Shown here one piece after another: positions 1 through 64,000 of a stretch of 64,000 bases of DNA. Position numbers and translations under genes: made by a program. The DNA lies in the NCBI RefSeq assembly GCF_032393985.1, contig NZ_CP135918.1, positions 2,666,001-2,730,000 of the forward strand. The letters are read 5' to 3'. The notes beneath the pieces were generated by a model, which saw only the letters and a list, made by a program, of their open reading frames with translations, had not been told where the DNA came from and searched no databases. Within the stretch, counting starts at the first letter, position 1. Every line of letters begins with the position of its first letter. Origin of the DNA: Fischerella sp. JS2 (GTDB lineage Bacteria; Cyanobacteriota; Cyanobacteriia; Cyanobacteriales; Nostocaceae).

Positions 1-32
1 TGATGAATATTTACTACCAATGAAATACAAAG

Positions 33-71
33 ATTTCATGCTGATTTCATTTAGGTGTGCATATCTAATTT
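33..71 (+). promoter_or_regulatory. ATTTCAT direct-repeat box 1, upstream of flavodoxin
   Basis: ATTTCAT at 33-39 and 44-50 (period 11), then 15 nt, then TAATTT at 66-71 in the -10 position. It is the distal of two boxes before the flavodoxin gene. The period fits a tandem OmpR/PhoB-type regulator site; the regulator is inferred. Confidence 0.7.
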
Positions 72-90
72 TTTGTTCTTATGACTAAGG

Positions 91-129
91 ATTTCATGCA
101 AATTTCATCTTTCTACGAAAAGCTAAATA
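91..129 (+). promoter_or_regulatory. ATTTCAT direct-repeat box 2, upstream of flavodoxin
   Basis: ATTTCAT at 91-97 and 102-108, 15 nt, then TAAATA at 124-129. It lies 58 bp after box 1. If transcription starts just after the hexamer, the flavodoxin mRNA has a leader of about 300 nt. The rest of 130-441 holds no gene I can see. Confidence 0.75.
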
Positions 130-441
130 TAAGGAAACATAGCAATTTTTATAAACAAGGTTAATAAATATGAAATTTGATTATGTTTATAGTGAGTCTT
201 GATTAGGTATAGCAGCGATCGCATTCACAGGCTGTTGTGTGTACTTTTCCTAAGTAAAGTAGATCTACCGCAAAGATGATTCAAGGCATTGCTCTTGCTT
301 TTAATATGGGTATTACTAAGAAAGACTTAACATAACTATCAGCATTCATCCTCAACTAAATAGTTTGTACATTGAGGCGCTAAAGCTAGATTTATCAATT
401 CTTCACTTATATTTGAGATAATCGGCTAAAAAGGAGGAAAA

Positions 442-954
442 ATGTCTAATATTGGCTTATTTTATGGCAGTGAAACAGGCTACACCCAAACAGAAGCAGA
501 AATGATTCAAAAGGAATTTGGTGGAGAATCTGTAGTGGAGATTTTTGATATTGCCAGCGCTGAAGCAAGTGATTTTGAAAACTTTGAATACATTGTCATT
601 GGTTGTCCCACTTGGAATGTTGGTGAACTACAAAGTGCTTGGGAATATTTCTATGATGAATTAGATAAAATTGATTTTACTGGCAAGAAAGTTGCCTATT
701 TTGGCCCAGGAGATCAGGTAGGCTATCCTGATACCTTTGAAGATGCACTCGGCATTTTAGAAGAAAAAATTTCACAGCAGGGTGGTACAACAGTAGGGTA
801 CTGGCCCACTAATGGTTATGAGTTTAATGAATCTAAAGCAGTTAGGGATGGTAAATTTGTCGGTCTTGCTCTTGATGAAGATAACCAATCTGATTTGACC
901 GAAGAGCGAATCAAAGCTTGGGTTGCACAACTAAAGAAAGAATTTGGCTTATAG
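442..954 (+). CDS. isiB: Flavodoxin
   Basis: Long-chain flavodoxin of 170 residues, a soluble FMN electron carrier that replaces ferredoxin in photosynthetic electron transfer when iron is scarce. The FMN phosphate loop SETGYTQT lies near residues 10-17. The conserved CPTWNVGELQSAWE and YFGPGDQVGYPDTF segments that enclose the isoalloxazine ring follow in the expected order. The length matches cyanobacterial IsiB. A strong ribosome site (AAGGAGG at 431-437) sets the start. No isiA lies next to it, and it stands alone downstream of two ATTTCAT boxes. This suggests control with the metal-efflux genes rather than, or besides, Fur; that link is inferred. Confidence 0.95.
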   Translation: MSNIGLFYGSETGYTQTEAEMIQKEFGGESVVEIFDIASAEASDFENFEYIVIGCPTWNVGELQSAWEYFYDELDKIDFTGKKVAYFGPGDQVGYPDTFEDALGILEEKISQQGGTTVGYWPTNGYEFNESKAVRDGKFVGLALDEDNQSDLTEERIKAWVAQLKKEFGL

Positions 955-1136
955 GAGAGTTCTTCAGTTCTGGGTATTGTTACCAACCAATTGATTAGTC
1001 TCCGGGAGATATTTATGACTCTTTTACCTAAAATATTAGTGTTGGACAGAAGCTAATAATTATGGGAAGTTTTTTTCCGGTTCTCAGCTTTAACCCTGGA
1101 AACAAGATTTTCTTAAATTCACCAATAAGGTTTTAC

Positions 1137-1661
1137 TTAGTGAGAGTGTTCATGCCCTGTTTGCAAACCTTTTTGGACATCTGATTGTGTTTCATTTAGC
1201 ATTAAAAATTTTAATTCTCCTCGCACTTCTGTGTGGCGTATTACTCCTTCCCGAACTCCTGTCCAGGATGCCAAACCTGTGGAAATAATTGCAAATACTA
1301 GTAATGATATTGTGAACCAAATCGGAGATTTTTTCAAGCCTCGAAATAAAAATAAACCTGCCAAGCTAATTAATCCTAATATCTCTAAAGCTATTAAAGT
1401 CTGTTCTGCAATTTCTCGATGCTCGTGGATAATAGATTCTGAAATATTCGGAAGATTTTCAACAACTGCTACTGCTTGCGTACCTGAAAAAAATACAGGT
1501 ATTGTAATTAGTGCAATGATGACAAAAGCCCAATAACTTGCTCGTTTTAAGTCTTCACTGTTTTTTAGCATGGCATAAATTAGCAGTAAAAGACCAAATA
1601 CAGCTCCGACAATAGGAAAGTGATTGAATAGCAGATGTACATGAGGTCAGCTTAAGTTCAT
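1137..1661 (-). pseudogene. Small multi-pass membrane protein gene with in-frame TGA at codon 5
   Basis: The reading frame can be followed from an ATG at 1661-1659 (weak purine-rich site upstream) through MNLS, a TGA stop at 1649-1647, then PHVHLLFNHFPIVG and three further hydrophobic stretches to the stop at 1137, 174 codons in all. The segment after the TGA carries a histidine-containing first helix (HVHLLFNHFP), typical of small cyanobacterial membrane proteins of unknown role. Without the first codons the protein would have to start at the internal ATG at 1571, losing the first helix. So the gene is either inactivated, mis-sequenced, or begun at a non-ATG codon. I do not know its function. 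Confidence 0.6.
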
Positions 1662-1783
1662 CTTTTATTAACCTTTAAATACTTCTTCTGCCGAGCGGAT
1701 ACTAGTGTTATCCATCACCAAACTTTCTTAATCTTCCACAACCTGCGCTCATCCTAGCGAATAGCTTGTTAATTTGAGCCACT

Positions 1784-1804
1784 CCCCCGTTTTGAAAACG
1801 GGGG
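1784..1804. repeat. IS200/IS605 end hairpin next to the tnpB 3' end
   Basis: Palindrome of two 10-base arms around one central G (1784-1793 and 1795-1804), ten bases past the TnpB stop. In this family the end next to tnpB serves TnpA recognition and encodes the 3' part of the guide-like omega RNA. That RNA role here is inferred from position. Confidence 0.6.
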
Positions 1805-1813
1805 ATTCAGGCA

Positions 1814-2938
1814 TCAAACAGAGATTGCAGTCTGAGACTGTCTAACATCTCCTACGCCTAGAGTCGAACTCCCGACTCTTTTAATATTAAGACTGGCGTT
1901 TTCATCTCTATCATTTTCAGATTGACATGAAGGACAACGCCAGCGTCTAATCGACAAATCCAATTTTTCTAAAATGTGTCCACAGCTAGAACAAGTTTTT
2001 GTGGATGGATACCATTGATCTACAAACACTACTTGTTTATGCTTCTTCTTAGCAATCCATTCTAGAATTTGCAGAAATTCACGCCTCGCCAAGTCTGATA
2101 TTTTCCTACCCCAAAGACGTTGCATTCCTTTAAGATTTAAGGTTTCAAAACAAAGCACATCAAAATTATCTGTTAATTTATGAGCGAGTTTCCAAAACCA
2201 ATCACGTCTACGATGAGAAATATCCTCATATTTGCGAACTAGATTTTTTCTAAATCGCTCTCTGTTTGATGAACCTTTGAGTTTTTTAGAATGCTGTCGG
2301 CTAGCTTTCCTAATGGCATTTAATGATTGTTTTAAAAATTGGGGAGACTCAATTTTTGTTCCGTCCGAGCAAGTGAGGAATGTTTTTAATCCAAAATCAA
2401 ATCCCGCTATTCTACCAGTCGCAAACTTGATTTTTGAATTAGAACAATCATCAACAACTATAATCATAAATAGCTCGCCTAAAGGAGTGCGTTTTATGGT
2501 TAAGGTTTTGACTGTTCCCTCTATCTCTCTCGACTTCCAAAATTGATAAACTTTGTTCCCAATCTTGACTCGATTTCCACCTAAAAACTTGTATCCAGAT
2601 TGTTTAAGAGTGAATGATTTGTATTTCTTAACTTTTTTAAATCCTGGCGGTCTAACTCCTTTTTTGTTGTGTTTAAAAAATAATTGGTAGGCTTTCTCAA
2701 TGCGTTGACAAATATCTTGTACTGATTGAGAACCTACTGTTTGCCAAAATGGATTACATTTCCGCAGTTTGGCAATATGAGATTGAAGTTTTGCACAGCT
2801 TAAGTGTTTGCCCCACATTCGATAGTAGCGTTTGTGTAGGGCAATACAATGATTGTAGATTATCCCACTCGCGTTAATCATGCGCTTGAGGAATCTATTT
2901 CTTTTGTGCTGATACAGTTTAAACTTCAGGGTTTTCAT
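1814..2938 (-). CDS. tnpB: TnpB, RNA-guided nuclease of IS605 family
   Basis: 374 residues, a normal TnpB length. N-terminal OrfB helix-turn-helix region with basic residues, then a RuvC-like fold. The acidic residues are all present: Asp in GFDFGLKTF, Glu in CFETLNLKGM and Asp in DRDENASLN. A four-cysteine zinc ribbon (CSSCGH and CPSCQ) sits between the last two. TnpB proteins are guide-RNA-directed DNA nucleases that help retain the element at its site. Nothing in the frame is broken, so this copy could be active. It is divergent to the transposase gene and its 3' end runs up to the end hairpin. Confidence 0.92.
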   Translation of the reverse strand: MKTLKFKLYQHKRNRFLKRMINASGIIYNHCIALHKRYYRMWGKHLSCAKLQSHIAKLRKCNPFWQTVGSQSVQDICQRIEKAYQLFFKHNKKGVRPPGFKKVKKYKSFTLKQSGYKFLGGNRVKIGNKVYQFWKSREIEGTVKTLTIKRTPLGELFMIIVVDDCSNSKIKFATGRIAGFDFGLKTFLTCSDGTKIESPQFLKQSLNAIRKASRQHSKKLKGSSNRERFRKNLVRKYEDISHRRRDWFWKLAHKLTDNFDVLCFETLNLKGMQRLWGRKISDLARREFLQILEWIAKKKHKQVVFVDQWYPSTKTCSSCGHILEKLDLSIRRWRCPSCQSENDRDENASLNIKRVGSSTLGVGDVRQSQTAISV

Positions 2939-2984
2939 GTGATTATGATATCATCAGTGGTGTAGATAATCAATACTCATCTAC

Positions 2985-3386
2985 ATGAAAACTGTTTATA
3001 ATCATTACAATCATGCTGTTGGATTAGCTACTGTCCATTTAATCTGGATACCATGCAGACGCGCTCGTGTATTCGCTAATAACGAAAACTTAAAACTTCG
3101 ATGCATTGAAGTATTCCAGTCTGTTGCTAATGACAAGAAGTGGATTATCAAAGCATTAGAAGTTGCGCCGGATCATATACATCTACTAGTTGAATATGAT
3201 CCGCACCACTCAATATCTCAAATAGTTAAAGCTTTTAAAGGAAGGTCATCAAGACTACTAAGAAAAGAATTTCCAGAATTATTGAGATTACCTAGCTTAT
3301 GGACACATTCTTATATGTTTGACACGACTGGAAAGATTAGTACTCAGAAGGTTTTAGAGTATATTAATGACCCCCTTCACGGATGA
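2985..3386 (+). CDS. tnpA: TnpA, Y1 HUH transposase of IS200/IS605 family
   Basis: 133 residues, the usual compact size. The HUH motif is seen as DHIHLLVEY in the middle of the protein. A candidate catalytic tyrosine lies in the C-terminal helix (VLEYINDP). The protein acts as a dimer and moves single-stranded circles of the element by cutting at hairpin ends. The start ATG at 2985 lies 46 bp from the divergent tnpB start. No stop or frameshift is present, so the element looks intact. Confidence 0.92.
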   Translation: MKTVYNHYNHAVGLATVHLIWIPCRRARVFANNENLKLRCIEVFQSVANDKKWIIKALEVAPDHIHLLVEYDPHHSISQIVKAFKGRSSRLLRKEFPELLRLPSLWTHSYMFDTTGKISTQKVLEYINDPLHG

Positions 3387-3411
3387 ATAAATTCATCATG
3401 TTCGCTTATAT

Positions 3412-3432
3412 CCGCCCTTTAGAAAAAGGCGG
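3412..3432. repeat. IS200/IS605 end hairpin next to the tnpA 3' end
   Basis: CCGCCCTTT and AAAGGCGG form a stem with one bulged base and a four-base loop, 26 nt after the tnpA stop. A second small stem, GATGAAT/ATTCATC, lies at 3382-3397 and overlaps the end of tnpA. Both are candidates for the transposase-bound end. Confidence 0.5.
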
Positions 3433-3466
3433 CTTTACGCATCACGATTCGTAAACTCTACTCTGG

Positions 3467-3766
3467 TTAGATTTCCTCAACATTAGAAGTCTGCATTTCC
3501 TCCCCTTCTATTTCTCGCTTCACCCTCAGTTGAATACCGCGATCGCTATTGCGGATAATATCTAGTACCTTTGATGTGGCTTTAGGATCGAGCAGTTTAA
3601 ATCGTCCTTCTTCATCCACCAATCCGTAGCCACTTTCAATACAATGTCTTGATAATCCACACTGACGAGTGTGTTCTCTAGCTCGTTTGAGTAACTCATT
3701 TTGCGGATATTTACGGTTGCAAGCAACATCAACTACATATCCTTCAAGTACTTCTTGACTACTCAT
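3467..3766 (-). CDS. Small conserved cysteine-containing protein
   Basis: About 99 residues from ATG at 3766-3764, chosen because GGAAGG lies 7 nt upstream. An in-frame ATG at 3781 would add five residues. It contains EGYVVDVACNRKYP followed by TRQCGLSRHC, three cysteines in the first half, and a charged C-terminus. No signal peptide or membrane helix is seen. Its ATG overlaps the stop of the upstream membrane-protein remnant (TATGAGTAG), so the two were once translationally coupled. I do not recognise a named family; a metal or redox role of the cysteines would be a guess. Confidence 0.6.
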   Translation of the reverse strand: MSSQEVLEGYVVDVACNRKYPQNELLKRAREHTRQCGLSRHCIESGYGLVDEEGRFKLLDPKATSKVLDIIRNSDRGIQLRVKREIEGEEMQTSNVEEI

Positions 3767-5213
3767 AGGAGTACCTTCCATCTGTAAAACTTAAGATATC
3801 CAATGCACCCGCCTGTGCTAGTTCCCGTTCAACATTAACTAATGTATCTTGGCTAACAGTTGCTCGAACTTCATAGCTACTTCCAGAACTCGGTGTGCGA
3901 AATAGGAGAATCAATGTTCCAATTAACCAACCAATACAAGCAAATATTCCTGCCCAGAGAAATATAACAGCTACTAAACCAGCACTCAATGTTGGGGAAA
4001 TAATACCGGGGATGGTACTCGTCCAGAAAAGACAAGGACACCCCAGAGACTACCAATAATCATACCTACGACTAATCCCACCCAGGCAGGTCTACCGATT
4101 TCAACCACGGAAACTCCAACTTCAGCATCTGCTAGTCTTTGTTTTGCTTGTTGAGAAGCTACATCTAATCGGGCTACATCACTAGAGATTTTGCGGGCAG
4201 CACTTGGGCTTGAGTTTTGTTGCGAAAGTAAGCGATAATTTGGCGATCGCCTACTGATACATTCTTATCACTGCGATCGCGCTCCACCCACAATAAAGGG
4301 CCAAATTTGCCAAAACGACCGAGAGAAACGCCAGCGATCGCCATTTCTGGGGACTCTCGATTGGCTAAAACAAAGTTGTAGTTGGCATCAACGCGCCAGC
4401 CAAATTTGTTAGTATCAATTCCCCAACCAACGTCAGTGGATTCGTCAATGTATTGTGCCATTGCGATCGCTGCCCCAATCTCATTACGGGCATCGATATT
4501 TCTAACTGTACCGAATTGGGAAATTGCATTAGTATCAAAAGAACCCAATGTATAAATAATCGCTTTACCATTGCGACGTGCCAACGCCTCACGAGTCGGT
4601 GCTGGTAAGGGATTATCACCAAATAAAATTACATCTCCCGATTGCGCTGCCCAATATGTAGCCGGGATAGCATAGCCTGGATCGTTAGGTACTAGTAAGA
4701 CATTAGGTGAAATTGACCCTACCAAACGCTCAACTTCTCGATCAACCCTAGCTGCCACTTCCGCCGGATTAGTAGCAGGAATCGCTATCTGTTCATTTGT
4801 CGGCAATGTTACTTGACTATTTGGTGCAATTACTGTTTTTAAATCCTCTGCTTGCGGACAGGAAGCAAGTACTTCGGCTGTAACTTCGTTTACTCCTGCA
4901 TCTAAAACCATCGGCCCTTTAACCAACGTACCAAGGGAGCTGCTGCTACTCCAGCTTGCCATTGTGCAGGCACACGGATAATTCCTGCCGGGGCAGTGTT
5001 ACTCCCCTCTGGAAACAGGGCATTAGCAACGGCAACACTCAATTAGGCAGGCGTGGCTTCCCCAAAGTGAGTCGTATCGTATTCTTGGTGTTGGGTGTAA
5101 GTAAAGCTACAGTCGGTTGTGGAGGCTGCCAGGTGAGCCAGAGAATATAACTAGGAACGAATAGAATTAGTAGAGCTAAAATAATACCAATTAGAATAAC
5201 GAGTTTACGCATT
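3759..5213 (-). pseudogene. Membrane-anchored cell-wall-binding-repeat-like protein, frameshifted
   Basis: One protein can be read across this stretch only by changing frame four times. An N-terminal membrane anchor (MRKLVILIGIILALL, ATG at 5213 after AAGGAAA) is followed by frame changes near 5070, 4915, 4200 and 4010; the segment near 5040 also holds a TAA where Glu would fit (TPA-stop-LSVAVANA). The central part (4920-4200) resembles cell-wall-binding repeat 2 domains (VPNDPGYAIPATYWAAQSGD, NGKAIIYTLGS). The C-terminus has two hydrophobic, glycine-rich segments and ends YSYE. Three of the shifts fall at runs of G or C. It is either a decayed gene or a stretch of poor sequence. Confidence 0.7.
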
Positions 5214-5495
5214 TTCCTTGTCTTATCGGTTGTCAGTGGTTTGCTACTTACAAAGGAATATTGTTTGCTTTACCCAGCTATTGTGTATGCAGAAATAGCT
5301 AGTAAGATTACCGCAAACTACGGAAATATCAAGCTCATCGTTTCAGCGCAAACTCAATTTATTCCTCAAAGTTATTGAATTGAATCAAAACGCTGTAGTA
5401 ATTTTGCCTTTTGCTTTGATTACTTGAAAAACTTGCTTTCTCTCACACATCTTGCTAGTGAGGTAACAATAATTTATTACTCATGGAATATGAGG

Positions 5496-5534
5496 ATTTC
5501 ATCCTAATTTCATTCATATGTGTTTAACAAGCAT
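5496..5534 (+). promoter_or_regulatory. ATTTCAT direct-repeat box 3
   Basis: ATTTCAT at 5496-5502 and 5507-5513. The hexamer 15 nt further on, AAGCAT, is the one poor -10 match in the set. It is the distal of two boxes in the 5214-5834 intergenic region, which otherwise shows no gene. Confidence 0.6.
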
Positions 5535-5716
5535 ATGAAGCAGATTCTCAACTTTGTAAAGGATACAAGGGAGTGACAGAAATCACCTATTTTAGAGCTA
5601 TTCCAGGACGCGATCACACGATAAATGTTGTCTCAAAAAACTTATAAAATCGTTGGTGTGAGGGGTTAGACTCACTATTAGACATCTGCATCTTTATTTT
5701 TAAAGAAGTTAAGTAA

Positions 5717-5755
5717 ATTTCATCTTAATTTCATCTGTTGACATCATAATAGTTA
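5717..5755 (+). promoter_or_regulatory. ATTTCAT direct-repeat box 4, before DUF305 lipoprotein
   Basis: ATTTCAT at 5717-5723 and 5728-5734, 15 nt, then TAGTTA at 5750-5755. It would give a leader of about 70 nt before the DUF305 gene at 5835. Confidence 0.72.
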
Positions 5756-5834
5756 ATAAATAGGTACGGAAATTATGGCAGATTACAACACTCTTTTGGA
5801 CAAAAGTGAGATTACAAAATAGAAAGATAAAGCT

Positions 5835-6581
5835 GTGAACAAGTCAAAGATAGATTTAAAATTTATGCAATTTATTACTTGGAAAACTGGATTTGTTGCG
5901 TTTACATTTGTAGCGATCGCATCTGTGAGTAGCATACTCACTTCTTGTTCTACAGCAACTTCCCAAAACCAAACCCAAATAGCAAATCCTACTGCTACTC
6001 AAGCTAGCAAAAATCAACAGATGCAGCATGGTGACGGGATGATGGATCATAATGGTATGAACCATAACATGGCAATGGATTTAGGGCCGGCTGATGCCAA
6101 TTATGATTTGCGGTTTATTGATGCAATGACATTGCATCATCGAGGAGCGATCGCAATGGCAAAAGAAGCTGAGCAAAAATCTCAACGCTTTGAGATCAAG
6201 AAATTGGCACGCAACATCATTATTGCTCAAAGTAGAGAAGAAAATGAGCTATTGCAGAAGTGGCGAAAAGCATGGTATCCCCAAGCAAGTGCTGAACCTG
6301 TTGCATATGGTGGCGAGGGGAAATCTGTGGTTCCCATGTCCAAAGAACAACAGAAAAGCATGACGATGTTTGAGGATCTGGGATCTGCGGATGCAGAATT
6401 CGATCTGCGCTTTATGAACGCCATGATTGCTCACCATGAAGGTGCTGTAACAATGGCTCAAGATGCATTAAGTAAATCCAAACGTCCTGAAATTAAGAAA
6501 TTGGCTCAAGGTATCATTGATTCACAGCAAGCAGAGATTAACCAAATGAAGCAATGGCGACAAGCTTGGTACAACAAGTAA
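5835..6581 (+). CDS. DUF305 lipoprotein, CopM-like, two repeats
   Basis: 248 residues from a GTG start. An ATG at 5865 would give a more usual lipoprotein signal, placing the lipobox cysteine (ILTSC) near residue 28. A Met/His-rich linker (MQHGDGMMDHNGMNH) leads into two DUF305 domains. Each starts with a DLG-ADA-DLRF motif and carries a paired histidine (TLHHRGAIAM and IAHHEGAVTM). DUF305 proteins such as CopM of Synechocystis bind copper in the periplasm. The gene stands directly before the RND efflux pair, each with its own ATTTCAT box, supporting a metal-buffer role. Metal identity is inferred. Confidence 0.88.
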   Translation: MNKSKIDLKFMQFITWKTGFVAFTFVAIASVSSILTSCSTATSQNQTQIANPTATQASKNQQMQHGDGMMDHNGMNHNMAMDLGPADANYDLRFIDAMTLHHRGAIAMAKEAEQKSQRFEIKKLARNIIIAQSREENELLQKWRKAWYPQASAEPVAYGGEGKSVVPMSKEQQKSMTMFEDLGSADAEFDLRFMNAMIAHHEGAVTMAQDALSKSKRPEIKKLAQGIIDSQQAEINQMKQWRQAWYNK

Positions 6582-6668
6582 GTTAATTGTGTATTGCTTT
6601 TGCAGCTAGGCAAAGTGCTTGAAAATTTAAGCTGTGTGTTTCTTGATTCAAGGAACGCTAAGACCGCC

Positions 6669-6707
6669 ATTTCATCCTAATTTCATTTCTACATGAAAGA
6701 CTAAAAA
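6669..6707 (+). promoter_or_regulatory. ATTTCAT direct-repeat box 5, before RND efflux operon
   Basis: ATTTCAT at 6669-6675 and 6680-6686, 15 nt, then TAAAAA at 6702-6707. The predicted leader to the adaptor start at 6790 is about 76 nt. Confidence 0.78.
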
Positions 6708-6789
6708 ATGTGTGTATATCTAACACGCACTAATAACAAAAACACGATATGCAATTTCCTTCCCCCAGAACTCAAGGACTTGAAGCACC

Positions 6790-8475
6790 ATGCCCAACTC
6801 CTATTTCAAGCCACTTGTAGCAATTGGTAGTGTTTCTGGTACACTCCTCAGCTTGATATTACTGGTAACTCCCGCAGTAGTTCTAGGTCATGGCGGACAC
6901 GCAGACGAATTTCAAGGTCCAAACCAAACCACTCAAACTACTGACTCAATTCAAGTTGATGCACAGACAGCCAAACGGTTGGGAATTAAAGTCGAGCCAG
7001 TCAAACGCCAGCGACTAGCTGTAGGAATTAAAACCACTGGACAAATTGAAACTCTTCCTAGCCAAAAAGTGGAAGTGACTACCCCAATATCTGGGGCGAA
7101 GGTGGTTGAATTATTGGTCGAACCAGGTGCGAGTGTAACAAAAGGTCAACCTGTTGCTGTTGTTACCAGTCCAGACTTAGTAACATTGCGGGTGGAGTCT
7201 CAGGAAAAATTAGCACAAGCTCAAGCTGATTTACAGCAAGCACAAGCAGACTTGAGGCTGGCTCAACAAAACTACGATCGCTATCAACAAATAGCTGACT
7301 CTGAAATTGCTCAAGCACAAACTCAAGTTGACTTTGCCCAAGAAAAGTACGACAAAGACAAGCAGTTAGCTGATGCTGGTGCTTTACCCCGTCGTAATGC
7401 TTTAGAATCTCAAACCCAACTAGCTCAAGCTAAAGCAGAACTAACCAAAGCCAAGAGCCGTCGAAACGTGATTGAGGCAGAAAATCAACTCAAACGCGCT
7501 CAAGCCGCAGTTCAACTAGCAAAATCAAATATTCATCGCAGTAATACTAATTATCAAACTCGACTTGCTCAACTAGGAAACAGTGCCAACGCTAAGGGAC
7601 TAGTAACAGTAGGCGCTCCCATCTCTGGTAAAATTGCTGATAGAGAAGTAACTATTGGTCAAACATTTAATGATGCTGGCAGCAAATTGATGACGATTGT
7701 CAACGATAGCCGACTGTTTGCCACAGCTAATATTTATGAAAAAGATTTAGGCAAAGTAAAAACTGGTCAAAGGGTGACTCTAAAAGTAGCTAGTATGCCT
7801 GAGCGTACCTTTTCTGGACGAATTTCCCGAATTGGTACAGTAGTGGAAGGACAGACACGAGTAGTACCAGTACAAGCAGAAATTAATAATACTGCTGGGC
7901 AACTCAAACCGGGAATGTTTGCAGAGGTAGAAGTTCTTACAGATCAAGCATCAGCAACTAAGTTGGTTATTCCCACTTCAGCAGTAGTTGACGCGAATGG
8001 TAAAAAAACTGTCTACGTCCAAAATGGTAATGCTTACCAACCTGTAGAAGTTACTTTAGGACAAACTTCTGGGGACATGATTGAGGTTAACAGTGGCTTA
8101 TTCGAGGGAGATATGATTGTTACCCAGCGTGCTACTCAACTTTATGCACAATCTCTGCGAGGGGGTAGCAAACCACAGGAGGAAGCTCCACAAGCTAAGG
8201 CGACGGAGACTAAAGCACCTAAGGAGCCAGTACCACTGTGGCTTTTGGGAACAGGTGGAGGCGCTGCAATAGCTACTTTAGCTTTTATGGGTGGTGCTTT
8301 CTGGAATGGTCAGCGCAACAAATACCAACTTCAACCATCGCCAGAATTAGTCTACGTACCAGAAGAATCTCCCAATGGTTCTGGCAAGTCTCAGGAAACA
8401 CCAACATGGGATGATAATCATCGCGTAGGCGATCGCGAGTCCAAAGCCACCACAGTAAATAAAAATACTCACTAA
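6790..8475 (+). CDS. RND efflux periplasmic adaptor, CusB/CopB-like
   Basis: 561 residues. Signal peptide 1-33 ends in AVVLG and is followed by HGGHADEF, a possible metal-binding start. Lipoyl-type halves flank a long Gln/Ala-rich coiled coil at about residues 137-258; beta-barrel and membrane-proximal domains follow. Adaptors of this class link an inner-membrane RND pump to an outer-membrane channel. Unusually, a hydrophobic segment at about 481-504 and a charged tail of about 57 residues follow the adaptor fold, so the C-terminus may be anchored in the inner membrane. The pump gene begins five bases after the stop. No outer-membrane channel gene follows. Confidence 0.9.
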   Translation: MPNSYFKPLVAIGSVSGTLLSLILLVTPAVVLGHGGHADEFQGPNQTTQTTDSIQVDAQTAKRLGIKVEPVKRQRLAVGIKTTGQIETLPSQKVEVTTPISGAKVVELLVEPGASVTKGQPVAVVTSPDLVTLRVESQEKLAQAQADLQQAQADLRLAQQNYDRYQQIADSEIAQAQTQVDFAQEKYDKDKQLADAGALPRRNALESQTQLAQAKAELTKAKSRRNVIEAENQLKRAQAAVQLAKSNIHRSNTNYQTRLAQLGNSANAKGLVTVGAPISGKIADREVTIGQTFNDAGSKLMTIVNDSRLFATANIYEKDLGKVKTGQRVTLKVASMPERTFSGRISRIGTVVEGQTRVVPVQAEINNTAGQLKPGMFAEVEVLTDQASATKLVIPTSAVVDANGKKTVYVQNGNAYQPVEVTLGQTSGDMIEVNSGLFEGDMIVTQRATQLYAQSLRGGSKPQEEAPQAKATETKAPKEPVPLWLLGTGGGAAIATLAFMGGAFWNGQRNKYQLQPSPELVYVPEESPNGSGKSQETPTWDDNHRVGDRESKATTVNKNTH

Positions 8476-8480
8476 TAAAG

Positions 8481-11400
8481 ATGCTGAGTGCCATCATTAA
8501 ATGGGCGATCGCTCGCCGTTGGTTAGTTATCCTGGGTACAATTATCCTCACAATTTGGATATTTCGGACGATTATCCAAATGCCCTTGGATGTTTTCCCT
8601 AGCTTTGCACCACCCCAAGTTGAAATTCAAACTGAAGCACCAGGACTCGCCCCCGAAGAATTAGAATCTCTGGTAACTTTACCAATTGAAAGTGCAATTA
8701 ACGGCACTCCAGGAGTGACAGCAGTACGCTCATCTTCAGCAGCAGGAATTTCTGTCGTCAAAGTCATCTTTAACTGGGATACTGATATTTATCAAGCTCG
8801 CCAGTTGGTAACAGAGCGATTACAACAAGCTCAAAGTAAGCTTCCCGAAGGGGTAGAAACTCCACAAATTTCTCCTACCAGCTCTCCCATTGGCACTGTA
8901 TTACAATATGCCTTCACCTCCCAAAGCACTCCTTTAATGGAAGTGCGGCGGATTGTTGATTGGCAAGTAACAAACCGCCTTTTAGCTGTGCCTGGTGTTA
9001 GTCAGGTAGTAGCATACGGTGGCGATGTTCGCCAATATCAAGTATTAGTCGATCCAGCGAAGCTAAGAGCCTTTAATGTCACTTTGGAAGACGTAGAGCA
9101 AGCAGCCAAAGCTGCTAATGTTAACGCTCCTGGTGGCTATTTAATTACTCCTGACCGAGAAAAGTTAATTCGCGGAATTGGCAGAATTGAATCTATTGAA
9201 GAATTACAGCAATCAGCAATTACTGCCCGCAATGGTACGCCTGTCAAAATCTCAGATATAGCTGACGTGCAAATTGGTGCAGCTATTAAACGAGGTGATG
9301 GCAGTTTTAACGGTGAAAAGGCAATTGTTGTGATGATTAATAAACAGCCTCAAGCCGATACTCCTACTGTCACCCGTGCTATTGAAGCAGCGATGTCAGA
9401 GATTCAAGCAGGTTTACCCAAAGATGTCAAAGTCACACCAACATTTCGCCAAGAAAACTATATCGATTCTTCTATTGAAAACGTTAGAGAAGCTTTAATT
9501 GAAGGCAGCATTATTGTTGCCTTAATTTTAATTCCTTTTTTGATGAATTGGCGTAACCTAGCTATTTGTTTAACTGCCCTACCTTTATCTTTATTGCTAG
9601 GAGTACTACTACTAAATTGGTTGGGACAAGGTTTAAATACCATGACTTTGGGAGGGTTAGCAGTAGCAATCGGTTCAGCCGTTGATGATGCGATTGTCGA
9701 TGCTGAAAATGTCTACCGTAACCTGCGAGAAAATAAATATTCACCCAACCCGCGTCCGGTTTTAGATGTTGTATTTGAGGGTTGTCAAGAGGTACGCGAT
9801 TCAGTCTTTGGAGCCACTATCATTACCATAGTTGTCTTCTCTCCAGTTTTTGCTTTGGCTGGTGTAGAAGGTAGCATTTTTATCCCAATGGGATTAGGCT
9901 ATATGGCAGCAGTTATAGCCTCTAGTATCACAGCATTAACAGTGACTCCGGCTCTATGTGCAATTTTATTACCTTATGGTCGCCTGCCAGAAACAGAACC
10001 TTGGGTGGCGAGATTTTTTAAGGGGCTGTATCGTCCTCTACTAACATTTTCTCTGCGGCGTTCTGGAATTGTTATAGGGGCTGCGATCGCAAGTTTAGTG
10101 GCTGCGGCTGTAATTGTCCCTTCCTTTGGCAGAATATTTTTACCAGAGTTTCAGGAGCAAACTTTGGTTAATACTCTAACTCTTTATCCGGGGGTTTCTC
10201 TAGAAGCTACTAATGCAGCTGGTGAAACACTTCAACACGCACTCAAGGGAGACTCTAGATTTCCATACGTGCAATTGCGTTCTGGACGTGCGCCAGGAGA
10301 TGGAGACGCAGCCGGGGTAAATTTAGGACACTTGGATATCGAGTTAAGCGACGCAGGAATGAAAGATAGGGAGGGGACGATTGAGAAGTTACGCCAAGAA
10401 TTTGCGAAATTACCGGGAGTAGCACCGAATATTGGGGGCTTTATCTCACACCGTATGGATGAGGTGTTGTCTGGGGTGAGGAGTGCGATCGCAGTCAAAA
10501 TCTTTGGCCCCGACTTAGAACAACTCCGCACAATTGGACAGCAGGTTGATGATGTCATGAAAACCGTTAATGGGATTGTAGATTTACAACTAGAACCCCA
10601 AATACCAATTGAACAAATACAAATTAAATTCAACCGACCTGCTGCTTCACGGTATGGTTTGACAGTAGGCAAACTGTCTGAGATTATTGAAACTGCTCTG
10701 AATGGGCGAGTAGTATCTCAAGTTTTAGAAAAACAACAAACTTTCGATTTGACTGTATGGTTAAAGCCAGATGCACGGCAAAACTTGGATACGATTCGCA
10801 ATTTGTTAGTTGATACTCCTAATGGTCAAAAAATTCCTTTAGCACAGGTTGCCACAATTGAAAATGGTACTGGGCCTAATACTATAAATAGAGAAAATGT
10901 ATCCCGCTTGATTGTTGTGTCCGCTAACGCTAATGGTAGAGATTTGCGCTCTATCGTTAACGAAATTAGAGACAAAGTTAATCAACAGGTACATCCACCC
11001 TCTGGTTACTATATCCAGTATGCGGGACAGTTCGAGGCAGAAGAAAGAGCAACTCAAAATATCTTAATTTCGAGTGCGATCGCCTTTGTTGCAATTACAG
11101 TAATTATGTACCTTTCTGTCAAATCTATTCCTTCCACCGCCATGATTATGATTAACTTGCCTTTGGCGTTGGTGGGGGGAGTATTTTCAGTAGCTTTGTC
11201 TGGCGGCGTTATTTCAATTGCCTCTTTAGTTGGCTTTATCACTCTATTTGGAGTTGCTACCCGCAATGGTTTGTTACTTGTGGATAATTACAACACTAAA
11301 TTTGCGGAAGGTACACCAGTTAAAGAAGTTCTTATTAAAGGATCAATGGAACGTCTGAATGCCATTTTGATGACAGCTTTTACCTCTGCTTTAGGATTAG

Positions 11401-11603
11401 CACCTTTAGTAATTGAGAGTGGCCCCGGAAAAGAAATCTTACAGCCACTTTCAATAGTGGTGTTAGGTGGTTTATTTACTTCTACCGCATTAACTTTAAT
11501 GGTCTTACCAGCTTTATATGCTAAATTTGGTAAGTTCTTATTGCCTAAACGTACTATCTCAGTTGTAGAGGATGGCAAAGTACCAAAAGCAGTTTTTGAG
11601 TAA
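8481..11603 (+). CDS. Heavy-metal efflux RND pump, CusA/CopA-like
   Basis: 1040 residues, the normal size for an HME-RND proton-driven trimeric pump. First helix near residues 11-30 (WLVILGTIILTIWIF), porter domain starting MPLDVFPSFAPPQVEIQTEA, then the helix cluster from about 335. The charged helix-4 motif is IGSAVDDAIVDAENVYRN. The second porter domain and second helix bundle are complete to FITLFGVATRNGLLLVDNY. The gene follows the adaptor by five bases, one operon under box 5. Copper or silver is the likely substrate by analogy with CopBAC of Synechocystis; the sequence does not prove the metal. The third partner, copC/TolC, is absent. Confidence 0.92.
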   Translation: MLSAIIKWAIARRWLVILGTIILTIWIFRTIIQMPLDVFPSFAPPQVEIQTEAPGLAPEELESLVTLPIESAINGTPGVTAVRSSSAAGISVVKVIFNWDTDIYQARQLVTERLQQAQSKLPEGVETPQISPTSSPIGTVLQYAFTSQSTPLMEVRRIVDWQVTNRLLAVPGVSQVVAYGGDVRQYQVLVDPAKLRAFNVTLEDVEQAAKAANVNAPGGYLITPDREKLIRGIGRIESIEELQQSAITARNGTPVKISDIADVQIGAAIKRGDGSFNGEKAIVVMINKQPQADTPTVTRAIEAAMSEIQAGLPKDVKVTPTFRQENYIDSSIENVREALIEGSIIVALILIPFLMNWRNLAICLTALPLSLLLGVLLLNWLGQGLNTMTLGGLAVAIGSAVDDAIVDAENVYRNLRENKYSPNPRPVLDVVFEGCQEVRDSVFGATIITIVVFSPVFALAGVEGSIFIPMGLGYMAAVIASSITALTVTPALCAILLPYGRLPETEPWVARFFKGLYRPLLTFSLRRSGIVIGAAIASLVAAAVIVPSFGRIFLPEFQEQTLVNTLTLYPGVSLEATNAAGETLQHALKGDSRFPYVQLRSGRAPGDGDAAGVNLGHLDIELSDAGMKDREGTIEKLRQEFAKLPGVAPNIGGFISHRMDEVLSGVRSAIAVKIFGPDLEQLRTIGQQVDDVMKTVNGIVDLQLEPQIPIEQIQIKFNRPAASRYGLTVGKLSEIIETALNGRVVSQVLEKQQTFDLTVWLKPDARQNLDTIRNLLVDTPNGQKIPLAQVATIENGTGPNTINRENVSRLIVVSANANGRDLRSIVNEIRDKVNQQVHPPSGYYIQYAGQFEAEERATQNILISSAIAFVAITVIMYLSVKSIPSTAMIMINLPLALVGGVFSVALSGGVISIASLVGFITLFGVATRNGLLLVDNYNTKFAEGTPVKEVLIKGSMERLNAILMTAFTSALGLAPLVIESGPGKEILQPLSIVVLGGLFTSTALTLMVLPALYAKFGKFLLPKRTISVVEDGKVPKAVFE

Positions 11604-11701
11604 TGATAAATATTATAGGAATTTTATCTTTTAGAATCCTTGATGCTTTCAGTACAAAAGGTGTTAGTAATCAGGTTAATGAATAGTTCTATATATTCAC
11701 T

Positions 11702-12328
11702 ATGACCGAAACCAAAGTTCGCCAGCAGTATGACAAGCTAGCAGCAATATATGACCAACGCTGGAATAGTTATGTTGCAAATACGCTTTCATTTCTGAAA
11801 GACTGGGTGCAAATATCTCCATCAACAACTGTGCTGGATGTTGCCTGTGGAACAGGTGAATTTGAACGGTTATTGTTAACTGAGAACCCAACGCAACGTA
11901 TAACTGGAGTAGACATTTCAGAGAAGATGCTGCTTGTAGCTCAACAAAAACTTCAAGCATATCCTCATGTCTCGTTTCACACTGCTAGCGCGTTGGCGTT
12001 ACCATTTGAAAACAATAGTTTTGATGTAGTTGTATCTGCCAATTCGTTCCATTATTTTGATGACCCAAATGCCGCATTAGTAGAGATGAAACGTGTATTG
12101 AAACCTGACGGTAAAGTAATTATTTTGGATTGGTGCAAAGATTATTTATTGTGCCGCCTTTGCGATTTTATATTAAAGTTGGTTGATCCTGCTTATAAGC
12201 AGTGTTATTCCCAATTTGAATTTCACAATTTACTCAAATCTGCACAGTTTGATATTGAGCGAGCAACAAAATTTCATTTTGGTGTAGTGTGGGGAATGAT
12301 GGTTGCTACAGCGACACCACAACCATGA
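11702..12328 (+). CDS. Class I SAM-dependent methyltransferase
   Basis: 208 residues. Motif I is VLDVACGTGEFERLL near residue 47, followed by GVDISEKMLL, FDVVVSANSFHYF and VLKPDGKVIILDW, the standard order of a UbiE/methyltransf_11 fold. No three-cysteine arsenite site is present, so it is not an ArsM. The substrate cannot be told. It sits about 100 bases after the RND pump in the same direction, with no box of its own, and could be read through from the efflux operon. Confidence 0.82.
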   Translation: MTETKVRQQYDKLAAIYDQRWNSYVANTLSFLKDWVQISPSTTVLDVACGTGEFERLLLTENPTQRITGVDISEKMLLVAQQKLQAYPHVSFHTASALALPFENNSFDVVVSANSFHYFDDPNAALVEMKRVLKPDGKVIILDWCKDYLLCRLCDFILKLVDPAYKQCYSQFEFHNLLKSAQFDIERATKFHFGVVWGMMVATATPQP

Positions 12329-12599
12329 CTAAAAATACGACGTTGCATGAATGCGGAATGAATTGGCGGTTGAAACTATTAAAAATGCGTTCCCAATTAG
12401 GTGAGATTATCTCATGATATGGCTAACGCCAAGCTGCGCTAACAGCAACGCTAAAAATACTACACCCCTTCTAGAAAATAGCAGAGTGGTGAAAATGGTC
12501 TTGTAAAGACTATTTTCCAGCTTTGATAAATATGCCCCCTCCCCCCATTAGTGTTAAAGTATTAATATAAAAGACTTTTATAACTATGCCCCTTGATAA

Positions 12600-13991
12600 A
12601 TGAATACCTTGACATTTTTCCGCAGCTTGAGAAATCCGGTATTTGCAAGGCTGTATACTGCTCAAACCACTAGTTTATTGGGTGATGCGCTTACTTGGGT
12701 GGGTTTAGCCCTTCTGGCTTTTAACTTAGCTGGAAAGAATGCGGCGGTTGTACTTTCAGTAGCTTTAACTCTGCGTGTTACCGCTTTTGTATTGCTGTCC
12801 CCTCTTGCAGGTGCGATCGCAGATCGCCTTGATCGTAAGAAAATCATGGTTGTTACCCACATATTCAGAATGTTAATTGTGGGTATGTTGCCTTTTGTGA
12901 CGCAAATTTGGCAAGTTTACATATTAATATTTGCGCTTAACGTTTTTAATGCTTTTTTTACTCCAACTTACCAAGCCACAATTCCATTAGTCACGGGTGA
13001 GAATGACTATGCAGGCGCGATCGCTCTTTCGTCCGCTACTTACCAATTACTTGGTGTACTTGGCCCCGGTATCGCTGGAAGTGTCGCCGCCTTCATTGGT
13101 GCGAGACAAGTTTTCTTTTTGGATGCTCTCAGCTTTGCGATCGCCGCAGTCTTAATCTTCACCCTACCAGGTCAGCTCGTCGTTGCACAAAATCAACAGC
13201 CTTCCAGAACAACACGCCGAACATGGGGAGACATTAAAGACGGTACAACTCGCCTGCTTACAGATGCACCTATTCGTTACGCGCTAGCGATGCAGTTAGT
13301 CGCATCAATTGCCGGAGCGCAAATCTTAGTCAATACTGTTGGCTACGTCCAAGGTACACTTAAGTTTGGAGAAGTGCAGTACGGCTGGGTGATAGCAGCT
13401 TTTGGGATTGGTGCAACTCTCTGTGCAGTTATTTATGGTACGTTCAATAGAAGTTTGTCGCGTACAACGTTTGTTTTGATTGGTGCAACTTTGATCACCT
13501 TGGCTTTATTACCTGCCAACTACGCAAATTTAACAGTATTGATGGTCTTGTGGTTGGTAGCGGGTGCGGGGCAAAATTTAGTCAACTTACCTACTCAGAC
13601 ATTAATTGCAGACCGTATTCCAACTGCTATACAAGGGCGAGTTTATGGCGCACACTTTACCTGGAGTCATCTTTGGTGGGCAATCTCCTACCCTCTTGCG
13701 GGTTGGTTAGGAAGTCACTTTGCTGAACGTGAGTTTATTTACGGTAGCTTAGTGGGCTTGATGCTGCTAGTGGTAGTACAAATTACCCTCTCGCCTCATC
13801 CACATGAACACGAACATCTCCACTATCCTAGTGTGCATGAACATAAACACATCCACGATGAATGCCATCAGCATGACCACGATGAGGGGATAGCTATAGG
13901 CGAACCTCACAACCATGTTCACGAACACACGACGATTATCTATCACACTCACCCTCACACTAGGGACATTCACCATCGCCATAGTCACTAA
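12600..13991 (+). CDS. MFS metal exporter with His-rich tail, NrsD/NreB-like
   Basis: 463 residues. About 400 form a 12-helix major-facilitator fold, including the inter-helix motif GAIADRLDRKKIMVVTH. The cytosolic tail of the last 64 residues contains 23 histidines (HPHEHEHLHYP to HHRHSH). Such tails mark nickel exporters of the NreB/NrsD type, where they bind metal. No ATTTCAT box lies upstream. The 12,329-12,599 gap carries only AT-rich sequence and two short CTTGATAAAT-like repeats before the start. Nickel (or cobalt) export is the best guess from family knowledge. Confidence 0.88.
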   Translation: MNTLTFFRSLRNPVFARLYTAQTTSLLGDALTWVGLALLAFNLAGKNAAVVLSVALTLRVTAFVLLSPLAGAIADRLDRKKIMVVTHIFRMLIVGMLPFVTQIWQVYILIFALNVFNAFFTPTYQATIPLVTGENDYAGAIALSSATYQLLGVLGPGIAGSVAAFIGARQVFFLDALSFAIAAVLIFTLPGQLVVAQNQQPSRTTRRTWGDIKDGTTRLLTDAPIRYALAMQLVASIAGAQILVNTVGYVQGTLKFGEVQYGWVIAAFGIGATLCAVIYGTFNRSLSRTTFVLIGATLITLALLPANYANLTVLMVLWLVAGAGQNLVNLPTQTLIADRIPTAIQGRVYGAHFTWSHLWWAISYPLAGWLGSHFAEREFIYGSLVGLMLLVVVQITLSPHPHEHEHLHYPSVHEHKHIHDECHQHDHDEGIAIGEPHNHVHEHTTIIYHTHPHTRDIHHRHSH

Positions 13992-14116
13992 TTTGCATTG
14001 CAGGCATTGTGTGCCGTTGCAGAAAGGTTCGCATATCAAAGAATGGATGACTGATGAGGGATAGAAAAACTGGCATCACCTCACGAAAATAGACAACAAT
14101 CTGCAAACTGACTGAT

Positions 14117-14374
14117 TTAAGGTCTGTGGTCACCTGTTGATGACCAGGCTAAACGTTGAAGATTGACTATTGACTCAAGTTGCGCTTCTGGTGGCATTAT
14201 TGCAGCAAAGAAGAGGTCTTCTTTCGTCCCAAATCGCTGGAAAATAACTGCCTCAGAGATACCAACCGTTTTAGCAAGTGTTCGTGTCGAAGCTTTCGCC
14301 TCTTCCTTGAGAAAGAGCGATCGCGCCACAGCGATAATTTCATCAAAAGATATCAGTATTGGGTGAGTGGGAGT
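14117..14374 (-). pseudogene. TetR-family regulator, N-terminal fragment
   Basis: The frame is open from 14374, just after a TAA at 14377-14375, to 14117. It encodes a TetR helix-turn-helix, with ILISFDEIIAVARSLF, then TRTLAKTVGISEAVIFQRFG and KEDLFFAAI. A normal TetR protein is about 190-210 residues; here the ligand domain is missing and no good start codon exists (only a GTG at 14329). It is a remnant, possibly the former regulator of the adjoining exporter. Confidence 0.75.
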
Positions 14375-14493
14375 TTAGATCCCAGAGGGAACATTCGCAC
14401 AAAAGATTAGTGTTACTTTTGCAGAAAACTCGCAACTCCATATAGTCTTAATATAAGGATATTTATCAACCGAAGATTTTAGCGTTTTTTCAA

Positions 14494-15435
14494 ATGCCAA
14501 GGATGACCATTGACCAATTACAGATTTTCTTGGCGGTGGCCCAGCATCTGCACTTTACTCGCGCAGCTGAGGAGCTTTACATTACTCAACCTTCTGTTAG
14601 TGCTGCCATCCAAAGCCTTGAGGAACAATATGGAGTGAAACTGTTTAATCGAGTTGGTCGTCGGATTGAACTAACACTTGCTGGCAAAATACTACAAGTA
14701 GAAGCACAAAAAATTTTGATTCAGGTGGAGTTGACTGAGCGAGGATTGCGAGAATTAAATGACCTGAAACGGGGTGAACTCAAGTTAGGTGTAAGCCAAA
14801 CCATAGGTAATTACTGGCTCCCTCGCTTCATTAGCTTGTTTAAGCAAGAGTATCCCAATATTTCTGTAGATTGTATATTAGGTAACACCACTGAAATTAG
14901 CGAAGGAATGGTTACAGGATTGTTTGACCTCAGCTTGGTGGAAGGAGAAGTTGAACCATCGGTTTTAGCTTCTGTGGAACAACAAATTGTCGGTGGGGAT
15001 TGTCTGCAAATTGTTGTTGGTCAATCTCATCCTTGGTTTGAAAAAATAGCAGTTGAGGTAACAGAATTAACAAACACTACCTGGGTAATGCGTGAGAAAG
15101 GCTCAGGAACCCGTCAGCAGTTTGAGCAAGTGCTAAGACAATGGGGTATTGAACCAACCGAGTTAAATGTAATTTTGGAGATGAAAAGCGGTGATATGGT
15201 CAAAGCAGCCGTTGAAAGTGGGGTAGGATCTGCGGCGATTTCTAACCTGATTATTACTAAAGAACTACGTCTTGATATGCTTCGTTGTATTAAAGTTACA
15301 GGTGTTTCTCGCAACACTAACGATCCAGATCCACTCTCACGACCTTTCTTTTTATTAAAGCATCGAGAGCGCTTTCAAACCCGCATTTCTCAGGTGTTTG
15401 AGCAATTGTTATTATCGGCTAGGTCTGTGGAATAG
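14494..15435 (+). CDS. LysR-family transcriptional regulator
   Basis: 313 residues. A winged helix-turn-helix at 1-60 (QIFLAVAQHLHFTRAAEELY, SAAIQSLEEQYGVKLFNR) and a periplasmic-binding-like effector domain from about 90. The family includes CbbR, CmpR and YeiE-type sulfur or carbon regulators. It converges with the beta-propeller gene and is about 4.7 kb from a YeiH-type exporter, a frequent LysR partner. The effector cannot be told. Confidence 0.9.
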   Translation: MPRMTIDQLQIFLAVAQHLHFTRAAEELYITQPSVSAAIQSLEEQYGVKLFNRVGRRIELTLAGKILQVEAQKILIQVELTERGLRELNDLKRGELKLGVSQTIGNYWLPRFISLFKQEYPNISVDCILGNTTEISEGMVTGLFDLSLVEGEVEPSVLASVEQQIVGGDCLQIVVGQSHPWFEKIAVEVTELTNTTWVMREKGSGTRQQFEQVLRQWGIEPTELNVILEMKSGDMVKAAVESGVGSAAISNLIITKELRLDMLRCIKVTGVSRNTNDPDPLSRPFFLLKHRERFQTRISQVFEQLLLSARSVE

Positions 15436-15458
15436 CTGTAGCTGTCAATGAACCTCTT

Positions 15459-16934
15459 TTACTTCGACATTGACTGTAGCTGAATCTGCACAGGCATTCC
15501 CGGAACATCATCTTTCAATGGTACGATGACTAAATACCGACGAGATTGTGCGCCTGCATCACCCTTGACAACCTGCCCAATTGGCCCCAATGTCGTCACA
15601 ATTGCCGCGCCAGATGGGTTGGTTTGGAACTTCGCCAAGGGTTGTAATTTACCGTAGGGTTGGCTAGAACGCTCCGCTAATGCCAATTGATACATACTTT
15701 TAGGTTGCAATCCAGTTACTGCTGCTTCTAGTAAATCAATCACGCCTAAGTTGTTGACCGTCACAGTCGTTGCAGGCTTTTTAGCTGATGAACCTGGCGC
15801 ACCCATTACCAAATGAGCCACCATACCAGACTTGCCCAAAGGCTCTAGATTTGCCAATCCATCCCCAGTCGGAACTGCATTAGGAATATAAACTAGTGCT
15901 TGCGAGGATTGACCGCTTGGGATTGTGGCAATTACTCTGTTTTTGATAGTATCAATTACAGTCATCTTAGTACCATTTTCTAATGCGACGTAGATACGAG
16001 TACCATCACCAGAGGGCCAAAGACCGTGGGGTAACTCACCCGTCGGAATAGTTGCGACCAGTTTGGGAGTATTTGTAGTTGTAAAAACTTTTACCACATT
16101 CTCGCCGCCAACGGTAATATAGGCGAATTGTCCTTTCTGATTCCTGACAATGTTGACGTGGTTGGTGATTGCCCCGGTATCCAAGGTAGCAATAATGTTG
16201 AAGGGAGCTTCTGCGTTGAATACCTGAACTTTACCAGTATCTTTTAATGTGAACCAAATTTGCTTACCGTCGGGAGTCGCAGCAATATTTGGGCAAAAAG
16301 GAGAGGCTTGTTTAACTGTTGCTACGACTTGATGCGACTTGACATCGATGACGCTTGTCTGCGGTGTGAAACTAGAGCAGACAAATCCAAACTTGCCATC
16401 GGGACGAAAAATTGTCATCCCAGGGCCATTACCAACGCTGATACGCTGCTTTTCTTTATAGGTTTGACTGTCTAATACTGAAACATAATCTTCTCCCCGT
16501 ACCGTTACCCAAACTTCACTACCATCAGGAGTGAAGAAAGCTTCGTGAGGCGATCGCCCAACATAGGTAATGTGCTTAACTTTATTTGTCTGGGTATCAA
16601 TAAAGGCTACCGAGTTAGAACCAACTGAAACCACCGCTAAGGTGCGATTGTCAGGCGAAAAACCCATACCATGCACTAGCAATTGACCAGTATACAGGGG
16701 ACTCAAATTCTCTGGCGCTGTTTTACCTAGACGAATGACTCCCAGCAGTTTATTGGTTTGGGGATTGTAAACAGAAATGGTATTGGAGGTTTGGTCAGCT
16801 GTGTAAACGCGATCGCGTCCACTAATTGGAATGTCTGGTGTAGATGCTGCATAAGGAACTTGCCCTGCAAAAGCTGGCGCTGTCAAAGTTAGTAGAATAG
16901 CAGATGTAATTGTAGCGATCGCTCGATTGTGCAT
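15459..16934 (-). CDS. Secreted YVTN-type beta-propeller protein
   Basis: 491 residues. Signal peptide 1-23 (ends APAFAG), then six to seven repeats of the form 'VYTADQTSNTISVYNPQTNK', 'VAVVSVGSNSVAFIDTQTNK' and 'VWVTVRGEDYVSVLDSQTYK', the YncE/YVTN seven-blade pattern, and a C-terminal region of about 130 residues resembling a fibronectin-like module. Such proteins are periplasmic or secreted, with varied ligands. It is the last gene of a minus-strand run that begins with the alternative oxidase, 17 bases after a DUF305 gene. Confidence 0.85.
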   Translation of the reverse strand: MHNRAIATITSAILLTLTAPAFAGQVPYAASTPDIPISGRDRVYTADQTSNTISVYNPQTNKLLGVIRLGKTAPENLSPLYTGQLLVHGMGFSPDNRTLAVVSVGSNSVAFIDTQTNKVKHITYVGRSPHEAFFTPDGSEVWVTVRGEDYVSVLDSQTYKEKQRISVGNGPGMTIFRPDGKFGFVCSSFTPQTSVIDVKSHQVVATVKQASPFCPNIAATPDGKQIWFTLKDTGKVQVFNAEAPFNIIATLDTGAITNHVNIVRNQKGQFAYITVGGENVVKVFTTTNTPKLVATIPTGELPHGLWPSGDGTRIYVALENGTKMTVIDTIKNRVIATIPSGQSSQALVYIPNAVPTGDGLANLEPLGKSGMVAHLVMGAPGSSAKKPATTVTVNNLGVIDLLEAAVTGLQPKSMYQLALAERSSQPYGKLQPLAKFQTNPSGAAIVTTLGPIGQVVKGDAGAQSRRYLVIVPLKDDVPGMPVQIQLQSMSK

Positions 16935-16951
16935 AGAGGTATTTTCTTAAC

Positions 16952-17296
16952 TTACTTTTGTGAGGGTGATTGTGGACGCTTAAGCGCCAGCTGCATTAAT
17001 TCAATTTCTGATTGTTGAGTGACGATAATTTCCTGTGCCAATCGTCGCAGCCGAGGATCGGTTCCGTACTGCAACTCAATTTTTGCCATCTCAATTGCCC
17101 CTTGGTGATGAGGAATCATCATTGCAGCAAAATCAGTATCAGGATTCCCAGTCATCTTGACATTTTGCATCTGTGTATGCATTGAGGTCATCGTTTGCTC
17201 AAAAGCCTGATTTGCAGCAGTATGATGGGGCATCATCATCGACGCGATCAGAATGCCAATTGATAAGGAAAGTAAAAAAGGTGCATTGAAAGACAT
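16952..17296 (-). CDS. DUF305 single-domain protein
   Basis: 114 residues. An N-terminal hydrophobic helix is followed by one DUF305 domain with two paired-histidine motifs (MMMPHHTAANQAF and AMMIPHHQGAIEMAK) and several Met residues, consistent with a copper-type ligand set. It lies between the NTF2-like lipoprotein gene (16 bases upstream) and the beta-propeller, within an apparent operon. It is the second DUF305 gene of the window; unlike the first it has no ATTTCAT box. Confidence 0.85.
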   Translation of the reverse strand: MSFNAPFLLSLSIGILIASMMMPHHTAANQAFEQTMTSMHTQMQNVKMTGNPDTDFAAMMIPHHQGAIEMAKIELQYGTDPRLRRLAQEIIVTQQSEIELMQLALKRPQSPSQK

Positions 17297-17312
17297 ATTT
17301 TCCAGTCCTGCT

Positions 17313-17864
17313 TTATGGTTTAACGATTTTCCAGGTTTCTTCAGTAATTTGATAGTTACCAGAGACAGATTTGTAAACTAAGGTATAGTCTACGGGGATT
17401 TTATTCTTGCCATTGTTGAATGTAACCAACGCTTTCACTATCTCTGTTCCCTGCTGTCCTGTGGTGCTTTTAACATTAGTAATAGTAGTTTGAAGAGGTG
17501 CTTGGGCTTTGATAAACTTCTGCCATACTGCTTGAATCTTGTCTTTACCTTGATACTCTCCTGCTAAAGGGCCGCCAATCCAATGTAACGTGGGTGATTC
17601 ACTATACTGGGACATCACTAAAGTTAAATCACCTTGAGCGATCGCACTCCAATGACTTTGAGCTAAAGTTGTTGGAGTGCTAGCTGTGGAACTTTCACTT
17701 ACACTACTAGGCTTCGTTGGGGATGAAGTTGTGCTTGGTGCAGAACCATATCCTGAATTAGCATCACTTGCTGATTGATTAGAACAAGCCACACTAAAAG
17801 TAAGAACCAGCACTAGCAACACTGGGAAAATAGCAGATTTTGATAAAGCTTGAGTAGAAATCAT
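17313..17864 (-). CDS. NTF2-like (SnoaL/DUF4440) lipoprotein
   Basis: 183 residues from ATG at 17864, chosen for GAGAGG 9 nt upstream; an ATG five codons earlier is less likely. A lipoprotein signal ends in FSVAC. A Ser/Thr/Pro-rich linker leads to a cone-shaped NTF2-type domain (SHWSAIAQGDLTLVMSQYS, WIGGPLAGEYQGKDKIQAVW). These domains bind small molecules or act as accessory subunits; no catalytic role can be assigned. It is in line with the alternative oxidase operon. Confidence 0.75.
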   Translation of the reverse strand: MISTQALSKSAIFPVLLVLVLTFSVACSNQSASDANSGYGSAPSTTSSPTKPSSVSESSTASTPTTLAQSHWSAIAQGDLTLVMSQYSESPTLHWIGGPLAGEYQGKDKIQAVWQKFIKAQAPLQTTITNVKSTTGQQGTEIVKALVTFNNGKNKIPVDYTLVYKSVSGNYQITEETWKIVKP

Positions 17865-17944
17865 GAAACAACCTCTCAAATTATGTTTTTGAAGTGAAAA
17901 AGCTAGATTAATTTCGGTGAATCATCAGCTGAATTGGAGATGAG

Positions 17945-18400
17945 TTAACCAATTCTTTGCCACCATAAAAGACCGACAGCTACGGAATAAATAATGCCAA
18001 AATAAAACATGAGACTGAATGTAGAAAGCCATTTGCCATATTGTCCTTTCATAGCTTGGTTGGCTCTAGTCTGAACATTCATCTTTACTTCTCCTGACAC
18101 TTCCATTTCTCGTAAATATTCCCGCAGACAATTAGTGAAACTATTGAAGCGCCAAAATAGAACAAAAGCAAACCAGTAAATTGCTAAAGCCACACTGTGA
18201 GAAATAATTGGTGGAACAGGTGGATTTAGAGTTTGCAGTGAGAAGCCAAAGATAGCAAAGCTAACGCTAAAAAAGAAGGTTGTTACATTCCAGCGAGTTT
18301 TAGTATGTTCTTGTTCTCTTTCCCAAAGTTTTAAATATAATTCCTCATTACTTAAACCTATCTGGTCATCTGGCGATTTTAAAGGTTCGATATTGCTCAT
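17945..18400 (-). CDS. Two-helix membrane protein of unknown function
   Basis: 151 residues from ATG at 18400 (AGGAGCAAGG just upstream); a longer frame to 18448 has no such site. A charged N-terminus with a helical EELYLKLWEREQEHTKTRW segment is followed by two hydrophobic helices (about 40-90), a polar loop and a last helix FGIIYSVAVGLLWW. It lies 64 bases after the alternative oxidase gene and probably shares its mRNA. I do not recognise the family. Confidence 0.65.
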   Translation of the reverse strand: MSNIEPLKSPDDQIGLSNEELYLKLWEREQEHTKTRWNVTTFFFSVSFAIFGFSLQTLNPPVPPIISHSVALAIYWFAFVLFWRFNSFTNCLREYLREMEVSGEVKMNVQTRANQAMKGQYGKWLSTFSLMFYFGIIYSVAVGLLWWQRIG

Positions 18401-18464
18401 TGTCCTTGCTCCTGAATGAAATAAATTAGTCGCAAGTTCAGCAAACACTGTAGTAAAAATTCCA

Positions 18465-19205
18465 CTACGACATCAAGACTTCATCTGCATTGGTATCTTC
18501 AATAATTGATTCAGCCGTTTGATTAATGGCATGAATAGTCTCTTCAGGTAAAAATTTAGCTTCCGGGCTATGGGGGCTTTTGAAAGTTAATTGTGCGTCA
18601 GATTGCTGACAAGCAACCATCGTTTTGATGTGTTCGCCTTCATCGTCTCGAATTGCTACATAGACATCATATAGATTTTCAATTTTTGGACGACGTTCGG
18701 CTATTGGATGAGAAGTTTGAAATTCATCAAACATATAAAGGTCACCATCGCGGTAGTAATTAATCGCTACTTGCGGTGCTGGCTGAGTTTTAAGTTCCGC
18801 CTCATGCTCTTTTAAAAATATGTCGTAAGTGTGGTATGCGTGTTCTTCTATTAGCTGTGTGAAGTAATAAGCACTAGAAGGAGAAATAATGTACACGAAT
18901 ATCAAAATCCAGTAGTAAATTACAACACCACTGTGAGCAATAAAGCGGTCAATCCAATATTTATTACCTCCTAGTGACTCAGCAATGAGTAGGTGATGCA
19001 ACTCATTCCAAGATTCAGCAAAGTGGACTTTCAGCCAGTCAGATTTTCGCCACCAGCCGAGACTTTCATAAAGGTGAAGGACTGACAAAAAAGCAAAGTA
19101 GGGAACTCTAGCTACTGTTTCCAGCACATAAAATCTTGCATATAAACGCTCGCGGTAAAAAGCGTTTAAAACAAATTCTAAAAAATCAACTAGTAATCGA
19201 ATCAT
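18465..19205 (-). CDS. Alternative oxidase (AOX/PTOX-type di-iron quinol oxidase)
   Basis: 246 residues. The four helix motifs that bind the di-iron centre are present: LET (Glu29), NELHHLL (Glu68 and His71), IEEHAYHTY, and RDDEGEHIKTM near residue 195. Two hydrophobic helices give a monotopic or membrane-bound protein. It oxidises quinol and reduces oxygen to water without pumping protons, and is insensitive to cyanide and sulfide. It heads a minus-strand run of five genes; the psb28-like gene lies upstream, separated by a perfect 13-bp hairpin. Confidence 0.93.
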   Translation of the reverse strand: MIRLLVDFLEFVLNAFYRERLYARFYVLETVARVPYFAFLSVLHLYESLGWWRKSDWLKVHFAESWNELHHLLIAESLGGNKYWIDRFIAHSGVVIYYWILIFVYIISPSSAYYFTQLIEEHAYHTYDIFLKEHEAELKTQPAPQVAINYYRDGDLYMFDEFQTSHPIAERRPKIENLYDVYVAIRDDEGEHIKTMVACQQSDAQLTFKSPHSPEAKFLPEETIHAINQTAESIIEDTNADEVLMS

Positions 19206-19258
19206 TTTCCTAAACTCCTTTGAGTTGTATCAATAAAAAGGTCAAAATTAGGCTTTAT

Positions 19259-19290
19259 CTTTGCGTAGATTAATATCAATCTACGCAAAG
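19259..19290. terminator. Perfect 13-bp hairpin between psb28-like and aox genes
   Basis: CTTTGCGTAGATT (19259-19271) and AATCTACGCAAAG (19278-19290) are exact reverse complements with a 6-nt loop. It lies 27 nt past the psb28-like stop and 53 nt before the aox start on the same strand. No long U-run follows, so it could be a terminator, an attenuator or an operator for aox. Confidence 0.55.
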
Positions 19291-19316
19291 TAATGCACAT
19301 AATCCAGAGATTGATT

Positions 19317-19736
19317 TTAGTTGGAAGTTTCCGTGTAAGCCATTCCTTGAGAAGTAGCATAATATCTGAGAAAACGCATCACACGGTTCCAATTATCTTC
19401 TGCAACATGGAAACTAATCGCCACTTCACTGGTGCGAAAGCCATCTACAACATGACTCACCGCTACATCTTCTGGATAAACAGTAATTTCACCTTCTGAG
19501 TCAACTAAGTGCATAGCATCTATAGAATGGACAAATTCTCCCCAGCCTTCCATTGTATGAATGGGAGTAGAAGCTGAGTTTTCTGCAAAGACAAATGTCA
19601 CTATCTTTTGGTTATTGAGCCGCTTGTCACGTTTCAAACTAATACGGCTGACCTCTTCTGGAATTCCTGGAGTGAAAAATACAACTGGTAAGTTTGCATT
19701 ATTAGAAGAGACATTCGAGACTGTTGAAGTAGACAT
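19317..19736 (-). CDS. Psb28-family photosystem II assembly protein
   Basis: 139 residues from ATG at 19736 (GAGGTG site; longer frame to 19781 unlikely). The Psb28 signature is clear: FTPGIPEEVSRISLKRDK at the start, MHLVDSEGEITVYPEDV in the middle, and WNRVMRFLRYYATSQGMAYTE at the end, as in Psb28 proteins that bind PSII assembly intermediates near CP47. The divergence and longer N-terminus suggest the Psb28-2 type rather than the housekeeping copy. Its association with aox is unusual and may reflect a stress form. Confidence 0.8.
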   Translation of the reverse strand: MSTSTVSNVSSNNANLPVVFFTPGIPEEVSRISLKRDKRLNNQKIVTFVFAENSASTPIHTMEGWGEFVHSIDAMHLVDSEGEITVYPEDVAVSHVVDGFRTSEVAISFHVAEDNWNRVMRFLRYYATSQGMAYTETSN

Positions 19737-19805
19737 AATTAACACCTCTGTGTGTTTTTGAATCAAGTTTTTTTCTTTCACAATTTCAGCTTATGTGAAT
19801 CAATC

Positions 19806-20055
19806 AATAGAAGCAAACGTTCTCTTCTATAAAAATAATAGTTTTAATCTATTAATTTTCTAGTCTTAGCTGAAACTGTTGCATACTCGAACGTTGAGGA
19901 GAATCATAAATGCAATTGAAGTTGACATAGGAATCACACATATTTGCAATAACTGTAGTTTAGTTACCTTCACCTTCCAGCTTTGAGTAACTTTCATGTC
20001 AAGCGTTAATAGTTTAAAACTATCATTTGTATAGTTAAGAACGTTTGCTTCTATT
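19806..20055. promoter_or_regulatory. Two copies of an 18-bp site in opposite orientation in a divergent promoter region
   Basis: AATAGAAGCAAACGTTCT at 19806-19823 is the exact reverse complement of AGAACGTTTGCTTCTATT at 20038-20055. One lies 70 nt upstream of the psb28-like start, the other 46 nt upstream of the YeiH-type gene, each reading away from its gene the same way. The outer AGAA/TTCT forms a small dyad. This looks like one regulator serving both promoters. No gene is visible in 19,737-20,100. Confidence 0.65.
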
Positions 20056-20100
20056 ATTATAACCGCTTAAAGTTATACCAACCCTAAATACGAGGTTGAT

Positions 20101-21108
20101 ATGAAACAAGATATTAGAAGAAATAAGAGATTGCAGATACCGCAACTTAGTTCAGAACAAAAGCTGCTGTATCGAAAAATTGTGTTTCTCTTAGCGGCTG
20201 GATTTTGTCTGACTCCTTGGGCTTCACCACCAATAGCGCTGATGTTGGGGATTCTTCTAGCACTGACTCACGAGAACCCATTTCATCGGATTAGCCGCCC
20301 AGCCGCTAAATATTTACTAGAAGCATCCGTAATTATGCTGGGCTTTGGGATGAATTTAGCAGTTGTGTTAAAGGCAGGTGCAAGCGGTGCTTTGTTTGCT
20401 GTTGGTAGCATCAGTGCAACCTTCATTCTTGGCTATTTTCTAGGGAAATGGTTGAAGATTCCCATTAAAGCCTCTGCCTTAATTTCAGCTGGAACAGCTA
20501 TTTGTGGCGGAAGTGCGATCGCCGCAGTCAGTTCAGTAATTAACGCTGCCGAAAGTGAGATTTCCGTAGCAATGGGAACAGTTTTTGTCCTCAACGCCGT
20601 TGCTTTATTCGTATTTCCACCTCTGGGACACGTACTGCACTTGACCCAAGCGCAATTTGGAACCTGGTCAGGTATAGCAATCCATGACATTTCCAGTGTG
20701 GTTGGTGCAGCATCACATTATGGTCAGAGTGCGTTGTACACAGCCACAGCAGTCAAACTTTCCCGCGCCCTATGGATTGTACCTATTTCAGCAGCAGCAA
20801 GTTATATATTTCAACGTCAACAGTCAAAATCGGGTGATGTGATTCATAAACCTCAAGTTCCCTGGTTTATTGGCTTGTTTATCCTTGCTTCTGTTGTACG
20901 GACTTTTATCCCAGAAGTTGCTTCTTGGTCGCCAGTGGTAACACACGTTTCGGAAGCGGGTTTGACGTTAACGCTGTTTTTAATTGGTGCAGGGCTATCT
21001 CAGAGGATGTTGAAAGCAGTTGGTTGGAAACCGATGCTTCAGGGAGTGCTGCTGTGGATATTTATTAGTGCTACTTCGCTTGGTGTCATTCTATTAGTCG
21101 TGCATTAG
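20101..21108 (+). CDS. YeiH-type putative sulfate/sulfite exporter
   Basis: 335 residues, about ten hydrophobic helices, with the family hallmarks VIMLGFGMN and GTAICGGSAIAAV in the middle. Members (UPF0324, Cons_hypoth698) are inner-membrane proteins often found beside LysR regulators and sulfur genes and are thought to export sulfate or sulfite. It converges with a TauE gene of the persulfide operon, so two anion exporters stand back to back. Transport function is inferred. Confidence 0.85.
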   Translation: MKQDIRRNKRLQIPQLSSEQKLLYRKIVFLLAAGFCLTPWASPPIALMLGILLALTHENPFHRISRPAAKYLLEASVIMLGFGMNLAVVLKAGASGALFAVGSISATFILGYFLGKWLKIPIKASALISAGTAICGGSAIAAVSSVINAAESEISVAMGTVFVLNAVALFVFPPLGHVLHLTQAQFGTWSGIAIHDISSVVGAASHYGQSALYTATAVKLSRALWIVPISAAASYIFQRQQSKSGDVIHKPQVPWFIGLFILASVVRTFIPEVASWSPVVTHVSEAGLTLTLFLIGAGLSQRMLKAVGWKPMLQGVLLWIFISATSLGVILLVVH

Positions 21109-21162
21109 TAAGAAATATGCCTCATTACTATTTTCTTTATAACCGAAATGCAATCTTAACTT

Positions 21163-22011
21163 TCAATAATGTTGCTCTTGCCGTATAGGATGTTGTTGGG
21201 GAAAGTAAGATGAATAAAATTTGTTGCGGTTTTGGAATAAAACAAAAGTTGCTACAGCTATCAGAAAATATCCAAAACCTCGCTGTAACTGTCTGGGTTT
21301 AACAAATCGAGAAAAGTAAGCACCACCGATTATTCCCAAACTAGCAGCAATTGTAAACGAAATCATCAAATTCCAATTGAGTGGTATGTGTCCGAGATAA
21401 CCTATAAATCCTGCACCAGAATTAAGGATTATTATCACTAACGAAGTACCAATTGCTTCGCGCATAGGTGTATTTCCTAACAAAACTAAAGCCGGAACAA
21501 TCGCAAATCCCCCACCGACTCCAACTAATCCAGTTAACAAACCTACGCCTAATCCTTCAGTAATCATCCATAACCAACAGTATTTACAAATTGGCTTGGG
21601 ATATAAACTGATGTCCAATTCTCCTGGAGAATTTTTTTTAACTGGTTGAGAACCTTTTTTAATCATGAATATTGCTGCCACGAACACCACTACAGCAAAT
21701 AAAATCATCTGAAATGAACCAGTTATCAAGGGAAGTGTGGCAATTTTAGCTCCTAAAAACGCTCCTAACATTGTGGCAGCACCAAATATAAAAGCAGTTC
21801 TAAAATTCACATTTCCCTGTTTCCAATGGGGAATAGCACCAATAATGCTTACAAATCCCACGATAAATAAAGTCATAGCAATGGCAGGTTTTGGTGCTAC
21901 ACCCATTACATAAACTAAGACTGGAACTGCTAATACTGAACCTCCTCCACCAATCAATCCCAAACTAATACCAATAAAAACAGCTAGGAGAATTCCAAAT
22001 AAAAAGGTCAT
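21163..22011 (-). CDS. TauE/SafE-family sulfite exporter
   Basis: 282 residues with about eight membrane helices in two halves, each with the TauE glycine-rich start (GLIGGGGSVLAVPVLVY and GLVGVGGGFAIVPALVL). TauE/SafE proteins move sulfite, sulfoacetate or similar anions out of the cell. It is the third gene of the minus-strand operon with the DUF442 and persulfide dioxygenase genes (41-base gap), so sulfite made by persulfide oxidation is the likely cargo. Confidence 0.9.
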   Translation of the reverse strand: MTFLFGILLAVFIGISLGLIGGGGSVLAVPVLVYVMGVAPKPAIAMTLFIVGFVSIIGAIPHWKQGNVNFRTAFIFGAATMLGAFLGAKIATLPLITGSFQMILFAVVVFVAAIFMIKKGSQPVKKNSPGELDISLYPKPICKYCWLWMITEGLGVGLLTGLVGVGGGFAIVPALVLLGNTPMREAIGTSLVIIILNSGAGFIGYLGHIPLNWNLMISFTIAASLGIIGGAYFSRFVKPRQLQRGFGYFLIAVATFVLFQNRNKFYSSYFPQQHPIRQEQHY

Positions 22012-22052
22012 TGATTCTAATCAGTTAATAATTCCGTTCAATCAGCATAAAA

Positions 22053-22769
22053 TCATCCTTTGTTCTCAGACAATACAGATGTATTGACATTACCACAGCG
22101 TTCATTTGCAGGAACTGCTTCCATAATTTTTTGTGGCGTTGGGAGAATCAAATGATCCATGAGTTCAATAAATTGTTGACGATTTTTCCCCGTAAATCTA
22201 GGATTCCAGCGTTTTTCTTCGCCAATGGTAGATACTGTTTGTCCACGATAGTCATGCCCAGGATATACCAAAGTTTCATCTGATAAAGTAAATAGTTTTT
22301 GTGTCACTGAGTCAAACAAAGTTCCCGCATCACCACTTTGAAAGTCGGTTCGTCCACAGCCACGAATAAACAAGGCATCTCCAGTTAAAACTCGATCTTG
22401 ATTAACTAAATACGCCATGTGGCTATCTGTATGACCTGGTGTGGCGATCGCCTGAATTGTTATGCTTGCCAATTGTAAGATTTCTCCATCTCTAATGTAC
22501 CGATCTGCACAACTGGCTTGAGCTTTATCGGGAACAATCCCTAAACAATCGGTCATTTCCCGCAATTTGGCTGTACCTGTAATATGATCTGCATGGATGT
22601 GGGTTTCTAAGCAGTAACGCAGAGATAACCCTAATTCTGTCAGTAGTTTTAAATCACGTTCGACTTGCTCCAGTACCGGATCGACCAAAATAGCTGTTTG
22701 AGTTTGTTGATCTGCAAGTAAATAAGTGTAAGTGCTGCTTTCTCTGTCAAATAACTGTCTGAATAACAT
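22053..22769 (-). CDS. Persulfide dioxygenase-like metallo-beta-lactamase (ETHE1 type)
   Basis: 238 residues. The metal motif is THIHADHITG, followed by TPGHTDSHMAYL and YPGHDY. The FIRGCGRTDFQSGDAGTLF stretch is typical of ETHE1/Blh enzymes rather than glyoxalase II. ETHE1 enzymes use iron and oxygen to oxidise glutathione persulfide to sulfite. It lies between the DUF442 gene (30 bases upstream) and tauE, the arrangement seen in BigR-type sulfide detoxification operons. Confidence 0.92.
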   Translation of the reverse strand: MLFRQLFDRESSTYTYLLADQQTQTAILVDPVLEQVERDLKLLTELGLSLRYCLETHIHADHITGTAKLREMTDCLGIVPDKAQASCADRYIRDGEILQLASITIQAIATPGHTDSHMAYLVNQDRVLTGDALFIRGCGRTDFQSGDAGTLFDSVTQKLFTLSDETLVYPGHDYRGQTVSTIGEEKRWNPRFTGKNRQQFIELMDHLILPTPQKIMEAVPANERCGNVNTSVLSENKG

Positions 22770-22799
22770 AGTGTTTCCTCTTGCAACAATGCCAAAACC

Positions 22800-23249
22800 T
22801 CAATTTGTTTGTAAGTGAGTTGAAACATAATGTTCAAGGAACTGTTTCATCTGCGGATTAGCATTACAGTCGAAGCCAGCCGCAGCAGCTTTCTCAAATA
22901 CTTGCTCTGGTGTCATTCCTTGTCGCGTCGCTACGTTCATAAATGCCATTAAACCCGCACGCATAGCACTGGCACAATGAATTAAGGCGGGTTTGGGTAG
23001 CTGATCAATTTGCTCAAGTACCTCTGTAGTCAGTTCATCGCTAATCTCGTTTGGCTTAACAGGAATGTTAATGTAGTGCAGTCCCAAGGCTTGTGCTTGT
23101 TGCTGTTCATCGCTGAGAAAACCTTGTTCATCAGGCGATCGCAGATTGAGTACAGACTTGTAACCTTCACTAACCGCCTGCTGTAACTGCTCCAGTGTTA
23201 CCTGTCCTGCTACTGTTAATTCATTGTTAATCTTTTTGACGTTTTCCAT
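22800..23249 (-). CDS. DUF442 / beta-lactamase hydrolase-like protein phosphatase-fold protein
   Basis: 149 residues. The opening VAGQVTLEQLQQAVSEGYKS and LNLRSPDEQGF, and the P-loop HCASAMRAG (HCX5R), identify the dual-specificity-phosphatase-like DUF442 family. These are fused or adjacent to ETHE1-type enzymes and may act as persulfide or thiol transfer proteins. First gene of the operon, divergent from the ArsR regulator with 86 bp between starts. Confidence 0.88.
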   Translation of the reverse strand: MENVKKINNELTVAGQVTLEQLQQAVSEGYKSVLNLRSPDEQGFLSDEQQQAQALGLHYINIPVKPNEISDELTTEVLEQIDQLPKPALIHCASAMRAGLMAFMNVATRQGMTPEQVFEKAAAAGFDCNANPQMKQFLEHYVSTHLQTN

Positions 23250-23278
23250 TGCTGTCTTAGCTCTTAACTGTATTTATT

Positions 23279-23310
23279 ATATCACCATATAGTAATATAA
23301 TAGTGTATAT
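23279..23310. promoter_or_regulatory. Candidate operator between DUF442 and ArsR genes
   Basis: ATATCAC (23279-23285) and GTGTATAT (23303-23310) make an imperfect AT-rich dyad centred in the 86-bp divergent gap. ArsR/BigR repressors bind such dyads over both promoters. It is a candidate by position only. Confidence 0.35.
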
Positions 23311-23335
23311 ATAAAGATTTAATATTTAAGTCTGT

Positions 23336-23680
23336 ATGTTAGGATCTTCCCCTCAAGCTCTTGCTCCTGTTGCTGAATACTTTAAAGTCTTGTCAGAAGT
23401 AAGTCGGCTGCAAGTTTTGTGTTGTCTCAAGTCAGGAGCGAAAAACGTGACAGAAATCATCCAAGAAACCGGACTGGGACAAGCAAATGTTTCCAAACAT
23501 TTGAAAGTATTGATGCAAGCGGGTATAGTCACTCGTCAACCACAAGGAATCAGTGTTTTTTACCAAATTACTGACCCGATAATTTTTGAGCTATGTGAGT
23601 TAGTGTGCGATCGCCTTGCTATGCGGCTGCAAGAACAAACACAACAGTTAGAACAACTACAAGCACTACGCCAACCGTAA
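23336..23680 (+). CDS. ArsR-family regulator, BigR/SqrR-like
   Basis: 114 residues. Winged helix with LSEVSRLQVLCCLKSGAKN, then GLGQANVSKHLKVLMQAGIV and a wing QPQGISVFYQIT. Cysteines at 29/30 and 87/91 occupy the helix positions where BigR and SqrR carry the disulfide/tetrasulfide-forming pair, while the ELCVCD-type metal site of ArsR/SmtB is absent. It therefore probably senses persulfide and represses the divergent DUF442-dioxygenase-TauE operon and itself. Divergent position supports this. Confidence 0.85.
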   Translation: MLGSSPQALAPVAEYFKVLSEVSRLQVLCCLKSGAKNVTEIIQETGLGQANVSKHLKVLMQAGIVTRQPQGISVFYQITDPIIFELCELVCDRLAMRLQEQTQQLEQLQALRQP

Positions 23681-23717
23681 AAATTGCTCCAAAGTTAGGT
23701 TTCTCGAAGTCGATAGA

Positions 23718-23756
23718 ATTTCATTCCAATTTCATCGTCAAGTGTGATGATGATAA
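23718..23756 (+). promoter_or_regulatory. ATTTCAT direct-repeat box 6, before MFS transporter
   Basis: ATTTCAT at 23718-23724 and 23729-23735, 15 nt, then TGATAA at 23751-23756. The predicted leader to the MFS gene is about 45 to 75 nt depending on its start. Confidence 0.7.
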
Positions 23757-23804
23757 ATGCAATTAATTGTGATTTAACAATTACAGCTTTCTCTTAGCAC
23801 CGAA

Positions 23805-25034
23805 TTGCCAGTCATCAACTCAAAGGTAACAGCAGTGACAACAAAAACTTTTCAAACCATCCCCCGTAATGTTTGGGTTTTGGGATTTGTCAGCTTGTTA
23901 ACTGATATTAGTTCCGAGATGATCCATTCGGTGTTGCCGTTATTTTTAGTTTCGGCATTAGGAGCAAATTTACTAACAGTTGGGTGGATTGAGGGAATTG
24001 CAGAATCAACTGCTTCTGTACTGAAAGTTTTTTCAGGAGCCTTAAGTGATTATTTAGGACAGCGTAAGAAATTGGCTGTTGTTGGTTATGGATTATCTAC
24101 CTTAGTTAAACCCCTGTTCGCATTGGCAACTAGTCCTGCTTGGGTATTGATGGCTCGTTTTGGCGATCGCGTTGGTAAGGGAATTCGTGTAGCTCCCCGC
24201 GATGCAATAGTAGCAGATGTTACCGATAGCGTTAATCGTGGAGCTGCCTACGGTTTGCGGCAATCTTTAGACACCATCGGCGCATTCACTGGGCCATTAC
24301 TTGCATTCATGTTGATGTCTTTTTCAGGACAGAACTTTCGTCTAGTTTTCTGGTTAGCAGTGCTTCCCGGTATTTTAGCGGTAGTTCTTTTAGCAACTGG
24401 TGTGCGCGAACCTGGCAATAGAAATCATCAAAGACAGAATAATCCTCTACATTGGTCTGCTTTGCAAAGTTTGGGTAAAAGCTACTGGGTGCTAGTTGCG
24501 GTTGCATTACTATTTAATCTCGGTAACTCTAGCGATGCTTTTTTATTGCTGCAAGCGCAGCAAGCTGGAGTATCCGCCTCACTAGTACCACTCGCCCTAG
24601 TTGTAATGAATATAGCTTACTCTCTCAGTGCCTATCCAGTAGGATTGCTATCTGACCACATTGGTAGATTGGGGCTGCTAGTGGGTGGATTTTGTGTGTA
24701 TGCGTTGGCATATTTAGGTTTTGCATTTGTTGATACTCCTTGGCAGGTGTGGGGACTATTTGGGCTGTATGGGCTGCATCAGGGCATGAGTCAGGGCATA
24801 TTGTTAGCACTGGTAGCAGATAGAGTTCCGTCCCATCTACGGGGTACTGCTTTTGGGTTAATTAATTTGGCTACTGGTGTAGCGCTCTTACCAGCTAGCC
24901 TATTAGGAGGTGTTTTGTGGCAAACAATCAGTCCAAAAGCAACTTTCATTGCTGGAAGTATGTTCGCTTTGAGTGCGATCGCATTACTGCTGGTATTTGA
25001 AGGCGGAAGACGGAAATCAGTAAATAGATATTAA
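23805..25034 (+). CDS. MFS transporter
   Basis: 409 residues, twelve helices. The first helix region reads VLGFVSLLTDISSEMIHSVL and the second SGALSDYLGQRKKLAVVGYG; RFGDRVGKGIRVAPRDAIVAD is the loop typical of a group of MFS proteins near heavy-metal genes. The start is a TTG at 23805 or a GTG at 23835; no strong ribosome site decides. An ATTTCAT box upstream places it with the metal-efflux genes. Substrate unknown. Confidence 0.85.
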   Translation: MPVINSKVTAVTTKTFQTIPRNVWVLGFVSLLTDISSEMIHSVLPLFLVSALGANLLTVGWIEGIAESTASVLKVFSGALSDYLGQRKKLAVVGYGLSTLVKPLFALATSPAWVLMARFGDRVGKGIRVAPRDAIVADVTDSVNRGAAYGLRQSLDTIGAFTGPLLAFMLMSFSGQNFRLVFWLAVLPGILAVVLLATGVREPGNRNHQRQNNPLHWSALQSLGKSYWVLVAVALLFNLGNSSDAFLLLQAQQAGVSASLVPLALVVMNIAYSLSAYPVGLLSDHIGRLGLLVGGFCVYALAYLGFAFVDTPWQVWGLFGLYGLHQGMSQGILLALVADRVPSHLRGTAFGLINLATGVALLPASLLGGVLWQTISPKATFIAGSMFALSAIALLLVFEGGRRKSVNRY

Positions 25035-25054
25035 AAAACTTCATTGTTAACTAT

Positions 25055-25073
25055 ATCTTTCCAAGTTCTTGAC
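25055..25073 (+). promoter_or_regulatory. TCTTTCC/TTCTT direct-repeat site 1
   Basis: ATCTTTCCAAGTTCTTGAC, with TCTT at 25056-25059 and 25067-25070 (period 11). It lies 69 nt before the COG4705 start, heading the operon that encodes a response regulator and kinase; suggests autoregulation. Confidence 0.65.
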
Positions 25074-25141
25074 TTTTTCTCTCTACGATGAGCCTGCGAG
25101 TTCAGATAAAGAATGGTATCCAGCAGCAAGTAGGAGCAATA

Positions 25142-25885
25142 ATGAACAAAGTTGCAAAAGTCACAATCTTCTTTTGGATTATGAAGATCATTGCTACGAC
25201 GCTGGGCGAAACGGCAGGTGACTTCATCTCAATGTCTCTTGATCTGGGGTATTACGTAGCCTTTGCCGTAACTTTTGCCATTCTGGCTATTCTCCTGTTC
25301 TTTCAAATTCAATCCGACAGATACCGTCCAGCCCTTTACTGGGTGGCGATCATTGCCACAACCACAGCTGGAACCGAAGTGTCAGATCTGATGGATCGAT
25401 CGCTTGGGCTAGGCTACGCAATGGGATCGCTGATCCTGGTAGCCTGTCTGTTGAGCGTTCTTGCCATCTGGTACTACCGGGATCGAGATTTAAGCGTTTA
25501 TCCAATCACCAGGAAAGACGCAGAGACCACTTATTGGCTGGCTGTCGTGTTTTCCAATAGTTTGGGAACGGCCTTTGGTGATTTTCTTACAAGCAACTTG
25601 GGACTGAGCTATATCCAAGGCGCATTCGTGACAGCCAGTGTCATTGGTATTGTCATTGCCCTTCACTATTTAACAAAGTTGAGCGATATTCTCTTATTCT
25701 GGCTCGCGTTCATCTTCACTCGACCCTTTGGAGCCACCTTCGGAGATTTTCTTACCAAACCAATCAAAGATGGAGGTTTATCACTGCCAAGGGACTATGC
25801 TTCAGCGATCGCTTTTATCCTGCTGGCAGTTGTCCTATTCTTTTCTGTGCGAAACGAGAGAAAAGTGCGTTACCCAATTGAGTGA
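25142..25885 (+). CDS. COG4705-type membrane protein
   Basis: 247 residues from ATG at 25142 with AGGAG 7 nt upstream; an earlier ATG at 25088 lies inside the promoter motif and has no site. Eight hydrophobic helices arranged as four related pairs, each with an ETAGDF, TEVSDLMD, TAFGDFLT or ATFGDFLT motif that starts a helix. The family is common in bacteria next to metal or stress two-component genes; transport is suspected but unproven. The response regulator begins 59 bases on. Confidence 0.85.
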   Translation: MNKVAKVTIFFWIMKIIATTLGETAGDFISMSLDLGYYVAFAVTFAILAILLFFQIQSDRYRPALYWVAIIATTTAGTEVSDLMDRSLGLGYAMGSLILVACLLSVLAIWYYRDRDLSVYPITRKDAETTYWLAVVFSNSLGTAFGDFLTSNLGLSYIQGAFVTASVIGIVIALHYLTKLSDILLFWLAFIFTRPFGATFGDFLTKPIKDGGLSLPRDYASAIAFILLAVVLFFSVRNERKVRYPIE

Positions 25886-25944
25886 TCCGTTTAAGCAGAT
25901 AGATAACTATTTTTTGTTAAATACAAAATAAATAGTATAGAAAT

Positions 25945-26619
25945 ATGAGAATCTTAATAGTTGAAGATGATGATCGCATCGCTAAACCCTTAGCCGAAGA
26001 TTTAAAACATCAGCATCATGCTGTTGATATTGTTTGTGATGGAATTGAAGGTTGGGAATACGCCCAAGCAGGTAATTATGATTTAATTTTATTAGATTTA
26101 ATGTTGCCGCGCCTAGATGGAATCACTCTCTGTAAACGGCTACGTGCTTCTAATTGTAACACTTTTATTCTGATGTTGACAGCACGAGATACAACGCCAG
26201 ATAAAATAATTGGACTTGATGCTGGTGCCGATGATTATTTAGTTAAACCATTTGAACTAGAAGAATTAGCCGCACGAATTCGAGCTTTATCTCGGAGGAG
26301 TCCAGAAACTCGCCAATTAATTTTAATTCATGGTGAGCTACAACTAGACCCTAGTAATTGTCATGTAACCTACGCAGGTAAGCCTCTATCATTAACATCC
26401 AAAGAATACATGATATTGGAATGTTTTTTGAAAAATCCTACTCAAGTTTTAACTCGCTCGGCAATTTTAGATAAATTGTGGGAGTTTGATAAATTATCCG
26501 GAGAGGAAACCGTTAAAACTCACATTACAAATTTAAGAAAGAAACTTAGAGCAGTAGGAAGTTCAGAAGATTTTATCGAAACTGTCTACGGTGTTGGTTA
26601 TCGTCTGTGTCCCGAGTAA
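25945..26619 (+). CDS. OmpR-family response regulator, CopR/NrsR-like
   Basis: 224 residues. Receiver domain with EDDD at 7-10, phospho-acceptor Asp51 (LLLDLMLP) and Lys in VKPF; C-terminal winged helix with TVKTHITNLRKKL and VYGVGYRLCPE. Overall sequence is of the type that regulates metal efflux. It sits 15 bases before its kinase, in an operon headed by site 1 of the TCTTTCC repeat, and is the most natural candidate for the protein that binds that repeat. Metal specificity is not shown. Confidence 0.92.
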   Translation: MRILIVEDDDRIAKPLAEDLKHQHHAVDIVCDGIEGWEYAQAGNYDLILLDLMLPRLDGITLCKRLRASNCNTFILMLTARDTTPDKIIGLDAGADDYLVKPFELEELAARIRALSRRSPETRQLILIHGELQLDPSNCHVTYAGKPLSLTSKEYMILECFLKNPTQVLTRSAILDKLWEFDKLSGEETVKTHITNLRKKLRAVGSSEDFIETVYGVGYRLCPE

Positions 26620-26634
26620 GGACAAATTCAGCTT

Positions 26635-27885
26635 ATGTTTGAGAGAATTCGCCGTCGTTTACTTTTGTCTTACTTAATAGTATTATCATTAATTCTAGGT
26701 GGATTTGCAATTGCTGTTCGGATTGTCTTTACCCATAGCCTCCTCAAACAACAAACAGAGAAACTTGCTGCCTTAGCACAAGTTGCTGCTGCTAATGCAG
26801 AGTTTGATAACGGGAGAATTAAAATTGAAAATGACTTACCTCAAGACAAATTATTTGAAAATCATCAAGGGTTAAACTGGTTTGATCATAAAGGTAATCT
26901 GATTGGAAAACAAGGAAATGATGTTTTCAATTTACCTATTCCCGTGACAGAAGGAAAACAAATTAATACAGTTGGTAAAAATCGTATTCAGTCTGTCACT
27001 TTACCAATTATTAGTAGTGACGATAAACAATTTATTGGATATATAAGAGCTAGTCAATCTTTAGAAGAATTTGACGAAACTTTAAATAAATTAGATTGGG
27101 GTTTAGGCGGTGGAATAGTTGTAGCTTTGATTATTAGCAGTGTTGGTGGAGTTTGGTTGACTCGTCAAGCGATGCAACCAATTGAAGAAAGCTTTGAACG
27201 GTTAAAACAGTTTACTGCTGATGCTTCCCATGAACTCCGTAGTCCTTTAATGGCGATTAAAAGTAATGCAGGGGTAGCACTAAAGTATCCAGAAGGAATA
27301 CGAGAAGCTGATGCTGAAAAATTTCAGGCTATTTCTAGTGCTACGAACCAAATGACTCGCCTCACTGAAGATTTACTATTTTTAGCTCGTCATGATAATA
27401 TTCCTAACCAAAGTAAAGAAACTGTTAATCTTAGTTCAATTTTAAATGACTTAGTGCAACTATATGAGCCACAGGCGAGCGCTAAACAAATCAATTTTAA
27501 AAGTCAATTATCTGAGAAGCTTTATCTATTAGGTGATGTAAATCGGTTAGCACGATTATTTACTAACTTGATTCAAAATGCTATCCACTACACACCATCA
27601 GAAGGGACAGTAAAAATCATAGCTAATCATAGTACTTCCTATATAGTTGTTAATGTTCAAGATACGGGTGTAGGAATTGCACCAGAAGATTTGGAAAAAA
27701 TTTTTGAGCGTTTTTGGCGAGCAGATAAATCACGTTCTTATAATTCTGGTGGTTCCGGTTTAGGGTTAGCTATTGCTCAAGCGATCGCTCAAAATCATGG
27801 TGGACTAATCACTGTCACAAGTCAGATAGGAGTTGGTAGTTGTTTTACAGTGCGTTTACCTTTAATAATAAGTGTATTTAATTAA
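26635..27885 (+). CDS. Sensor histidine kinase, CopS/NrsS-like
   Basis: 416 residues. Membrane helices near 10-30 and 158-178 enclose a sensor of about 125 residues. No HAMP domain is clear. His199 in ASHELRSPLMAIKSN is the phospho-donor, with N (LIQNAIHY), G1 (DTGVGIAPED), F and G2 (SGGSGLGLAIA) boxes intact. It follows its response regulator directly. The extracellular part lacks obvious Cys or Met clusters, so a copper ligand cannot be pointed out. The stop overlaps the end of the opposite-strand DUF2127 gene. Confidence 0.92.
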   Translation: MFERIRRRLLLSYLIVLSLILGGFAIAVRIVFTHSLLKQQTEKLAALAQVAAANAEFDNGRIKIENDLPQDKLFENHQGLNWFDHKGNLIGKQGNDVFNLPIPVTEGKQINTVGKNRIQSVTLPIISSDDKQFIGYIRASQSLEEFDETLNKLDWGLGGGIVVALIISSVGGVWLTRQAMQPIEESFERLKQFTADASHELRSPLMAIKSNAGVALKYPEGIREADAEKFQAISSATNQMTRLTEDLLFLARHDNIPNQSKETVNLSSILNDLVQLYEPQASAKQINFKSQLSEKLYLLGDVNRLARLFTNLIQNAIHYTPSEGTVKIIANHSTSYIVVNVQDTGVGIAPEDLEKIFERFWRADKSRSYNSGGSGLGLAIAQAIAQNHGGLITVTSQIGVGSCFTVRLPLIISVFN

Positions 27886-28325
27886 TGCTTATAAAAGTGA
27901 CATATTAAATACCATGATACAGCAATATTTACTATAAAAACTAATATTTTTAATAAAGATAAACTTTTAATTAATTCAAAAATTTCTGGAGGAATACTAG
28001 TACTAATTAAGCCAATAACTAAAATTTTTGCCCAGGTTCTTTCATACCACAAGCTAATAGCTTCAATAGCTGTTACAATTGCATATATTCCAGTAGATAT
28101 ACCGCTTATTTTTAATGTTTGTGGTTTGATATTGATAATTTTTCCTAGTACCCAATCAATAACTTCGCGTTTACCTTCTAATACATAAGACTCAGAAAAT
28201 ATTACTAAAGCATCATGCTTTTTCAAAGCTAAAATTAGAACGATAGATGTAGTTGTAAGAAGTAGAGCAACGAAGCCTTTATAAATCACAATTGCTATTA
28301 AACCTGGAGGATGTTTCTTCATCAT
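27882..28325 (-). CDS. DUF2127 membrane protein
   Basis: 147 residues, four helices. The start GLIAIVIYKGFVALLLTTTS and the interior SGISTGIYAIVTAIEAISLW match the DUF2127 family, small membrane proteins of unknown role. The second Met may be the true start (AAGGAAA upstream). It converges with the histidine kinase gene, overlapping by four bases. Confidence 0.8.
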   Translation of the reverse strand: MMKKHPPGLIAIVIYKGFVALLLTTTSIVLILALKKHDALVIFSESYVLEGKREVIDWVLGKIINIKPQTLKISGISTGIYAIVTAIEAISLWYERTWAKILVIGLISTSIPPEIFELIKSLSLLKILVFIVNIAVSWYLICHFYKH

Positions 28326-28453
28326 TAAATTTTCCTTACTTGTGCATTCATCGCTTGTAGAACGCTAAATTAGGAGATATAAGTATTTTTTTTCATAAAT
28401 AGTTTTTTTGATCAGTATCGTACATTGTATTTATCTCTACCTACTTAACTACT

Positions 28454-28490
28454 CTAAAAAAAGAAGGGATGGAAATACTACCCACCCCTT
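28454..28490 (-). terminator. Rho-independent terminator after the 72-residue secreted protein gene
   Basis: On the minus strand AAGGGGTGG (28490-28482) pairs with CCATCCCTT (28472-28464), one G-U pair, and a run of seven T follows at 28462-28456. It lies 31 bases past the stop of the small gene. Confidence 0.75.
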
Positions 28491-28520
28491 ATAGCTAAAT
28501 TTAATAATCGACTTTACAGT

Positions 28521-28739
28521 TTAATCAAAATGTTCTCTAAGGGCTTTGACATAAGCAGCATCAGCATCACTGAGGTTGTCAAGCTCGGTTTCAGACAGAA
28601 CATCTAAAGTCATTGAGTTAGGTTCAGGATTGAATTTACCAGTTGCTGCTAGAACTGACACATCTGGACTTGCTATTAATCCAAAACTAGCAAAAATCAA
28701 AACAGGAATTGAACGGGTAATCGAGAGATACTTGTCCAT
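28521..28739 (-). CDS. Small secreted protein of unknown function
   Basis: 72 residues from ATG at 28739; a TTG at 28772 would add eleven. Hydrophobic signal-like segment SIPVLIFASFGLIASPDVSVLAA, then an acidic tail with Asp/Leu repeats (LSETELDNLSDADAAYVKAL). A terminator follows, supporting a real transcription unit. No family recognised. It lies downstream of a response regulator gene on the same strand with about 160 bases between. Confidence 0.55.
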   Translation of the reverse strand: MDKYLSITRSIPVLIFASFGLIASPDVSVLAATGKFNPEPNSMTLDVLSETELDNLSDADAAYVKALREHFD

Positions 28740-28903
28740 AGTTTTCAAGTGATTTTTATTTAATATTTTCAAAATAACAAAAGGTTGTGGTAATGCTGTG
28801 TCGAATTGATTTCAATGGCTTGTGATTTACCAGTAATATGCACGACGAACAAGTAGAAAATAAAGAAAATAAATAAGTATGTTGCCAATCTGCTTTTTGA
28901 TAG

Positions 28904-29611
28904 CTAAATCGGGTCATCTTCAAATTTATAGCCAACACCAGTAACTGTTTTGATAAAAATAGGATTTGCCGAATCGGGTTCAAATTTTTTCCGCAGCCGT
29001 GCTACAAGCGTATCGACTACTCGTTCATCACCACAAAATTCACAACCCCACAATTTATCAATTAGTTGAGTGCGGTTCCATACTCGGTTAGGATTGCTAA
29101 CAAAAGTAGTTAATAAGTTGAATTCTAAGTTTGTTAAGTCTAATATTTCAGAAGAATTAGAATTCCTCTGGCACAAAGCAGAGTGTTGCTCCACGTCGAT
29201 GATAAAATGTTGGGTGCGGTAAACTTGATGTTTCTCTGGTTGACGCAAGCTACGTCGCACAAGCGCTCGAACTCTAGCAACTAACTCTTTAGGGCTAAAG
29301 GGTTTGACTAAGTAATCATCAGCACCAGTGGACAAACCAATAACACGATCCATCTCCTCACTCTTTCCAGTCAACATTAAGATATAGGGGTCGTTTGCAC
29401 CCGGTTTTTGCCGAATTCTGGCACATAGTTCTAGTCCATCCAGACCAGGAATCATTAGGTCTAGAATGATTAAATCTGGTTGCTGTTCCTGAATTATCTG
29501 TAATGCTTGCAGACCATCACTGCAACTATGGCAAGAAAATCCTTCGTTTTCAAGAGAAAACCGGATAAGCCGAGAAATTTCAGATTTATCCTCAACAATT
29601 AGGATTTCCAT
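28904..29611 (-). CDS. OmpR-family response regulator, orphan
   Basis: 235 residues. Receiver with ED at 7-8, Asp51 (IILDLMIP) and VKPFSPKELVARVRAL; the DNA-binding winged helix ends with VVDTLVARLRKKFE and VTGVGYKFEDD. No kinase gene is adjacent, the nearest being on the other strand 1 kb away. The DNA-binding helix differs from those of the two other OmpR proteins in the window. Target and signal unknown. Confidence 0.9.
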   Translation of the reverse strand: MEILIVEDKSEISRLIRFSLENEGFSCHSCSDGLQALQIIQEQQPDLIILDLMIPGLDGLELCARIRQKPGANDPYILMLTGKSEEMDRVIGLSTGADDYLVKPFSPKELVARVRALVRRSLRQPEKHQVYRTQHFIIDVEQHSALCQRNSNSSEILDLTNLEFNLLTTFVSNPNRVWNRTQLIDKLWGCEFCGDERVVDTLVARLRKKFEPDSANPIFIKTVTGVGYKFEDDPI

Positions 29612-29664
29612 ATGTCAAGATATAAAAACACTTTATTCTCGTATAGTGATAATTATTAAGAAGT

Positions 29665-29693
29665 GGAGAAAGTAACCAACGCTTGCTTTCTCC
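29665..29693. terminator. Hairpin between response regulator and peptidoglycan-binding protein genes
   Basis: GGAGAAAG (29665-29672) pairs with CTTTCTCC (29686-29693); on the plus strand a T-rich tract follows. The flanking genes both run on the minus strand, so its role as a terminator there is doubtful. Confidence 0.35.
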
Positions 29694-29742
29694 CCTCTTT
29701 TTGTAAACTATGCTTAAAAAGCAGACTGTATTGTTTAGGTAA

Positions 29743-30174
29743 TTAGTGAATTATCTCAGACCAGGTTTTTGCTCCAACAACTCCGTCAGCTTTCAAATCA
29801 TGAGACTTTTGAAAAGCAATAACGGCAGAACGTGTATTTCTACTGTAAACTCCATCAACTGATCCATTGTAGAGCTTTTGTGTTTTCAAGAATGCCTGAA
29901 TCTCTCTTACTGCTTTGCCTCGGCTTCCTAATCGGAGAATTGGTGCTGTTTGAGGCGAATAACTAATGAGTTTAGTTGATTTGGAAGCTGCTGTGGTTGA
30001 ATGCATCGATTTAGTAGCATTGACATTTTTGGGATGCTCCTGCATTGAAACATGTGTGCCTGTTTTTCGTATTTGTGTGGTAAATGCTTGAGCATTGGCT
30101 GGTGCTAAGGAAGAGAATAACAATGGACTTAAGGCAGCAATAGATAAAGCAAATCTCACAAATTTACTAGTCAT
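29743..30174 (-). CDS. Secreted peptidoglycan-binding domain protein
   Basis: 143 residues. Signal peptide 1-28 (ends PANA), low-complexity Ser/Thr/Lys linker, then one PG_binding_1 domain (LGSRGKAVREIQAFLKTQKL, YNGSVDGVYSRNTRSAVIAF, DGVVGAKTWSEI). Such domains anchor proteins or enzymes to the cell wall; here no catalytic domain follows. Promoter site 2 of the TCTTTCC repeat lies 55 nt upstream, so it belongs to that group. Confidence 0.88.
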   Translation of the reverse strand: MTSKFVRFALSIAALSPLLFSSLAPANAQAFTTQIRKTGTHVSMQEHPKNVNATKSMHSTTAASKSTKLISYSPQTAPILRLGSRGKAVREIQAFLKTQKLYNGSVDGVYSRNTRSAVIAFQKSHDLKADGVVGAKTWSEIIH

Positions 30175-30228
30175 AAGAGAGTATCTCCTTATTTAAGAAA
30201 TCTATGAATCTCAATCTAATTAGTAAAA

Positions 30229-30247
30229 GTAAAGAACTTGGAAAGAT
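30229..30247 (-). promoter_or_regulatory. TCTTTCC/TTCTT direct-repeat site 2
   Basis: On the minus strand ATCTTTCCAAGTTCTTTAC, then 13 nt, then ATTGAGATT, a partial match to the second block. It lies 55 nt before the peptidoglycan-binding protein gene. On the plus strand the 30,248-30,509 stretch also holds TTTTGT-N5-TTTTGT (period 11) near 30392, of unknown meaning. Confidence 0.65.
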
Positions 30248-30509
30248 TTACCAGGAATTGAGAAATTATTTTGTCTTTCAGAGATACTTGTGAAACCTTC
30301 TAGTTTTTCACAGGATGTGGCGAAAAAATAATTGTTTGGGATATCATTGGCGAATCAGATAAAGAGAAAAATGTGACTACTTTTTTATCCTTTTGTAAGG
30401 ATTTTGTCACATAAGGTTGATAAAGTTTAAAGTAAGCAATTCCTGGAGCGCTTTGCCGCCAAGAGATATAAAGCGAAGTCATAAAGCCACAATCAAGGAG
30501 GTTTTCAGT

Positions 30510-31259
30510 ATGAAACCCGCTATTAAGCTGATTTTGAAGGCTAGTTTAGTCGGAGCTTTGAGTTTAGGTGTATCAGTGCAATCTGTTTACGCAGCCCCAT
30601 CACCAGCTAGTGTCCCAGCAATTGAAGTTAGTGATAGCAATGATGATGTCAACGGTAGTACAAAAGCGTTTGCAGCCGTGAGCAAAGATGAACAAGCAGC
30701 TAATTTAAATCAAATTGGTGAATACAGCAAGACTATCTATAACCTAATAAAAACCAACAACTGGACAGAAGCAAAAAATCATTTAGCGCTACTCCAAGCC
30801 GCAGCAGAGCGCCTCAAAACAGAAAAGGGAAAAACCGATGCCAACTTAGCCAAGCTTGACTCAAGTATCACTGTCCTGCAAAGTACAGTTGCAGCAAAGA
30901 ATCATCAAGCCATGTGTGATGCTAACCAAGTTAATGCGATCGCTGCTCAATTAGCAATGGAGTTAGAACCTAAAATGCCTTTGGAAGTTGCAATGCTTGA
31001 CTACTATGGTCGTGAACTAGAAATTTGGTCAGCAGATGGGAACACAGCTAAATTAAAAAATGTTGCTGGCAAGATTCGACAGACTTGGGAAGCTCTACGT
31101 CCCTTAGTCCAGTCTCACGGTGGCTCACCTCAATTACAAAAGTTTGACGATACTCTAGTTGCTTTAGTTGAGACAGCTAGCTCCCCTACTGAATATAGTT
31201 TGCTAGCTGCACCTGTGCAAGGTGAAGTCAACAACCTCCGAAAAGTGTTTCAGCAGTAA
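30510..31259 (+). CDS. Secreted helical protein, paralogue of the gene at 39307
   Basis: 249 residues from ATG at 30510 with AAGGAGG 9 nt upstream. Signal peptide to about 29 (VYAAPS). The rest is mainly alpha-helical, with NQIGEYSKTIYNLIKTNNW, LDYYGRELEIWSADGNT and RQTWEALRPLVQSHGG shared almost word for word with the paralogue. I know no named family. Two copies in one accessory region, one with the TCTTTCC site, suggest a periplasmic or surface role linked to that regulon. Confidence 0.75.
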   Translation: MKPAIKLILKASLVGALSLGVSVQSVYAAPSPASVPAIEVSDSNDDVNGSTKAFAAVSKDEQAANLNQIGEYSKTIYNLIKTNNWTEAKNHLALLQAAAERLKTEKGKTDANLAKLDSSITVLQSTVAAKNHQAMCDANQVNAIAAQLAMELEPKMPLEVAMLDYYGRELEIWSADGNTAKLKNVAGKIRQTWEALRPLVQSHGGSPQLQKFDDTLVALVETASSPTEYSLLAAPVQGEVNNLRKVFQQ

Positions 31260-31272
31260 ACTGATTTAAATC

Positions 31273-32794
31273 TTATACCCTCCATCCAATAAGACTCGCA
31301 ATAGTTGTAAGTAACTCTACTAGCTCTACAGGCTTGGCTAGGCTTTTTTGAAAACCTACTGACTGCGCCTGTTTTTTGTCCAATTCACGGGCGTATCCAG
31401 TTAAGGCGATCGCCGGAATCTGCCGATGTTGTTCTACCTCACTAGCTCTAATTTGACGCATCAGCATATAACCATTCACATTTGGCATACCAACATCGCT
31501 GATGAGTAAATCTTGTTCTGAATCAACCAGAACTTGTAATGCTTGTTCAGCCGATGCAGTGGTAGTGGCAATCGCTCTATACTGTTCCAGCATAAAAACT
31601 AGCAGTTCTCGAATATCAGGTTCATCATCCACCACTAAAACTTTTAAGCCTGCTAGAACTGAAGGGGCAGAAGTAAGATGTGAAAGGTTTTTTGAATCGT
31701 TTGTTTTCTCTTTCTCATTCCTATCTTGCAGAAGTGGTAGTTTAACAATGAAAGTTGCTCCCTGCCCTTCTCCCATGCTTTGAGCATCGATAGTCCCGCC
31801 GTGGAGTTCTACTAAGTGGCGAACAATTGCCAGTCCCAAACCTAGCCCACCAAAATCTCTGGTTGTAGTGTTATCTGCTTGGCGAAAAGATTCAAAAACA
31901 TAAGGTAAAAATTCAGACTGAATTCCTATGCCTGTGTCTGTGACTTGAATCTGAGCAAAGTTTTGAGTTGATTCTGCTAAATTAGAGTTTTCTTGATCAC
32001 GGACAATAGACAGATCGATGTCCACTCGACCACCGCATGGTGTAAATTTGACAGCATTAGATAGCAAATTCCACACTATTTGCTGTAAACGTTTGGAGTC
32101 ACCTAAAACTTAATATTTTTTAGAGGAAGTTTTCAGATGATTCAATAGATTACATTTCCAAATCCGAGAGATTTATCTGTATTTTCTGATTCTAAATTCA
32201 GAATTGAAAATAGCAGAGTTATTGTTTTTTCTTCTGCTGCCAATCGCACTATTTCTCTTGCTGCCTCAATCGTGGATACCAAATTAACTGGGCATAAATT
32301 TAAACTGATTTTGTCTTGTATAATTCGGGAAATATCCAATAAAACTTCAATCAATTTAGTTTGCAATTTGGCGTTACGTTCAATAGTTTGCAGAGCATAA
32401 TTAGTAGAGTAGTATCTTGGTCTAATTTTTGGCCTTGTAGTATTTCTACCCAACCTAGAATTGGGTTAAGAGGCGATCGCAATTCATAAGAAAGAATTGC
32501 CAGAAATTCATCTTTACTACGATTTGCAGCTTCTGCTTGTGCTCGTGCGGACTGTTCTGGCGCCAGCAATAGGGTTCTTTCTGCTTCTACCTGTTTGCGC
32601 TCAGTAATGTCACTTAACATTAAAAGTACGCCATTAAAATCGCCCTGACTAGTAAAAATGGGCGTAGTGGAAACAATTGCCCACAAATTAGAACCATCTT
32701 GAGTGTGAAAAAGACAATCAAATAGCTGTCTCCTGCCTTGCTGCCATTGGGCTAAGATTGTCTGGGTTTCATTCGCAACCGTTTCAGCCACCAA
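31273..32794 (-). pseudogene. Hybrid histidine kinase, broken and with phospho-acceptor His changed to Tyr
   Basis: Reading from 32794: a PAS/PAC part (SDITERKQVEAERTLLLAPE), then a HisKA segment reading ILSYELRSPLNPILGW. In functional relatives the Y is the phosphorylated His. A frame change near 32400 and a stop near 32142 break the HisKA/HATPase link. A second open part (32076-31273) holds the ATP-binding N to G2 boxes (MWNLLSNAVKFTP, DTGIGIQ, GGLGLGLAIV) and a C-terminal receiver domain with its Asp (LLISDVGMPN). The N-terminus is missing. Residual expression of the ATPase-receiver part cannot be excluded. Confidence 0.85.
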
Positions 32795-32965
32795 AACCGT
32801 CTATGCGGATGATAATTTGCACTTCAAGACTTGTGAGTTTTCATACCTCAGTGTATCATCCATCTAATTCCGAGGCTTATCATGTCTGCATCCTATCTAT
32901 TTGTGTCTCCCCGTCAGCAATATTTGGGTAGCTTAGTACATTGAAAACAGAAGTTAACTCAATTC

Positions 32966-33334
32966 TTACTTCTGCCAGACTAACAATATTACTCCACTCA
33001 TAACTAAGCTGATGCCTGCTAGACGTGTCAGGGGAATTGGTTCCCTAAATATAAAGTAACCCAACAAGACAGAGAAAATATAGACTAATGATGTAGATGG
33101 GGCAGCAATACTTAGATTTACTCTAGTCAGGAGCATGATATAGGATACAGCGCTCAGAGCATAACAGGTTAGTCCTATTAAAAGTTCAGGCGTTGTCATG
33201 ATGCTAAGAATGTGATTAATAGCGTTTACCATATTAACTCTGCCCAACTTAATTGCACCCATTTTCAAGAAAAACTGTCCTGCCACACTGGTTAAAATTG
33301 ACATTAGTAGTAGAATAAATTCTTGCAAGGTCAT
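32966..33334 (-). CDS. Small EamA/SMR-type four-helix transporter
   Basis: 122 residues, four helices. TSVAGQFFLKMGA near residue 15 and IAAPSTSLVYIFSVLLGYFI in the third helix place it in the EmrE/ArnE-like group. It lies at the end of a minus-strand block with a deacetylase and a dolichol-phosphate-mannose-like transferase, where a flippase of undecaprenyl-linked sugar is expected. ArnE/F-like lipid flipping is inferred; drug efflux is an alternative. Confidence 0.75.
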   Translation of the reverse strand: MTLQEFILLLMSILTSVAGQFFLKMGAIKLGRVNMVNAINHILSIMTTPELLIGLTCYALSAVSYIMLLTRVNLSIAAPSTSLVYIFSVLLGYFIFREPIPLTRLAGISLVMSGVILLVWQK

Positions 33335-33366
33335 AAAAATATCCTTTGTATTATATTTACCTTAAA

Positions 33367-34152
33367 TTAATCTAAAAGGTTATAAATTATCTTTTGTTTA
33401 AACTCCGAAAAATATATAAAATCTCCTTGCTCTTTGAGCCATATCAGATATTTTTCTAACTTGATAATCATTGACTCGCCAGAATATCTTTTGATGTAAT
33501 TAGGCAGAGAAAAGCTGTTTATGTCTATGAACTCCCAAGGATGAAAGTAGATGTTTAAATAATTATCATGTTGTATGGTTACTTTAGACATTAACTTGAT
33601 TAACCAAAATGGCAAATTTTTAAAACTCAACCAAAATAAAGGAAACCGTATAAGGGGTGTTACTGAAACTGGAATATTAAGTAGATTATTTGAGTAGTAT
33701 GCCGTTCTAGGTTTAAAAAAATTGTTATATCTTCCAGGAATATAAGTAGGATTAATTGAAGAATTATATTCATATCCAGCTATTTTTATTTCTCGCTCAT
33801 CGATTTTACTGAGTCGAGGCATTCTAAAACCTGTAACTTTATTACCTGTCAGTTCTTCCAAAAATAATCGTGATTTTTTTAAATCTTCTATCCGAAAACT
33901 AGAGTGATAAAATCCATGAGAGGCTATTTCATGCTTGCTGGCTATTTCTTGAATTATAGATCCATGATAAGCAGTAAAATTTGCAGTAACAAAAAAAGTG
34001 GCATTTATATTTAATTGCTCCAATAAGGAAATGATTACTTTTAAACCATTGAACGAAACTTCAAACTTGACTTTATCTTCAAGTTTTTCTCCATATTCTT
34101 CCGGAATATCAAATTCTTCAATATCAAAACTTAATAAAATATAACTACTCAT
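33367..34152 (-). CDS. Polysaccharide deacetylase family protein
   Basis: 261 residues from ATG at 34152 (M of MSSYILLSFDIEEFD). This start overlaps the glycosyltransferase stop (TATGAGTAG), a coupled pair. NodB fold: Asp-rich first motif SFDIEEFD, then ATFFVTANFTA, HEIASHGFYHSS (metal histidines) and YFHPWEFID. Members of this type deacetylate sugars on lipid carriers or on peptidoglycan, as ArnD or PgdA do. The setting beside a GT2 and an SMR-type gene favours a lipid-linked sugar. Confidence 0.88.
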   Translation of the reverse strand: MSSYILLSFDIEEFDIPEEYGEKLEDKVKFEVSFNGLKVIISLLEQLNINATFFVTANFTAYHGSIIQEIASKHEIASHGFYHSSFRIEDLKKSRLFLEELTGNKVTGFRMPRLSKIDEREIKIAGYEYNSSINPTYIPGRYNNFFKPRTAYYSNNLLNIPVSVTPLIRFPLFWLSFKNLPFWLIKLMSKVTIQHDNYLNIYFHPWEFIDINSFSLPNYIKRYSGESMIIKLEKYLIWLKEQGDFIYFSEFKQKIIYNLLD

Positions 34153-34873
34153 ATTTACCCATAAAATCATTATATTTTATTGTTAATAAATCCAAAAACA
34201 TTTCTAAAGAATTTTTAAACAAATTAACTTTTGAAGATTTATACAGATGAGTTTCTGATACTATAGCAGGTATTTCTCCAATCTGATATCCCTCTTTTTT
34301 TGCTAAATATATGAGTTCAACATCAAAGGAAAAGCTCGTTACTAATTGTCTTTTAAATAGCTCTTCCGCCACATCTTTCTTAAATCCTTTAATTCCTGCC
34401 TGCATATCTTTAAAGGGTAAGTCAAGTATATATCTTGAAAGATAGTTAAAAGTTTTACCAGCAACTTTCCTACTTAAACTTAAGACTTTGATATTCTGCG
34501 ATACTAAACTCCTACTACCAATGACCATATCAAAATACTCCAATTTTTCGACTATAAGCTCTAGATGTTCGAGGGAATAAGCCAAATCACTATCAATATA
34601 GCAAATAAAATCACCGTAGGCATATTCTAGACCTTTTTTCACTGCATATCCTTTACCTCTATTCTTGTCATAAGAAATAAATTTTATATAACTAAGTTTA
34701 GTATTTTCTAAGTTTTTTGTTAAAACTTCTTTGCTTTTATCTGTAGAACCATCATCGACAAAAATAAAATGAAAATCTGGATGGTGATAGGAAAAATCTA
34801 GTAAATTTTTCCAAGTTATGTCTATACATTCTACTTCGTTATAGAGAGGTAATATAACTGAAATATTCCTCAT
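34145..34873 (-). CDS. GT2 glycosyltransferase, dolichol-phosphate-mannose/ArnC-like
   Basis: 242 residues from ATG at 34873 (GTGGAT upstream). GT-A fold with ISVILPLYNEVECIDITW, DDGSTDKSKEV, the DXD-like CYIDSDLAYS and MQAGIKGFKK. There is no C-terminal membrane region, so it is like DPM1 rather than GtrB. It would load a sugar on a polyprenyl phosphate for the PMT-type enzyme at 37207. Operon with the deacetylase. Confidence 0.88.
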   Translation of the reverse strand: MRNISVILPLYNEVECIDITWKNLLDFSYHHPDFHFIFVDDGSTDKSKEVLTKNLENTKLSYIKFISYDKNRGKGYAVKKGLEYAYGDFICYIDSDLAYSLEHLELIVEKLEYFDMVIGSRSLVSQNIKVLSLSRKVAGKTFNYLSRYILDLPFKDMQAGIKGFKKDVAEELFKRQLVTSFSFDVELIYLAKKEGYQIGEIPAIVSETHLYKSSKVNLFKNSLEMFLDLLTIKYNDFMGKYE

Positions 34874-34917
34874 TATCCACACCCACTATAAATACTAATT
34901 TAGTAATCAGCAGACTT

Positions 34918-36549
34918 CTAAATATTGCTATTTTTTTGAATTTCTGCTTTCCATTCCAACCAATGCGTTATAGTTTCAGGTTGAGAGATAATTTTCTTTT
35001 GCAGCAACACAACTCCATCTTGTACATCCACAAGCCCATATTTTCCTTGAGTTAAAAGTTGATCAATAAAAGCTACCAAATCTTGTAATTTTTGGCGATC
35101 ACCTTTAGAGGCTGGTTGATATTGTTGCAGTTGCCACAAGTCTGCAAAAGCAAAATCAACGTCTATAATTTGTCCTGAAGCAAGTCGTAACTGTACAGCT
35201 GGTAAACGAATGATTTCCAGACGAGTTGCTAAATGTGGAAGCAGAAAAGTAGTTGCAGAAACACTAGCATCACTCTTGATATACTGCATTAATGAGCGGA
35301 TATGCCCCACATGTTCCCACTGACGAGTTAGAGGGACATAGACCAAAGGATGAGTCGATTCTGGAACTAAAAAATAAAAAGCACGATTGGGATTAGAGGT
35401 AATTGTGAATAAAATTGATAGTGCAATAAATCTTATCCACCAACGACGAAAACTTGGTTGAAATTGCTCTTGATGTTGAGACCACCACAAAATTGTGCCG
35501 TAGAATAAGCCTGGAACTACAGTTAGGGCATAACGAATACTCATAGCGAGAGCAGATTTACCATCTTGCATCAACAACACTAGTAATGGAGGTCCTGCAA
35601 CTGTCCAAGCTGCTGGTGATATTACAGGTATAAAAGCTAATGGTAACCACTGACCTAAAAAGTATTTCACTCGTCTATCAACCGGAGTAAACAAACTCTG
35701 AATCAGTTCTTTTGGATGGGTAATAATCCCCCACAGAAGTTGTAAAGTACTAGGGCTATTATTTCCTGGAACATATTGATCAAAACGAGCAGTTAAGTAG
35801 AGTCGCGAATTATCATTAGAAAACAAGGGCATAACTACATTTGTCACAACTGTGACATAGCTGAAGCTAATTAGACATACAGCTAGACCTAAGCGTGGAT
35901 AGCGACGACTTAAAAATAGATAAAGACCAATACCAAAAGTAATTATTCCTGCTTCTTCCCGTATTCCTAATATCAAAATTAGGAAGCTCCAAAAAAGCCA
36001 CCATTTACGTTTCTCTAAAGCCAAGAGTAAAGAGAAAACAAAGAAAGGAATCTGACAATGCTCATAAAAATTTGCGAAAGTTGGTCCAATTACAGCATTA
36101 GCTCCATAAAAACTGGCAGTGATTAAAATAGCTATAGAAGGAGGTAAATAGTGGCGACATAGAGCATACAAAACTAACCCCGCAGCAGTTATTAAACTAA
36201 CTTGTAAAACAACAAGAGTCGCGCCAGTGGGAAATAATGCATATATGGGCATCCATAGCAAGAAATCAATGACAAAGTGTTGTCCTAAATGGCAGTAGAA
36301 CACTGTCTGTATTTGACCATCTTGGGTATAAGCACTGGATTGACCGGAAGAGAGAGAACCTTGAAAGATGCGTCCATGTATGGTGTTCCAAAATAACTGG
36401 TCGAAAAGACCTTGGTCGTAAGATGCGTAGAAAGTGTAGAAGCGATGCAAGCAAAAAACTAACATTATGATGAAAAAACATGCTGCTAATGTCAGTAAAA
36501 TCTTTAGCTCAGATTTGTTTTTGATTACGTCAAAGCGCTTTGGAAGCAT
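34918..36549 (-). CDS. DUF2079 multi-pass membrane protein
   Basis: 543 residues, about ten helices. The first loop holds YASYDQGLFDQLFWNTIHGR and the fourth region NFYEHCQIPFFVF, the conserved stretches of DUF2079. These GT-C-like proteins are thought to use lipid-linked sugars. It heads the minus-strand envelope block; TCTTTCC site 3 lies about 290 nt upstream. Confidence 0.85.
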   Translation of the reverse strand: MLPKRFDVIKNKSELKILLTLAACFFIIMLVFCLHRFYTFYASYDQGLFDQLFWNTIHGRIFQGSLSSGQSSAYTQDGQIQTVFYCHLGQHFVIDFLLWMPIYALFPTGATLVVLQVSLITAAGLVLYALCRHYLPPSIAILITASFYGANAVIGPTFANFYEHCQIPFFVFSLLLALEKRKWWLFWSFLILILGIREEAGIITFGIGLYLFLSRRYPRLGLAVCLISFSYVTVVTNVVMPLFSNDNSRLYLTARFDQYVPGNNSPSTLQLLWGIITHPKELIQSLFTPVDRRVKYFLGQWLPLAFIPVISPAAWTVAGPPLLVLLMQDGKSALAMSIRYALTVVPGLFYGTILWWSQHQEQFQPSFRRWWIRFIALSILFTITSNPNRAFYFLVPESTHPLVYVPLTRQWEHVGHIRSLMQYIKSDASVSATTFLLPHLATRLEIIRLPAVQLRLASGQIIDVDFAFADLWQLQQYQPASKGDRQKLQDLVAFIDQLLTQGKYGLVDVQDGVVLLQKKIISQPETITHWLEWKAEIQKNSNI

Positions 36550-36838
36550 TACTATTTGAATCCGATAGTTCTAAAAATACTGTTGTGTAGATGTCTGTGT
36601 AGCTGGGGTTTGCTAAAAGCTAGAGAGATAGTGTGGTAGAGTAAATTTACAAAAAACAAGTATTTTGTATTAGAAAGGAATATTCTGAAGTCGTGTCTAC
36701 AAGGTAAGAATCAGGTTACTGTCTGTGTCTGTGTGAACCTATCTGGAATCCTTAAATCATAATGAAAGTAGAGAATTGATTGTTTCACTGTGAAATCGCT
36801 GTAATCTTGGGAAAGCGATTTGACAATACAGAGTAATC

Positions 36839-36857
36839 GTCAAGAAATCGGAAAGAT
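36839..36857 (-). promoter_or_regulatory. TCTTTCC/TTCTT direct-repeat site 3
   Basis: Minus strand ATCTTTCCGATTTCTTGAC, 13 nt, then TGTCAAATC, near the second-block consensus. It points to the DUF2079 gene, leaving a long leader. Confidence 0.6.
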
Positions 36858-36944
36858 TTCCATATAAATGTAAAAATGATCCTGTATTGTCAGAAATCTT
36901 TTCAAAAGCAGTACACAAAACTTTGAGAGAAACTGTTTTTTTAC

Positions 36945-37078
36945 TTAAAATCTTTCGTCAATCCCAAAATTGATACGGCTTTCACCATCGCCATTGATGC
37001 CGCAGTCAATGCGAATTGACCCTAGTGGAGACTTGACGCGTACCCCGTACCCTATGAGGAAATATTGCCTAGTCCCAC
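36945..37078 (-). pseudogene. Omp85/BamA-type outer-membrane protein, C-terminal fragment
   Basis: The last 40-odd codons read YGVRVKSPLGSIRIDCGINGDGESRINFGIDERF in two parts; this is the final beta-strand pair of Omp85 proteins, ending in the C-terminal Phe that the barrel machinery recognises. The rest of the gene is absent: upstream lies only unrelated sequence. It is a remnant. Confidence 0.75.
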
Positions 37079-37136
37079 TGGTACAGACTTGGTCGACTCC
37101 AAAGCGATCGCAGCATAATTTTTTAAATTGAAGCAA

Positions 37137-37155
37137 ATCTTTCCAAGTTCTTCAC
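37137..37155 (+). promoter_or_regulatory. TCTTTCC/TTCTT direct-repeat site 4
   Basis: ATCTTTCCAAGTTCTTCAC, 52 nt before the PMT-type gene. A GTGTAAACT resembling the second block begins seven rather than 13 nt after it. Confidence 0.65.
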
Positions 37156-37206
37156 CTTTAGGGTGTAAACTGCAAGCGCTAATCAAAGGCGATTAACTGA
37201 ATAAGC

Positions 37207-38940
37207 ATGAAATTGATTTTTACCCGCGCAATTGAATATTGGTTAATTAACCCAGGAAAGCGTCCATTTTTAGCTTTGACTTCATCAGTTATATGGTTGT
37301 TGGTAATCGCCTGGGTAGCATTCTTTTGGCATTTGGGTAGTATTGGTTTGATTGACGAAACGGAACCACTGTTTGCGGAAGCCTCCCGGCAAATGATCGT
37401 AACAGGAGATTGGATCACACCATATTTCAATGGTGAAACTCGTTTTGATAAACCCATCTTGATTTACTGGTGTCAAGCTTTAGCTTATTTGATTTTTGGA
37501 GTCAATGAATTGGCAGTGCGTATTCCTTCTGCCTTGGCAGCACTAGGGTTAATTTGCTTACTGTTTTGGACTTTGCAATCGGTGCAAATAACACCTCAAC
37601 GACAGCCTTTAACTGCCCCTTTAGGAGCAGCTATCATGGCATTCAATCCCGAAACCGTGGTTTGGGCGCGGACTGGTGTCTCTGATATGCTACTGACTAG
37701 TTGTATGGCATCAGCTTTATTATGCTTTTTTCTTGGATATGCCCAACCGTTGAAACCCGCAGTCCAAGCAAGATGGTTTTTAGCTTGTTATGTGTTAGTG
37801 GCCTTAGCAGTTTTGACCAAAGGGCCTGTAGGAATCGTCATACCAGGAATCATTATTGGTACATTTTTACTTTATTTGGGTAACTGGCGCTCTGTGTTGA
37901 GGGAAATGCGCCTTTTTTGGGGCTTTTTGATAATCGTGGCGATCGCATTACCTTGGTATGTGCTAGTTACTTTACGAAATGGTAGTGCTTTTATTAACTC
38001 ATTTTTTATGTATCACAATATCGAACGTTTTACGAGTGTAGTTAATAATCATTCAGCACCTTGGTATTTTTATTTTCTAGTTGTATTATTAGGTTTTGCG
38101 CCTTGGTCAATTTATTTACCAGCAACAATGGTAGAATCGCGATTTTGGCAGCGTAAATACTGGTGTGAGCAAGAACGTTCTAGCCAACTTAGTTTATTCG
38201 CTTTGTTTTGGTTTTTCTGCATTTTCGGCTTTTTTACTATTGCCGTCACCAAATTACCCAGTTACGTCTTGCCTTTAATGCCAGCAGCAGCAATTTTGGT
38301 AACACTGCTGTGGAACAATGAACTTGACTCAAAATTTTTGTACTGTAGTAGTTGGGTAAATGTGGCGTTTCTGTGGATAAGTTCGGTAGCCACCACATTT
38401 CTACCCTTGTTTCTCAACCATGACCCATCAATGCCCTATGTGTCCCTCATCATCCGAAATTCAAACATACCAAGAGTAGGAGTTGTAATTTGGGGAATAG
38501 CAGCAGTTTTAGGAATAGTTGGACTGTTACGTCACCAATGGCGTTGGTTGCTGGGTATTAATTTGCTGGCATTCATAGTATTTTTAATTTTTGTCATTAC
38601 TCCAACTATGTTGGTAATGGATTATGACCGTCAGCTACCTTTACGACAGTTGTCTGCGATAGTTGTCAGAGTACAGCAGCCTCACGAAGAATTACTTATG
38701 CTTGGTTTCAAAAAGCCTAGCGTGACGTTCTACACTCATCGTCACGTTACTTATATTAGCCAGAGTGAAAAAGCTGTAAAGTACATTGAAAACGAGATTG
38801 TAACAAAACCACACCCTTCCACAGTTTTAATAATTTCAGAAATCGAAATGCTTCAGAGGATGAAGTTACAACCTTTTGAATATAAAAATATAGCCCAAGC
38901 AGGTGCTTATGAGTTAGTTCGTGTTGTCAAAAAAAATTAA
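37207..38940 (+). CDS. PMT/ArnT-family (GT39/GT83) glycosyltransferase
   Basis: 577 residues. About eleven helices, with the first periplasmic loop reading IGLIDETEPLFAEASRQM and FDKPILIYWCQALAY, the acidic motif used for catalysis by ArnT and PMT enzymes. It would move a sugar from polyprenyl phosphate onto lipid A, protein or another envelope target. The GT2, deacetylase and SMR genes supply the steps before it. It is divergent to the DUF2079 gene, and both promoter regions carry TCTTTCC sites. Confidence 0.88.
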   Translation: MKLIFTRAIEYWLINPGKRPFLALTSSVIWLLVIAWVAFFWHLGSIGLIDETEPLFAEASRQMIVTGDWITPYFNGETRFDKPILIYWCQALAYLIFGVNELAVRIPSALAALGLICLLFWTLQSVQITPQRQPLTAPLGAAIMAFNPETVVWARTGVSDMLLTSCMASALLCFFLGYAQPLKPAVQARWFLACYVLVALAVLTKGPVGIVIPGIIIGTFLLYLGNWRSVLREMRLFWGFLIIVAIALPWYVLVTLRNGSAFINSFFMYHNIERFTSVVNNHSAPWYFYFLVVLLGFAPWSIYLPATMVESRFWQRKYWCEQERSSQLSLFALFWFFCIFGFFTIAVTKLPSYVLPLMPAAAILVTLLWNNELDSKFLYCSSWVNVAFLWISSVATTFLPLFLNHDPSMPYVSLIIRNSNIPRVGVVIWGIAAVLGIVGLLRHQWRWLLGINLLAFIVFLIFVITPTMLVMDYDRQLPLRQLSAIVVRVQQPHEELLMLGFKKPSVTFYTHRHVTYISQSEKAVKYIENEIVTKPHPSTVLIISEIEMLQRMKLQPFEYKNIAQAGAYELVRVVKKN

Positions 38941-39133
38941 AAAAAGATAATAACGATGTATTTTTTTAGGAATATTACTACAACTTGAAATTCAACTGTG
39001 AAAATAATTGCAATTACTACTTTAACTGCTCTAAGTACATTAACATTTGCTTCTTAATTAGCAAATACAAATCTTTGATTATGTTATTCACACCTGTTTT
39101 GGGGTTGCTACAGTTTCACTTTAGGAATAAAAA

Positions 39134-39152
39134 GTCAAGAATTCGGAAAGAT
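39134..39152 (-). promoter_or_regulatory. TCTTTCC/TTCTT direct-repeat site 5, orphan on minus strand
   Basis: Minus strand ATCTTTCCGAATTCTTGAC, 13 nt, then AGTGAAACT (39120-39112), a full match. No minus-strand gene follows; it points back across the end of the PMT-type gene. Confidence 0.6.
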
Positions 39153-39236
39153 TGCTTGAGATTATAAAAATTTAGCTGAATAAGTATATATAGGTTGCAT
39201 TATAAGTATTTAAAAAATTTTTTCACACCCCATCAA

Positions 39237-39255
39237 ATCTTTCCAAGTTCTTAAC
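39237..39255 (+). promoter_or_regulatory. TCTTTCC/TTCTT direct-repeat site 6
   Basis: ATCTTTCCAAGTTCTTAAC, 13 nt, then AGTGAAACT (39069-type spacing: block at 39269-39277), 51 nt before the secreted protein gene. This and site 5 form a back-to-back pair 84 nt apart. Confidence 0.75.
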
Positions 39256-39306
39256 AAATGTAATCTACAGTGAAACTACAAACATAGATTGAGATATGGA
39301 AAATTT

Positions 39307-40086
39307 ATGAATAACTCAACAAAAATTATTATTGTCGGCTCTTTACTTGGTAGTTTAGGTATCGCTGATTTGGCAAAAGCTATCTCTGCAAATCAACCCC
39401 AGTTACCTGTTGCAGTCATACCACAGCATCACAGCAGTACTCAAATGATTGTTAATAAGGATAAAAGAGAAAAGCCAGATGCACCTAATGATGCTGATAC
39501 AGAGGTCAATGATGATAAAGTACCAACATCCCTTAGCCAAGTAAGTGAATATGGTGAAAGCGTCTACGATATGGCTAAAGCCAATGATTGGACAAAAGCT
39601 ACAGCTAATCTTACCTCGCTCGAAAATACAGCAAAAAGTCTTCGTACAGAAATCAAGAGTGAAAATAAAACAGAATTAGCACAGTTGGATTCCAAAATAG
39701 CAGCACTCAAGGGTGCTGTCACCGCTAAAAATCGCATATCTGCAATGCACGATGCTAACCAAGTGACATTAATCGCTGCCAATATTACCAAGGAATTTAA
39801 ACCAAAAGTACCAGTTGAGGTAACGCTACTTGACTACTATGGACGCGAGTTGGAAATTTGGTCAGCAACAGGAAATACAAGTAAGCTGAAAACAACTGCC
39901 TCACAGATGCGCCGCACCTGGAATGCTGTTAGACCATCTATCTTAGCGCATGGAGGAACTACACAAGTACAGAAATTTGATGGACTTGTTGCTAGTATTG
40001 AGGCGGCGAAATCATCTAAAGATTACGCTCGTCTCGTTACCCCTGTGCTAGATGAAGTAGATAATTTAGAGAAGGTCTTTAAATAG
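39307..40086 (+). CDS. Secreted helical protein, paralogue of the gene at 30510
   Basis: 259 residues from ATG at 39307. Signal-type N-terminus (KIIIVGSLLGSLGIADLAKA), acidic linker, then SQVSEYGESVYDMAKANDW, LDYYGRELEIWSATGNT and MRRTWNAVRPSILAHGG, parallel to the paralogue over nearly all its length. No catalytic motif or metal cluster is seen. Function unknown; promoter site 6 ties it to the TCTTTCC group. Confidence 0.75.
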   Translation: MNNSTKIIIVGSLLGSLGIADLAKAISANQPQLPVAVIPQHHSSTQMIVNKDKREKPDAPNDADTEVNDDKVPTSLSQVSEYGESVYDMAKANDWTKATANLTSLENTAKSLRTEIKSENKTELAQLDSKIAALKGAVTAKNRISAMHDANQVTLIAANITKEFKPKVPVEVTLLDYYGRELEIWSATGNTSKLKTTASQMRRTWNAVRPSILAHGGTTQVQKFDGLVASIEAAKSSKDYARLVTPVLDEVDNLEKVFK

Positions 40087-40184
40087 TAAATATACAAATT
40101 TGGCGATCGCACTTAACCTGCTGAGCATCATCATTCTCTCCTACTAGACCAAGAAACCCGCAAGCTTTACGTGGGAGGAAGTGA

Positions 40185-40409
40185 GTGATTGAAAGTTGCT
40201 TAACAGAGCCGCAAACATTAGCATTATTGACAGCTTTGGACTCCCCTACAGATGTCTGCATGGGGGACAATGAGCAGAAACGGTGGCTTAATTGGGCAAA
40301 TGTACAGACTCGTCCTTTAGTAGTATTACTTGGTCTACCCGCAATTGGATTTGGTGCTACTGTAATTTTAGACGAGAAAGATTGGGTAGAGGTGGAACTG
40401 CCTGAATAG
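40185..40409 (+). CDS. Possible small protein with one hydrophobic helix
   Basis: 74 codons from a GTG, or 49 from ATG at 40260. The second half has QTRPLVVLLGLPAIGFGATV, one membrane-like helix, with a charged end. No ribosome site is convincing and I recognise no family; it may be spurious. The rest of 40,087-40,691 holds no other gene. Confidence 0.3.
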   Translation: MIESCLTEPQTLALLTALDSPTDVCMGDNEQKRWLNWANVQTRPLVVLLGLPAIGFGATVILDEKDWVEVELPE

Positions 40410-40691
40410 ATGGATTGACAACTTGGTATGTCTAAGCTCCTAAGTTGATGTCAGGATTGGTATGTGAAGGTTGTGTTGGATTTTACCAATTGAATTTTTA
40501 TTTTGCGAAGTGGGCATTAGTTTCAACAACTTGCGCCGAAATACCCACTTTTCGGTGTGTAGAGCCTCTTTAAAACTGTGTAAGTGTGATATCACCAGTT
40601 GCTATTAGCAGGTGAGCTTGAAACTAAACGTTTAGTCATAGCAAAATACTAATGTGCTTTGGCAAACAACCAGAAACCACAACTATCTATC

Positions 40692-41219
40692 ATGCAAAAA
40701 AAACCTTTACGCGCCCGTGTTAGTGCAGAAGAATATAGACTATTACAGCGTCTACGGGAACGCAAACCTGCACTAAATCCACCAAAGTCTCCGGTAAATC
40801 TGGGCGATAGGTTGGCTGATATAGTAGCTGATACCGTCGGTTCTTGGCGATTTATTATCATTCAAAGTGCCTTGCTCATACTGTGGATTATTCTTAACGT
40901 TACAGCCTACGTCAAGCATTGGGATCCTTATCCGTTTATCTTACTTAACCTAATGTTATCCTTTCAGGCAGCTTACACTGCACCCATCATTATGATGAGT
41001 CAGAATCGTCAAGCTATCATTGATCGCCAGGATGCGAAATATGACTATGAAGTAAATAAAAAAGCGGAATTAGAAATTGAATTGCTACACGATAAAATGA
41101 ATCTGTTACGGGAAGATGAAATTGTTGAGATTATACAACTTTTGAAAGCACATCAGGAACAGTTACAACTTATAGAATGTAAGTTATCAGAAATATCTGC
41201 CCGTCTAATTGATAATTAA
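40692..41219 (+). CDS. DUF1003 membrane protein
   Basis: 175 residues from ATG at 40692 (a TTG at 40659 is possible). The family core reads LGDRLADIVADTVGSWRFII, YPFILLNLMLSFQAAYTAPI and MMSQNRQAIIDRQDAKYDYEVN, two helices followed by a cytoplasmic helical tail. Function unknown; widespread and sometimes linked to magnesium or acid stress. Confidence 0.9.
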   Translation: MQKKPLRARVSAEEYRLLQRLRERKPALNPPKSPVNLGDRLADIVADTVGSWRFIIIQSALLILWIILNVTAYVKHWDPYPFILLNLMLSFQAAYTAPIIMMSQNRQAIIDRQDAKYDYEVNKKAELEIELLHDKMNLLREDEIVEIIQLLKAHQEQLQLIECKLSEISARLIDN

Positions 41220-41450
41220 TTTTATTTAATATCCATCCCAGACAAATTAAGTTTAAAAAGTGTAATTTTTTAGGAAACTAATAATAATTTGATGGTATAT
41301 TTCTTTTTGAAGAACCGTTTATACTAAATCAATTGCCAAAATGGAAGATAAATAGTATTGGTTGAAGCTAATAACAAGTACAATTAAAGCTAAAAATATA
41401 TTGCCCTAGAAAGAAATTGAATATGTTAGAGTCACATTCAAACTCGCTAA

Positions 41451-41621
41451 GCGCAAAAGACTGCATTGAATGTCATTTTGGTATTGGCTACTTTTTTACT
41501 TGCAGGTAAGCTAATCCTCAATTTCTTTGGCATTTCACTGGGTGTTCTACGGATTGCAAGAGGTTTAATTGTAGCTCACTTGTTAGGCGGAGAGCCAGTT
41601 TATAGTGTGTTGCTCAAATGA
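41451..41621 (+). pseudogene. MarC-family membrane protein fragment
   Basis: 57 codons between stops read AQKTALNVILVLATFLLAGK, then LILNFFGISLGVLRIARGLIV, the central helices of MarC proteins. A full protein has about 200 residues, so this is a remnant. The 41,220-41,705 gap holds nothing else. Confidence 0.65.
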
Positions 41622-41705
41622 GCTTGTGATAAATTGCAATCGATACCTCAAACAGACTCTGTTTAAGCTGCAACCATTACCTAAACAAAAAACACCAAAC
41701 TTAAC

Positions 41706-42425
41706 TTATCTAATCTGAGCAGATTTTGCCTCACTAATCCTTCTATTCAAAAGTTTTATACTAGTGTAAGCAACAAGCAAACTCAACAACTCCAGATGAA
41801 AAAATGTGATAAATGTAGCACCTCTGAGACTATTAAATATATCCCACAAAGCATGGAGTAAAACAGCTGTTAAAAAAGCTCGTAATACCTGCCAATTTAC
41901 CGCACGTCCTGCTTTCTCTCATTCTCTCGACAGTACGGCGCAGACCAGCCCAGTCCAAGCTGCGTGTCCAGCAGGAGATAACAGTCGGCGAGCAAATAAG
42001 ACCCCATCAAGGACAAGTAGATTCCCCTGCGATCGCAAAAGTGTAACGAAGGCATAACCCATTGTTTCCAGTGCAGCAAAACCCATTGCAGAAGCAGTTC
42101 CTAAAAGTATTCCCGTTGCCTCAGAACGCAGGTGACCTTTAAGATAAAATCCTAAAGGGAAAATTAACTTAGCACTTTCCTCAATTAATCCCACGCCAGG
42201 CATTGCTAGAAACACTGGGGTTTCTAGAACGTTGTACTCAAGGGTTCCTGCTACAAGTGTTCCTACTGCTCCTCCCCACAGCAAACAAGTAGCCATTGCT
42301 GGAAAAGACACTTCCCAGCTTGATAGAGTCTCGTAGAGGTAAGTTACGAAGGTAATAGGTATTAAAAAAGACCCAAGCAAAATGACGCTAGGAACAAAGT
42401 TAAGGTTATTGGTTGCTACGAGCAT
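41706..42425 (-). pseudogene. PrsW-family intramembrane protease gene with in-frame TGA
   Basis: 240 codons in one frame, interrupted by a TGA at 41921-41919 after 168 codons. Before it, the CPBP/PrsW motifs GLIEESAKLIFPLGF, FAALETMGYA and HAAWTG are complete; after it WQVLRAFLTAVLLHALWDIF continues with the third histidine motif and a last helix. Truncation would remove that motif and probably the activity. The frame is otherwise undamaged, so the stop is recent or an error. Confidence 0.8.
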
Positions 42426-42523
42426 TTTTTCAATTGCGTACAGGAGGAAAAGCCCACTAATATCAAGTTCGGTTAATCACTTAGAATAAAAAACCTCACA
42501 AGAACAGCCCCTTCACCCCTAAT

Positions 42524-42547
42524 CCCCACTCCCTTAGGGGAGTGGGG
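42524..42547. repeat. GC-rich hairpin repeat in intergenic region
   Basis: CCCCACTCCC (42524-42533) pairs with GGGAGTGGGG (42538-42547) inside a 110-bp GC-rich stretch (42,509-42,620) with further G and C runs, unlike the AT-rich surroundings. It resembles the dispersed 'ccctaatccccactccc' repeats of filamentous cyanobacteria. Confidence 0.55.
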
Positions 42548-42796
42548 CCCCCGAGTTCCCCAGAGGGACCCCCCATCCCCTCTCCTTAGCAAGAACAGGG
42601 GTGCCGAAGGCGGGGTGAGGTAAAAGGGAATTGTAAGTAATCATGCGAACTTGATATAATAAATATTTGAAACTACTTGCGTTTGATAAAACCCATATTG
42701 AAATGATGAGATGATAATCAGTATTGATTTAGGCAACCTCATCCATGCTAATTAAATCAGATATGCTGATTGAGGGCTATATCAACATAATTTTAT

Positions 42797-43564
42797 TTAC
42801 TTAATGACACTAGCAATCTCCGTGTAACCAAAGTAAATTGATAGGGCAATTAAAAAGATACTGTACAAGCGACTCAAAATTAGACCTGGCAAATGGAGGG
42901 CAAATTGGCTTCCCAAATAGGTAGATGGAAAAACTCCCACAGCTAGCCAACCTGTCAACTCCCAGTCAATATGTCCCAAAAAAGCATGGATAATTGTGGC
43001 GGGGGCTGCCATTAGTGTAACGGTTGCCAAGGAGGTTGCTAGAGCTGTTCGTAACCCCAACCCAATACCCAATTGATAGAGAGGGACTAACAAAAGTCCG
43101 CCACCATTGGCAAGCAAGCCATTGATTAATCCCAACAGGGGCGACCAATAGGGAATGATTCTTTCATGCAACTGTGCTTTCGTTTCAGGTAAGCTGCGAT
43201 TTCGCAGTCCACTTAAACCGTAAACTCCTACGGACAGGATAAACCCTGCCGTTAAAAGCATCAGGATTGTCCCTGGAAGAAATTCAGTAATCCAAGCTCC
43301 TAGTAACACACCAGGGAATCCCCAAAGACTTGTTAATAAAGCAATACGCCAGTAAATGAGGTGTTCCTTTCGATAGGCGATCGCGCCTCCGATTGCGCTT
43401 GGTAATGTAAGTGGAAGTGGACTAGCCAGAGCAATTAAAGCTGGTAGCCCTAACAGCCGTAGAATGGGCGTACCAATTGAACTCCCGCCTAAACCAAACA
43501 GCCCAGAACACAAACCCATGCCGACTCCAACCAATATTTCTAAAAACCAAGGAAGTGAAGTCAT
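42797..43564 (-). CDS. TauE/SafE-family sulfite exporter-like protein, second copy
   Basis: 255 residues, eight helices, with GLCSGLFGLGGSSIGTPILR at the start and NGLLANGGGLLLVPLYQLG in the second half. It belongs to the same family as the gene at 21163 but shares little sequence with it. No sulfur gene is next to it. Substrate unknown. Confidence 0.85.
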   Translation of the reverse strand: MTSLPWFLEILVGVGMGLCSGLFGLGGSSIGTPILRLLGLPALIALASPLPLTLPSAIGGAIAYRKEHLIYWRIALLTSLWGFPGVLLGAWITEFLPGTILMLLTAGFILSVGVYGLSGLRNRSLPETKAQLHERIIPYWSPLLGLINGLLANGGGLLLVPLYQLGIGLGLRTALATSLATVTLMAAPATIIHAFLGHIDWELTGWLAVGVFPSTYLGSQFALHLPGLILSRLYSIFLIALSIYFGYTEIASVIK

Positions 43565-43747
43565 GTTAAATAGAACCTGATATTTTTCATAAAGATTGAG
43601 TACGCCTACTAAATGCGTGATTGTAGTTATTTAATTTGGATAGACATCACTTTTTCAACTCTTTGACAAAATCCTGCAACATCAAGCTCTTAACTTAAAA
43701 AATATCAGTTTTAGCTGAATTAAGCACATCTGCTCACCAATAGAGAA

Positions 43748-43766
43748 ATCTTTCCGATTTCTTAAC
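43748..43766 (+). promoter_or_regulatory. TCTTTCC/TTCTT direct-repeat site 7
   Basis: ATCTTTCCGATTTCTTAAC, 13 nt, then TGTGAAATT (43780-43788). The only gene downstream is the broken lepB, about 200 nt on. Confidence 0.65.
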
Positions 43767-43983
43767 TTTTACCCCTTAATGTGAAATTGCAAACCGAGAT
43801 TACAGGAATTAAAAGCTATAAATACTTTAGACTGAAATTCTTAAATTTTTACTCCTAAAGACTTACTTTATGGCTAAAGCTAACACCAACACATTTCCTC
43901 ACTAATAACTCTTAGGATTTATCTCTGTCTAATACTTGTTATTTATTATCAGCACTATGTCTAATATTCGTCAATAAAAATTA

Positions 43984-44537
43984 CACTCGTCAAAGAATGA
44001 AAATATTTTATTTGAAACAATTAAAACAATTGGTTTAAGCTTGGTTCTCGCTTTTAGCATTCGCACATTTGTTGCTGAAGCCCGTTATATACCCTCTAGC
44101 TCAATGGAACCAACACTTCAAATTAATGACTGCTTAATTATTGATAAAAATAGCTATGATTTTATCTCACCTCAACGGGGTGATATTGTAGTTTTTAATC
44201 CGACAAAAATACTACGTTATAAAACTATCACGAAGCTTTTATTAAACGTGTAATTGGCTTACCAGGGGAAACGGTTGAAGTTAAGAATTGACTAGTTTAT
44301 ATTAATGATTCGCTTTTAAAAGAGAATTATCTTGAAGCTAAACCAGACTATCAATGGGGCCCTGTAATTGTACCAAATAATTCAGAGCGCTCAAAAGCCC
44401 AGCAGTATGGAGTAAATGCAGTTCCTGGGATCGCCATCAATTGAACACTTGTCCTGACTGGTAAACCGAGTCGAGAGCAACTTCAAGCTGTCGGTGTAGG
44501 TCAACCACTGAACTTCCTCTCAACTAAAAAAAGCTAA
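43984..44537 (+). pseudogene. Signal peptidase I (lepB) remnant joined to a thioredoxin-like C-terminus
   Basis: The first part reads ARYIPSSSMEPTLQINDCLI, with the catalytic Ser, then RGDIVVF and, after a frame change near 44225, AFIKRVIGLPGETVEVKN, TGA (44289-44291), LVYIND. The frame runs on through VIVPNNS straight into SKAQQYGVNAVPGIAIN, TGA (44442-44444), TLVLTGKPS and QAVGVGQPL. This second part is the end of a thioredoxin-like protein. Both TGA codons stand where Gly is expected. No start codon lies in frame, and the lepB C-terminus is lost by the fusion. Inactive. Confidence 0.8.
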
Positions 44538-44623
44538 CTCCTTACCAAAGCGACTTTCAAAATTTTTTGAATCGCTAGTACAGAAGATTAAAGCTAACTA
44601 GGCAAGGCTGAGTTGTTCAAAAT

Positions 44624-44662
44624 ATTTCATCCTGATTTCATCTTCATCTGGGAAATTAAATA
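44624..44662 (+). promoter_or_regulatory. ATTTCAT direct-repeat box 7
   Basis: ATTTCAT at 44624-44630 and 44635-44641, 15 nt, then TAAATA at 44657-44662. It precedes the lipoprotein gene at 44834 with a leader of about 165 nt. Confidence 0.75.
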
Positions 44663-44833
44663 CAGTGCTGAATCGTTAACACACTGCTTATCTCAACTAG
44701 ATGAGCAGCAATATCCCTTGAGGGTTTAAAAAATGCTCAATTCCATAGTTGAAGGTTCTATGGATGGGGATGTTTTTCTACCATTTTCTAACATTTATTT
44801 CTCAATTATCAATAATCAATGAGGAGTAAACCG

Positions 44834-45337
44834 ATGAAATCATTAAAAAAAAGCTTTGTAGTTTTAGCAAGTACAGGAATACTATTTTTAGGAGCTTGTA
44901 GTAATAGTAATCAAGCAGGAAATACAGAAAATAATCCATCCTCTTCTACAAATAATCCGTCTTCTATATCAAGTACTAATACTTCAGCTTCACCTGCTAT
45001 TAAAACAGAAGGGCAGCATGGAGAATCTCATGGAGGTCAAGTTGTAGAGACAGGGGCCTATCACTTAGAGTTTGTACCCGAAAAAGAGGCTAATGCAACT
45101 CACATGGATTTATATTTGCAAAAAGGCGATAATCACCAAGCAGTTCCTAACGCAAAAGTGACGGCTGATGTTCAACTGCCCGATGGCAAGCAGAAAACAA
45201 TACCTCTGACTTATGATGCCAGTGATAAACACTACACGGCGACACTTTCTGAAAAAGCTATCGGTCAGTATCAAGTGAAAGTTACTGCTGATATTGGAGG
45301 TGAAAAGGTTAACGGTCGGTTTAGTTTTAATCGGTAA
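44834..45337 (+). CDS. Metal-region lipoprotein, Ig-like fold
   Basis: 167 residues from ATG at 44834 (GAGGAG 10 nt upstream; the ATG at 44819 is part of that site). The lipoprotein signal ends in LFLGAC. A Ser/Asn-rich linker and EGQHGESHGGQVVETGAY lead to a beta-rich domain with KVTADVQLPDGKQKTIPL and QYQVKVTADIGGEKVNGRF. Domains of this kind occur near copper and cation efflux genes in cyanobacteria. Role unknown; it opens a run of two lipoprotein genes. Confidence 0.7.
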   Translation: MKSLKKSFVVLASTGILFLGACSNSNQAGNTENNPSSSTNNPSSISSTNTSASPAIKTEGQHGESHGGQVVETGAYHLEFVPEKEANATHMDLYLQKGDNHQAVPNAKVTADVQLPDGKQKTIPLTYDASDKHYTATLSEKAIGQYQVKVTADIGGEKVNGRFSFNR

Positions 45338-45382
45338 CTGCTTCCTGTGAAAGAATGCCCTAAGAAGCTTTTTGGAGAAAAA

Positions 45383-46100
45383 ATGAAGCAGTTTATTACT
45401 ACACTTGCCATCACTTCAACTCTTGTTATCACTCAAGCTTGCGCCTCACAAGTAAATAGGAGTGAAACACCAGACTCTAATGCTACCACCGTAAGTAATG
45501 CAAATCCCCATACGGATCACAATATGGAGGATTCTAAAACACCACAGGCAAAGGAGAATTCTCAATAGCGGTCATAACATGGGGAATTCCTATGATAGAC
45601 ATTCTGGTCATTCCAAGTTAGAACCAGCGATCGCTACTGCAAAGCTTACCCTCCCCACCAAAATTACTCCCAACACTTCTGTACCTATAATGATTGAAGT
45701 GAAAAAAAATGGTAAAACTATTGCTAATTTTGACAAATTCCAAGAACAATTAATGCATCTAATTGTTGTAAGTGATGATCTCCAATCTTTCAATCATATC
45801 CATCCCACATATAAAGTAAATGGACGCTTTGAGGTTCAAGCTAATTTTCTCCATCCAGGGGGTTACAGCCTTTTCAGCGATTACAAAGTAGCTGGAAAAG
45901 CAGAACAAGTTTCGGTGTTGAAAGCACAAGTTCCAGGTAAAAGTCCAGGTGCATCCACAATTGATTTATCTACTACAAAGACTTTTGGTAATACTAAGGC
46001 TAATCTCAAGTTATCTCAACCAACACTCAAAGCTGGACAAGAAGTTCATGTAATTTTCAACTTACAAGATACTGTCAGCAACCAACCACCGAAAGTTTGA
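45383..46100 (+). pseudogene. Second metal-region lipoprotein, frameshifted
   Basis: ATG at 45383 follows GGAGAAA. The lipobox ends in TQAC, and a His/Met-rich part (HTDHNMEDSK) leads to a frame change near 45565, after which GHNMGNSYDRHSGHSK continues. The following beta-rich part (SDDLQSFNHIHPTYKVNGRF, NFLHPGGYSLFSDYKVAGKA) is intact but stops at 46100 where relatives go on; further pieces lie in another frame up to 46300. Not functional as one protein; it overlaps nothing else. Confidence 0.75.
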
Positions 46101-46321
46101 AACCTTATCAGCCCTTCTGCCTTGCCCTTCGGGCTGAGAACACAAGCTACAACTGCCTTTCAGCCATTTTAGGGCTGAGCGATGTGCTTTTGACTAAGGT
46201 AATAAGTACAATAGGTGAGGAAAAAGCTGTTTATCCAAAACTCCATACCCTTTTTCCTGAAAAAACAGGATTTTTTATGCTTTATACATTGCAATCTTAA
46301 ATTTCTTTTTCCAAGCTGATT

Positions 46322-46360
46322 ATTTCATCTTGATTTCATAGTGACCATTCAAACTGTTTT
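46322..46360 (+). promoter_or_regulatory. ATTTCAT direct-repeat box 8, before DUF2808 gene
   Basis: ATTTCAT at 46322-46328 and 46333-46339, 15 nt, then TGTTTT at 46355-46360. Leader to 46430 about 63 nt. Confidence 0.65.
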
Positions 46361-46429
46361 TGTAGAGGTTTATTCACCAAAGTTAAACCTGAAATTTAGT
46401 TGAGATAGTTTGTTAATTTAACGGTCAAG

Positions 46430-46906
46430 ATGAAGAGAATATTATTTTATACTGCTGTATGTAGTGTGGCTATTACAGCTTTAATTTCTGTTGGCTATGC
46501 AACTGCGAAAACAGATAATAATAAGGTTGCTAATATTGACAATAATTTGCAATCTACTCCTACTGGCTGGCGGCTTGTTAAACAGACATTCCAGTTACAC
46601 ATTCCTAAAAATAGCAACGCTCTTTCCCAGCTAATTATTGACACTCCATCCACGGTAGCTGTGAGTAATGACATTGAGGTTTTAGACGAGCAAGGTGAAA
46701 AATTTAAAATTAATGTCTCTGCCGATGGCAGAAGGATTATCATAGATTTTCCTCAGCCAGTTACTTCTAATACTAAGCTCTTTATCAACCTAAACGAAGT
46801 CAAACAACCAATTTTTGGTTCTGCTTCTATATATCACCTCTCGGTTAAGGTCATTGGTAACAATAAAGAGATTCCTGTAGGTGTAGCTCAGTTCCCAAAT
46901 CTTTAA
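46430..46906 (+). CDS. DUF2808 secreted protein, copy 1
   Basis: 158 residues. Signal peptide near 1-25 (ends GYATA), then TPTGWRLVKQTFQLHIPKNS, the DUF2808 start, with RIIIDFPQPVTSNTKLFINL and VGVAQFPNL at the end. These are small beta-rich periplasmic proteins of cyanobacteria of unknown role, seen to respond to stress. The first of two tandem paralogues, each under its own ATTTCAT box. Confidence 0.85.
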   Translation: MKRILFYTAVCSVAITALISVGYATAKTDNNKVANIDNNLQSTPTGWRLVKQTFQLHIPKNSNALSQLIIDTPSTVAVSNDIEVLDEQGEKFKINVSADGRRIIIDFPQPVTSNTKLFINLNEVKQPIFGSASIYHLSVKVIGNNKEIPVGVAQFPNL

Positions 46907-46945
46907 TTTACAAAGCTTGACAACTATCTTAAAAATCCATCTAAA

Positions 46946-46984
46946 ATTTCATCTTGATTTCATTAACAATTGCCAAACTGGTAA
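46946..46984 (+). promoter_or_regulatory. ATTTCAT direct-repeat box 9, before DUF2808 gene
   Basis: ATTTCAT at 46946-46952 and 46957-46963, 15 nt, then TGGTAA at 46979-46984. Leader to 47224 about 235 nt. Confidence 0.65.
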
Positions 46985-47223
46985 ATAGGAGGATCATATC
47001 TCTGTTGGCAATAACTTTACTAGCAGCTTAAAACTGCTAACAGTAAATAGGCTATCTAACTTCCCCTAATTAATTGCTGAATTAAGGGGATAAGCTTATT
47101 ATGGTTTTTCTACAAATTTGTGATGCTTCAGTCAGTATCAGGTTAATTCAAAAAGTATGAACCTCAGCTTTAACTCTTTTACTTAAGCTTTAGTTGACAT
47201 AGTTGATTTATCGGAAATTAAAT

Positions 47224-47721
47224 ATGAAGAAATTACTGATATATACCACTACTTTAGCTCTGGCTAGCATAGCTCTGTTATCTCCTAGTTATGCAACTGC
47301 TAATACAGCTAATACAGATAATGGTAAAGTTCCTCATATTGACGGAAATGAACAATTTCCGCCTACACGCTGGCGGATTGTTAAACATACTATTCAGATC
47401 CATGTTCCTAAAAATAGCAAAGCTCTTACCGAACTAAGTATTAATTTTCCTAATACCATAACTATCAGTAGTGATATCAAAAATATCAAGATTGTGGATG
47501 AAAAAGAGCAAAAAATTAATGCAAATATTTCTGTCAATGATAGAAACATACAAATAGCTTTTGCTGAACCAGTTGCTCCTAACACCAAGTTTAATGTTGA
47601 ACTAAAGAATGTCAAAAGACGACTTGTAGGCAATGGTTATATCTATCAGCTATCGGCAAAATTTGTTGGTAGTGATGCAGAAATACCTATAGGTGTAGCT
47701 CAGTTTCACCTCTATTATTAA
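47224..47721 (+). CDS. DUF2808 secreted protein, copy 2
   Basis: 165 residues from ATG at 47224. Signal peptide ends near YATA. TRWRIVKHTIQIHVPKNSKA, IQIAFAEPVAPNTKFNVEL and IGVAQFHLYY parallel copy 1 along the whole length. Divergence between the two suggests an old duplication. Same family, same unknown role. Confidence 0.85.
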   Translation: MKKLLIYTTTLALASIALLSPSYATANTANTDNGKVPHIDGNEQFPPTRWRIVKHTIQIHVPKNSKALTELSINFPNTITISSDIKNIKIVDEKEQKINANISVNDRNIQIAFAEPVAPNTKFNVELKNVKRRLVGNGYIYQLSAKFVGSDAEIPIGVAQFHLYY

Positions 47722-47936
47722 TGTCAATAACTTTAGTTAATAAATTTATCCACTTTGTACTAATTAAGAATGTGGACTAAATTTAGTCTATATTTTTGAC
47801 ATTCTTAGCAAAGAATAACAGTTTTTTATCTTTCCTTAATCAAGGCGTTGACAAGGAGAATTTTTGTAGTGTAGAGATTATCAAAAATTAATATAAATAA
47901 ATAATTGAATGTAAAAAAATATCCAGCCTCAGCAAA

Positions 47937-47975
47937 ATTTCATTCTGATTTCATTTTTATCTGCCAAGCTAAGAA
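47937..47975 (+). promoter_or_regulatory. ATTTCAT direct-repeat box 10, before RppA-like regulator
   Basis: ATTTCAT at 47937-47943 and 47948-47954, 15 nt, then TAAGAA at 47970-47975. It is distal to box 11. The 47,722-48,268 gap has no gene. Confidence 0.72.
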
Positions 47976-48153
47976 TTAGCTCAATAGACTCCTTGCAAAA
48001 AATTACTTTTTATAACTCCTCTAATTAACCTCACTCCAAATTGCAGCAAGCGAGTCTACTGAGTTTTTTCTTGATTAATTATCTCCTGGCAACACTTTCA
48101 CTTACGTTAAAATCTTGTGAATTTAAGTCTTAAGTTTTATTTAAAGCCTAAAA

Positions 48154-48192
48154 ATTTCATTTTAATTTCATAAACCTCTGTCAACCTATTTT
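48154..48192 (+). promoter_or_regulatory. ATTTCAT direct-repeat box 11, before RppA-like regulator
   Basis: ATTTCAT at 48154-48160 and 48165-48171, 15 nt, then TATTTT at 48187-48192; a TATAAT also lies near 48200. Supports autoregulation of the response regulator that follows. Confidence 0.72.
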
Positions 48193-48268
48193 TAAAGGTA
48201 TAATCCTGTTACTAATTATGCTTGCTTCACAAATTTGCTACAAATCTCTAAATAACGATGAATTGTTT

Positions 48269-48973
48269 ATGCGGGTGCTGTTAGTCGAAGATGAACCGGA
48301 TTTAGGTGCTGCAATTAAGCGAACTTTAAATCAACAAAAGTACGTAGTTGATTGGGTTACGGACGGTACTGAGGCTTGGGCATATTTAGAAAATCGTTGG
48401 ACGCACTATACACTAGCTATTCTTGATTGGATGCTGCCAGGAATGTCAGGCTTAGAGTTGTGCCAAAGATTACGGAAGAACAACAATCCTCTACCTGTGT
48501 TGATGCTAACAGCTAAGGATAGGATGGAAGACAAAGTTGCAGGGTTGGATGCGGGTGCAGATGACTACTTAGTAAAGCCGTTTGGCATGGCGGAATTGTT
48601 AGCGCGGTTACGGGCATTACAGAGGCGATCGCCTCACTTCCAACCAAAGGAATTAACTGTTGGCAACCTGAGTCTAGATTACAGCAGTAGTGCCATTGTG
48701 AGTCAAAACGCTTGTGGAGGCAAACAAGTAATTCCCCTTACTAATAAGGAATTCCAACTACTAGAGTATTTTATGAAGCACCCAAATCAAATTGTTACCA
48801 CAGAACAAATTCGCAATCAACTTTGGGAAGTGAGTGCAGAACCTGCTAGTAATGTGGTAGCAGCTCAAGTGCGTTTGCTACGCCGTAAGTTAGCAAATAG
48901 TGGCTGCACAAACCCAATTGAAACCTTACATGGTATGGGGTATCGTCTAAATCTTACCGATGAATCAAAATAA
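48269..48973 (+). CDS. OmpR-family response regulator, RppA/NrsR-like
   Basis: 234 residues from ATG at 48269, at the start of the receiver (MRVLLVEDEPDLGAAIKRTL); an ATG at 48218 is 17 codons earlier. Asp53 (AILDWMLPG) and VKPFGMAELLARLRAL are intact; the winged helix has ASNVVAAQVRLLRRKL and LHGMGYRLNL. This is the RppA/NrsR type that controls metal or redox genes in Synechocystis. Two ATTTCAT boxes stand upstream, so it is a prime candidate for the box-binding protein. Its kinase partner is a remnant. Confidence 0.88.
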   Translation: MRVLLVEDEPDLGAAIKRTLNQQKYVVDWVTDGTEAWAYLENRWTHYTLAILDWMLPGMSGLELCQRLRKNNNPLPVLMLTAKDRMEDKVAGLDAGADDYLVKPFGMAELLARLRALQRRSPHFQPKELTVGNLSLDYSSSAIVSQNACGGKQVIPLTNKEFQLLEYFMKHPNQIVTTEQIRNQLWEVSAEPASNVVAAQVRLLRRKLANSGCTNPIETLHGMGYRLNLTDESK

Positions 48974-49338
48974 ACTGTTTAATCTGACTCGTGTTCGTTT
49001 AGCGCTGTAGTATGCGCTAGTTATGGCTTTTATTTTAAGTCTGTCTGGATTCGGTCTCTACAAAGCAGTATCTCATGCCCATTGGATAGCCTTAGACCGA
49101 GAACTAGAGTCTGTAGCAGGAACTTTGCACGTCCCGTAGTACTGGTGGTTCTGGATTGGGATTAGCTATTGCTATGGCAATTGTTCAGGCACACCAAGGC
49201 AATTTGAAAGTACAAAACGAATTAGGTAAAGGTAGCATTTTTACTGTTGAATTACCCTTCAATACCCCCGCGCTAAAAAGTTTTTGCTCTATTGAGCCTT
49301 TTAAAGGGCTGTATCGTCGCCAAGGCAAACGCATCTAG
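48960..49338 (+). pseudogene. RppB/NrsS-type histidine kinase with nonsense codon and internal deletion
   Basis: ATG at 48960 overlaps the response-regulator stop. The kinase N-terminus reads NKLFNLTRVRLAL, then TAG at 49008-49010 (Trp expected), YALVMAFILSLSGFGLY, a membrane helix. Near 49130 the frame jumps straight into STGGSGLGLAIAMAIVQAHQ, the G2 box, and runs to 49338. The H, N and G1 boxes and most of the sensor are gone, so it cannot phosphorylate. Confidence 0.85.
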
Positions 49339-49687
49339 ATTTTTTCCATCAATGTGATACTGTTGTGGACGCCATACGTTCCACATTACGAGATTACTGT
49401 ACTTTGATACACACCTCAACAAAACATCAATAGCATATAGAAACTAAGCGAAAAGTATGGCTTCACAGAGCTATTGAGAATATATAGAATTAATTCAGAA
49501 GCAGTGGCAGAAGTTAGCTCAGATGAGCAACACATAGAACTGATAAGAAAAATTAATTTTTAATAAAAATAAAAATGTGAGAATTCAAACAAAAATCACG
49601 TGCGAGAATTCTGTTGTTATGTTTGGGGTAACTTTCTAGGCAGGGAAATTAGGTAGAAATGGAAAGGCTTGCACTCTCAAAGGACTT

Positions 49688-49981
49688 TTGGCACGGGGTA
49701 TCGATTTTGATTTGGAACGGGATGTTTTGGCTTTAGTCCAACGTGCTACAACTAACAACCAAGAAGACAAGCAAACGTCAATGAATACGTTGATTGCCAA
49801 AATTCAAAATCATCCTCAAAACTTATCTATGTATACGTCAGATTCCCACAGCCACAATGTCGCCCACAAGAGCCAATCTGCTAATGTTTCTGAGTTGAGT
49901 AACTCCCAACGGCAAGATTGCATACTTAAGTCTAAAGTGAATTATTTAAAGCGCCACAAAAGTGCAGAATTAGACCTCTAA
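49688..49981 (+). other. Unassigned open frame between pseudogenes
   Basis: 97 codons rich in Gln, Asn, Ser and His, beginning ARGIDFDLERDVLALVQRAT. No ribosome site, no known domain. It may be the tail of a lost gene (the upstream bases continue as coding-like sequence in another frame). The rest of 49,339-50,040 shows no gene. Confidence 0.3.
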
Positions 49982-50163
49982 TACTTATGACTCACCGCAA
50001 CCCAATTCTAAAGGTTTGATAATTAACTACAAGTTATACTCATTTTCCAAGAAAGCCAGTATTCGTTCCTGCTTGGATGTGAGACTCCCAGGCAGGATCT
50101 GCTAATCTTCCCAGTGCTTCCACTACAGCCGCATGGGTTGGCTCAAAATCTTTATAAATTTCG

Positions 50164-50383
50164 TCAGCAACTGTAGTATTCGTGGTTGCGAAAACCTTCG
50201 AGAATTACTTCGCATTCTTCTTTTGTAAAAGGTTTGGGACGAGATTTTTTAGGAACCTTTAGTCCTGTTAGTGTTTCCGTCCAAGGATTACTTTCGGGAA
50301 GTAGCTTGTGTTTAATTGCCCAAGCCCAACAGGACTTTAAAACCGTGCTTGCGATCGCGAACTGTAATCGGTTTTTGTAGTGA
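50164..50383 (-). pseudogene. Tyrosine integrase fragment next to tRNA-Ala
   Basis: Minus strand from 50383: HYKNRLQFAIASTVLKSCWA, then WAIKHKLLPESNPWTETLTG and KPFTKEECEVILEGFRNHEYY, up to a TGA at 50166. This is the core-binding part and start of the catalytic domain of a phage-type integrase. A different protein tail (DEIYKDFEPTHAAVVEALGR and on) continues in frame to about 50040. The catalytic R-H-R-Y region is absent. Confidence 0.7.
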
Positions 50384-50384
50384 A

Positions 50385-50457
50385 TGGAGAATAGGAGACT
50401 CGAACCCCTGACCTCTGCGGTGCGATCGCAGCGCTCTACCAGCTGAGCTAATTCCCC
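50385..50457 (-). tRNA. tRNA-Ala (anticodon CGC)
   Basis: 73 nt on the minus strand. Acceptor GGGGAAT pairs with ATTCTCC, including the G3-U70 pair that identifies alanine tRNA. D arm GCTC/GAGC, anticodon stem CTGCG/CGCAG around loop ATCGCAC (anticodon CGC), T arm AGGGG-TTCGAGT-CTCCT. The 3' CCA is not encoded. An integrase fragment begins directly at its 3' end, the usual place for island integration. Confidence 0.92.
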
Positions 50458-50465
50458 AAATAGTT

Positions 50466-50516
50466 ATTGGTTAGTGGTTAGTTGTTTACCACTAACTACT
50501 AACTACTAACAATTTC
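50466..50516. repeat. Heptanucleotide STRR (ACTAACT type)
   Basis: Repeats of CTAACTA/TTAGTGG with slight variation between the tRNA and the HAD gene. Such seven-base tandem repeats are typical of heterocystous cyanobacteria. Confidence 0.7.
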
Positions 50517-50521
50517 CTATA

Positions 50522-51250
50522 TTAACATTCACCTGCGGTTGGTTGGCACTGGTTTTTTAAATATACTTCCTGTACACGTTCTAGTTCTAAATCAGTTAGA
50601 TAATCTACAGTCCAGTTTGCTAGACGTTGAAGCATGTGAAATGGGTAAGTATTTGCTACACCCACAACTTGCATCCCGGCGCGTTTTGCTGCTTGGATAC
50701 CAGCTGGAGTATCTTCAATTGCCAAACACTCATTTGGTTGTAAATCCAAATCTGCATAAGCTTGGTTAAGGCGTTCTACTGCTAACAAGTAACCATCAGG
50801 TTCTGGTTTACTGGTGATGATGTCATCTCCAGCTATAATCACAGGAAAGTATTCAGTTAGCTTGGCACGTTCCAGAACAAGTTCTATTTCTTTACGAATT
50901 GCACCACTAACTAGTGCTATGTTTAAGTTGCGCGATCGCACCTGAAATATCAAGTCATCTAAACCAGAATATAAAGGCAACTTTTCCAGCTTTTCTAATT
51001 CCAAAGCATATAGTTCTGCTTTCTTGATTAACAGTCGAGTTAAGTACTCTTGTGTCACAACTCTACCGCGACGAGTGAGTAAATCATGAAAACAGGCGCG
51101 ATCGCTTCGTCCCAGAGAAGCTTGACGTTCATCACTTCGTTGAGGTTGGAGGTTTTCTTGAATGAGAATCTCATCAATTAATTGTAGGTGGATGGACTCA
51201 TCATTGATGATGACGCCATTAAAATCAAACAGAACTGCCTTTAAAGTCAT
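50522..51250 (-). CDS. HAD-family hydrolase, beta-phosphoglucomutase-like
   Basis: 242 residues. Motif I is FDFNGVIIND: the nucleophile Asp is present but the usual second Asp of DXD is Asn, as in a subset of cyanobacterial relatives. Motif II SGA, Lys and motif IV IEDTPAGIQAAKRAGM are present. A sugar-phosphate phosphatase or mutase is likely; with the Asn a mutase role is less sure. Its ATG overlaps the methyltransferase stop, so they are one unit. Confidence 0.85.
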   Translation of the reverse strand: MTLKAVLFDFNGVIINDESIHLQLIDEILIQENLQPQRSDERQASLGRSDRACFHDLLTRRGRVVTQEYLTRLLIKKAELYALELEKLEKLPLYSGLDDLIFQVRSRNLNIALVSGAIRKEIELVLERAKLTEYFPVIIAGDDIITSKPEPDGYLLAVERLNQAYADLDLQPNECLAIEDTPAGIQAAKRAGMQVVGVANTYPFHMLQRLANWTVDYLTDLELERVQEVYLKNQCQPTAGEC

Positions 51251-52194
51251 GCCGTTGTATCAAAAGCTGGAGACGGAAAACCCTGTAAGTCGTTGTTGTC
51301 TAGTATGCTATCTGGTGATGCCGGAGTATACTGTTGCATCTTTTGCACAGTTTCTCCTGTTGTGGAAATCGGTTTGATACCGCTAGTCACCTGATTTGTC
51401 CACCACACATCCTGAGTTTGTACTCCTGCAAATCCTGCTGCACCCATCCACGCATCCACACTGCCATTTGCATACTCACGAATATAAGGCTCTTCAAATA
51501 CATCATTGAGCCATTCTATCTGACGTAGGGTCTTTTGATTACCATCTAAGATCAGCACTTGTCCACCGACGCGTAATAAGCGAAATGCCTCTCGTAGAAT
51601 TGCCTGAGAAATAGCTGCTGGTGTTTCGTGGAATAACAAATTTGCTGTGACTAAGTCAAAAGAGTTACTTGGTAATCTAGTATCTTCTGCATTGCCATGT
51701 CGCCAATGTATATGCAAATTAGCACTTTCGGCTTTGTGGGAGGCCCTTACTAACATATAAGGAGATAAATCCAAACCAATAACTTCGGCATCAGGAAAAG
51801 CCTGCTTGAGCATTAATGTTGTTGATCCTGTACCGCAACCCAAATCTATTATGCGTTGCGGCACGACTTTGATCGCATTAATTAAGCTGTAGCGAACCCA
51901 AGTTTCATTTGGTGGTAAAACGTATTGGGTAACAGCATCGTAGCTCACCGCCGCACCAGAGTTCAGATATCCACCTTTGATTCCGTGGAAGTTTTGGCTG
52001 CTGTAGTAAGTAGGCATTGTAACATCAGCACGTCGAAAGCGATCGCTTTCTTTTTCCCAGTCCACACTTTTGGCATAATTCTGTAACTCTTCTTCATTAA
52101 TCAAAAGACGTACTACAGGCGACACAAACCGCTCCCAGATTGTATTTTCACGAATCGTCATAAGATGTTTGAAATTTGATGAACTGTTAAGCAT
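51247..52194 (-). CDS. Class I SAM-dependent methyltransferase
   Basis: 315 residues; an internal ATG at 52161 could be the start. N-terminal helical part (WERFVSPVVRLLINEEELQN), then motif I IIDLGCGTGSTTLML, GLDLSPYMLVRA, DLVTANLLFHETP and LLRVGGQVLILDG. Translationally coupled to the HAD gene by a four-base overlap. Substrate unknown. Confidence 0.85.
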   Translation of the reverse strand: MLNSSSNFKHLMTIRENTIWERFVSPVVRLLINEEELQNYAKSVDWEKESDRFRRADVTMPTYYSSQNFHGIKGGYLNSGAAVSYDAVTQYVLPPNETWVRYSLINAIKVVPQRIIDLGCGTGSTTLMLKQAFPDAEVIGLDLSPYMLVRASHKAESANLHIHWRHGNAEDTRLPSNSFDLVTANLLFHETPAAISQAILREAFRLLRVGGQVLILDGNQKTLRQIEWLNDVFEEPYIREYANGSVDAWMGAAGFAGVQTQDVWWTNQVTSGIKPISTTGETVQKMQQYTPASPDSILDNNDLQGFPSPAFDTTA

Positions 52195-52529
52195 GAGGCA
52201 AAAGGGAAAACTCCCAACAGCCCTAGTTTCAAAAGTTGGAATGTTACATTTAATTGTGTCTAGCTACTTAAAAGTAGGTTTATTAGTATTTATTATTATT
52301 TACAAATTTTAATATATTTTTGCCAGCTTGATAAAAGAGGTGAGATGACCTGAAAAAGGCAGAAAGAGGAGCCACTGCATCCTTAGAAATTCCCGAGGGC
52401 AATGCTCGCCAAAGCTTGCATCCAGCAATCATTGCCCTGGTTGTAGCATGTGGCGTGGTAGTAGACAGCGATGCTGAAGCAAAGAAAGTTTTTTCATCCG
52501 TTTTGGTTTACGTAGTTCATGAAATTATA

Positions 52530-52569
52530 TTGACATTTATATTATCCTGTGTTACATATATACTACAAA
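52530..52569 (+). promoter_or_regulatory. Possible promoter region before rtcB
   Basis: TTGACA at 52530-52535, then AT-rich sequence; 22 bases at 52548-52569 (TGTGTTACATATATA-N-TACAAA) recur at 63828-63847-type position near a second promoter. The 52,195-52,774 gap also contains an unassigned open stretch around 52,350-52,500 (EIPEGNARQSLHPAIIALVV) and no clear gene. Confidence 0.35.
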
Positions 52570-52601
52570 ATGTAGTAAGCAATTGCTCGCTCAAATTTAA
52601 G

Positions 52602-52626
52602 GGCTAAAGCCGTGACTACGAACTTT
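52602..52626 (+). repeat. Dispersed GGCTAAAG...ACTACGAACTTT repeat
   Basis: The 25-base motif at 52602-52626 matches 59372-59396 at most positions (GGCTAAAG, ACTACGAACTTT). It lies outside genes both times. A known style of dispersed repeat in Nostocales. Confidence 0.5.
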
Positions 52627-52774
52627 TACAACTCATCAAAACTAATGACATAGACACCACACTACACAACCACACAAGTTCTGAGGGGAAAGGTTCCCAA
52701 CTAAAAAGTTAGGGATCTGAAAATCTCTACAACTAACAACCATTAATTATTAACCACCAACTATTTTTAAAAAT

Positions 52775-53956
52775 ATGCCTTACGAAAAATTAGAAATTTC
52801 TACATTATCTCCTGTTTTATCTTGGGCAAATCATCCTTTGGCAACAGAAGAAACCAAGATGGCAAAAAATGTAGCATCACTACCATTTGTATTTAAACAT
52901 GTAGCATTAATGCCGGATGTTCACTTGGGTAAAGGTGCGTTAGTAGGTTCTGTAATTGCCACTAAAGAAGCAATTATTCCTGCGGCTGTCGGTGTTGATA
53001 TTGGTTGCGGGATGGCTGCTATCAAAACACCATTCAAAGGTGAACAATTAGAAGGTAAACTCAAGAAGATTCGCTTAGATATCGAAGCCGCAATTCCTAC
53101 AGGATTTAACGAAAATAAAGAAGTCGAAAAAGCTGTAACAAATTGGCAAAGCTGGCGAGATTTTAAAGACTTGCATCCAGGGGTGCAAAACTTGCAAGAA
53201 AAAGCGATGCGACAAATGGGTTCTCTAGGCGGAGGTAATCATTTTATTGAAGTTTGTCTCGATACAGAGAACCAAGTTTGGTTGATGTTACATTCTGGTT
53301 CTCGCCATATCGGAAATGTGCTAGCACAGTCTCACATAAATACGGCAAAAGAATTAGCAAAAATGGCAGGTAATAATTTGCCTGATCCAGATTTAGCTCA
53401 TTTTGTGGCTGGTACACTAGAATTCCAAACATATTGGCATGATTTACAGTGGGCGCAAGCATACGCACGCTTCAACCGCGATGTAATGATGGCACGTTTT
53501 AAACACATTATCGAAAAGCATTTAGCAGGAGGGAAAGCGACGAAACCTTTACTAGAAGTAAATTGCCATCATAATTATGCTGAACAAGAAGTACATTTTG
53601 GTGAGGAAGTGTATGTAACTCGTAAAGGTGCAGTGCGTGCCCAAACAGAAGATTATGGCATTATACCTGGTTCAATGGGGGCAAAATCATTCATTGTGAA
53701 AGGTAAAGGTTGTGCTAATAGCTTTTGTTCTTGTAGTCATGGTGCTGGTCGTTTACTATCAAGAAATAAGGCAAAAAATGTCTATACACTTGATGATTTA
53801 ATTGAACAAACAAAAGGGGTAGAATGTCGCAAAGACACAGGTGTTTTGGATGAAATACCAGGTGCTTATAAACCTATAGATGAAGTGATGACAAATCAAT
53901 CTGATTTAGTGGAAGTAGTAGCTACACTCAAGCAGGTTATTTGTGTGAAAGGTTAA
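52775..53956 (+). CDS. rtcB: RtcB-family RNA ligase
   Basis: 393 residues. Metal-binding motifs ALMPDVHLGKGALVGSVIAT, GVDIGCGMAA and GGGNHFIEV are in place, and CSHGAGRLLSR holds the histidine that takes GMP. RtcB joins 2',3'-cyclic-phosphate RNA ends to 5'-OH ends with GTP. It is shorter than E. coli RtcB (408) but complete. It stands alone, no rtcA or archease next to it, and has a strong terminator. Repair of cleaved tRNA is the likely role. Confidence 0.93.
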   Translation: MPYEKLEISTLSPVLSWANHPLATEETKMAKNVASLPFVFKHVALMPDVHLGKGALVGSVIATKEAIIPAAVGVDIGCGMAAIKTPFKGEQLEGKLKKIRLDIEAAIPTGFNENKEVEKAVTNWQSWRDFKDLHPGVQNLQEKAMRQMGSLGGGNHFIEVCLDTENQVWLMLHSGSRHIGNVLAQSHINTAKELAKMAGNNLPDPDLAHFVAGTLEFQTYWHDLQWAQAYARFNRDVMMARFKHIIEKHLAGGKATKPLLEVNCHHNYAEQEVHFGEEVYVTRKGAVRAQTEDYGIIPGSMGAKSFIVKGKGCANSFCSCSHGAGRLLSRNKAKNVYTLDDLIEQTKGVECRKDTGVLDEIPGAYKPIDEVMTNQSDLVEVVATLKQVICVKG

Positions 53957-53981
53957 ATTCATTTGTGTGCGTCTATTTAGG

Positions 53982-54014
53982 AAAAACCTGGTTTCTTCCA
54001 GAAACCAGGTTTTT
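53982..54014 (+). terminator. Rho-independent terminator after rtcB
   Basis: AAAAACCTGGTTTC (53982-53995) and GAAACCAGGTTTTT (54001-54014), perfect 14-bp stem with loop TTCCA and a T tract, 26 bases past the rtcB stop. Confidence 0.9.
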
Positions 54015-54184
54015 TAATGATTTGATGAAAACTGAAGGATGAAGTATAAACTATGAAGTATTAAATAATTTAGTTTTTATCCCTTTGCTCTTCAGCTTCA
54101 CCCTACCCTACAGAAAGCCCTGCTAGTTCATCTACAGCTTTCACCCTCACTTCAGCCTTTATCTTTCATCCTTCATCCTTCTCT

Positions 54185-54640
54185 ATGATTGGCAATAGCA
54201 CTCAATTAATACTTGTAATTGAAGACAGCGACGAAGATTTTGAAGCTTTACGGCGAGTGATGTACCGTCAAGAAGTATTAAATCCTATTCTTCGTTGTGC
54301 TGATGGCGACGAGGCACTAGACTATCTTTACCACACAGGAGCCTACGGCGATCCTAAAACTGCTCCTCGCCCCTCGCTCATCTTACTTGACCTGAACTTA
54401 CCAGGAACAGATGGGCGAGAATTATTAGAACAAATTAAGCAGGATCAAAACCTCAAAGATATTCCTGTTATAGTATTTACTACCTCTTCCAATCCCAGAG
54501 ATATCGAAATATGTTATCGCAATAATGCAGCTAGTTATATTCTCAAACCAATTGACATTAATAAATTAAAACAAACGCTACAAAACTTTCTTACTTATTG
54601 GTTGGATATTGTGGTTCTTCCCGATAATATCGGCAGGTAG
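54185..54640 (+). CDS. Rcp1-like single-domain response regulator
   Basis: 151 residues, receiver only. ED acidic pair at 13-14, Asp69 (ILLDLNLPG), Thr in FTTSSNPRD and Lys in LKPI. Rcp1/CheY-type regulators serve phytochrome or chemotaxis-like kinases without binding DNA. It overlaps no gene and is two bases before a hybrid kinase with a second receiver, which is probably its partner. Confidence 0.9.
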
Positions 54641-54642
54641 TC

Positions 54643-56652
54643 ATGGCGCAACAACAGTTTATCATTTTGATCATTGATGATTGTTCGGAAGACCGCGCAG
54701 TCTATCGCCGTTATCTGTTACAAGACCCACAACACCACTACCAAATTCTAGAAGAGGAAACGGGAGAAAGCGCCCTACAATTGTGTCAGCAACTCCAGCC
54801 TGACAGTATATTATTGGATTTTTTGTTACCAGATATGGATGGGCTGGAATTTCTCACAGAATTAAAACAGCAGAGCAACGGCAGTATGCCAGCTGTAATT
54901 ATGTTAACAGGACATGGCAATGAAACTGTTGCTGTGCAGGCAATGAAAAGTGGTGTTCAAGACTACTTGGTGAAAGGAGATATCACAGCAGAGAGTTTAC
55001 GCTTTACTATCCAGTCTGCGATTGAAAATATCCAACTACGCCAGCAGTTGCAACGTAGTGAAGAACGTTTCCGTACCTCCGTTGAAAATATGCTGGACTG
55101 TTTCGGTATTTACTCAGCAATTCGGAATGAAGCAGGGGAAATTCTAGACTTTAGAATAGATTATTTGAACGCCGCAGCTTGTGAATCTAACTTGATGAGC
55201 AAGGAAGAACAACTAGGTAAAAGTTTGTGCGAAGTTTTACCTGGGCATAGAAAATATGGCTTGTTTGAGCAGTATTGTCAGGTGGTAAATACAGGCAAAC
55301 CGTTTGTGAAAGAATCACTGATCTACACAGATATATTTGGTAAACACCAATTCACTAGAGCCTTTGATATCCGTGTGGCTAAATTGGGAGATGGCTTTGT
55401 GGCATCTTGGCGGGATGTCACGAAAAAAAAGCAGATAGAACAAGCATTGCGAGAAAGCGAAGAGCGTTATCGGTTTTTATCTGAAGCTATACCACAAATA
55501 GTATGGATTTGTGATGCGAACGGTGGATGTGAATATCTCAATCAACGATGGTATGAATTTACCGGACAAGCTGTTGAGCAAGGGATTGGATCTGGTTGGT
55601 TGGAAGTTGTGCATCCAGAAGATACGCAACGAGTCATGCAAACATTTACACAGTCTTTAAATACAGGAAAACTGTACGAAGTAGAATTGCGCTACCGTTG
55701 TCATGACCAAAGCTATCATTGGTTTTTAGCAAGAGCTTTGCCCAAAAAGGATGAGCAAGGACGGATTGTAAAATGGTTTGGTACAAGTACAGATATAAAT
55801 GAGCGTAAACAATTAGAAGCAGAACGTGCCCATCTTTATCAACTTGAGCAAGCTGCTCGTGCGGAAGCAGAAGCAGCAAATCGTGCTAAAGATGAGTTTG
55901 TGGCTATGGTATCTCATGATTTACGTTCTCCTCTCAATGCCATTCTGGGTTGGGCGAAACTGCTACAAAGTCGTAAACAGGATGAAACAACTATCATCCG
56001 TGCTTTGCAAACTATCGAACGCAATGCTTTATCTCAAGCAAAACTTATAGATGACTTGTTGAATATGTCCCGCATACTCCGGGGTCAGCTAGAGTTGCAG
56101 CTATACCAAGTCAATCTTGTCACTATTATCCAGACAGCATTAGAAACTGTCTACCCAAGCGCTAATGACAAAAGTATTTATCTAGAGTCTAAGCTTGATG
56201 ATGCAGTGCCACCAATTATTGGTGATCCGAATCGCTTGCAGCAAATTTTAGGAAATGTGCTTTCTAATGCGATTAAGTTCACTTCTGAAGGAGGGCGGGT
56301 GGAAATACGATTAGATAGGGTAGTAAAAAACACAAATAAAAGGCATGGGGATCAGGGGATAAGGGAGACAAGGGGCAATGCGGATAATGAGAATATGAGG
56401 AATAGATTCTCTGCATCTAACTTCTATGCTCAAATCACAGTTACTGACACAGGTATCGGTATCAGTCCTGAGTTTTTACCTCATATTTTTGAACGTTATC
56501 GTCAGGTAGAATCCTACAAACAAGGTGGTTTAGGATTAGGTTTAGCGATCGCTCGTCATTTAGTAGAATTGCATGGCGGAACTATCGAAGCAACTAGCGA
56601 TGGTGAAGGTAAAGGTACTACTTTCACCATCTTGTTGCCATTTAGAGGTTAG
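54643..56652 (+). CDS. Hybrid sensor kinase: REC-PAS-PAS-HisKA-HATPase
   Basis: 669 residues, no membrane helix. A receiver at 1-125 (Asp59 in ILLDFLLPD) is followed by two PAS domains (about 140-265 and 275-400, the second with SEERYRFLSEAIPQIVW). HisKA has His425 in MVSHDLRSPLNAILGW; HATPase has N, G1 (DTGIGISPEF) and G2 (GGLGLGLAIARH). The N-terminal receiver suggests a phosphorelay with the partner regulator just upstream. Signal unknown. Confidence 0.92.
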   Translation: MAQQQFIILIIDDCSEDRAVYRRYLLQDPQHHYQILEEETGESALQLCQQLQPDSILLDFLLPDMDGLEFLTELKQQSNGSMPAVIMLTGHGNETVAVQAMKSGVQDYLVKGDITAESLRFTIQSAIENIQLRQQLQRSEERFRTSVENMLDCFGIYSAIRNEAGEILDFRIDYLNAAACESNLMSKEEQLGKSLCEVLPGHRKYGLFEQYCQVVNTGKPFVKESLIYTDIFGKHQFTRAFDIRVAKLGDGFVASWRDVTKKKQIEQALRESEERYRFLSEAIPQIVWICDANGGCEYLNQRWYEFTGQAVEQGIGSGWLEVVHPEDTQRVMQTFTQSLNTGKLYEVELRYRCHDQSYHWFLARALPKKDEQGRIVKWFGTSTDINERKQLEAERAHLYQLEQAARAEAEAANRAKDEFVAMVSHDLRSPLNAILGWAKLLQSRKQDETTIIRALQTIERNALSQAKLIDDLLNMSRILRGQLELQLYQVNLVTIIQTALETVYPSANDKSIYLESKLDDAVPPIIGDPNRLQQILGNVLSNAIKFTSEGGRVEIRLDRVVKNTNKRHGDQGIRETRGNADNENMRNRFSASNFYAQITVTDTGIGISPEFLPHIFERYRQVESYKQGGLGLGLAIARHLVELHGGTIEATSDGEGKGTTFTILLPFRG

Positions 56653-56735
56653 TTAGTAGTTAGTAGTTGGTAGTTAGTTGCTCAGTTTTTTATCACTAAC
56701 TATTTCCACTAACCATTAACCACTAACCACTAACC
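56653..56735. repeat. Heptanucleotide STRR between hybrid kinase and guaA
   Basis: TTAGTAG/ACTAACT repeats in both orientations, about 80 bp, between the two convergent genes. Confidence 0.7.
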
Positions 56736-56736
56736 T

Positions 56737-58359
56737 TTATTCCCACTCGATAGTTCCAGGTGGCTTGGAGGTAATATCGTAAACTACCCGGTTAACTCCT
56801 TTAACTTCGTTGACAATCCGGTTGGAAATCACCTCTAGTACGTCGTATGGTACACGCGCCCAGTCTGCTGTCATACCATCTTCACTGGTGACGATGCGTA
56901 AGACAATGGGATAAGCGTAGGTACGTTGATCACCCATTACGCCCACGCTCTTAATTGGCAACAATACGGCAAAAGCTTGCCAGTATTCATGGTACAAGCC
57001 CCTTTGATTGATCTCTTGCCGGACAATTAAATCGGCATCCCGCAAAATCTTTAAGCGTTCGGCAGTGATTTCGCCCAAAATCCGAATCGCTAAACCTGGG
57101 CCAGGAAAAGGATGACGCTGTACGATTTCTTCTGGCAAGCCAATAGAACGACCGACTTTACGGACTTCATCTTTAAATAGTTTCCGTAGTGGTTCTACCA
57201 ATTTAAATCGTAGATCTTTGGGTAAACCACCAACATTGTGATGGCTCTTGATTTTCACTGCAACTCGTTCGCCTGTCTGTGGATCAACGTTGGTGTCAGC
57301 AGATTCAATCACGTCTGGATATAGCGTACCTTGCGCTAAATAATCAAAGGGCCCAAGGCGTCTTGATTCCTCTTCAAATACTCTAATAAATTCGTGTCCA
57401 ATAATACGACGTTTTTCTTCTGGTTCAGTAACACCACTGAGAGCTTTTAAGAAGCGATCGCGAGCATTAACGTACTCTACAGGTATATGGAACTGCTCTT
57501 GAAATAACTTCAATAATCGCTCTGGTTCATACTTCCGCATGAAGCCTTGGTCAATAAAAACACAAGTTAATTGCTCACCGATCGCTTTATGCAGCAAAAA
57601 GGCAAGAGTAGAGGAATCAACACCACCAGACAAGGCCAACAGCACCCGCTTGTCACCTACTTTGGCGCGAATTTCACGAATTGATTCTTCGACAAAAGCG
57701 GCGGTTGTCCAAGTCGGTTCACACTCGCAAATGTGGTAAACAAAATTGCGAATTAATGGCAGACCACCAATAGAATGAACTACTTCTGGATGGAACTGGA
57801 CGCCATAGAGTTTACGGTTGTGATCAGCGATCGCAGCACAAGGAGTATTTTCTGTATGTGCCAACAATTCAAACCCTGATGGCATTGATGTCACTGAGTC
57901 ACCATGACTCATCCACATAGTTGTGCCATCTTCGACGTTGGTCAGTAAGTCTGTGGGATCATCTATATATAATGATGCCTTACCATATTCAGCTAGGTCA
58001 GCTTTGGCTACTTCCCCACCCAACTGCTGCACCATCAATTGCATACCGTAGCAAACACCTAAGATGGGAATTCCTAAATGCCAAATTTCTGGGTCGCATT
58101 TGGGAGCGCCTTGGTCATAAACTGAACTAGGACCACCAGAGAGGATGATTCCCTTAGGGTTGAGCTTTCGCAACTGTTCAATAGTGGTGCGATAGGAAAG
58201 AACTTCAGAATAAACTTGAGTTTCTCGAATTCGGCGGGCTATCAGTTCAGAATACTGAGAACCAAAATCGAGAATTACAATCATTTGGCGATTGATTTGT
58301 CCCAAATCTTCTACAATTTGAGACGCTTGTTCTGTTGGTAGGGTCACCGCTGTACTCAT
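56737..58359 (-). CDS. guaA: GMP synthase (glutamine-hydrolysing)
   Basis: 540 residues. Class I glutamine amidotransferase with nucleophile Cys in [15 protein letters not shown] and His-Glu in HPEVVHS; ATP pyrophosphatase loop [14 protein letters not shown]-terminal dimer domain ends KPPGTIEWE. It converts XMP to GMP in the cytosol. A core housekeeping gene, not linked to its neighbours. The start is fixed by ATG at 58359. A gap of 440 bases with repeats separates it from the next gene. Confidence 0.97.
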
Positions 58360-58689
58360 GATCAGGAGAGGTGTGTAATGTAAAAAAATTTCGCTCTACG
58401 GTCTTGCTAACACTATGTATTCCTCAGCTTTCTCAAGCTTTTAGGGTTAAACTAACCCTCAACAAACGCTAGTAAACCGCGCTTGCCTTACCTACGTATT
58501 TGTTAATGGTATTAAGAAGAAAAAGTTACCCTAGAGTGGTTAGTGAAAAATATATTTATTGGGGATTGTTATGATTATTCATAATAAATTAACATAATTT
58601 TGCGATTCGTGAACAAGCTGTTTCGCTTTTGATGAATATGAGAATTGGGGATCGGGGTGGTGGGGAGATGGGGTGTGAGGGGTGTGAGG

Positions 58690-58800
58690 GGTATTAAACC
58701 ACTAACTACTAACTACTAATGTACAGACGCGATGTTCCTCGCGTCTCTACTAACTACTAACTACCAACAATCAACCATCAACCATCAATAACCAACCAAC
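58690..58800. repeat. STRRs with an embedded AGACGCGA hairpin
   Basis: ACTAACT/ACTACTA heptamers flank AGACGCGA-N6-TCGCGTCT (58724-58745), an 8-bp stem often seen dispersed in Nostocales. The 58,360-58,802 gap holds no gene. Confidence 0.65.
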
Positions 58801-58802
58801 AC

Positions 58803-59102
58803 CTATATGCGAAGTTGGGACAACAGAGATTCCATATCTTTCCAGGTCAGTCCTTGTTGAATATAGCGGGGTGCTTCTGGGTTATATGGACTTGCAACTA
58901 TGTCAATTTTGAGAATATTTGCTTCTTCTGGCAAAACAGGCACATCGGGATCAAATGCAGTAGGACGCATCAAAGAACTTGAAAACCCTTTAAATATAGC
59001 AATTTGGTCTTCCTCTCCAGCAACTTCTACTGTTACTAATAAGACTTCTTGGGGACGTTTAATAGTGTATTGTTCCAGTCTTTTACCTGTAGAATCTTTC
59101 AT
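58803..59102 (-). CDS. Conserved cyanobacterial/plant-type protein, DUF7734-like
   Basis: 99 residues. EQYTIKRPQEVLLVTVEVAG and IAIFKGFSSSLMRPTAFDPD at the start, then NPEAPRYIQQGLTWKDMESL at the end. Conserved across cyanobacteria and some plastids as far as I recall; no function known. No signal or helix. Confidence 0.6.
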   Translation of the reverse strand: MKDSTGKRLEQYTIKRPQEVLLVTVEVAGEEDQIAIFKGFSSSLMRPTAFDPDVPVLPEEANILKIDIVASPYNPEAPRYIQQGLTWKDMESLLSQLRI

Positions 59103-59272
59103 AATAACTAATGGGAATTAAAGCTGCGACAAAAACAATATATATCGACCACTCTCTTGCAATGCTGTGAAGTTGCTTTTGTGCAACCCTTATACTGTTT
59201 CACTACAAGTCTGATGCCATTTGGCGACCAAGAAGGACAAGCCAGACGAAGAAGAAAAAGCTTATGAATAAC

Positions 59273-59323
59273 CTTGTTACCAGTTGAACCTGGTAACAAG
59301 AACAAGAGCCTCTAGCTCTTGTT
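59273..59323. terminator. Two consecutive hairpins downstream of ychF
   Basis: CTTGTTACCAG (59273-59283) with CTGGTAACAAG (59290-59300), 11 bp; AACAAGAGC (59301-59309) with GCTCTTGTT (59315-59323), 9 bp. They directly adjoin, about 100 bases past the ychF stop. No long U tract. Confidence 0.5.
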
Positions 59324-59371
59324 AAGAATAGTGTAAGTTATCAGTAGTATGCGACTCTAACCTTTTTTGAC

Positions 59372-59396
59372 GGCTAAAGTCTTCACTACGAACTTT
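59372..59396 (+). repeat. Second copy of dispersed GGCTAAAG repeat
   Basis: GGCTAAAG at 59372-59379 and ACTACGAACTTT at 59385-59396, matching the copy at 52602. Confidence 0.5.
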
Positions 59397-59420
59397 GAAT
59401 TATTGACGCTGTGCTACTTA

Positions 59421-60512
59421 TTACACATTAAATCTGAACAGCATCACGTCACCTTCCTTGACGACGTAATCTTTTCCTTCACTGCGAACTAAGCCTTTTT
59501 CTTTTGCAGCAGCCATAGAACCAGCTGCTGCTAAATCATCGTAAGCAACAGTTTCAGCACGAATAAATCCGCGTTCAAAATCGCTGTGAATTACACCTGC
59601 TGCTTGCGGTGCTAGCATTCCGGCTTTAATTGTCCAGGCACGGGTTTCTTTTTCACCAGATGTGAAATAAGTACGCAATCCTAAGAGTATGTAAGTGGCA
59701 CGAATTAATGATTTTAACCCACCTTCTTCTACACCTAAAGATGCGATAAAATCTGCTCTTTCTTCCTCTGATAATTCGATTAATTCTGCTTCTACTTGTG
59801 CCGAAACGACAACAACTTGAGCATTTTCTGTTGCAGCAATTTGTCTGACTTTTTCGACAAATTCATTTCCTGTTGCCAATTCATCTTCAGATACGTTGGC
59901 AGCATAAATTATCGGTTTTGATGTCAGCAAACCTAGTTGTTTAATAACTGCTGTTTCTTCTTGTGTTAAACTAATCTGCCGTACTGATTTGCCTTCATTT
60001 AATGCCGCAGCTAATTTTTCCAATACTGTCAATTCAAATTGTGCTTCTTTGCTGGTACGGGCTTGTTTTTTAGTCCGTTCAATTCGGCGTTCGATTTGGG
60101 CTAAATCAGCTAACCCTAGTTCCAAATTAATTGTCTCAATATCCCGTGCGGGATCTACTGAACCAGCAACGTGAATAATGTCATCATTTTCAAAACAACG
60201 CACTACATGGACAATGGCATCAACTTCGCGGATATGAGACAAAAATTGATTACCCAGTCCTTCACCCTGACTTGCACCTTTCACCAAACCAGCGATATCC
60301 ACGAACTCAACGCGGGCCGGGATAATTTGTACCGACTTGGAAATCTTACCTAAAACATTTAACCGTTCGTCTGGCACTGCTACAACGCCGACATTCGGTT
60401 CTATTGTACAAAATGGAAAGTTAGCAGCTTCTGCCTTGGCATTAGCAACTAAAGCGTTAAATAACGTAGATTTTCCAACGTTGGGAAGTCCGACAATCCC
60501 GGCTCTCAGCAT
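59421..60512 (-). CDS. ychF: YchF/Obg-family ATPase/GTPase
   Basis: 363 residues. P-loop GLPNVGKST, switch region FPFCTIEPNVGVV, DIAGLVKGASQGEGLGNQFL and a C-terminal TGS domain (DFERGFIRAETVAYDDL). YchF binds ATP, associates with ribosomes and modulates stress translation. Single start ATG at 60512. Core gene. Confidence 0.96.
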   Translation of the reverse strand: MLRAGIVGLPNVGKSTLFNALVANAKAEAANFPFCTIEPNVGVVAVPDERLNVLGKISKSVQIIPARVEFVDIAGLVKGASQGEGLGNQFLSHIREVDAIVHVVRCFENDDIIHVAGSVDPARDIETINLELGLADLAQIERRIERTKKQARTSKEAQFELTVLEKLAAALNEGKSVRQISLTQEETAVIKQLGLLTSKPIIYAANVSEDELATGNEFVEKVRQIAATENAQVVVVSAQVEAELIELSEEERADFIASLGVEEGGLKSLIRATYILLGLRTYFTSGEKETRAWTIKAGMLAPQAAGVIHSDFERGFIRAETVAYDDLAAAGSMAAAKEKGLVRSEGKDYVVKEGDVMLFRFNV

Positions 60513-60563
60513 GTTAGATTTTAGATTTGAAATTGAAACTAGACGAAATCAATTTTAAACAGG

Positions 60564-60779
60564 TTAGGGGATTGTTTGCGGTATTGTTCCTGGAACTGTT
60601 TGAGGAATGGGACCGGGTACGGTTTGTGGTATGGGTGCTGGTACGGTTTCAGGAACTGGATCTGGTATGGGTTGGGGAACTGTTGGCCCTGGTGTAGGTT
60701 CAGTTGGAGGTACAGGATTTGGTTCTGGGTTAGGAATTGGTGGTTCGTTAGGTTGAGGTTCAGAAATGAGATAAATCAT
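60564..60779 (-). CDS. Proline-rich repetitive small protein, doubtful
   Basis: 71 codons, almost entirely Pro, Val, Thr, Gln and Ile in short repeats (PIPQTVPG and variants). It begins MIYLISEPQPNEPPIP, without a signal peptide. It lies 52 bases before ychF. Could be a surface or linker peptide or just an expanded repeat. Confidence 0.4.
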   Translation of the reverse strand: MIYLISEPQPNEPPIPNPEPNPVPPTEPTPGPTVPQPIPDPVPETVPAPIPQTVPGPIPQTVPGTIPQTIP

Positions 60780-60780
60780 G

Positions 60781-60812
60781 ATCAGTTATCAGTTATCAGT
60801 TATCAGGTATTC
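60781..60812. repeat. CAGTTAT tandem heptamers
   Basis: Three to four CAGTTAT units at 60781-60812, and related AACTG/CTGATAACTG pairs near 61076-61102. A second class of seven-base repeat. The 60,780-61,107 gap holds no gene. Confidence 0.55.
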
Positions 60813-61107
60813 AGTACCATTGTTTTTGTTAATTTCACACCATATATATAAAAGGAATGCTGTTGGTACTGTTCACTGATTTAAATTACTTGACTTTTCT
60901 AAGCTAAATGACTATTAACCGTGCTGACATCTTCCTATATATCTATACTCCTGTTGAGACTGTTTTATTTAATTAATTAGTAGCGAATCATTTTTAGAAA
61001 AGACTCTGTGTGCCTAGTGCGTTTAAGGTCGCTACGATTTTACGTAAAGCAGTACTAGAGAAAAACACATGATTTACTGATAACTGTTCACTGATAACTG
61101 TATTAAA

Positions 61108-62598
61108 ATGCTTGATCAAAATCAAACACCTTTATTACATACCTTAAAAGTCTGTGCTGAACGTCCCCATGCACCTTTTTACACTCCAGGACATAAACGA
61201 GGTGTGGGAATTTCTCCAAAGATAGCTAATGTTTTTGGTAAAACTGTATTTCGCAACGATTTACCAGAGTTGACAGAATTGGATAATTTGTTTGCACCAG
61301 TAGGTGTTATCCAACAAGCACAAGAATTAGCAGCAGAAGCCTTTGGCGCTGCACAAACATGGTTTCTTGTCAATGGTTCTACTTGTGGAATCGAAGCAGC
61401 AATTCTTGCTACTTGCAGCACTGGCGATAAAATTATTCTGCCACGCAATGTTCATTCCTCTGCGATCGCAGGATTAATTCTCTCTGGTGCTATACCAATT
61501 TTTATCAATCCAGAATACGACCCTGTTTTAGATATTGCTCACAGTATCACTCCCAAGGCAGTAGCAGCAGCACTCTTCAACCATCCTGACGCCAAAGCCG
61601 TAATCATGGTTTACCCTACATACTACGGTGTGTGTGGAGATGTACAAGTGATCGCCCAAATTACCCACCAATATAATATTCCTTTACTGGTAGACGAAGC
61701 CCACGGCGCGCACTTTGCTTTTCACCCCCAACTACCCACCCCAGCCTTGCAAGCAGGCGCAGATTTATCTGTTCAGTCAATTCATAAAACCCTGGGTGCA
61801 ATGACCCAAGCATCGATGCTGCATATCCAAGGTGAAAGAATAAATCGCGATCGCCTCAACAAAGCTTTACGGTTAGTACAATCTACTAGTCCTAGTTATT
61901 TACTCTTAGCTTCTTTGGATGCAGCCCGTCAACAAATGGCGCTGTATGGCAAACAGTTAATGTCTCGCACACTGCAACTTGCTGAGGAGGCGAGAACTAG
62001 AATTGCAAAAATTTCTGGATTGTCAATTTTACAAAGCCCTCTACAAGGAGAGTTGGGGGGATCTCCTGGTTTTATCAGCTTAGATCAAACACGTTTAACT
62101 GTGACTGTTTCCGGCTTAGGTATAACAGGTTTTACTGCCGAAGAAATTCTCGATCAACAGTTCGGTGTAACTGCGGAATTTGCATCGCTACAGCATCTTA
62201 CGTTCATTATCAGTTTAGGCAACACTCAAGAAGATATCGAGCAGTTGGTGCAAGCTTTTACTAAACTTGCTGAGATCACCTCACCCCCTCTCTCCTATAA
62301 AGCAGAAGGGGTGGAAATATGGGATGATGTTTTTAGTATGGGGGCTTCTGTGCATATATCGCCTCGTGAAGCTTTTTTTTCTGCGACAGAAACTTTACCA
62401 ATTTCAAAAACTATAGGACGTATTTGTGCTGAAATCGTCTATCCTTATCCCCCTGGTATTCCTGTGTTGATGCCGGGAGAAATAATTACTAAACCTGCGT
62501 TGGAATATTTACAACAAATCCAGACAATGGGCGGATTTATTAGTGGTTGTGCGGATACTAGTTTAAGTACAATTACTGTTGTAAATGGTAAATTTTGA
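61108..62598 (+). CDS. Orn/Lys/Arg decarboxylase-family PLP enzyme
   Basis: 496 residues, fold type I. FYTPGHKRG at the start, LVNGSTCGIEAAILATC, VDEAHGAHF and the PLP lysine in SIHKTLGAMTQ. C-terminal domain after about 370. It is the short arginine/lysine/ornithine decarboxylase without a receiver domain, common in cyanobacteria. The exact amino acid is not decided by sequence. Confidence 0.9.
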   Translation: MLDQNQTPLLHTLKVCAERPHAPFYTPGHKRGVGISPKIANVFGKTVFRNDLPELTELDNLFAPVGVIQQAQELAAEAFGAAQTWFLVNGSTCGIEAAILATCSTGDKIILPRNVHSSAIAGLILSGAIPIFINPEYDPVLDIAHSITPKAVAAALFNHPDAKAVIMVYPTYYGVCGDVQVIAQITHQYNIPLLVDEAHGAHFAFHPQLPTPALQAGADLSVQSIHKTLGAMTQASMLHIQGERINRDRLNKALRLVQSTSPSYLLLASLDAARQQMALYGKQLMSRTLQLAEEARTRIAKISGLSILQSPLQGELGGSPGFISLDQTRLTVTVSGLGITGFTAEEILDQQFGVTAEFASLQHLTFIISLGNTQEDIEQLVQAFTKLAEITSPPLSYKAEGVEIWDDVFSMGASVHISPREAFFSATETLPISKTIGRICAEIVYPYPPGIPVLMPGEIITKPALEYLQQIQTMGGFISGCADTSLSTITVVNGKF

Positions 62599-62613
62599 TT
62601 AAATACACCGTAT

Positions 62614-62979
62614 TTAGGAGTGTTTATCTAACAACTTTTGAAACAAACTATCTGATGCCCAAAAAGATGTACTTTGATAGGTTCGGACAGCAGTAGGTAA
62701 ATCGATGAGTTTCATAGTCGCTGCTTGATCTAGAATTCCGAGGATACCCGTAAGAACAAGTCCTCTTTCTGTAGCAATGCGACGTGCTTTCATATCGTCC
62801 AGCAAGAGTAAATCTGCTTTGACTTCTTGTGCTAAAAGAATGGCTGCGCGTCCTCCAGGATCAAATAGATCAACGATCGCATCAGAAGGTTTAGTAACAG
62901 GCTGAATTTTGAGCCAATCTGGTGGAGTCGTAATCCAAGTTTGGACAAGTGGTGGAGCAAAAGTATCGGATAGCTCAAT
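62614..62979 (-). pseudogene. DUF3368 PIN-like toxin, N-terminally truncated
   Basis: An open frame from 62979 (after TAA at 62982-62980) reads SDTFAPPLVQTWITTPPDWL, GGRAAILLAQEVKADLLLLD, DMKARRIATERGLVLTGILG. This is the second half of a DUF3368 protein, with the later acidic residues. The first half with the first Asp is missing, and no antitoxin gene is seen. Confidence 0.7.
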
Positions 62980-63127
62980 TTAGACAGCCATACTATCAAC
63001 TTTTTGAAATGCGATCGCCCAAAATACTCTCTATTTTAGTAAGAGTATAGCTAGAGATACTAGCCTATCTTAATTGGAATTATTTCTCGTATGATATTTT
63101 TCCAGACCGATTTTGGTGAAATATTTT

Positions 63128-63589
63128 ATGGTGCAAAAACACTTGCAAGACTTCCAAGTATTTCCTAAGCACATTGGAATTTGGTATGGTTCCTGGACAT
63201 GTTTGGATGCTAAAGCTAAGGAAACTCTACGTTTTGAGGCTGAAATTACGCAGAAAATTATTGAAAACCAATGGATACAAACCAATACCTACAAATATCC
63301 TGATGGTAGGAATGTAACTAACTCTTTTGTCGGTAAAGTAATTAGTGAAGATGAAGTAGAAATAGAAGCTCTGGATCTTCCTGAGTGGCAAAATTTTAGA
63401 ACAATTGCTCGAGAATATGGAGATAATATGATTATCTTTAATGTTTGGAACAAAGCAACTGGTAATTTATTTGCGACGGAAATAATCAATCTAATTAATC
63501 ACAACAATCGATGTCGCACAACTCAAAGCTTTACCGAGGAAGGAAAGGTAAAAGGCTTTATGTTGATTGTTGAAGAGCGAGTTTTATAA
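63128..63589 (+). CDS. DUF3598-like lipocalin-fold protein
   Basis: 153 residues from ATG at 63128; a TTG at 63113 would add five. FPKHIGIWYGSWTCLDAKAK and a series of amphipathic beta strands (NQWIQTNTYKYPDGRNVTN, NMIIFNVWNK) suggest a CpcS/DUF3598-type barrel, as in phycobilin lyases and relatives. No direct chromophore residue can be marked. Single gene. Confidence 0.6.
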   Translation: MVQKHLQDFQVFPKHIGIWYGSWTCLDAKAKETLRFEAEITQKIIENQWIQTNTYKYPDGRNVTNSFVGKVISEDEVEIEALDLPEWQNFRTIAREYGDNMIIFNVWNKATGNLFATEIINLINHNNRCRTTQSFTEEGKVKGFMLIVEERVL

Positions 63590-63715
63590 TAAGTTTTGAA
63601 TAATTAAATTTTGCAAGCAAGGTCACGATTTTTTTGTATTCTTTGTTTTTTTAACCTATAAAATTAGTTATGTATATATAGCAATCTTAGATAATTTGTG
63701 AGAATTGCAAAGTTT

Positions 63716-63749
63716 AGCTCTCCGACTTCTCCTGCGAAGTCGGGGAGCT
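63716..63749. terminator. 14-bp hairpin in the 63.6-63.9 kb gap
   Basis: AGCTCTCCGACTTC (63716-63729) with GAAGTCGGGGAGCT (63736-63749), one G-U pair, loop TCCTGC. It may be a terminator of the preceding gene or the end of a lost IS200-like element. Confidence 0.5.
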
Positions 63750-63815
63750 TGTTTTGGGTTAGTTTTTGTCGATTTAGTCCACAGCAATTTTAGGAATCTT
63801 TTAATTCTTGCCTTA

Positions 63816-63843
63816 TTGACAACACGTGTGTTACATATATAAT
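63816..63843 (+). promoter_or_regulatory. Consensus-like promoter
   Basis: TTGACA (63816-63821), 16 nt, TATAAT (63838-63843). ACACGTGT (63822-63829) between them is a palindrome that could bind a repressor. Points to the gene at the end of the window. Confidence 0.6.
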
Positions 63844-63937
63844 ACAAAGTATTTCTACTGCCAACAAGAACTGATCCAAACAAATGCTCAAACATCTCTA
63901 TTCAATCATTAATCCACCTTTTCATTAGCTGAAGAAT

Positions 63938-64000
63938 GTGTTGCTTCAACATGACTATACAGGGACTTTTGAAGCCCATATTACCGTCAATGCTCCTAAT
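63938..64000 (+). CDS. Start of a gene cut by the window end
   Basis: GTG at 63938, then LLQHDYTGTFEAHITVNAPN to the last base. It follows a consensus promoter by 95 bases. The translated start looks protein-like but too short to assign. Confidence 0.35.
   Translation, partial: MLLQHDYTGTFEAHITVNAPN

Follow-up and report, generated by a model that had tools for sequence, protein, structure and literature searches.

Genomic context of the inverted pair

The window, i.e., the whole stretch of 64,000 nucleotides of Fischerella sp. JS2 analysed here, contains a 364-bp intergenic region from which genes diverge on both sides (Table 1). To the right lies a gene for a YeiH-like transporter; to the left, the psb28-like, alternative-oxidase, memb167, SnoaL-like, DUF305 and beta-propeller genes follow one another on the minus strand from 19736 to 15459, and probably form one operon. 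Beyond them is a gene for a LysR-type regulator, at a distance of 4.7 kb from yeiH. The motifs of the oxidase are, we assume, like those of the plastid-type terminal oxidases. Relatives of the psb28-like gene at E ≤ 1e-30 were found in none of 388 other sampled genomes of the order, while Fischerella muscicola, which is outside this sample, has the gene.

Other parts of the window contain an IS605 OrfB/TnpB-like transposase gene (1814-2938), a metal-resistance-like island (5835-13991) with DUF305, a CusB/CusA-like pair, a methyltransferase and an MFS transporter with a histidine-rich tail, and a second sulfur cluster (21163-23680) with genes for a TauE-family exporter, a metallo-beta-lactamase-fold protein, a sulfur-transferase-like protein and an ArsR-family protein; this cluster also adjoins yeiH in G069, a genome of the same genus.

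Table 1. Genes and predicted regulatory features around the inverted pair; positions are those of the window.
Feature	Position	Strand	Evidence or remark
LysR-type regulator, proposed binder of both arms	14494..15435	+	
YVTN/lactonase-type beta-propeller gene, end of left run	15459..16934	-	
DUF305/CopM-like metallochaperone gene	16952..17296	-	
SnoaL-like gene	17313..17879	-	
memb167, 167-aa membrane protein, no family	17945..18448	-	in PCC 7702, a separate copy of the site precedes the homolog
Alternative-oxidase family gene	18465..19205	-	PF01786, 120 bits
psb28-like gene, first of left run (ATG 19736)	19317..19736	-	PF03912, 58.6 bits; TIGR03047, 60.2 bits (cut-off 61.1)
-10 of psb28-like operon, TAAGCT, 17-bp spacer	19788..19793	-	predicted start ~19781
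Left arm, same predicted operator, for psb28-like operon	19806..19855	-	inverted-pair and site alignment
Left 18-mer, holds -35 TTGCTT (19811-19816)	19806..19823	-	
ATAGATTAAAACTAT, left-arm T-N11-A dyad	19838..19852	-	
Right arm, predicted LysR-type operator of yeiH	20006..20055	+	inverted-pair and site alignment
Right-arm half-sites	ATAG 20009-20012, CTAT 20020-20023, ATAG 20031-20034, CTAT 20051-20054	+	
ATAGTTTAAAACTAT, T-N11-A dyad, predicted recognition site at ~-64 of yeiH	20009..20023	+	T and A invariant in 15 sites
Right 18-mer, predicted activation-site block, holds -35 TTGCTT (20045-20050)	20038..20055	+	
-10 of yeiH, TAAAGT, 17 bp past TTGCTT	20068..20073	+	TAnnnT invariant in 15 sites; predicted start ~20080
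yeiH-like transporter gene	20101..21108	+	PF03601, 202 bits; TIGR00698, 103.6 bits (under its cut-off)

The initial annotation had pointed to an exact 18-bp inverted pair in this region, and the pair is indeed there: AATAGAAGCAAACGTTCT, on the left, is the reverse complement of AGAACGTTTGCTTCTATT, on the right, and the reported spacings of 70 and 46 nt fit the starts ATG 19736 (psb28-like) and ATG 20101 (yeiH). The view that such a match is improbable by chance is also borne out, as nucleotide-successor shuffling of the intergenic region, repeated 1000 times, gave longest exact inverted repeats of 7.7 bp on average and 13 bp at most, against the 18 observed. The 18 bp, however, understate the true extent of the repeat: the two 18-mers are the outer ends of a 50-nt inverted pair with 88% identity, whose arms are separated by a gap of 150 nt. 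The strong single-strand fold at this place (z -7.0) simply reflects the inverted arms, and no Rfam match was found between 19000 and 21200.

In the organism's own genome (7,020,691 bp) there are two strong copies of the operator, both in this intergenic region, scoring 69.3 and 66.9 bits, and the next match reaches 25.2 bits. A search with the 15-mer core, allowing up to two mismatches, gave 32 matches against 23 for the reversed control, which is near background. The search upstream of other genes, proposed with the initial annotation, yielded no further strong copy in this genome, and copies before yeiH and at other loci in the genomes of relatives.

Anatomy of the predicted operator-promoter units

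A total of 15 sites from 10 genomes could be aligned without gaps over 73 columns, and each arm together with about 20 bp downstream is predicted to be one complete LysR-type promoter unit. Read towards the gene, the unit has the order TTAATAG-n-TTAAAA-CTAT-n2-TTT-n2-ATAG-n2-AAGAACGTTTGCTTCTAT, followed by a -10 element 17 bp after TTGCTT. All 15 sites have the T and A of the T-N11-A motif, the CTAT and the TAnnnT of the -10, and within the 18-mer the TTTG and TAT vary little or not at all. The T-N11-A dyad has the form ATAG-N7-CTAT and is centred at about -64 from the predicted start (taken as seven bases after the -10), close to the position of about -65 that is characteristic of LysR-type sites; a second ATAG one helical turn past the dyad and the block AGAACGTTTGCTTCTAT, lying over the -35, have the features of an activation site, and the centre of AGAACGTTTGCTTCT falls at about -35 from the predicted start. 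It is at these places, around -64 and -35, that LysR-type recognition and activation sites have been described (PMC4834489).

Both arms have TTGCTT as the -35 hexamer, which is a poor -35, and this is why a generic promoter scan found neither of the two promoters; a poor -35 fits what is expected of an activator-dependent promoter. Moreover, 43 of 51 operator columns are identical between the two arms, against 10 of 29 in the DNA beyond the operator, which is about chance, indicating that the operator has been kept by selection.

The DNA beyond the left arm matches the promoter of ORF124-memb167 of cyanobacterium PCC 7702 in 20 of 29 columns and, by eye, also resembles the SnoaL promoter of the same organism. 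This likeness to other promoters of the gene set suggests that the left promoter is probably an older, separate promoter of the same regulon and not a new inverted copy of the yeiH promoter.

Distribution of the site in related genomes

When a 301-bp stretch of the region was searched against 217 genomes of the family, matches were found in ten others, one of which (G020) looks unrelated on inspection. The inverted pair is present in G069 and G151, and the remaining matches show one arm per place, mostly directly before yeiH orthologs in several cyanobacterial genera. An exact-pattern scan of reference genomes identified carriers that include Fischerella muscicola PCC 7414, Nostoc sp. S4, cyanobacterium PCC 7702, Brasilonema sp. 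CT11, Hassallia byssoidea, a Nostocales MAG and a Chroococcidiopsidaceae MAG.

A site between a divergently transcribed lysR gene and its target is the textbook arrangement for regulators of this family. Exactly this was observed in G419, G074 and G447, where the site lies between lysR and yeiH, and in Hassallia and MAG 434 lysR is directly upstream of the site. In PCC 7702 the homologs of the window genes are scattered, and three unlinked loci, namely yeiH, ORF124-memb167 and SnoaL-DUF305-beta-propeller, each have a site; the LysR ortholog (85% identical) is elsewhere in the chromosome, far from all three. Further copies were found in G074 before a TauE-family gene (55.6 bits) and, weaker, in Nostoc sp. 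S4 before a gene of 278 aa (28.8 bits). On the other hand, no operator was found near the other alternative-oxidase genes of the family (28 further loci, about 1.5 kb on each side), and the oxidase as such is therefore not generally part of the regulon.

In Nostoc sp. S4 (L056:8239-8493) the oxidase gene is truncated to some 80 residues and the psb28-like gene is missing, with the left operator arm intact, as if most of the left operon had been removed by a recent deletion.

These data bear on the possibility, put forward in the initial annotation as what would overturn its reading, that the region is a decayed inverted insertion sequence or a MITE, whose terminal inverted repeats flank unrelated DNA. 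Two 50-bp arms with 150 bp of DNA between them, AT-rich and strongly folding, do have the look of such an element. Nevertheless, dispersed copies are absent from the 7.02-Mb genome, other genera have a single arm at the same place before yeiH, scattered single arms precede other genes of the set, the conserved unit continues past the 'end' of the arm into the -10, and the DNA past the left arm is similar to PCC 7702 promoters belonging to this gene set. The conserved single arms in orthologous promoters led us to reject a mobile element, which we consider extremely improbable.

A LysR-type protein as the candidate shared regulator

A single regulator very likely turns on yeiH in one direction and the psb28-like/oxidase operon in the other, as the initial annotation had suggested for the two genes, and strong comparative support for this comes from the anatomy of the site, the single sites flanked by divergent lysR and yeiH in further genera, the co-occurrence of site and regulator, and the half-sites that go with the regulator clade. 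Two proteins had been named as candidates, the LysR protein encoded at 14494 and the ArsR protein encoded at 23336.

Among the 217 family genomes, 10 have a site of at least 50 bits and 11 a LysR ortholog, with 9 having both (Fisher P 2e-13, a value inflated by shared descent); co-occurrence is partly due to descent and to linkage, although linkage does not apply to PCC 7702. Each of the 9 genomes that possess yeiH has both the site and the LysR ortholog. The exceptions are G020 and G180, with a LysR ortholog and without a strong site, and G025, with a site and without a close LysR ortholog.

The ArsR protein, which is SqrR/BigR-like, is encoded nearby, with the sulfur-transferase/dioxygenase-like cluster, and PCC 7702 has both this protein and the site. 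Its distribution, however, is wrong for the shared regulator: among 15 genomes searched, close orthologs (at least 92% identical) are confined to G000, G069, G070 and G034; G070 has an ArsR 97% identical and neither the site nor the LysR ortholog; and in at least 5 genomes (G151, G077, G082, G022 and G074) the site occurs without a close ArsR. In addition, a half-site repeat of 11 bp with a T-N11-A dyad is of the LysR type. We rejected ArsR on the grounds of its genome distribution, and regard this candidate as very unlikely. The sites between lysR and yeiH, the co-occurrence of orthologs and the co-variation of half-sites described below argue instead for the LysR protein.

A paralogous clade of LysR proteins, 57-65% identical, adjoins weaker order-wide matches of the operator model. 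These matches score about 20-35 bits, and from the approximately 30 that were looked at they appear to be mostly the sites of this clade. The matches stand before Cad-family transporter genes, confirmed by family tests in the organism's own genome, and before permease-like and other genes assigned by eye. Both clades have the half-site spacing and the block AGAACnTTTGmTTCTAT, or a form of it, but differ in their targets and in their half-sites, which are ATAG/CTAT/ATAG with the window-type LysR and mostly ATCA/TTAT/ACAA with the paralogs. Residues 34 and 60 of the DNA-binding domain are Ser and Arg in the window-type proteins, and Ala and mostly His in the paralogs; the LysR proteins of G074 and G447 combine Ser34 with His60, and the half-sites of G074 are intermediate. 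On the LysR tree these groups are clustered, with 4 label changes as opposed to 11.8 after shuffling. This co-variation follows descent and is not independent of the tree, so that it supports recognition of the site by the LysR clade without proving it.

Two side observations concern the paralogs. At about 28-35 kb ahead of the window in the same genome (L136:4983-12432), a second cluster combines a LysR paralog with several Cad-family transporter genes and two weak matches of the operator model, and at L083:1500-2600 a paralog-type site precedes by about 400 nt a gene for a small secreted protein, possibly psb27.

Proposed model and possible DNA looping

On the whole, we interpret the inverted pair, with considerable confidence, as two back-to-back LysR-type operator-promoter units, each predicted to drive the gene on its own side. 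The LysR protein encoded at 14494 would most likely bind each arm as a tetramer and wait on the DNA until its signal binds; it would then recruit RNA polymerase at both promoters, the rightward one switching on yeiH and the leftward one the operon of psb28-like, alternative oxidase, memb167, SnoaL, DUF305 and beta-propeller genes. Binding by LysR, activation rather than repression, the left operon and the start sites are all predictions from the comparison of sequences. The kind of mechanism is known; the novelty lies in the regulon, which would join a YeiH-family transporter to a psb28-like/oxidase operon in a few cyanobacteria.

A direct precedent is ThnR, a LysR-type activator of tetralin degradation that acts at two close divergent promoters and for which a DNA loop has been shown (PMC4834489). 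As predicted for the window, one intergenic region holds two sites for one LysR-type regulator, one per promoter; ThnR differs in its function and in its demonstrated loop. Cooperation of the two sites through a loop would be an addition to the LysR model and not an alternative to it. The dyad centres are about 171 bp apart, and the same separation is kept in Fischerella muscicola (219 bp between like points). Against this, one site is enough in most genomes, and in Nostoc sp. S4, where the psb28-like gene is lost, the separation is 36 bp shorter (about 3.4 turns), without keeping the helical phase. Looping is thus possible and not required, and we judge it rather unlikely.

The signal and the similarity to YeiE-YeiH

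In Salmonella, the LysR-type regulator YeiE binds its promoter region and turns on yeiH when sulfite is present, and resistance to sulfite depends on yeiH (PMC12880088). The YeiE-YeiH system of Salmonella and E. coli, in which the genes of the sulfite sensor and its target diverge, resembles the window in pairing a LysR-type regulator with a PF03601 transporter, the operator being between or near them, and the adjacent or co-regulated yeiH expected for YeiE is found here as well. By alignment, the ligand domains have in common the pocket-like segments SxTIGNY and RExGSGTR. The window differs in having a second, opposite promoter for the psb28-like/alternative-oxidase operon. Since the window LysR scores 170.6 bits against the YeiE model NF040889, far under the cut-off of 480 (it is 28% identical to E. 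coli YeiE), it was not filed as YeiE, but it may work like it.

This analogy, together with the copy of the site that precedes a TauE-family gene in a relative, makes a sulfur compound the probable signal, with sulfite as the best, though tentative, guess. The copies at the TauE-family gene of G074 and at the 278-aa gene of Nostoc sp. S4 lend support to a role in sulfur-anion handling. The same pair of LysR promoters could also respond to a metal, e.g., copper, or to a redox cue, as might be expected from the CopM-like/DUF305 gene in the left run, the CusB/CusA-like and further DUF305 genes upstream, and the Cad-family transporters that accompany the paralogous LysR. The constant partner of the window-type LysR clade, however, is yeiH, which in Salmonella is a sulfite-resistance gene (PMC12880088), and the secondary target in G074 is a TauE-family gene. 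We consider a metal or redox signal somewhat improbable, while giving it real weight.

Biological significance

The locus may belong to a sulfite-responsive LysR regulon of cyanobacteria, in which export of the toxic compound by YeiH, and in some species by TauE, is coupled to a Psb28-like factor of photosystem II and to a terminal oxidase; we offer this as a speculative and rather doubtful proposal. A description of such a regulon in cyanobacteria was not found in the open-access literature searched. With its two LysR clades and two main types of half-site, the operator series represents a natural data set for the study of DNA choice by LysR proteins, and the proposal names a regulator, an operator and a set of genes that can be tested. 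If true, a chemical stress signal would directly open an outlet for electrons and protect photosystem II, and the transporter of enterobacterial sulfite resistance would be linked to respiratory and photosynthetic electron flow.

Follow-up and report, generated by a model that had tools for sequence, protein, structure and literature searches.

The window analysed here (bases 2,666,001-2,730,000 of a 7.02-Mb single-contig genome, numbered 1..64000 below) very probably holds one end of a 73-kb genomic island that a tyrosine integrase inserted at tRNA-Ala(CGC), with the junction between the tRNA and an integrase remnant as its tRNA-side border (attL). The island is ordinary in kind and well supported; its interest lies in the route by which its integrase decayed, in the reuse of the same site for other cargo, and in a possible exchange of ends.

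A direct repeat of the tRNA end bounds 73 kb

According to ARAGORN, tRNA-Ala(CGC) is the sole tRNA of the window. When a 38-bp pattern from the 3' half of this tRNA was searched for in the 7.02-Mb genome with up to 3 mismatches, exactly two occurrences were obtained, both on the minus strand; the reversed control had 0 occurrences, and shuffled patterns never matched, not even a 22-mer with 3 mismatches allowed. The full repeat is 41 bp, and its two copies are identical, in direct orientation and 73,014 bp apart.

50384..50458, minus strand: tRNA-Ala(CGC), intact, the insertion target (ARAGORN)
50383..50423, minus strand: attL, 41-bp repeat copy (tRNA 3' half plus ATT)
G000:C1:2643369-2643409, minus strand: attR, second 41-bp repeat copy, 22.6 kb left of window base 1
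1..50382, no strand: portion of the island inside the window; the rest, including attR, lies to the left

The initial annotation had seen the tRNA end only once in the window and had placed the other border outside. This was correct, since neither an inner or nested att copy nor a border inside the window was found at up to 3 mismatches, and the upstream direct repeat for which it proposed a search was recovered as an exact match on the same strand. Because the second copy lies 22.6 kb to the left, the 50-kb block that had been taken for all or part of an island is a part of the 73-kb one. No step in GC content was seen at the tRNA border.

We infer the following order of events. The integrase would have made its crossover in the 3' half of tRNA-Ala(CGC), the element bringing an identical 3' half with it and the displaced half coming to lie at the far border as attR; the tRNA would have stayed whole because the element supplied that identical half. 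After insertion the island would have lost its integrase, and exchange involving an integron, IS elements, an intron and plasmids would have altered its cargo. Other islands that tyrosine integrases target to tRNA genes, of the Islander/TIGER kind (PMC12884075), also have a whole tRNA, an adjacent integrase, a 3'-half repeat at the far end and accessory cargo; unlike those, the present island has an integrase that is a short remnant and a far end that is chimeric. In the part of the open-licence literature on cyanobacterial islands, integrative/conjugative elements and metal resistance that was covered, nothing was evidently on this tRNA-Ala(CGC) site.

The integrase is reduced to a remnant of its middle part

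The minus-strand frame leaving the tRNA consists of mid-integrase sequence and is open back into the tRNA. Window 50170-50391 is 93% identical (206/222 nt) to integrase DNA of Fischerella muscicola PCC 7414 (G002), a member of the same genus as the host; subtracting the ~9 bp at the start of this overlap, which belong to the tRNA end, leaves ~50170-50382 as integrase-derived.

50170..50382 (right end approximate), minus strand: integrase remnant, ~codons 136-207 of 371, frameshifted, without start or catalytic part

The frameshift is of one base, and no catalytic residue should remain in the remnant, given where we take the catalytic residues of this family to lie. With a 77-aa remnant query, 28 of 60 genomes, the host included, gave matches at E<=0.01; the one in G002 is an intact frame of 379 codons, 90% identical (E 5e-36). 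The 67-aa remnant piece alone had no Pfam match at E<=1. These data confirm that the fragment annotated at the 3' end of tRNA-Ala(CGC) is a tyrosine-integrase remnant. It had been placed at 50164-50457, one or two bases past the tRNA; it does begin within a few bases of the tRNA, but that interval also contains the tRNA itself.

The hexamer TTCTCC aligns both at the tRNA end and near codon 135 of the PCC 7414 integrase, 559 bp further on. The aligned sequences are most simply read as a 559-bp deletion in the host, compared with PCC 7414, between these hexamers; it took the ~150-bp leader, the putative arm motif of attL and about the first 135 codons. By a second event, everything past codon 207, including the catalytic half, was lost. 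As the integrase is down to a short remnant, the island would have lost its mobility and is probably immobile.

Related integrases occur at the same tRNA and elsewhere

The best intact relatives of the remnant were found in G002 (90%) and G023 (71%), both beside tRNA-Ala(CGC); the G002 integrase (contig 200) is a 100% match to NZ_AJLK01000200.1 of Fischerella muscicola PCC 7414. A search of a species-genome collection with these two integrases returned 6 loci, 4 of them at tRNA-Ala(CGC).

Fischerella muscicola PCC 7414: intact
Pelatocladus maniniholoensis HA4357-MV3: 99%, intact
Scytonematopsis contorta: 78%
Scytonema RU_4_4: partial, the piece examined being without a tRNA
Richelia CSU_2_1: 42%, at tRNA-Val
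PCC 73103: codons 93-168 only

Intact 371-aa relatives lie at tRNA-Ala(CGC) in PCC 7414, the Pelatocladus MAG and the Scytonematopsis MAG, and the intact protein carries Phage_integrase, SAM-like and arm-binding domains. The integrase of PCC 73103 has decayed separately at the same tRNA site; 5 kb past that remnant (L126 8652-9452) lies what seems by eye to be a disrupted rhodopsin gene, in two adjacent frames. More distant relatives in the 60-genome search had tRNA-Pro, tRNA-Phe or tRNA-Thr/Tyr nearby. A scan of viral contigs (viral_contigs) gave no relatives of the intact integrases, and a viral origin is thus unsupported.

An integrase-panel survey of 17 relative downstream flanks, of which those of G002 (1.3 kb), G061 (2.4 kb) and G026 (5.8 kb) are short, detected the intact family in G002, G023 and G061, a fragment in G064, and a different integrase ~5 kb from the tRNA in G015; the other 12 flanks had no integrase match. 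In G030, two whole tRNA-Ala(CGC) genes were observed 11.3 kb apart (L092 8028-8100 and 19362-19434), with an integrase match near the first, which we read as another element at tRNA-Ala(CGC), one that duplicates the whole gene.

The outer flank is conserved and the inner flank is variable

50522..51250, minus strand: conserved HAD-type core gene that flanks the tRNA on its outer side
39063..44383: segment with G001 homologs near the tRNA, inverted and without integrase

The HAD-type gene adjoins the tRNA in 14 of 15 relative loci (the miss being G015) and also in L122 and L126, which bears out the view that core genes lie to the right of the tRNA. Few genes downstream of the tRNA are common to the genomes; with the outer side conserved and the inner side variable, the locus has the picture of an insertion hotspot. 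The cargo is not present at the site in 15 of the 17 relative flanks, several of which are short, and the exceptions are G001, with four genes, and G004. Relatives that keep the genes of 1-50 kb in place without an integrase, which the initial annotation had named as evidence against an island, were encountered for a small part of the block: in G001, homologs of window 39.1-44.4 kb lie in inverted order less than 10 kb from the tRNA, the repeat occurs once and no integrase was matched; in the 16 other flanks, the only island DNA of at least 150 bp was a 152-bp stretch in G004 (76%). The genes shared with G001 may be older residents of the tRNA site.

Comparison with an empty site, also proposed at the outset, found no relative in which the tRNA is joined to the left flank of the host island. 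That outer flank at attR comprises an SDR gene, an ssuA-like remnant and transporter genes (names by eye). In PCC 7414, the SDR/ssuA-like/transporter cluster is on contig 101 and attR borders a UlaG-like/transaldolase-like cluster; the UlaG-like cluster of the host is at 0.75 Mb, beside other genes. The best SDR matches (70-79%) in G005, G006, G027, G030, G032 and G034 lie more than 1 Mb from the tRNA repeat, although some could be paralogs, and a search for the rest of the ssuA-like gene (named by eye) produced the attR-adjacent fragment and one weak distant match only. Rearrangement after insertion is likely. Three observations weigh against a single clean insertion: the empty site that was sought and not found, an outer flank unlike that of PCC 7414, and the four island genes near the G001 tRNA.

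Motifs and modules at the att ends

2643482-2643489, outside the window to the left: CTAGATAA motif at the host attR
2643526-2643561, outside the window to the left: 36-bp end segment common to tRNA-Phe half-sites

Inside the far repeat copy, host DNA matches the DNA inside the second tRNA-Ala copy of PCC 7414, a sister species, at 93% (189/204 nt, repeat included). The CTAGATAA motif lies here, and matching motifs were present at the att ends of five other genomes (G002, G061, G023, G009 and G064). It is ~70-80 bp inside the attR repeats of the host, G002, G023 and G009, and ~108 bp past the tRNA in G002, G061, G023 and G064; it was not present in the host attL, in the G009 attL, or in tRNA flanks without this integrase (G001, G003, G004 and G022). 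The attR motif is one of 4 occurrences in 100 kb of host sequence, and the ~150-bp integrase leader contains three such motifs in both PCC 7414 and Pelatocladus. The att ends are partly homologous, so these occurrences are not independent observations. We read CTAGATAA as a putative arm-type site of this integrase.

Host DNA at 2,643,370-2,643,570 follows PCC 7414, and from 2,643,526 rightward to 2,648,609 four segments resemble Pelatocladus contig 11 at 88-93%. As judged by these similarities, the host attR end is a chimera, PCC 7414-like on one side and Pelatocladus-like on the other. The 36-bp segment leads into a tRNA-Ala att end in the host and PCC 7414, and, by eye, into a tRNA-Phe 3' half at two places in Pelatocladus and one in PCC 73103; ARAGORN detected no whole tRNA at these tRNA-Phe half-sites. 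Across the order, 243 drawn genomes (17 others of the host's family) gave a match in the host genome only, a search that is no census because the draw omits G002, G061 and G064, which carry the segment or a close form. Since the segment borders either a tRNA-Ala or a tRNA-Phe half-site, elements aimed at one or the other target may have exchanged ends there. Tentatively, and with less than even expectation of being right, we suggest that elements in Fischerella and its relatives use tRNA-Ala(CGC) as a common docking site for differing metal-related cargo, metal efflux in the host and V-nitrogenase in PCC 7414, and that they trade end modules at a segment resembling the tRNA-Phe anticodon arm.

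The cargo is a mosaic

1814..3386: IS200/IS605 pair, with a TnpB-type frame (1814-2938, minus strand) and a transposase (2985-3386, plus strand)
5865..28370: metal-efflux block (DUF305, CusB/CzcA, MFS, TauE, MBL, ArsR and two-component genes)
2661903-2662865 (genome), plus strand, left of the window: integron integrase (TIGR02249, 474.6 bits against a cut-off of 265)

The cargo is a mosaic of a plasmid-like metal-efflux block, an integron integrase, IS200/IS605 and a group II intron. Window 5.9-28.4 kb is colinear with large Nostocales conjugative plasmids at ~89-90% identity. The Nostocales conjugative plasmid pANSO36B has a metal-efflux block with the same genes in the same order at ~89% identity; in contrast to pANSO36B, the block here is chromosomal and within an island, and the TnsA/TniQ neighbours of the plasmid block were not seen among the scanned island ORFs. 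No plasmid covered 80% of either 25-kb query (the best reached 38%), and the 16 kb left of the window were matched by 5 plasmid records covering at most 9%. Family scans of 53 of the 80 island ORFs of at least 80 aa identified no relaxase or secretion genes, and nothing in that set would class the island as an ICE.

In the region 4-12 kb left of the window (L008 4438-12865), the integron integrase is accompanied by small minus-strand genes, which run away from it, and by attC-like boxes. A single candidate place came out of a strict attC scan, and repeats resembling the boxes recur in this region but occur elsewhere too. A short cassette array may lie beside the integron integrase. The island left of the window also contains a group II intron reverse transcriptase, a BrnA antitoxin and a split nrdB-like gene. 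At window 31273-32794, a histidine-kinase-like gene was observed in three short frames (two assigned by eye), a decaying two-component gene.

V-nitrogenase genes beside the att end of PCC 7414

The PCC 7414 island (contigs 109 and 200) has the same tRNA, a 90% identical integrase and the same att end as the host island, but differs in its intact integrase, in a vnf cluster among the cargo by the att end, and in its outer flank. Inward from the PCC 7414 attR, contig 109 carries a VnfD-CAAD fusion, cytochrome-oxidase-like genes and the vnf cluster (all but VnfD named by eye), and the cluster was observed at 13.9-40.6 kb (L109, L087), on the island side of the att copy. For that reason V-nitrogenase may be island cargo, and the vnf cluster may lie inside the PCC 7414 island if the assembly is right; no tRNA-integrase end was found in the part of contig 109 read beyond its first 12.6 kb.

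The fusion (L087 5956-8028, plus strand, PCC 7414 contig 109) is a 690-aa VnfD (TIGR01860, 999 bits) joined to a C-terminal CAAD membrane domain; the other PCC 7414 vnfDG copy (L153) has, by eye, a VnfG-like tail where L087 has CAAD. Nothing in the open-licence literature was evidently on a CAAD domain with nitrogenase. The host genome had no VnfD match at E<=1e-100. V-nitrogenase genes of PCC 7414 have been reported previously (PMC4284476), and plasmid-borne vnf genes with proposed transfer are described in PMC6645180, the main text of which makes no mention of Fischerella or of a genomic island.

Alternative readings of the 73-kb interval

The 73 kb between the real att ends could instead be an accretion of several elements, perhaps with displaced chromosome, built up by repeated insertion and rearrangement. 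This is possible though on balance unlikely: it would accommodate the outer flank that differs from PCC 7414, the chimeric attR end, the inverted part of the block that G001 holds near the tRNA without an integrase, and the adjacency of plasmid-like, integron and IS parts, yet there are two repeat copies only, and with no inner copy found there is no sign of where another such element would end within the block. That the region is ordinary chromosome, with an isolated integrase fragment and a fortuitous repeat, is very improbable. The missing GC step and empty site count in favour of that view, but the exact 41-bp direct match, with an adjoining end and CTAGATAA motif common to PCC 7414, is not chance, and the shuffled patterns yielded nothing comparable.

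The remnant frame that is open back into the tRNA raised an SSV-type arrangement, in which the att site would lie within the integrase gene and divide it, the other half being at the far border. This was rejected because attL is intact in PCC 7414 and Pelatocladus, and it has next to no probability: the genes of intact relatives start ~150 bp past the tRNA, no integrase start was found in the 2 kb inside attR, and a deletion explains the tRNA-remnant junction. A single island at tRNA-Ala(CGC), later stripped of its integrase, is the reading that we retain.

Implications

Both borders have been placed for a 73-kb block, the integrase of which has decayed beyond the reach of the usual domain search. 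The junction suggests one route to island permanence, in which a small deletion anchored at the tRNA end takes the start of the integrase and its likely binding site and spares the tRNA. If ends are indeed traded, exchange at the tRNA-Phe-like segment would let an island swap its tRNA target and keep its cargo. Furthermore, V-nitrogenase as apparent island cargo in PCC 7414 would offer a chromosomal route for the spread of vnf genes beside the plasmid route proposed earlier (PMC6645180).
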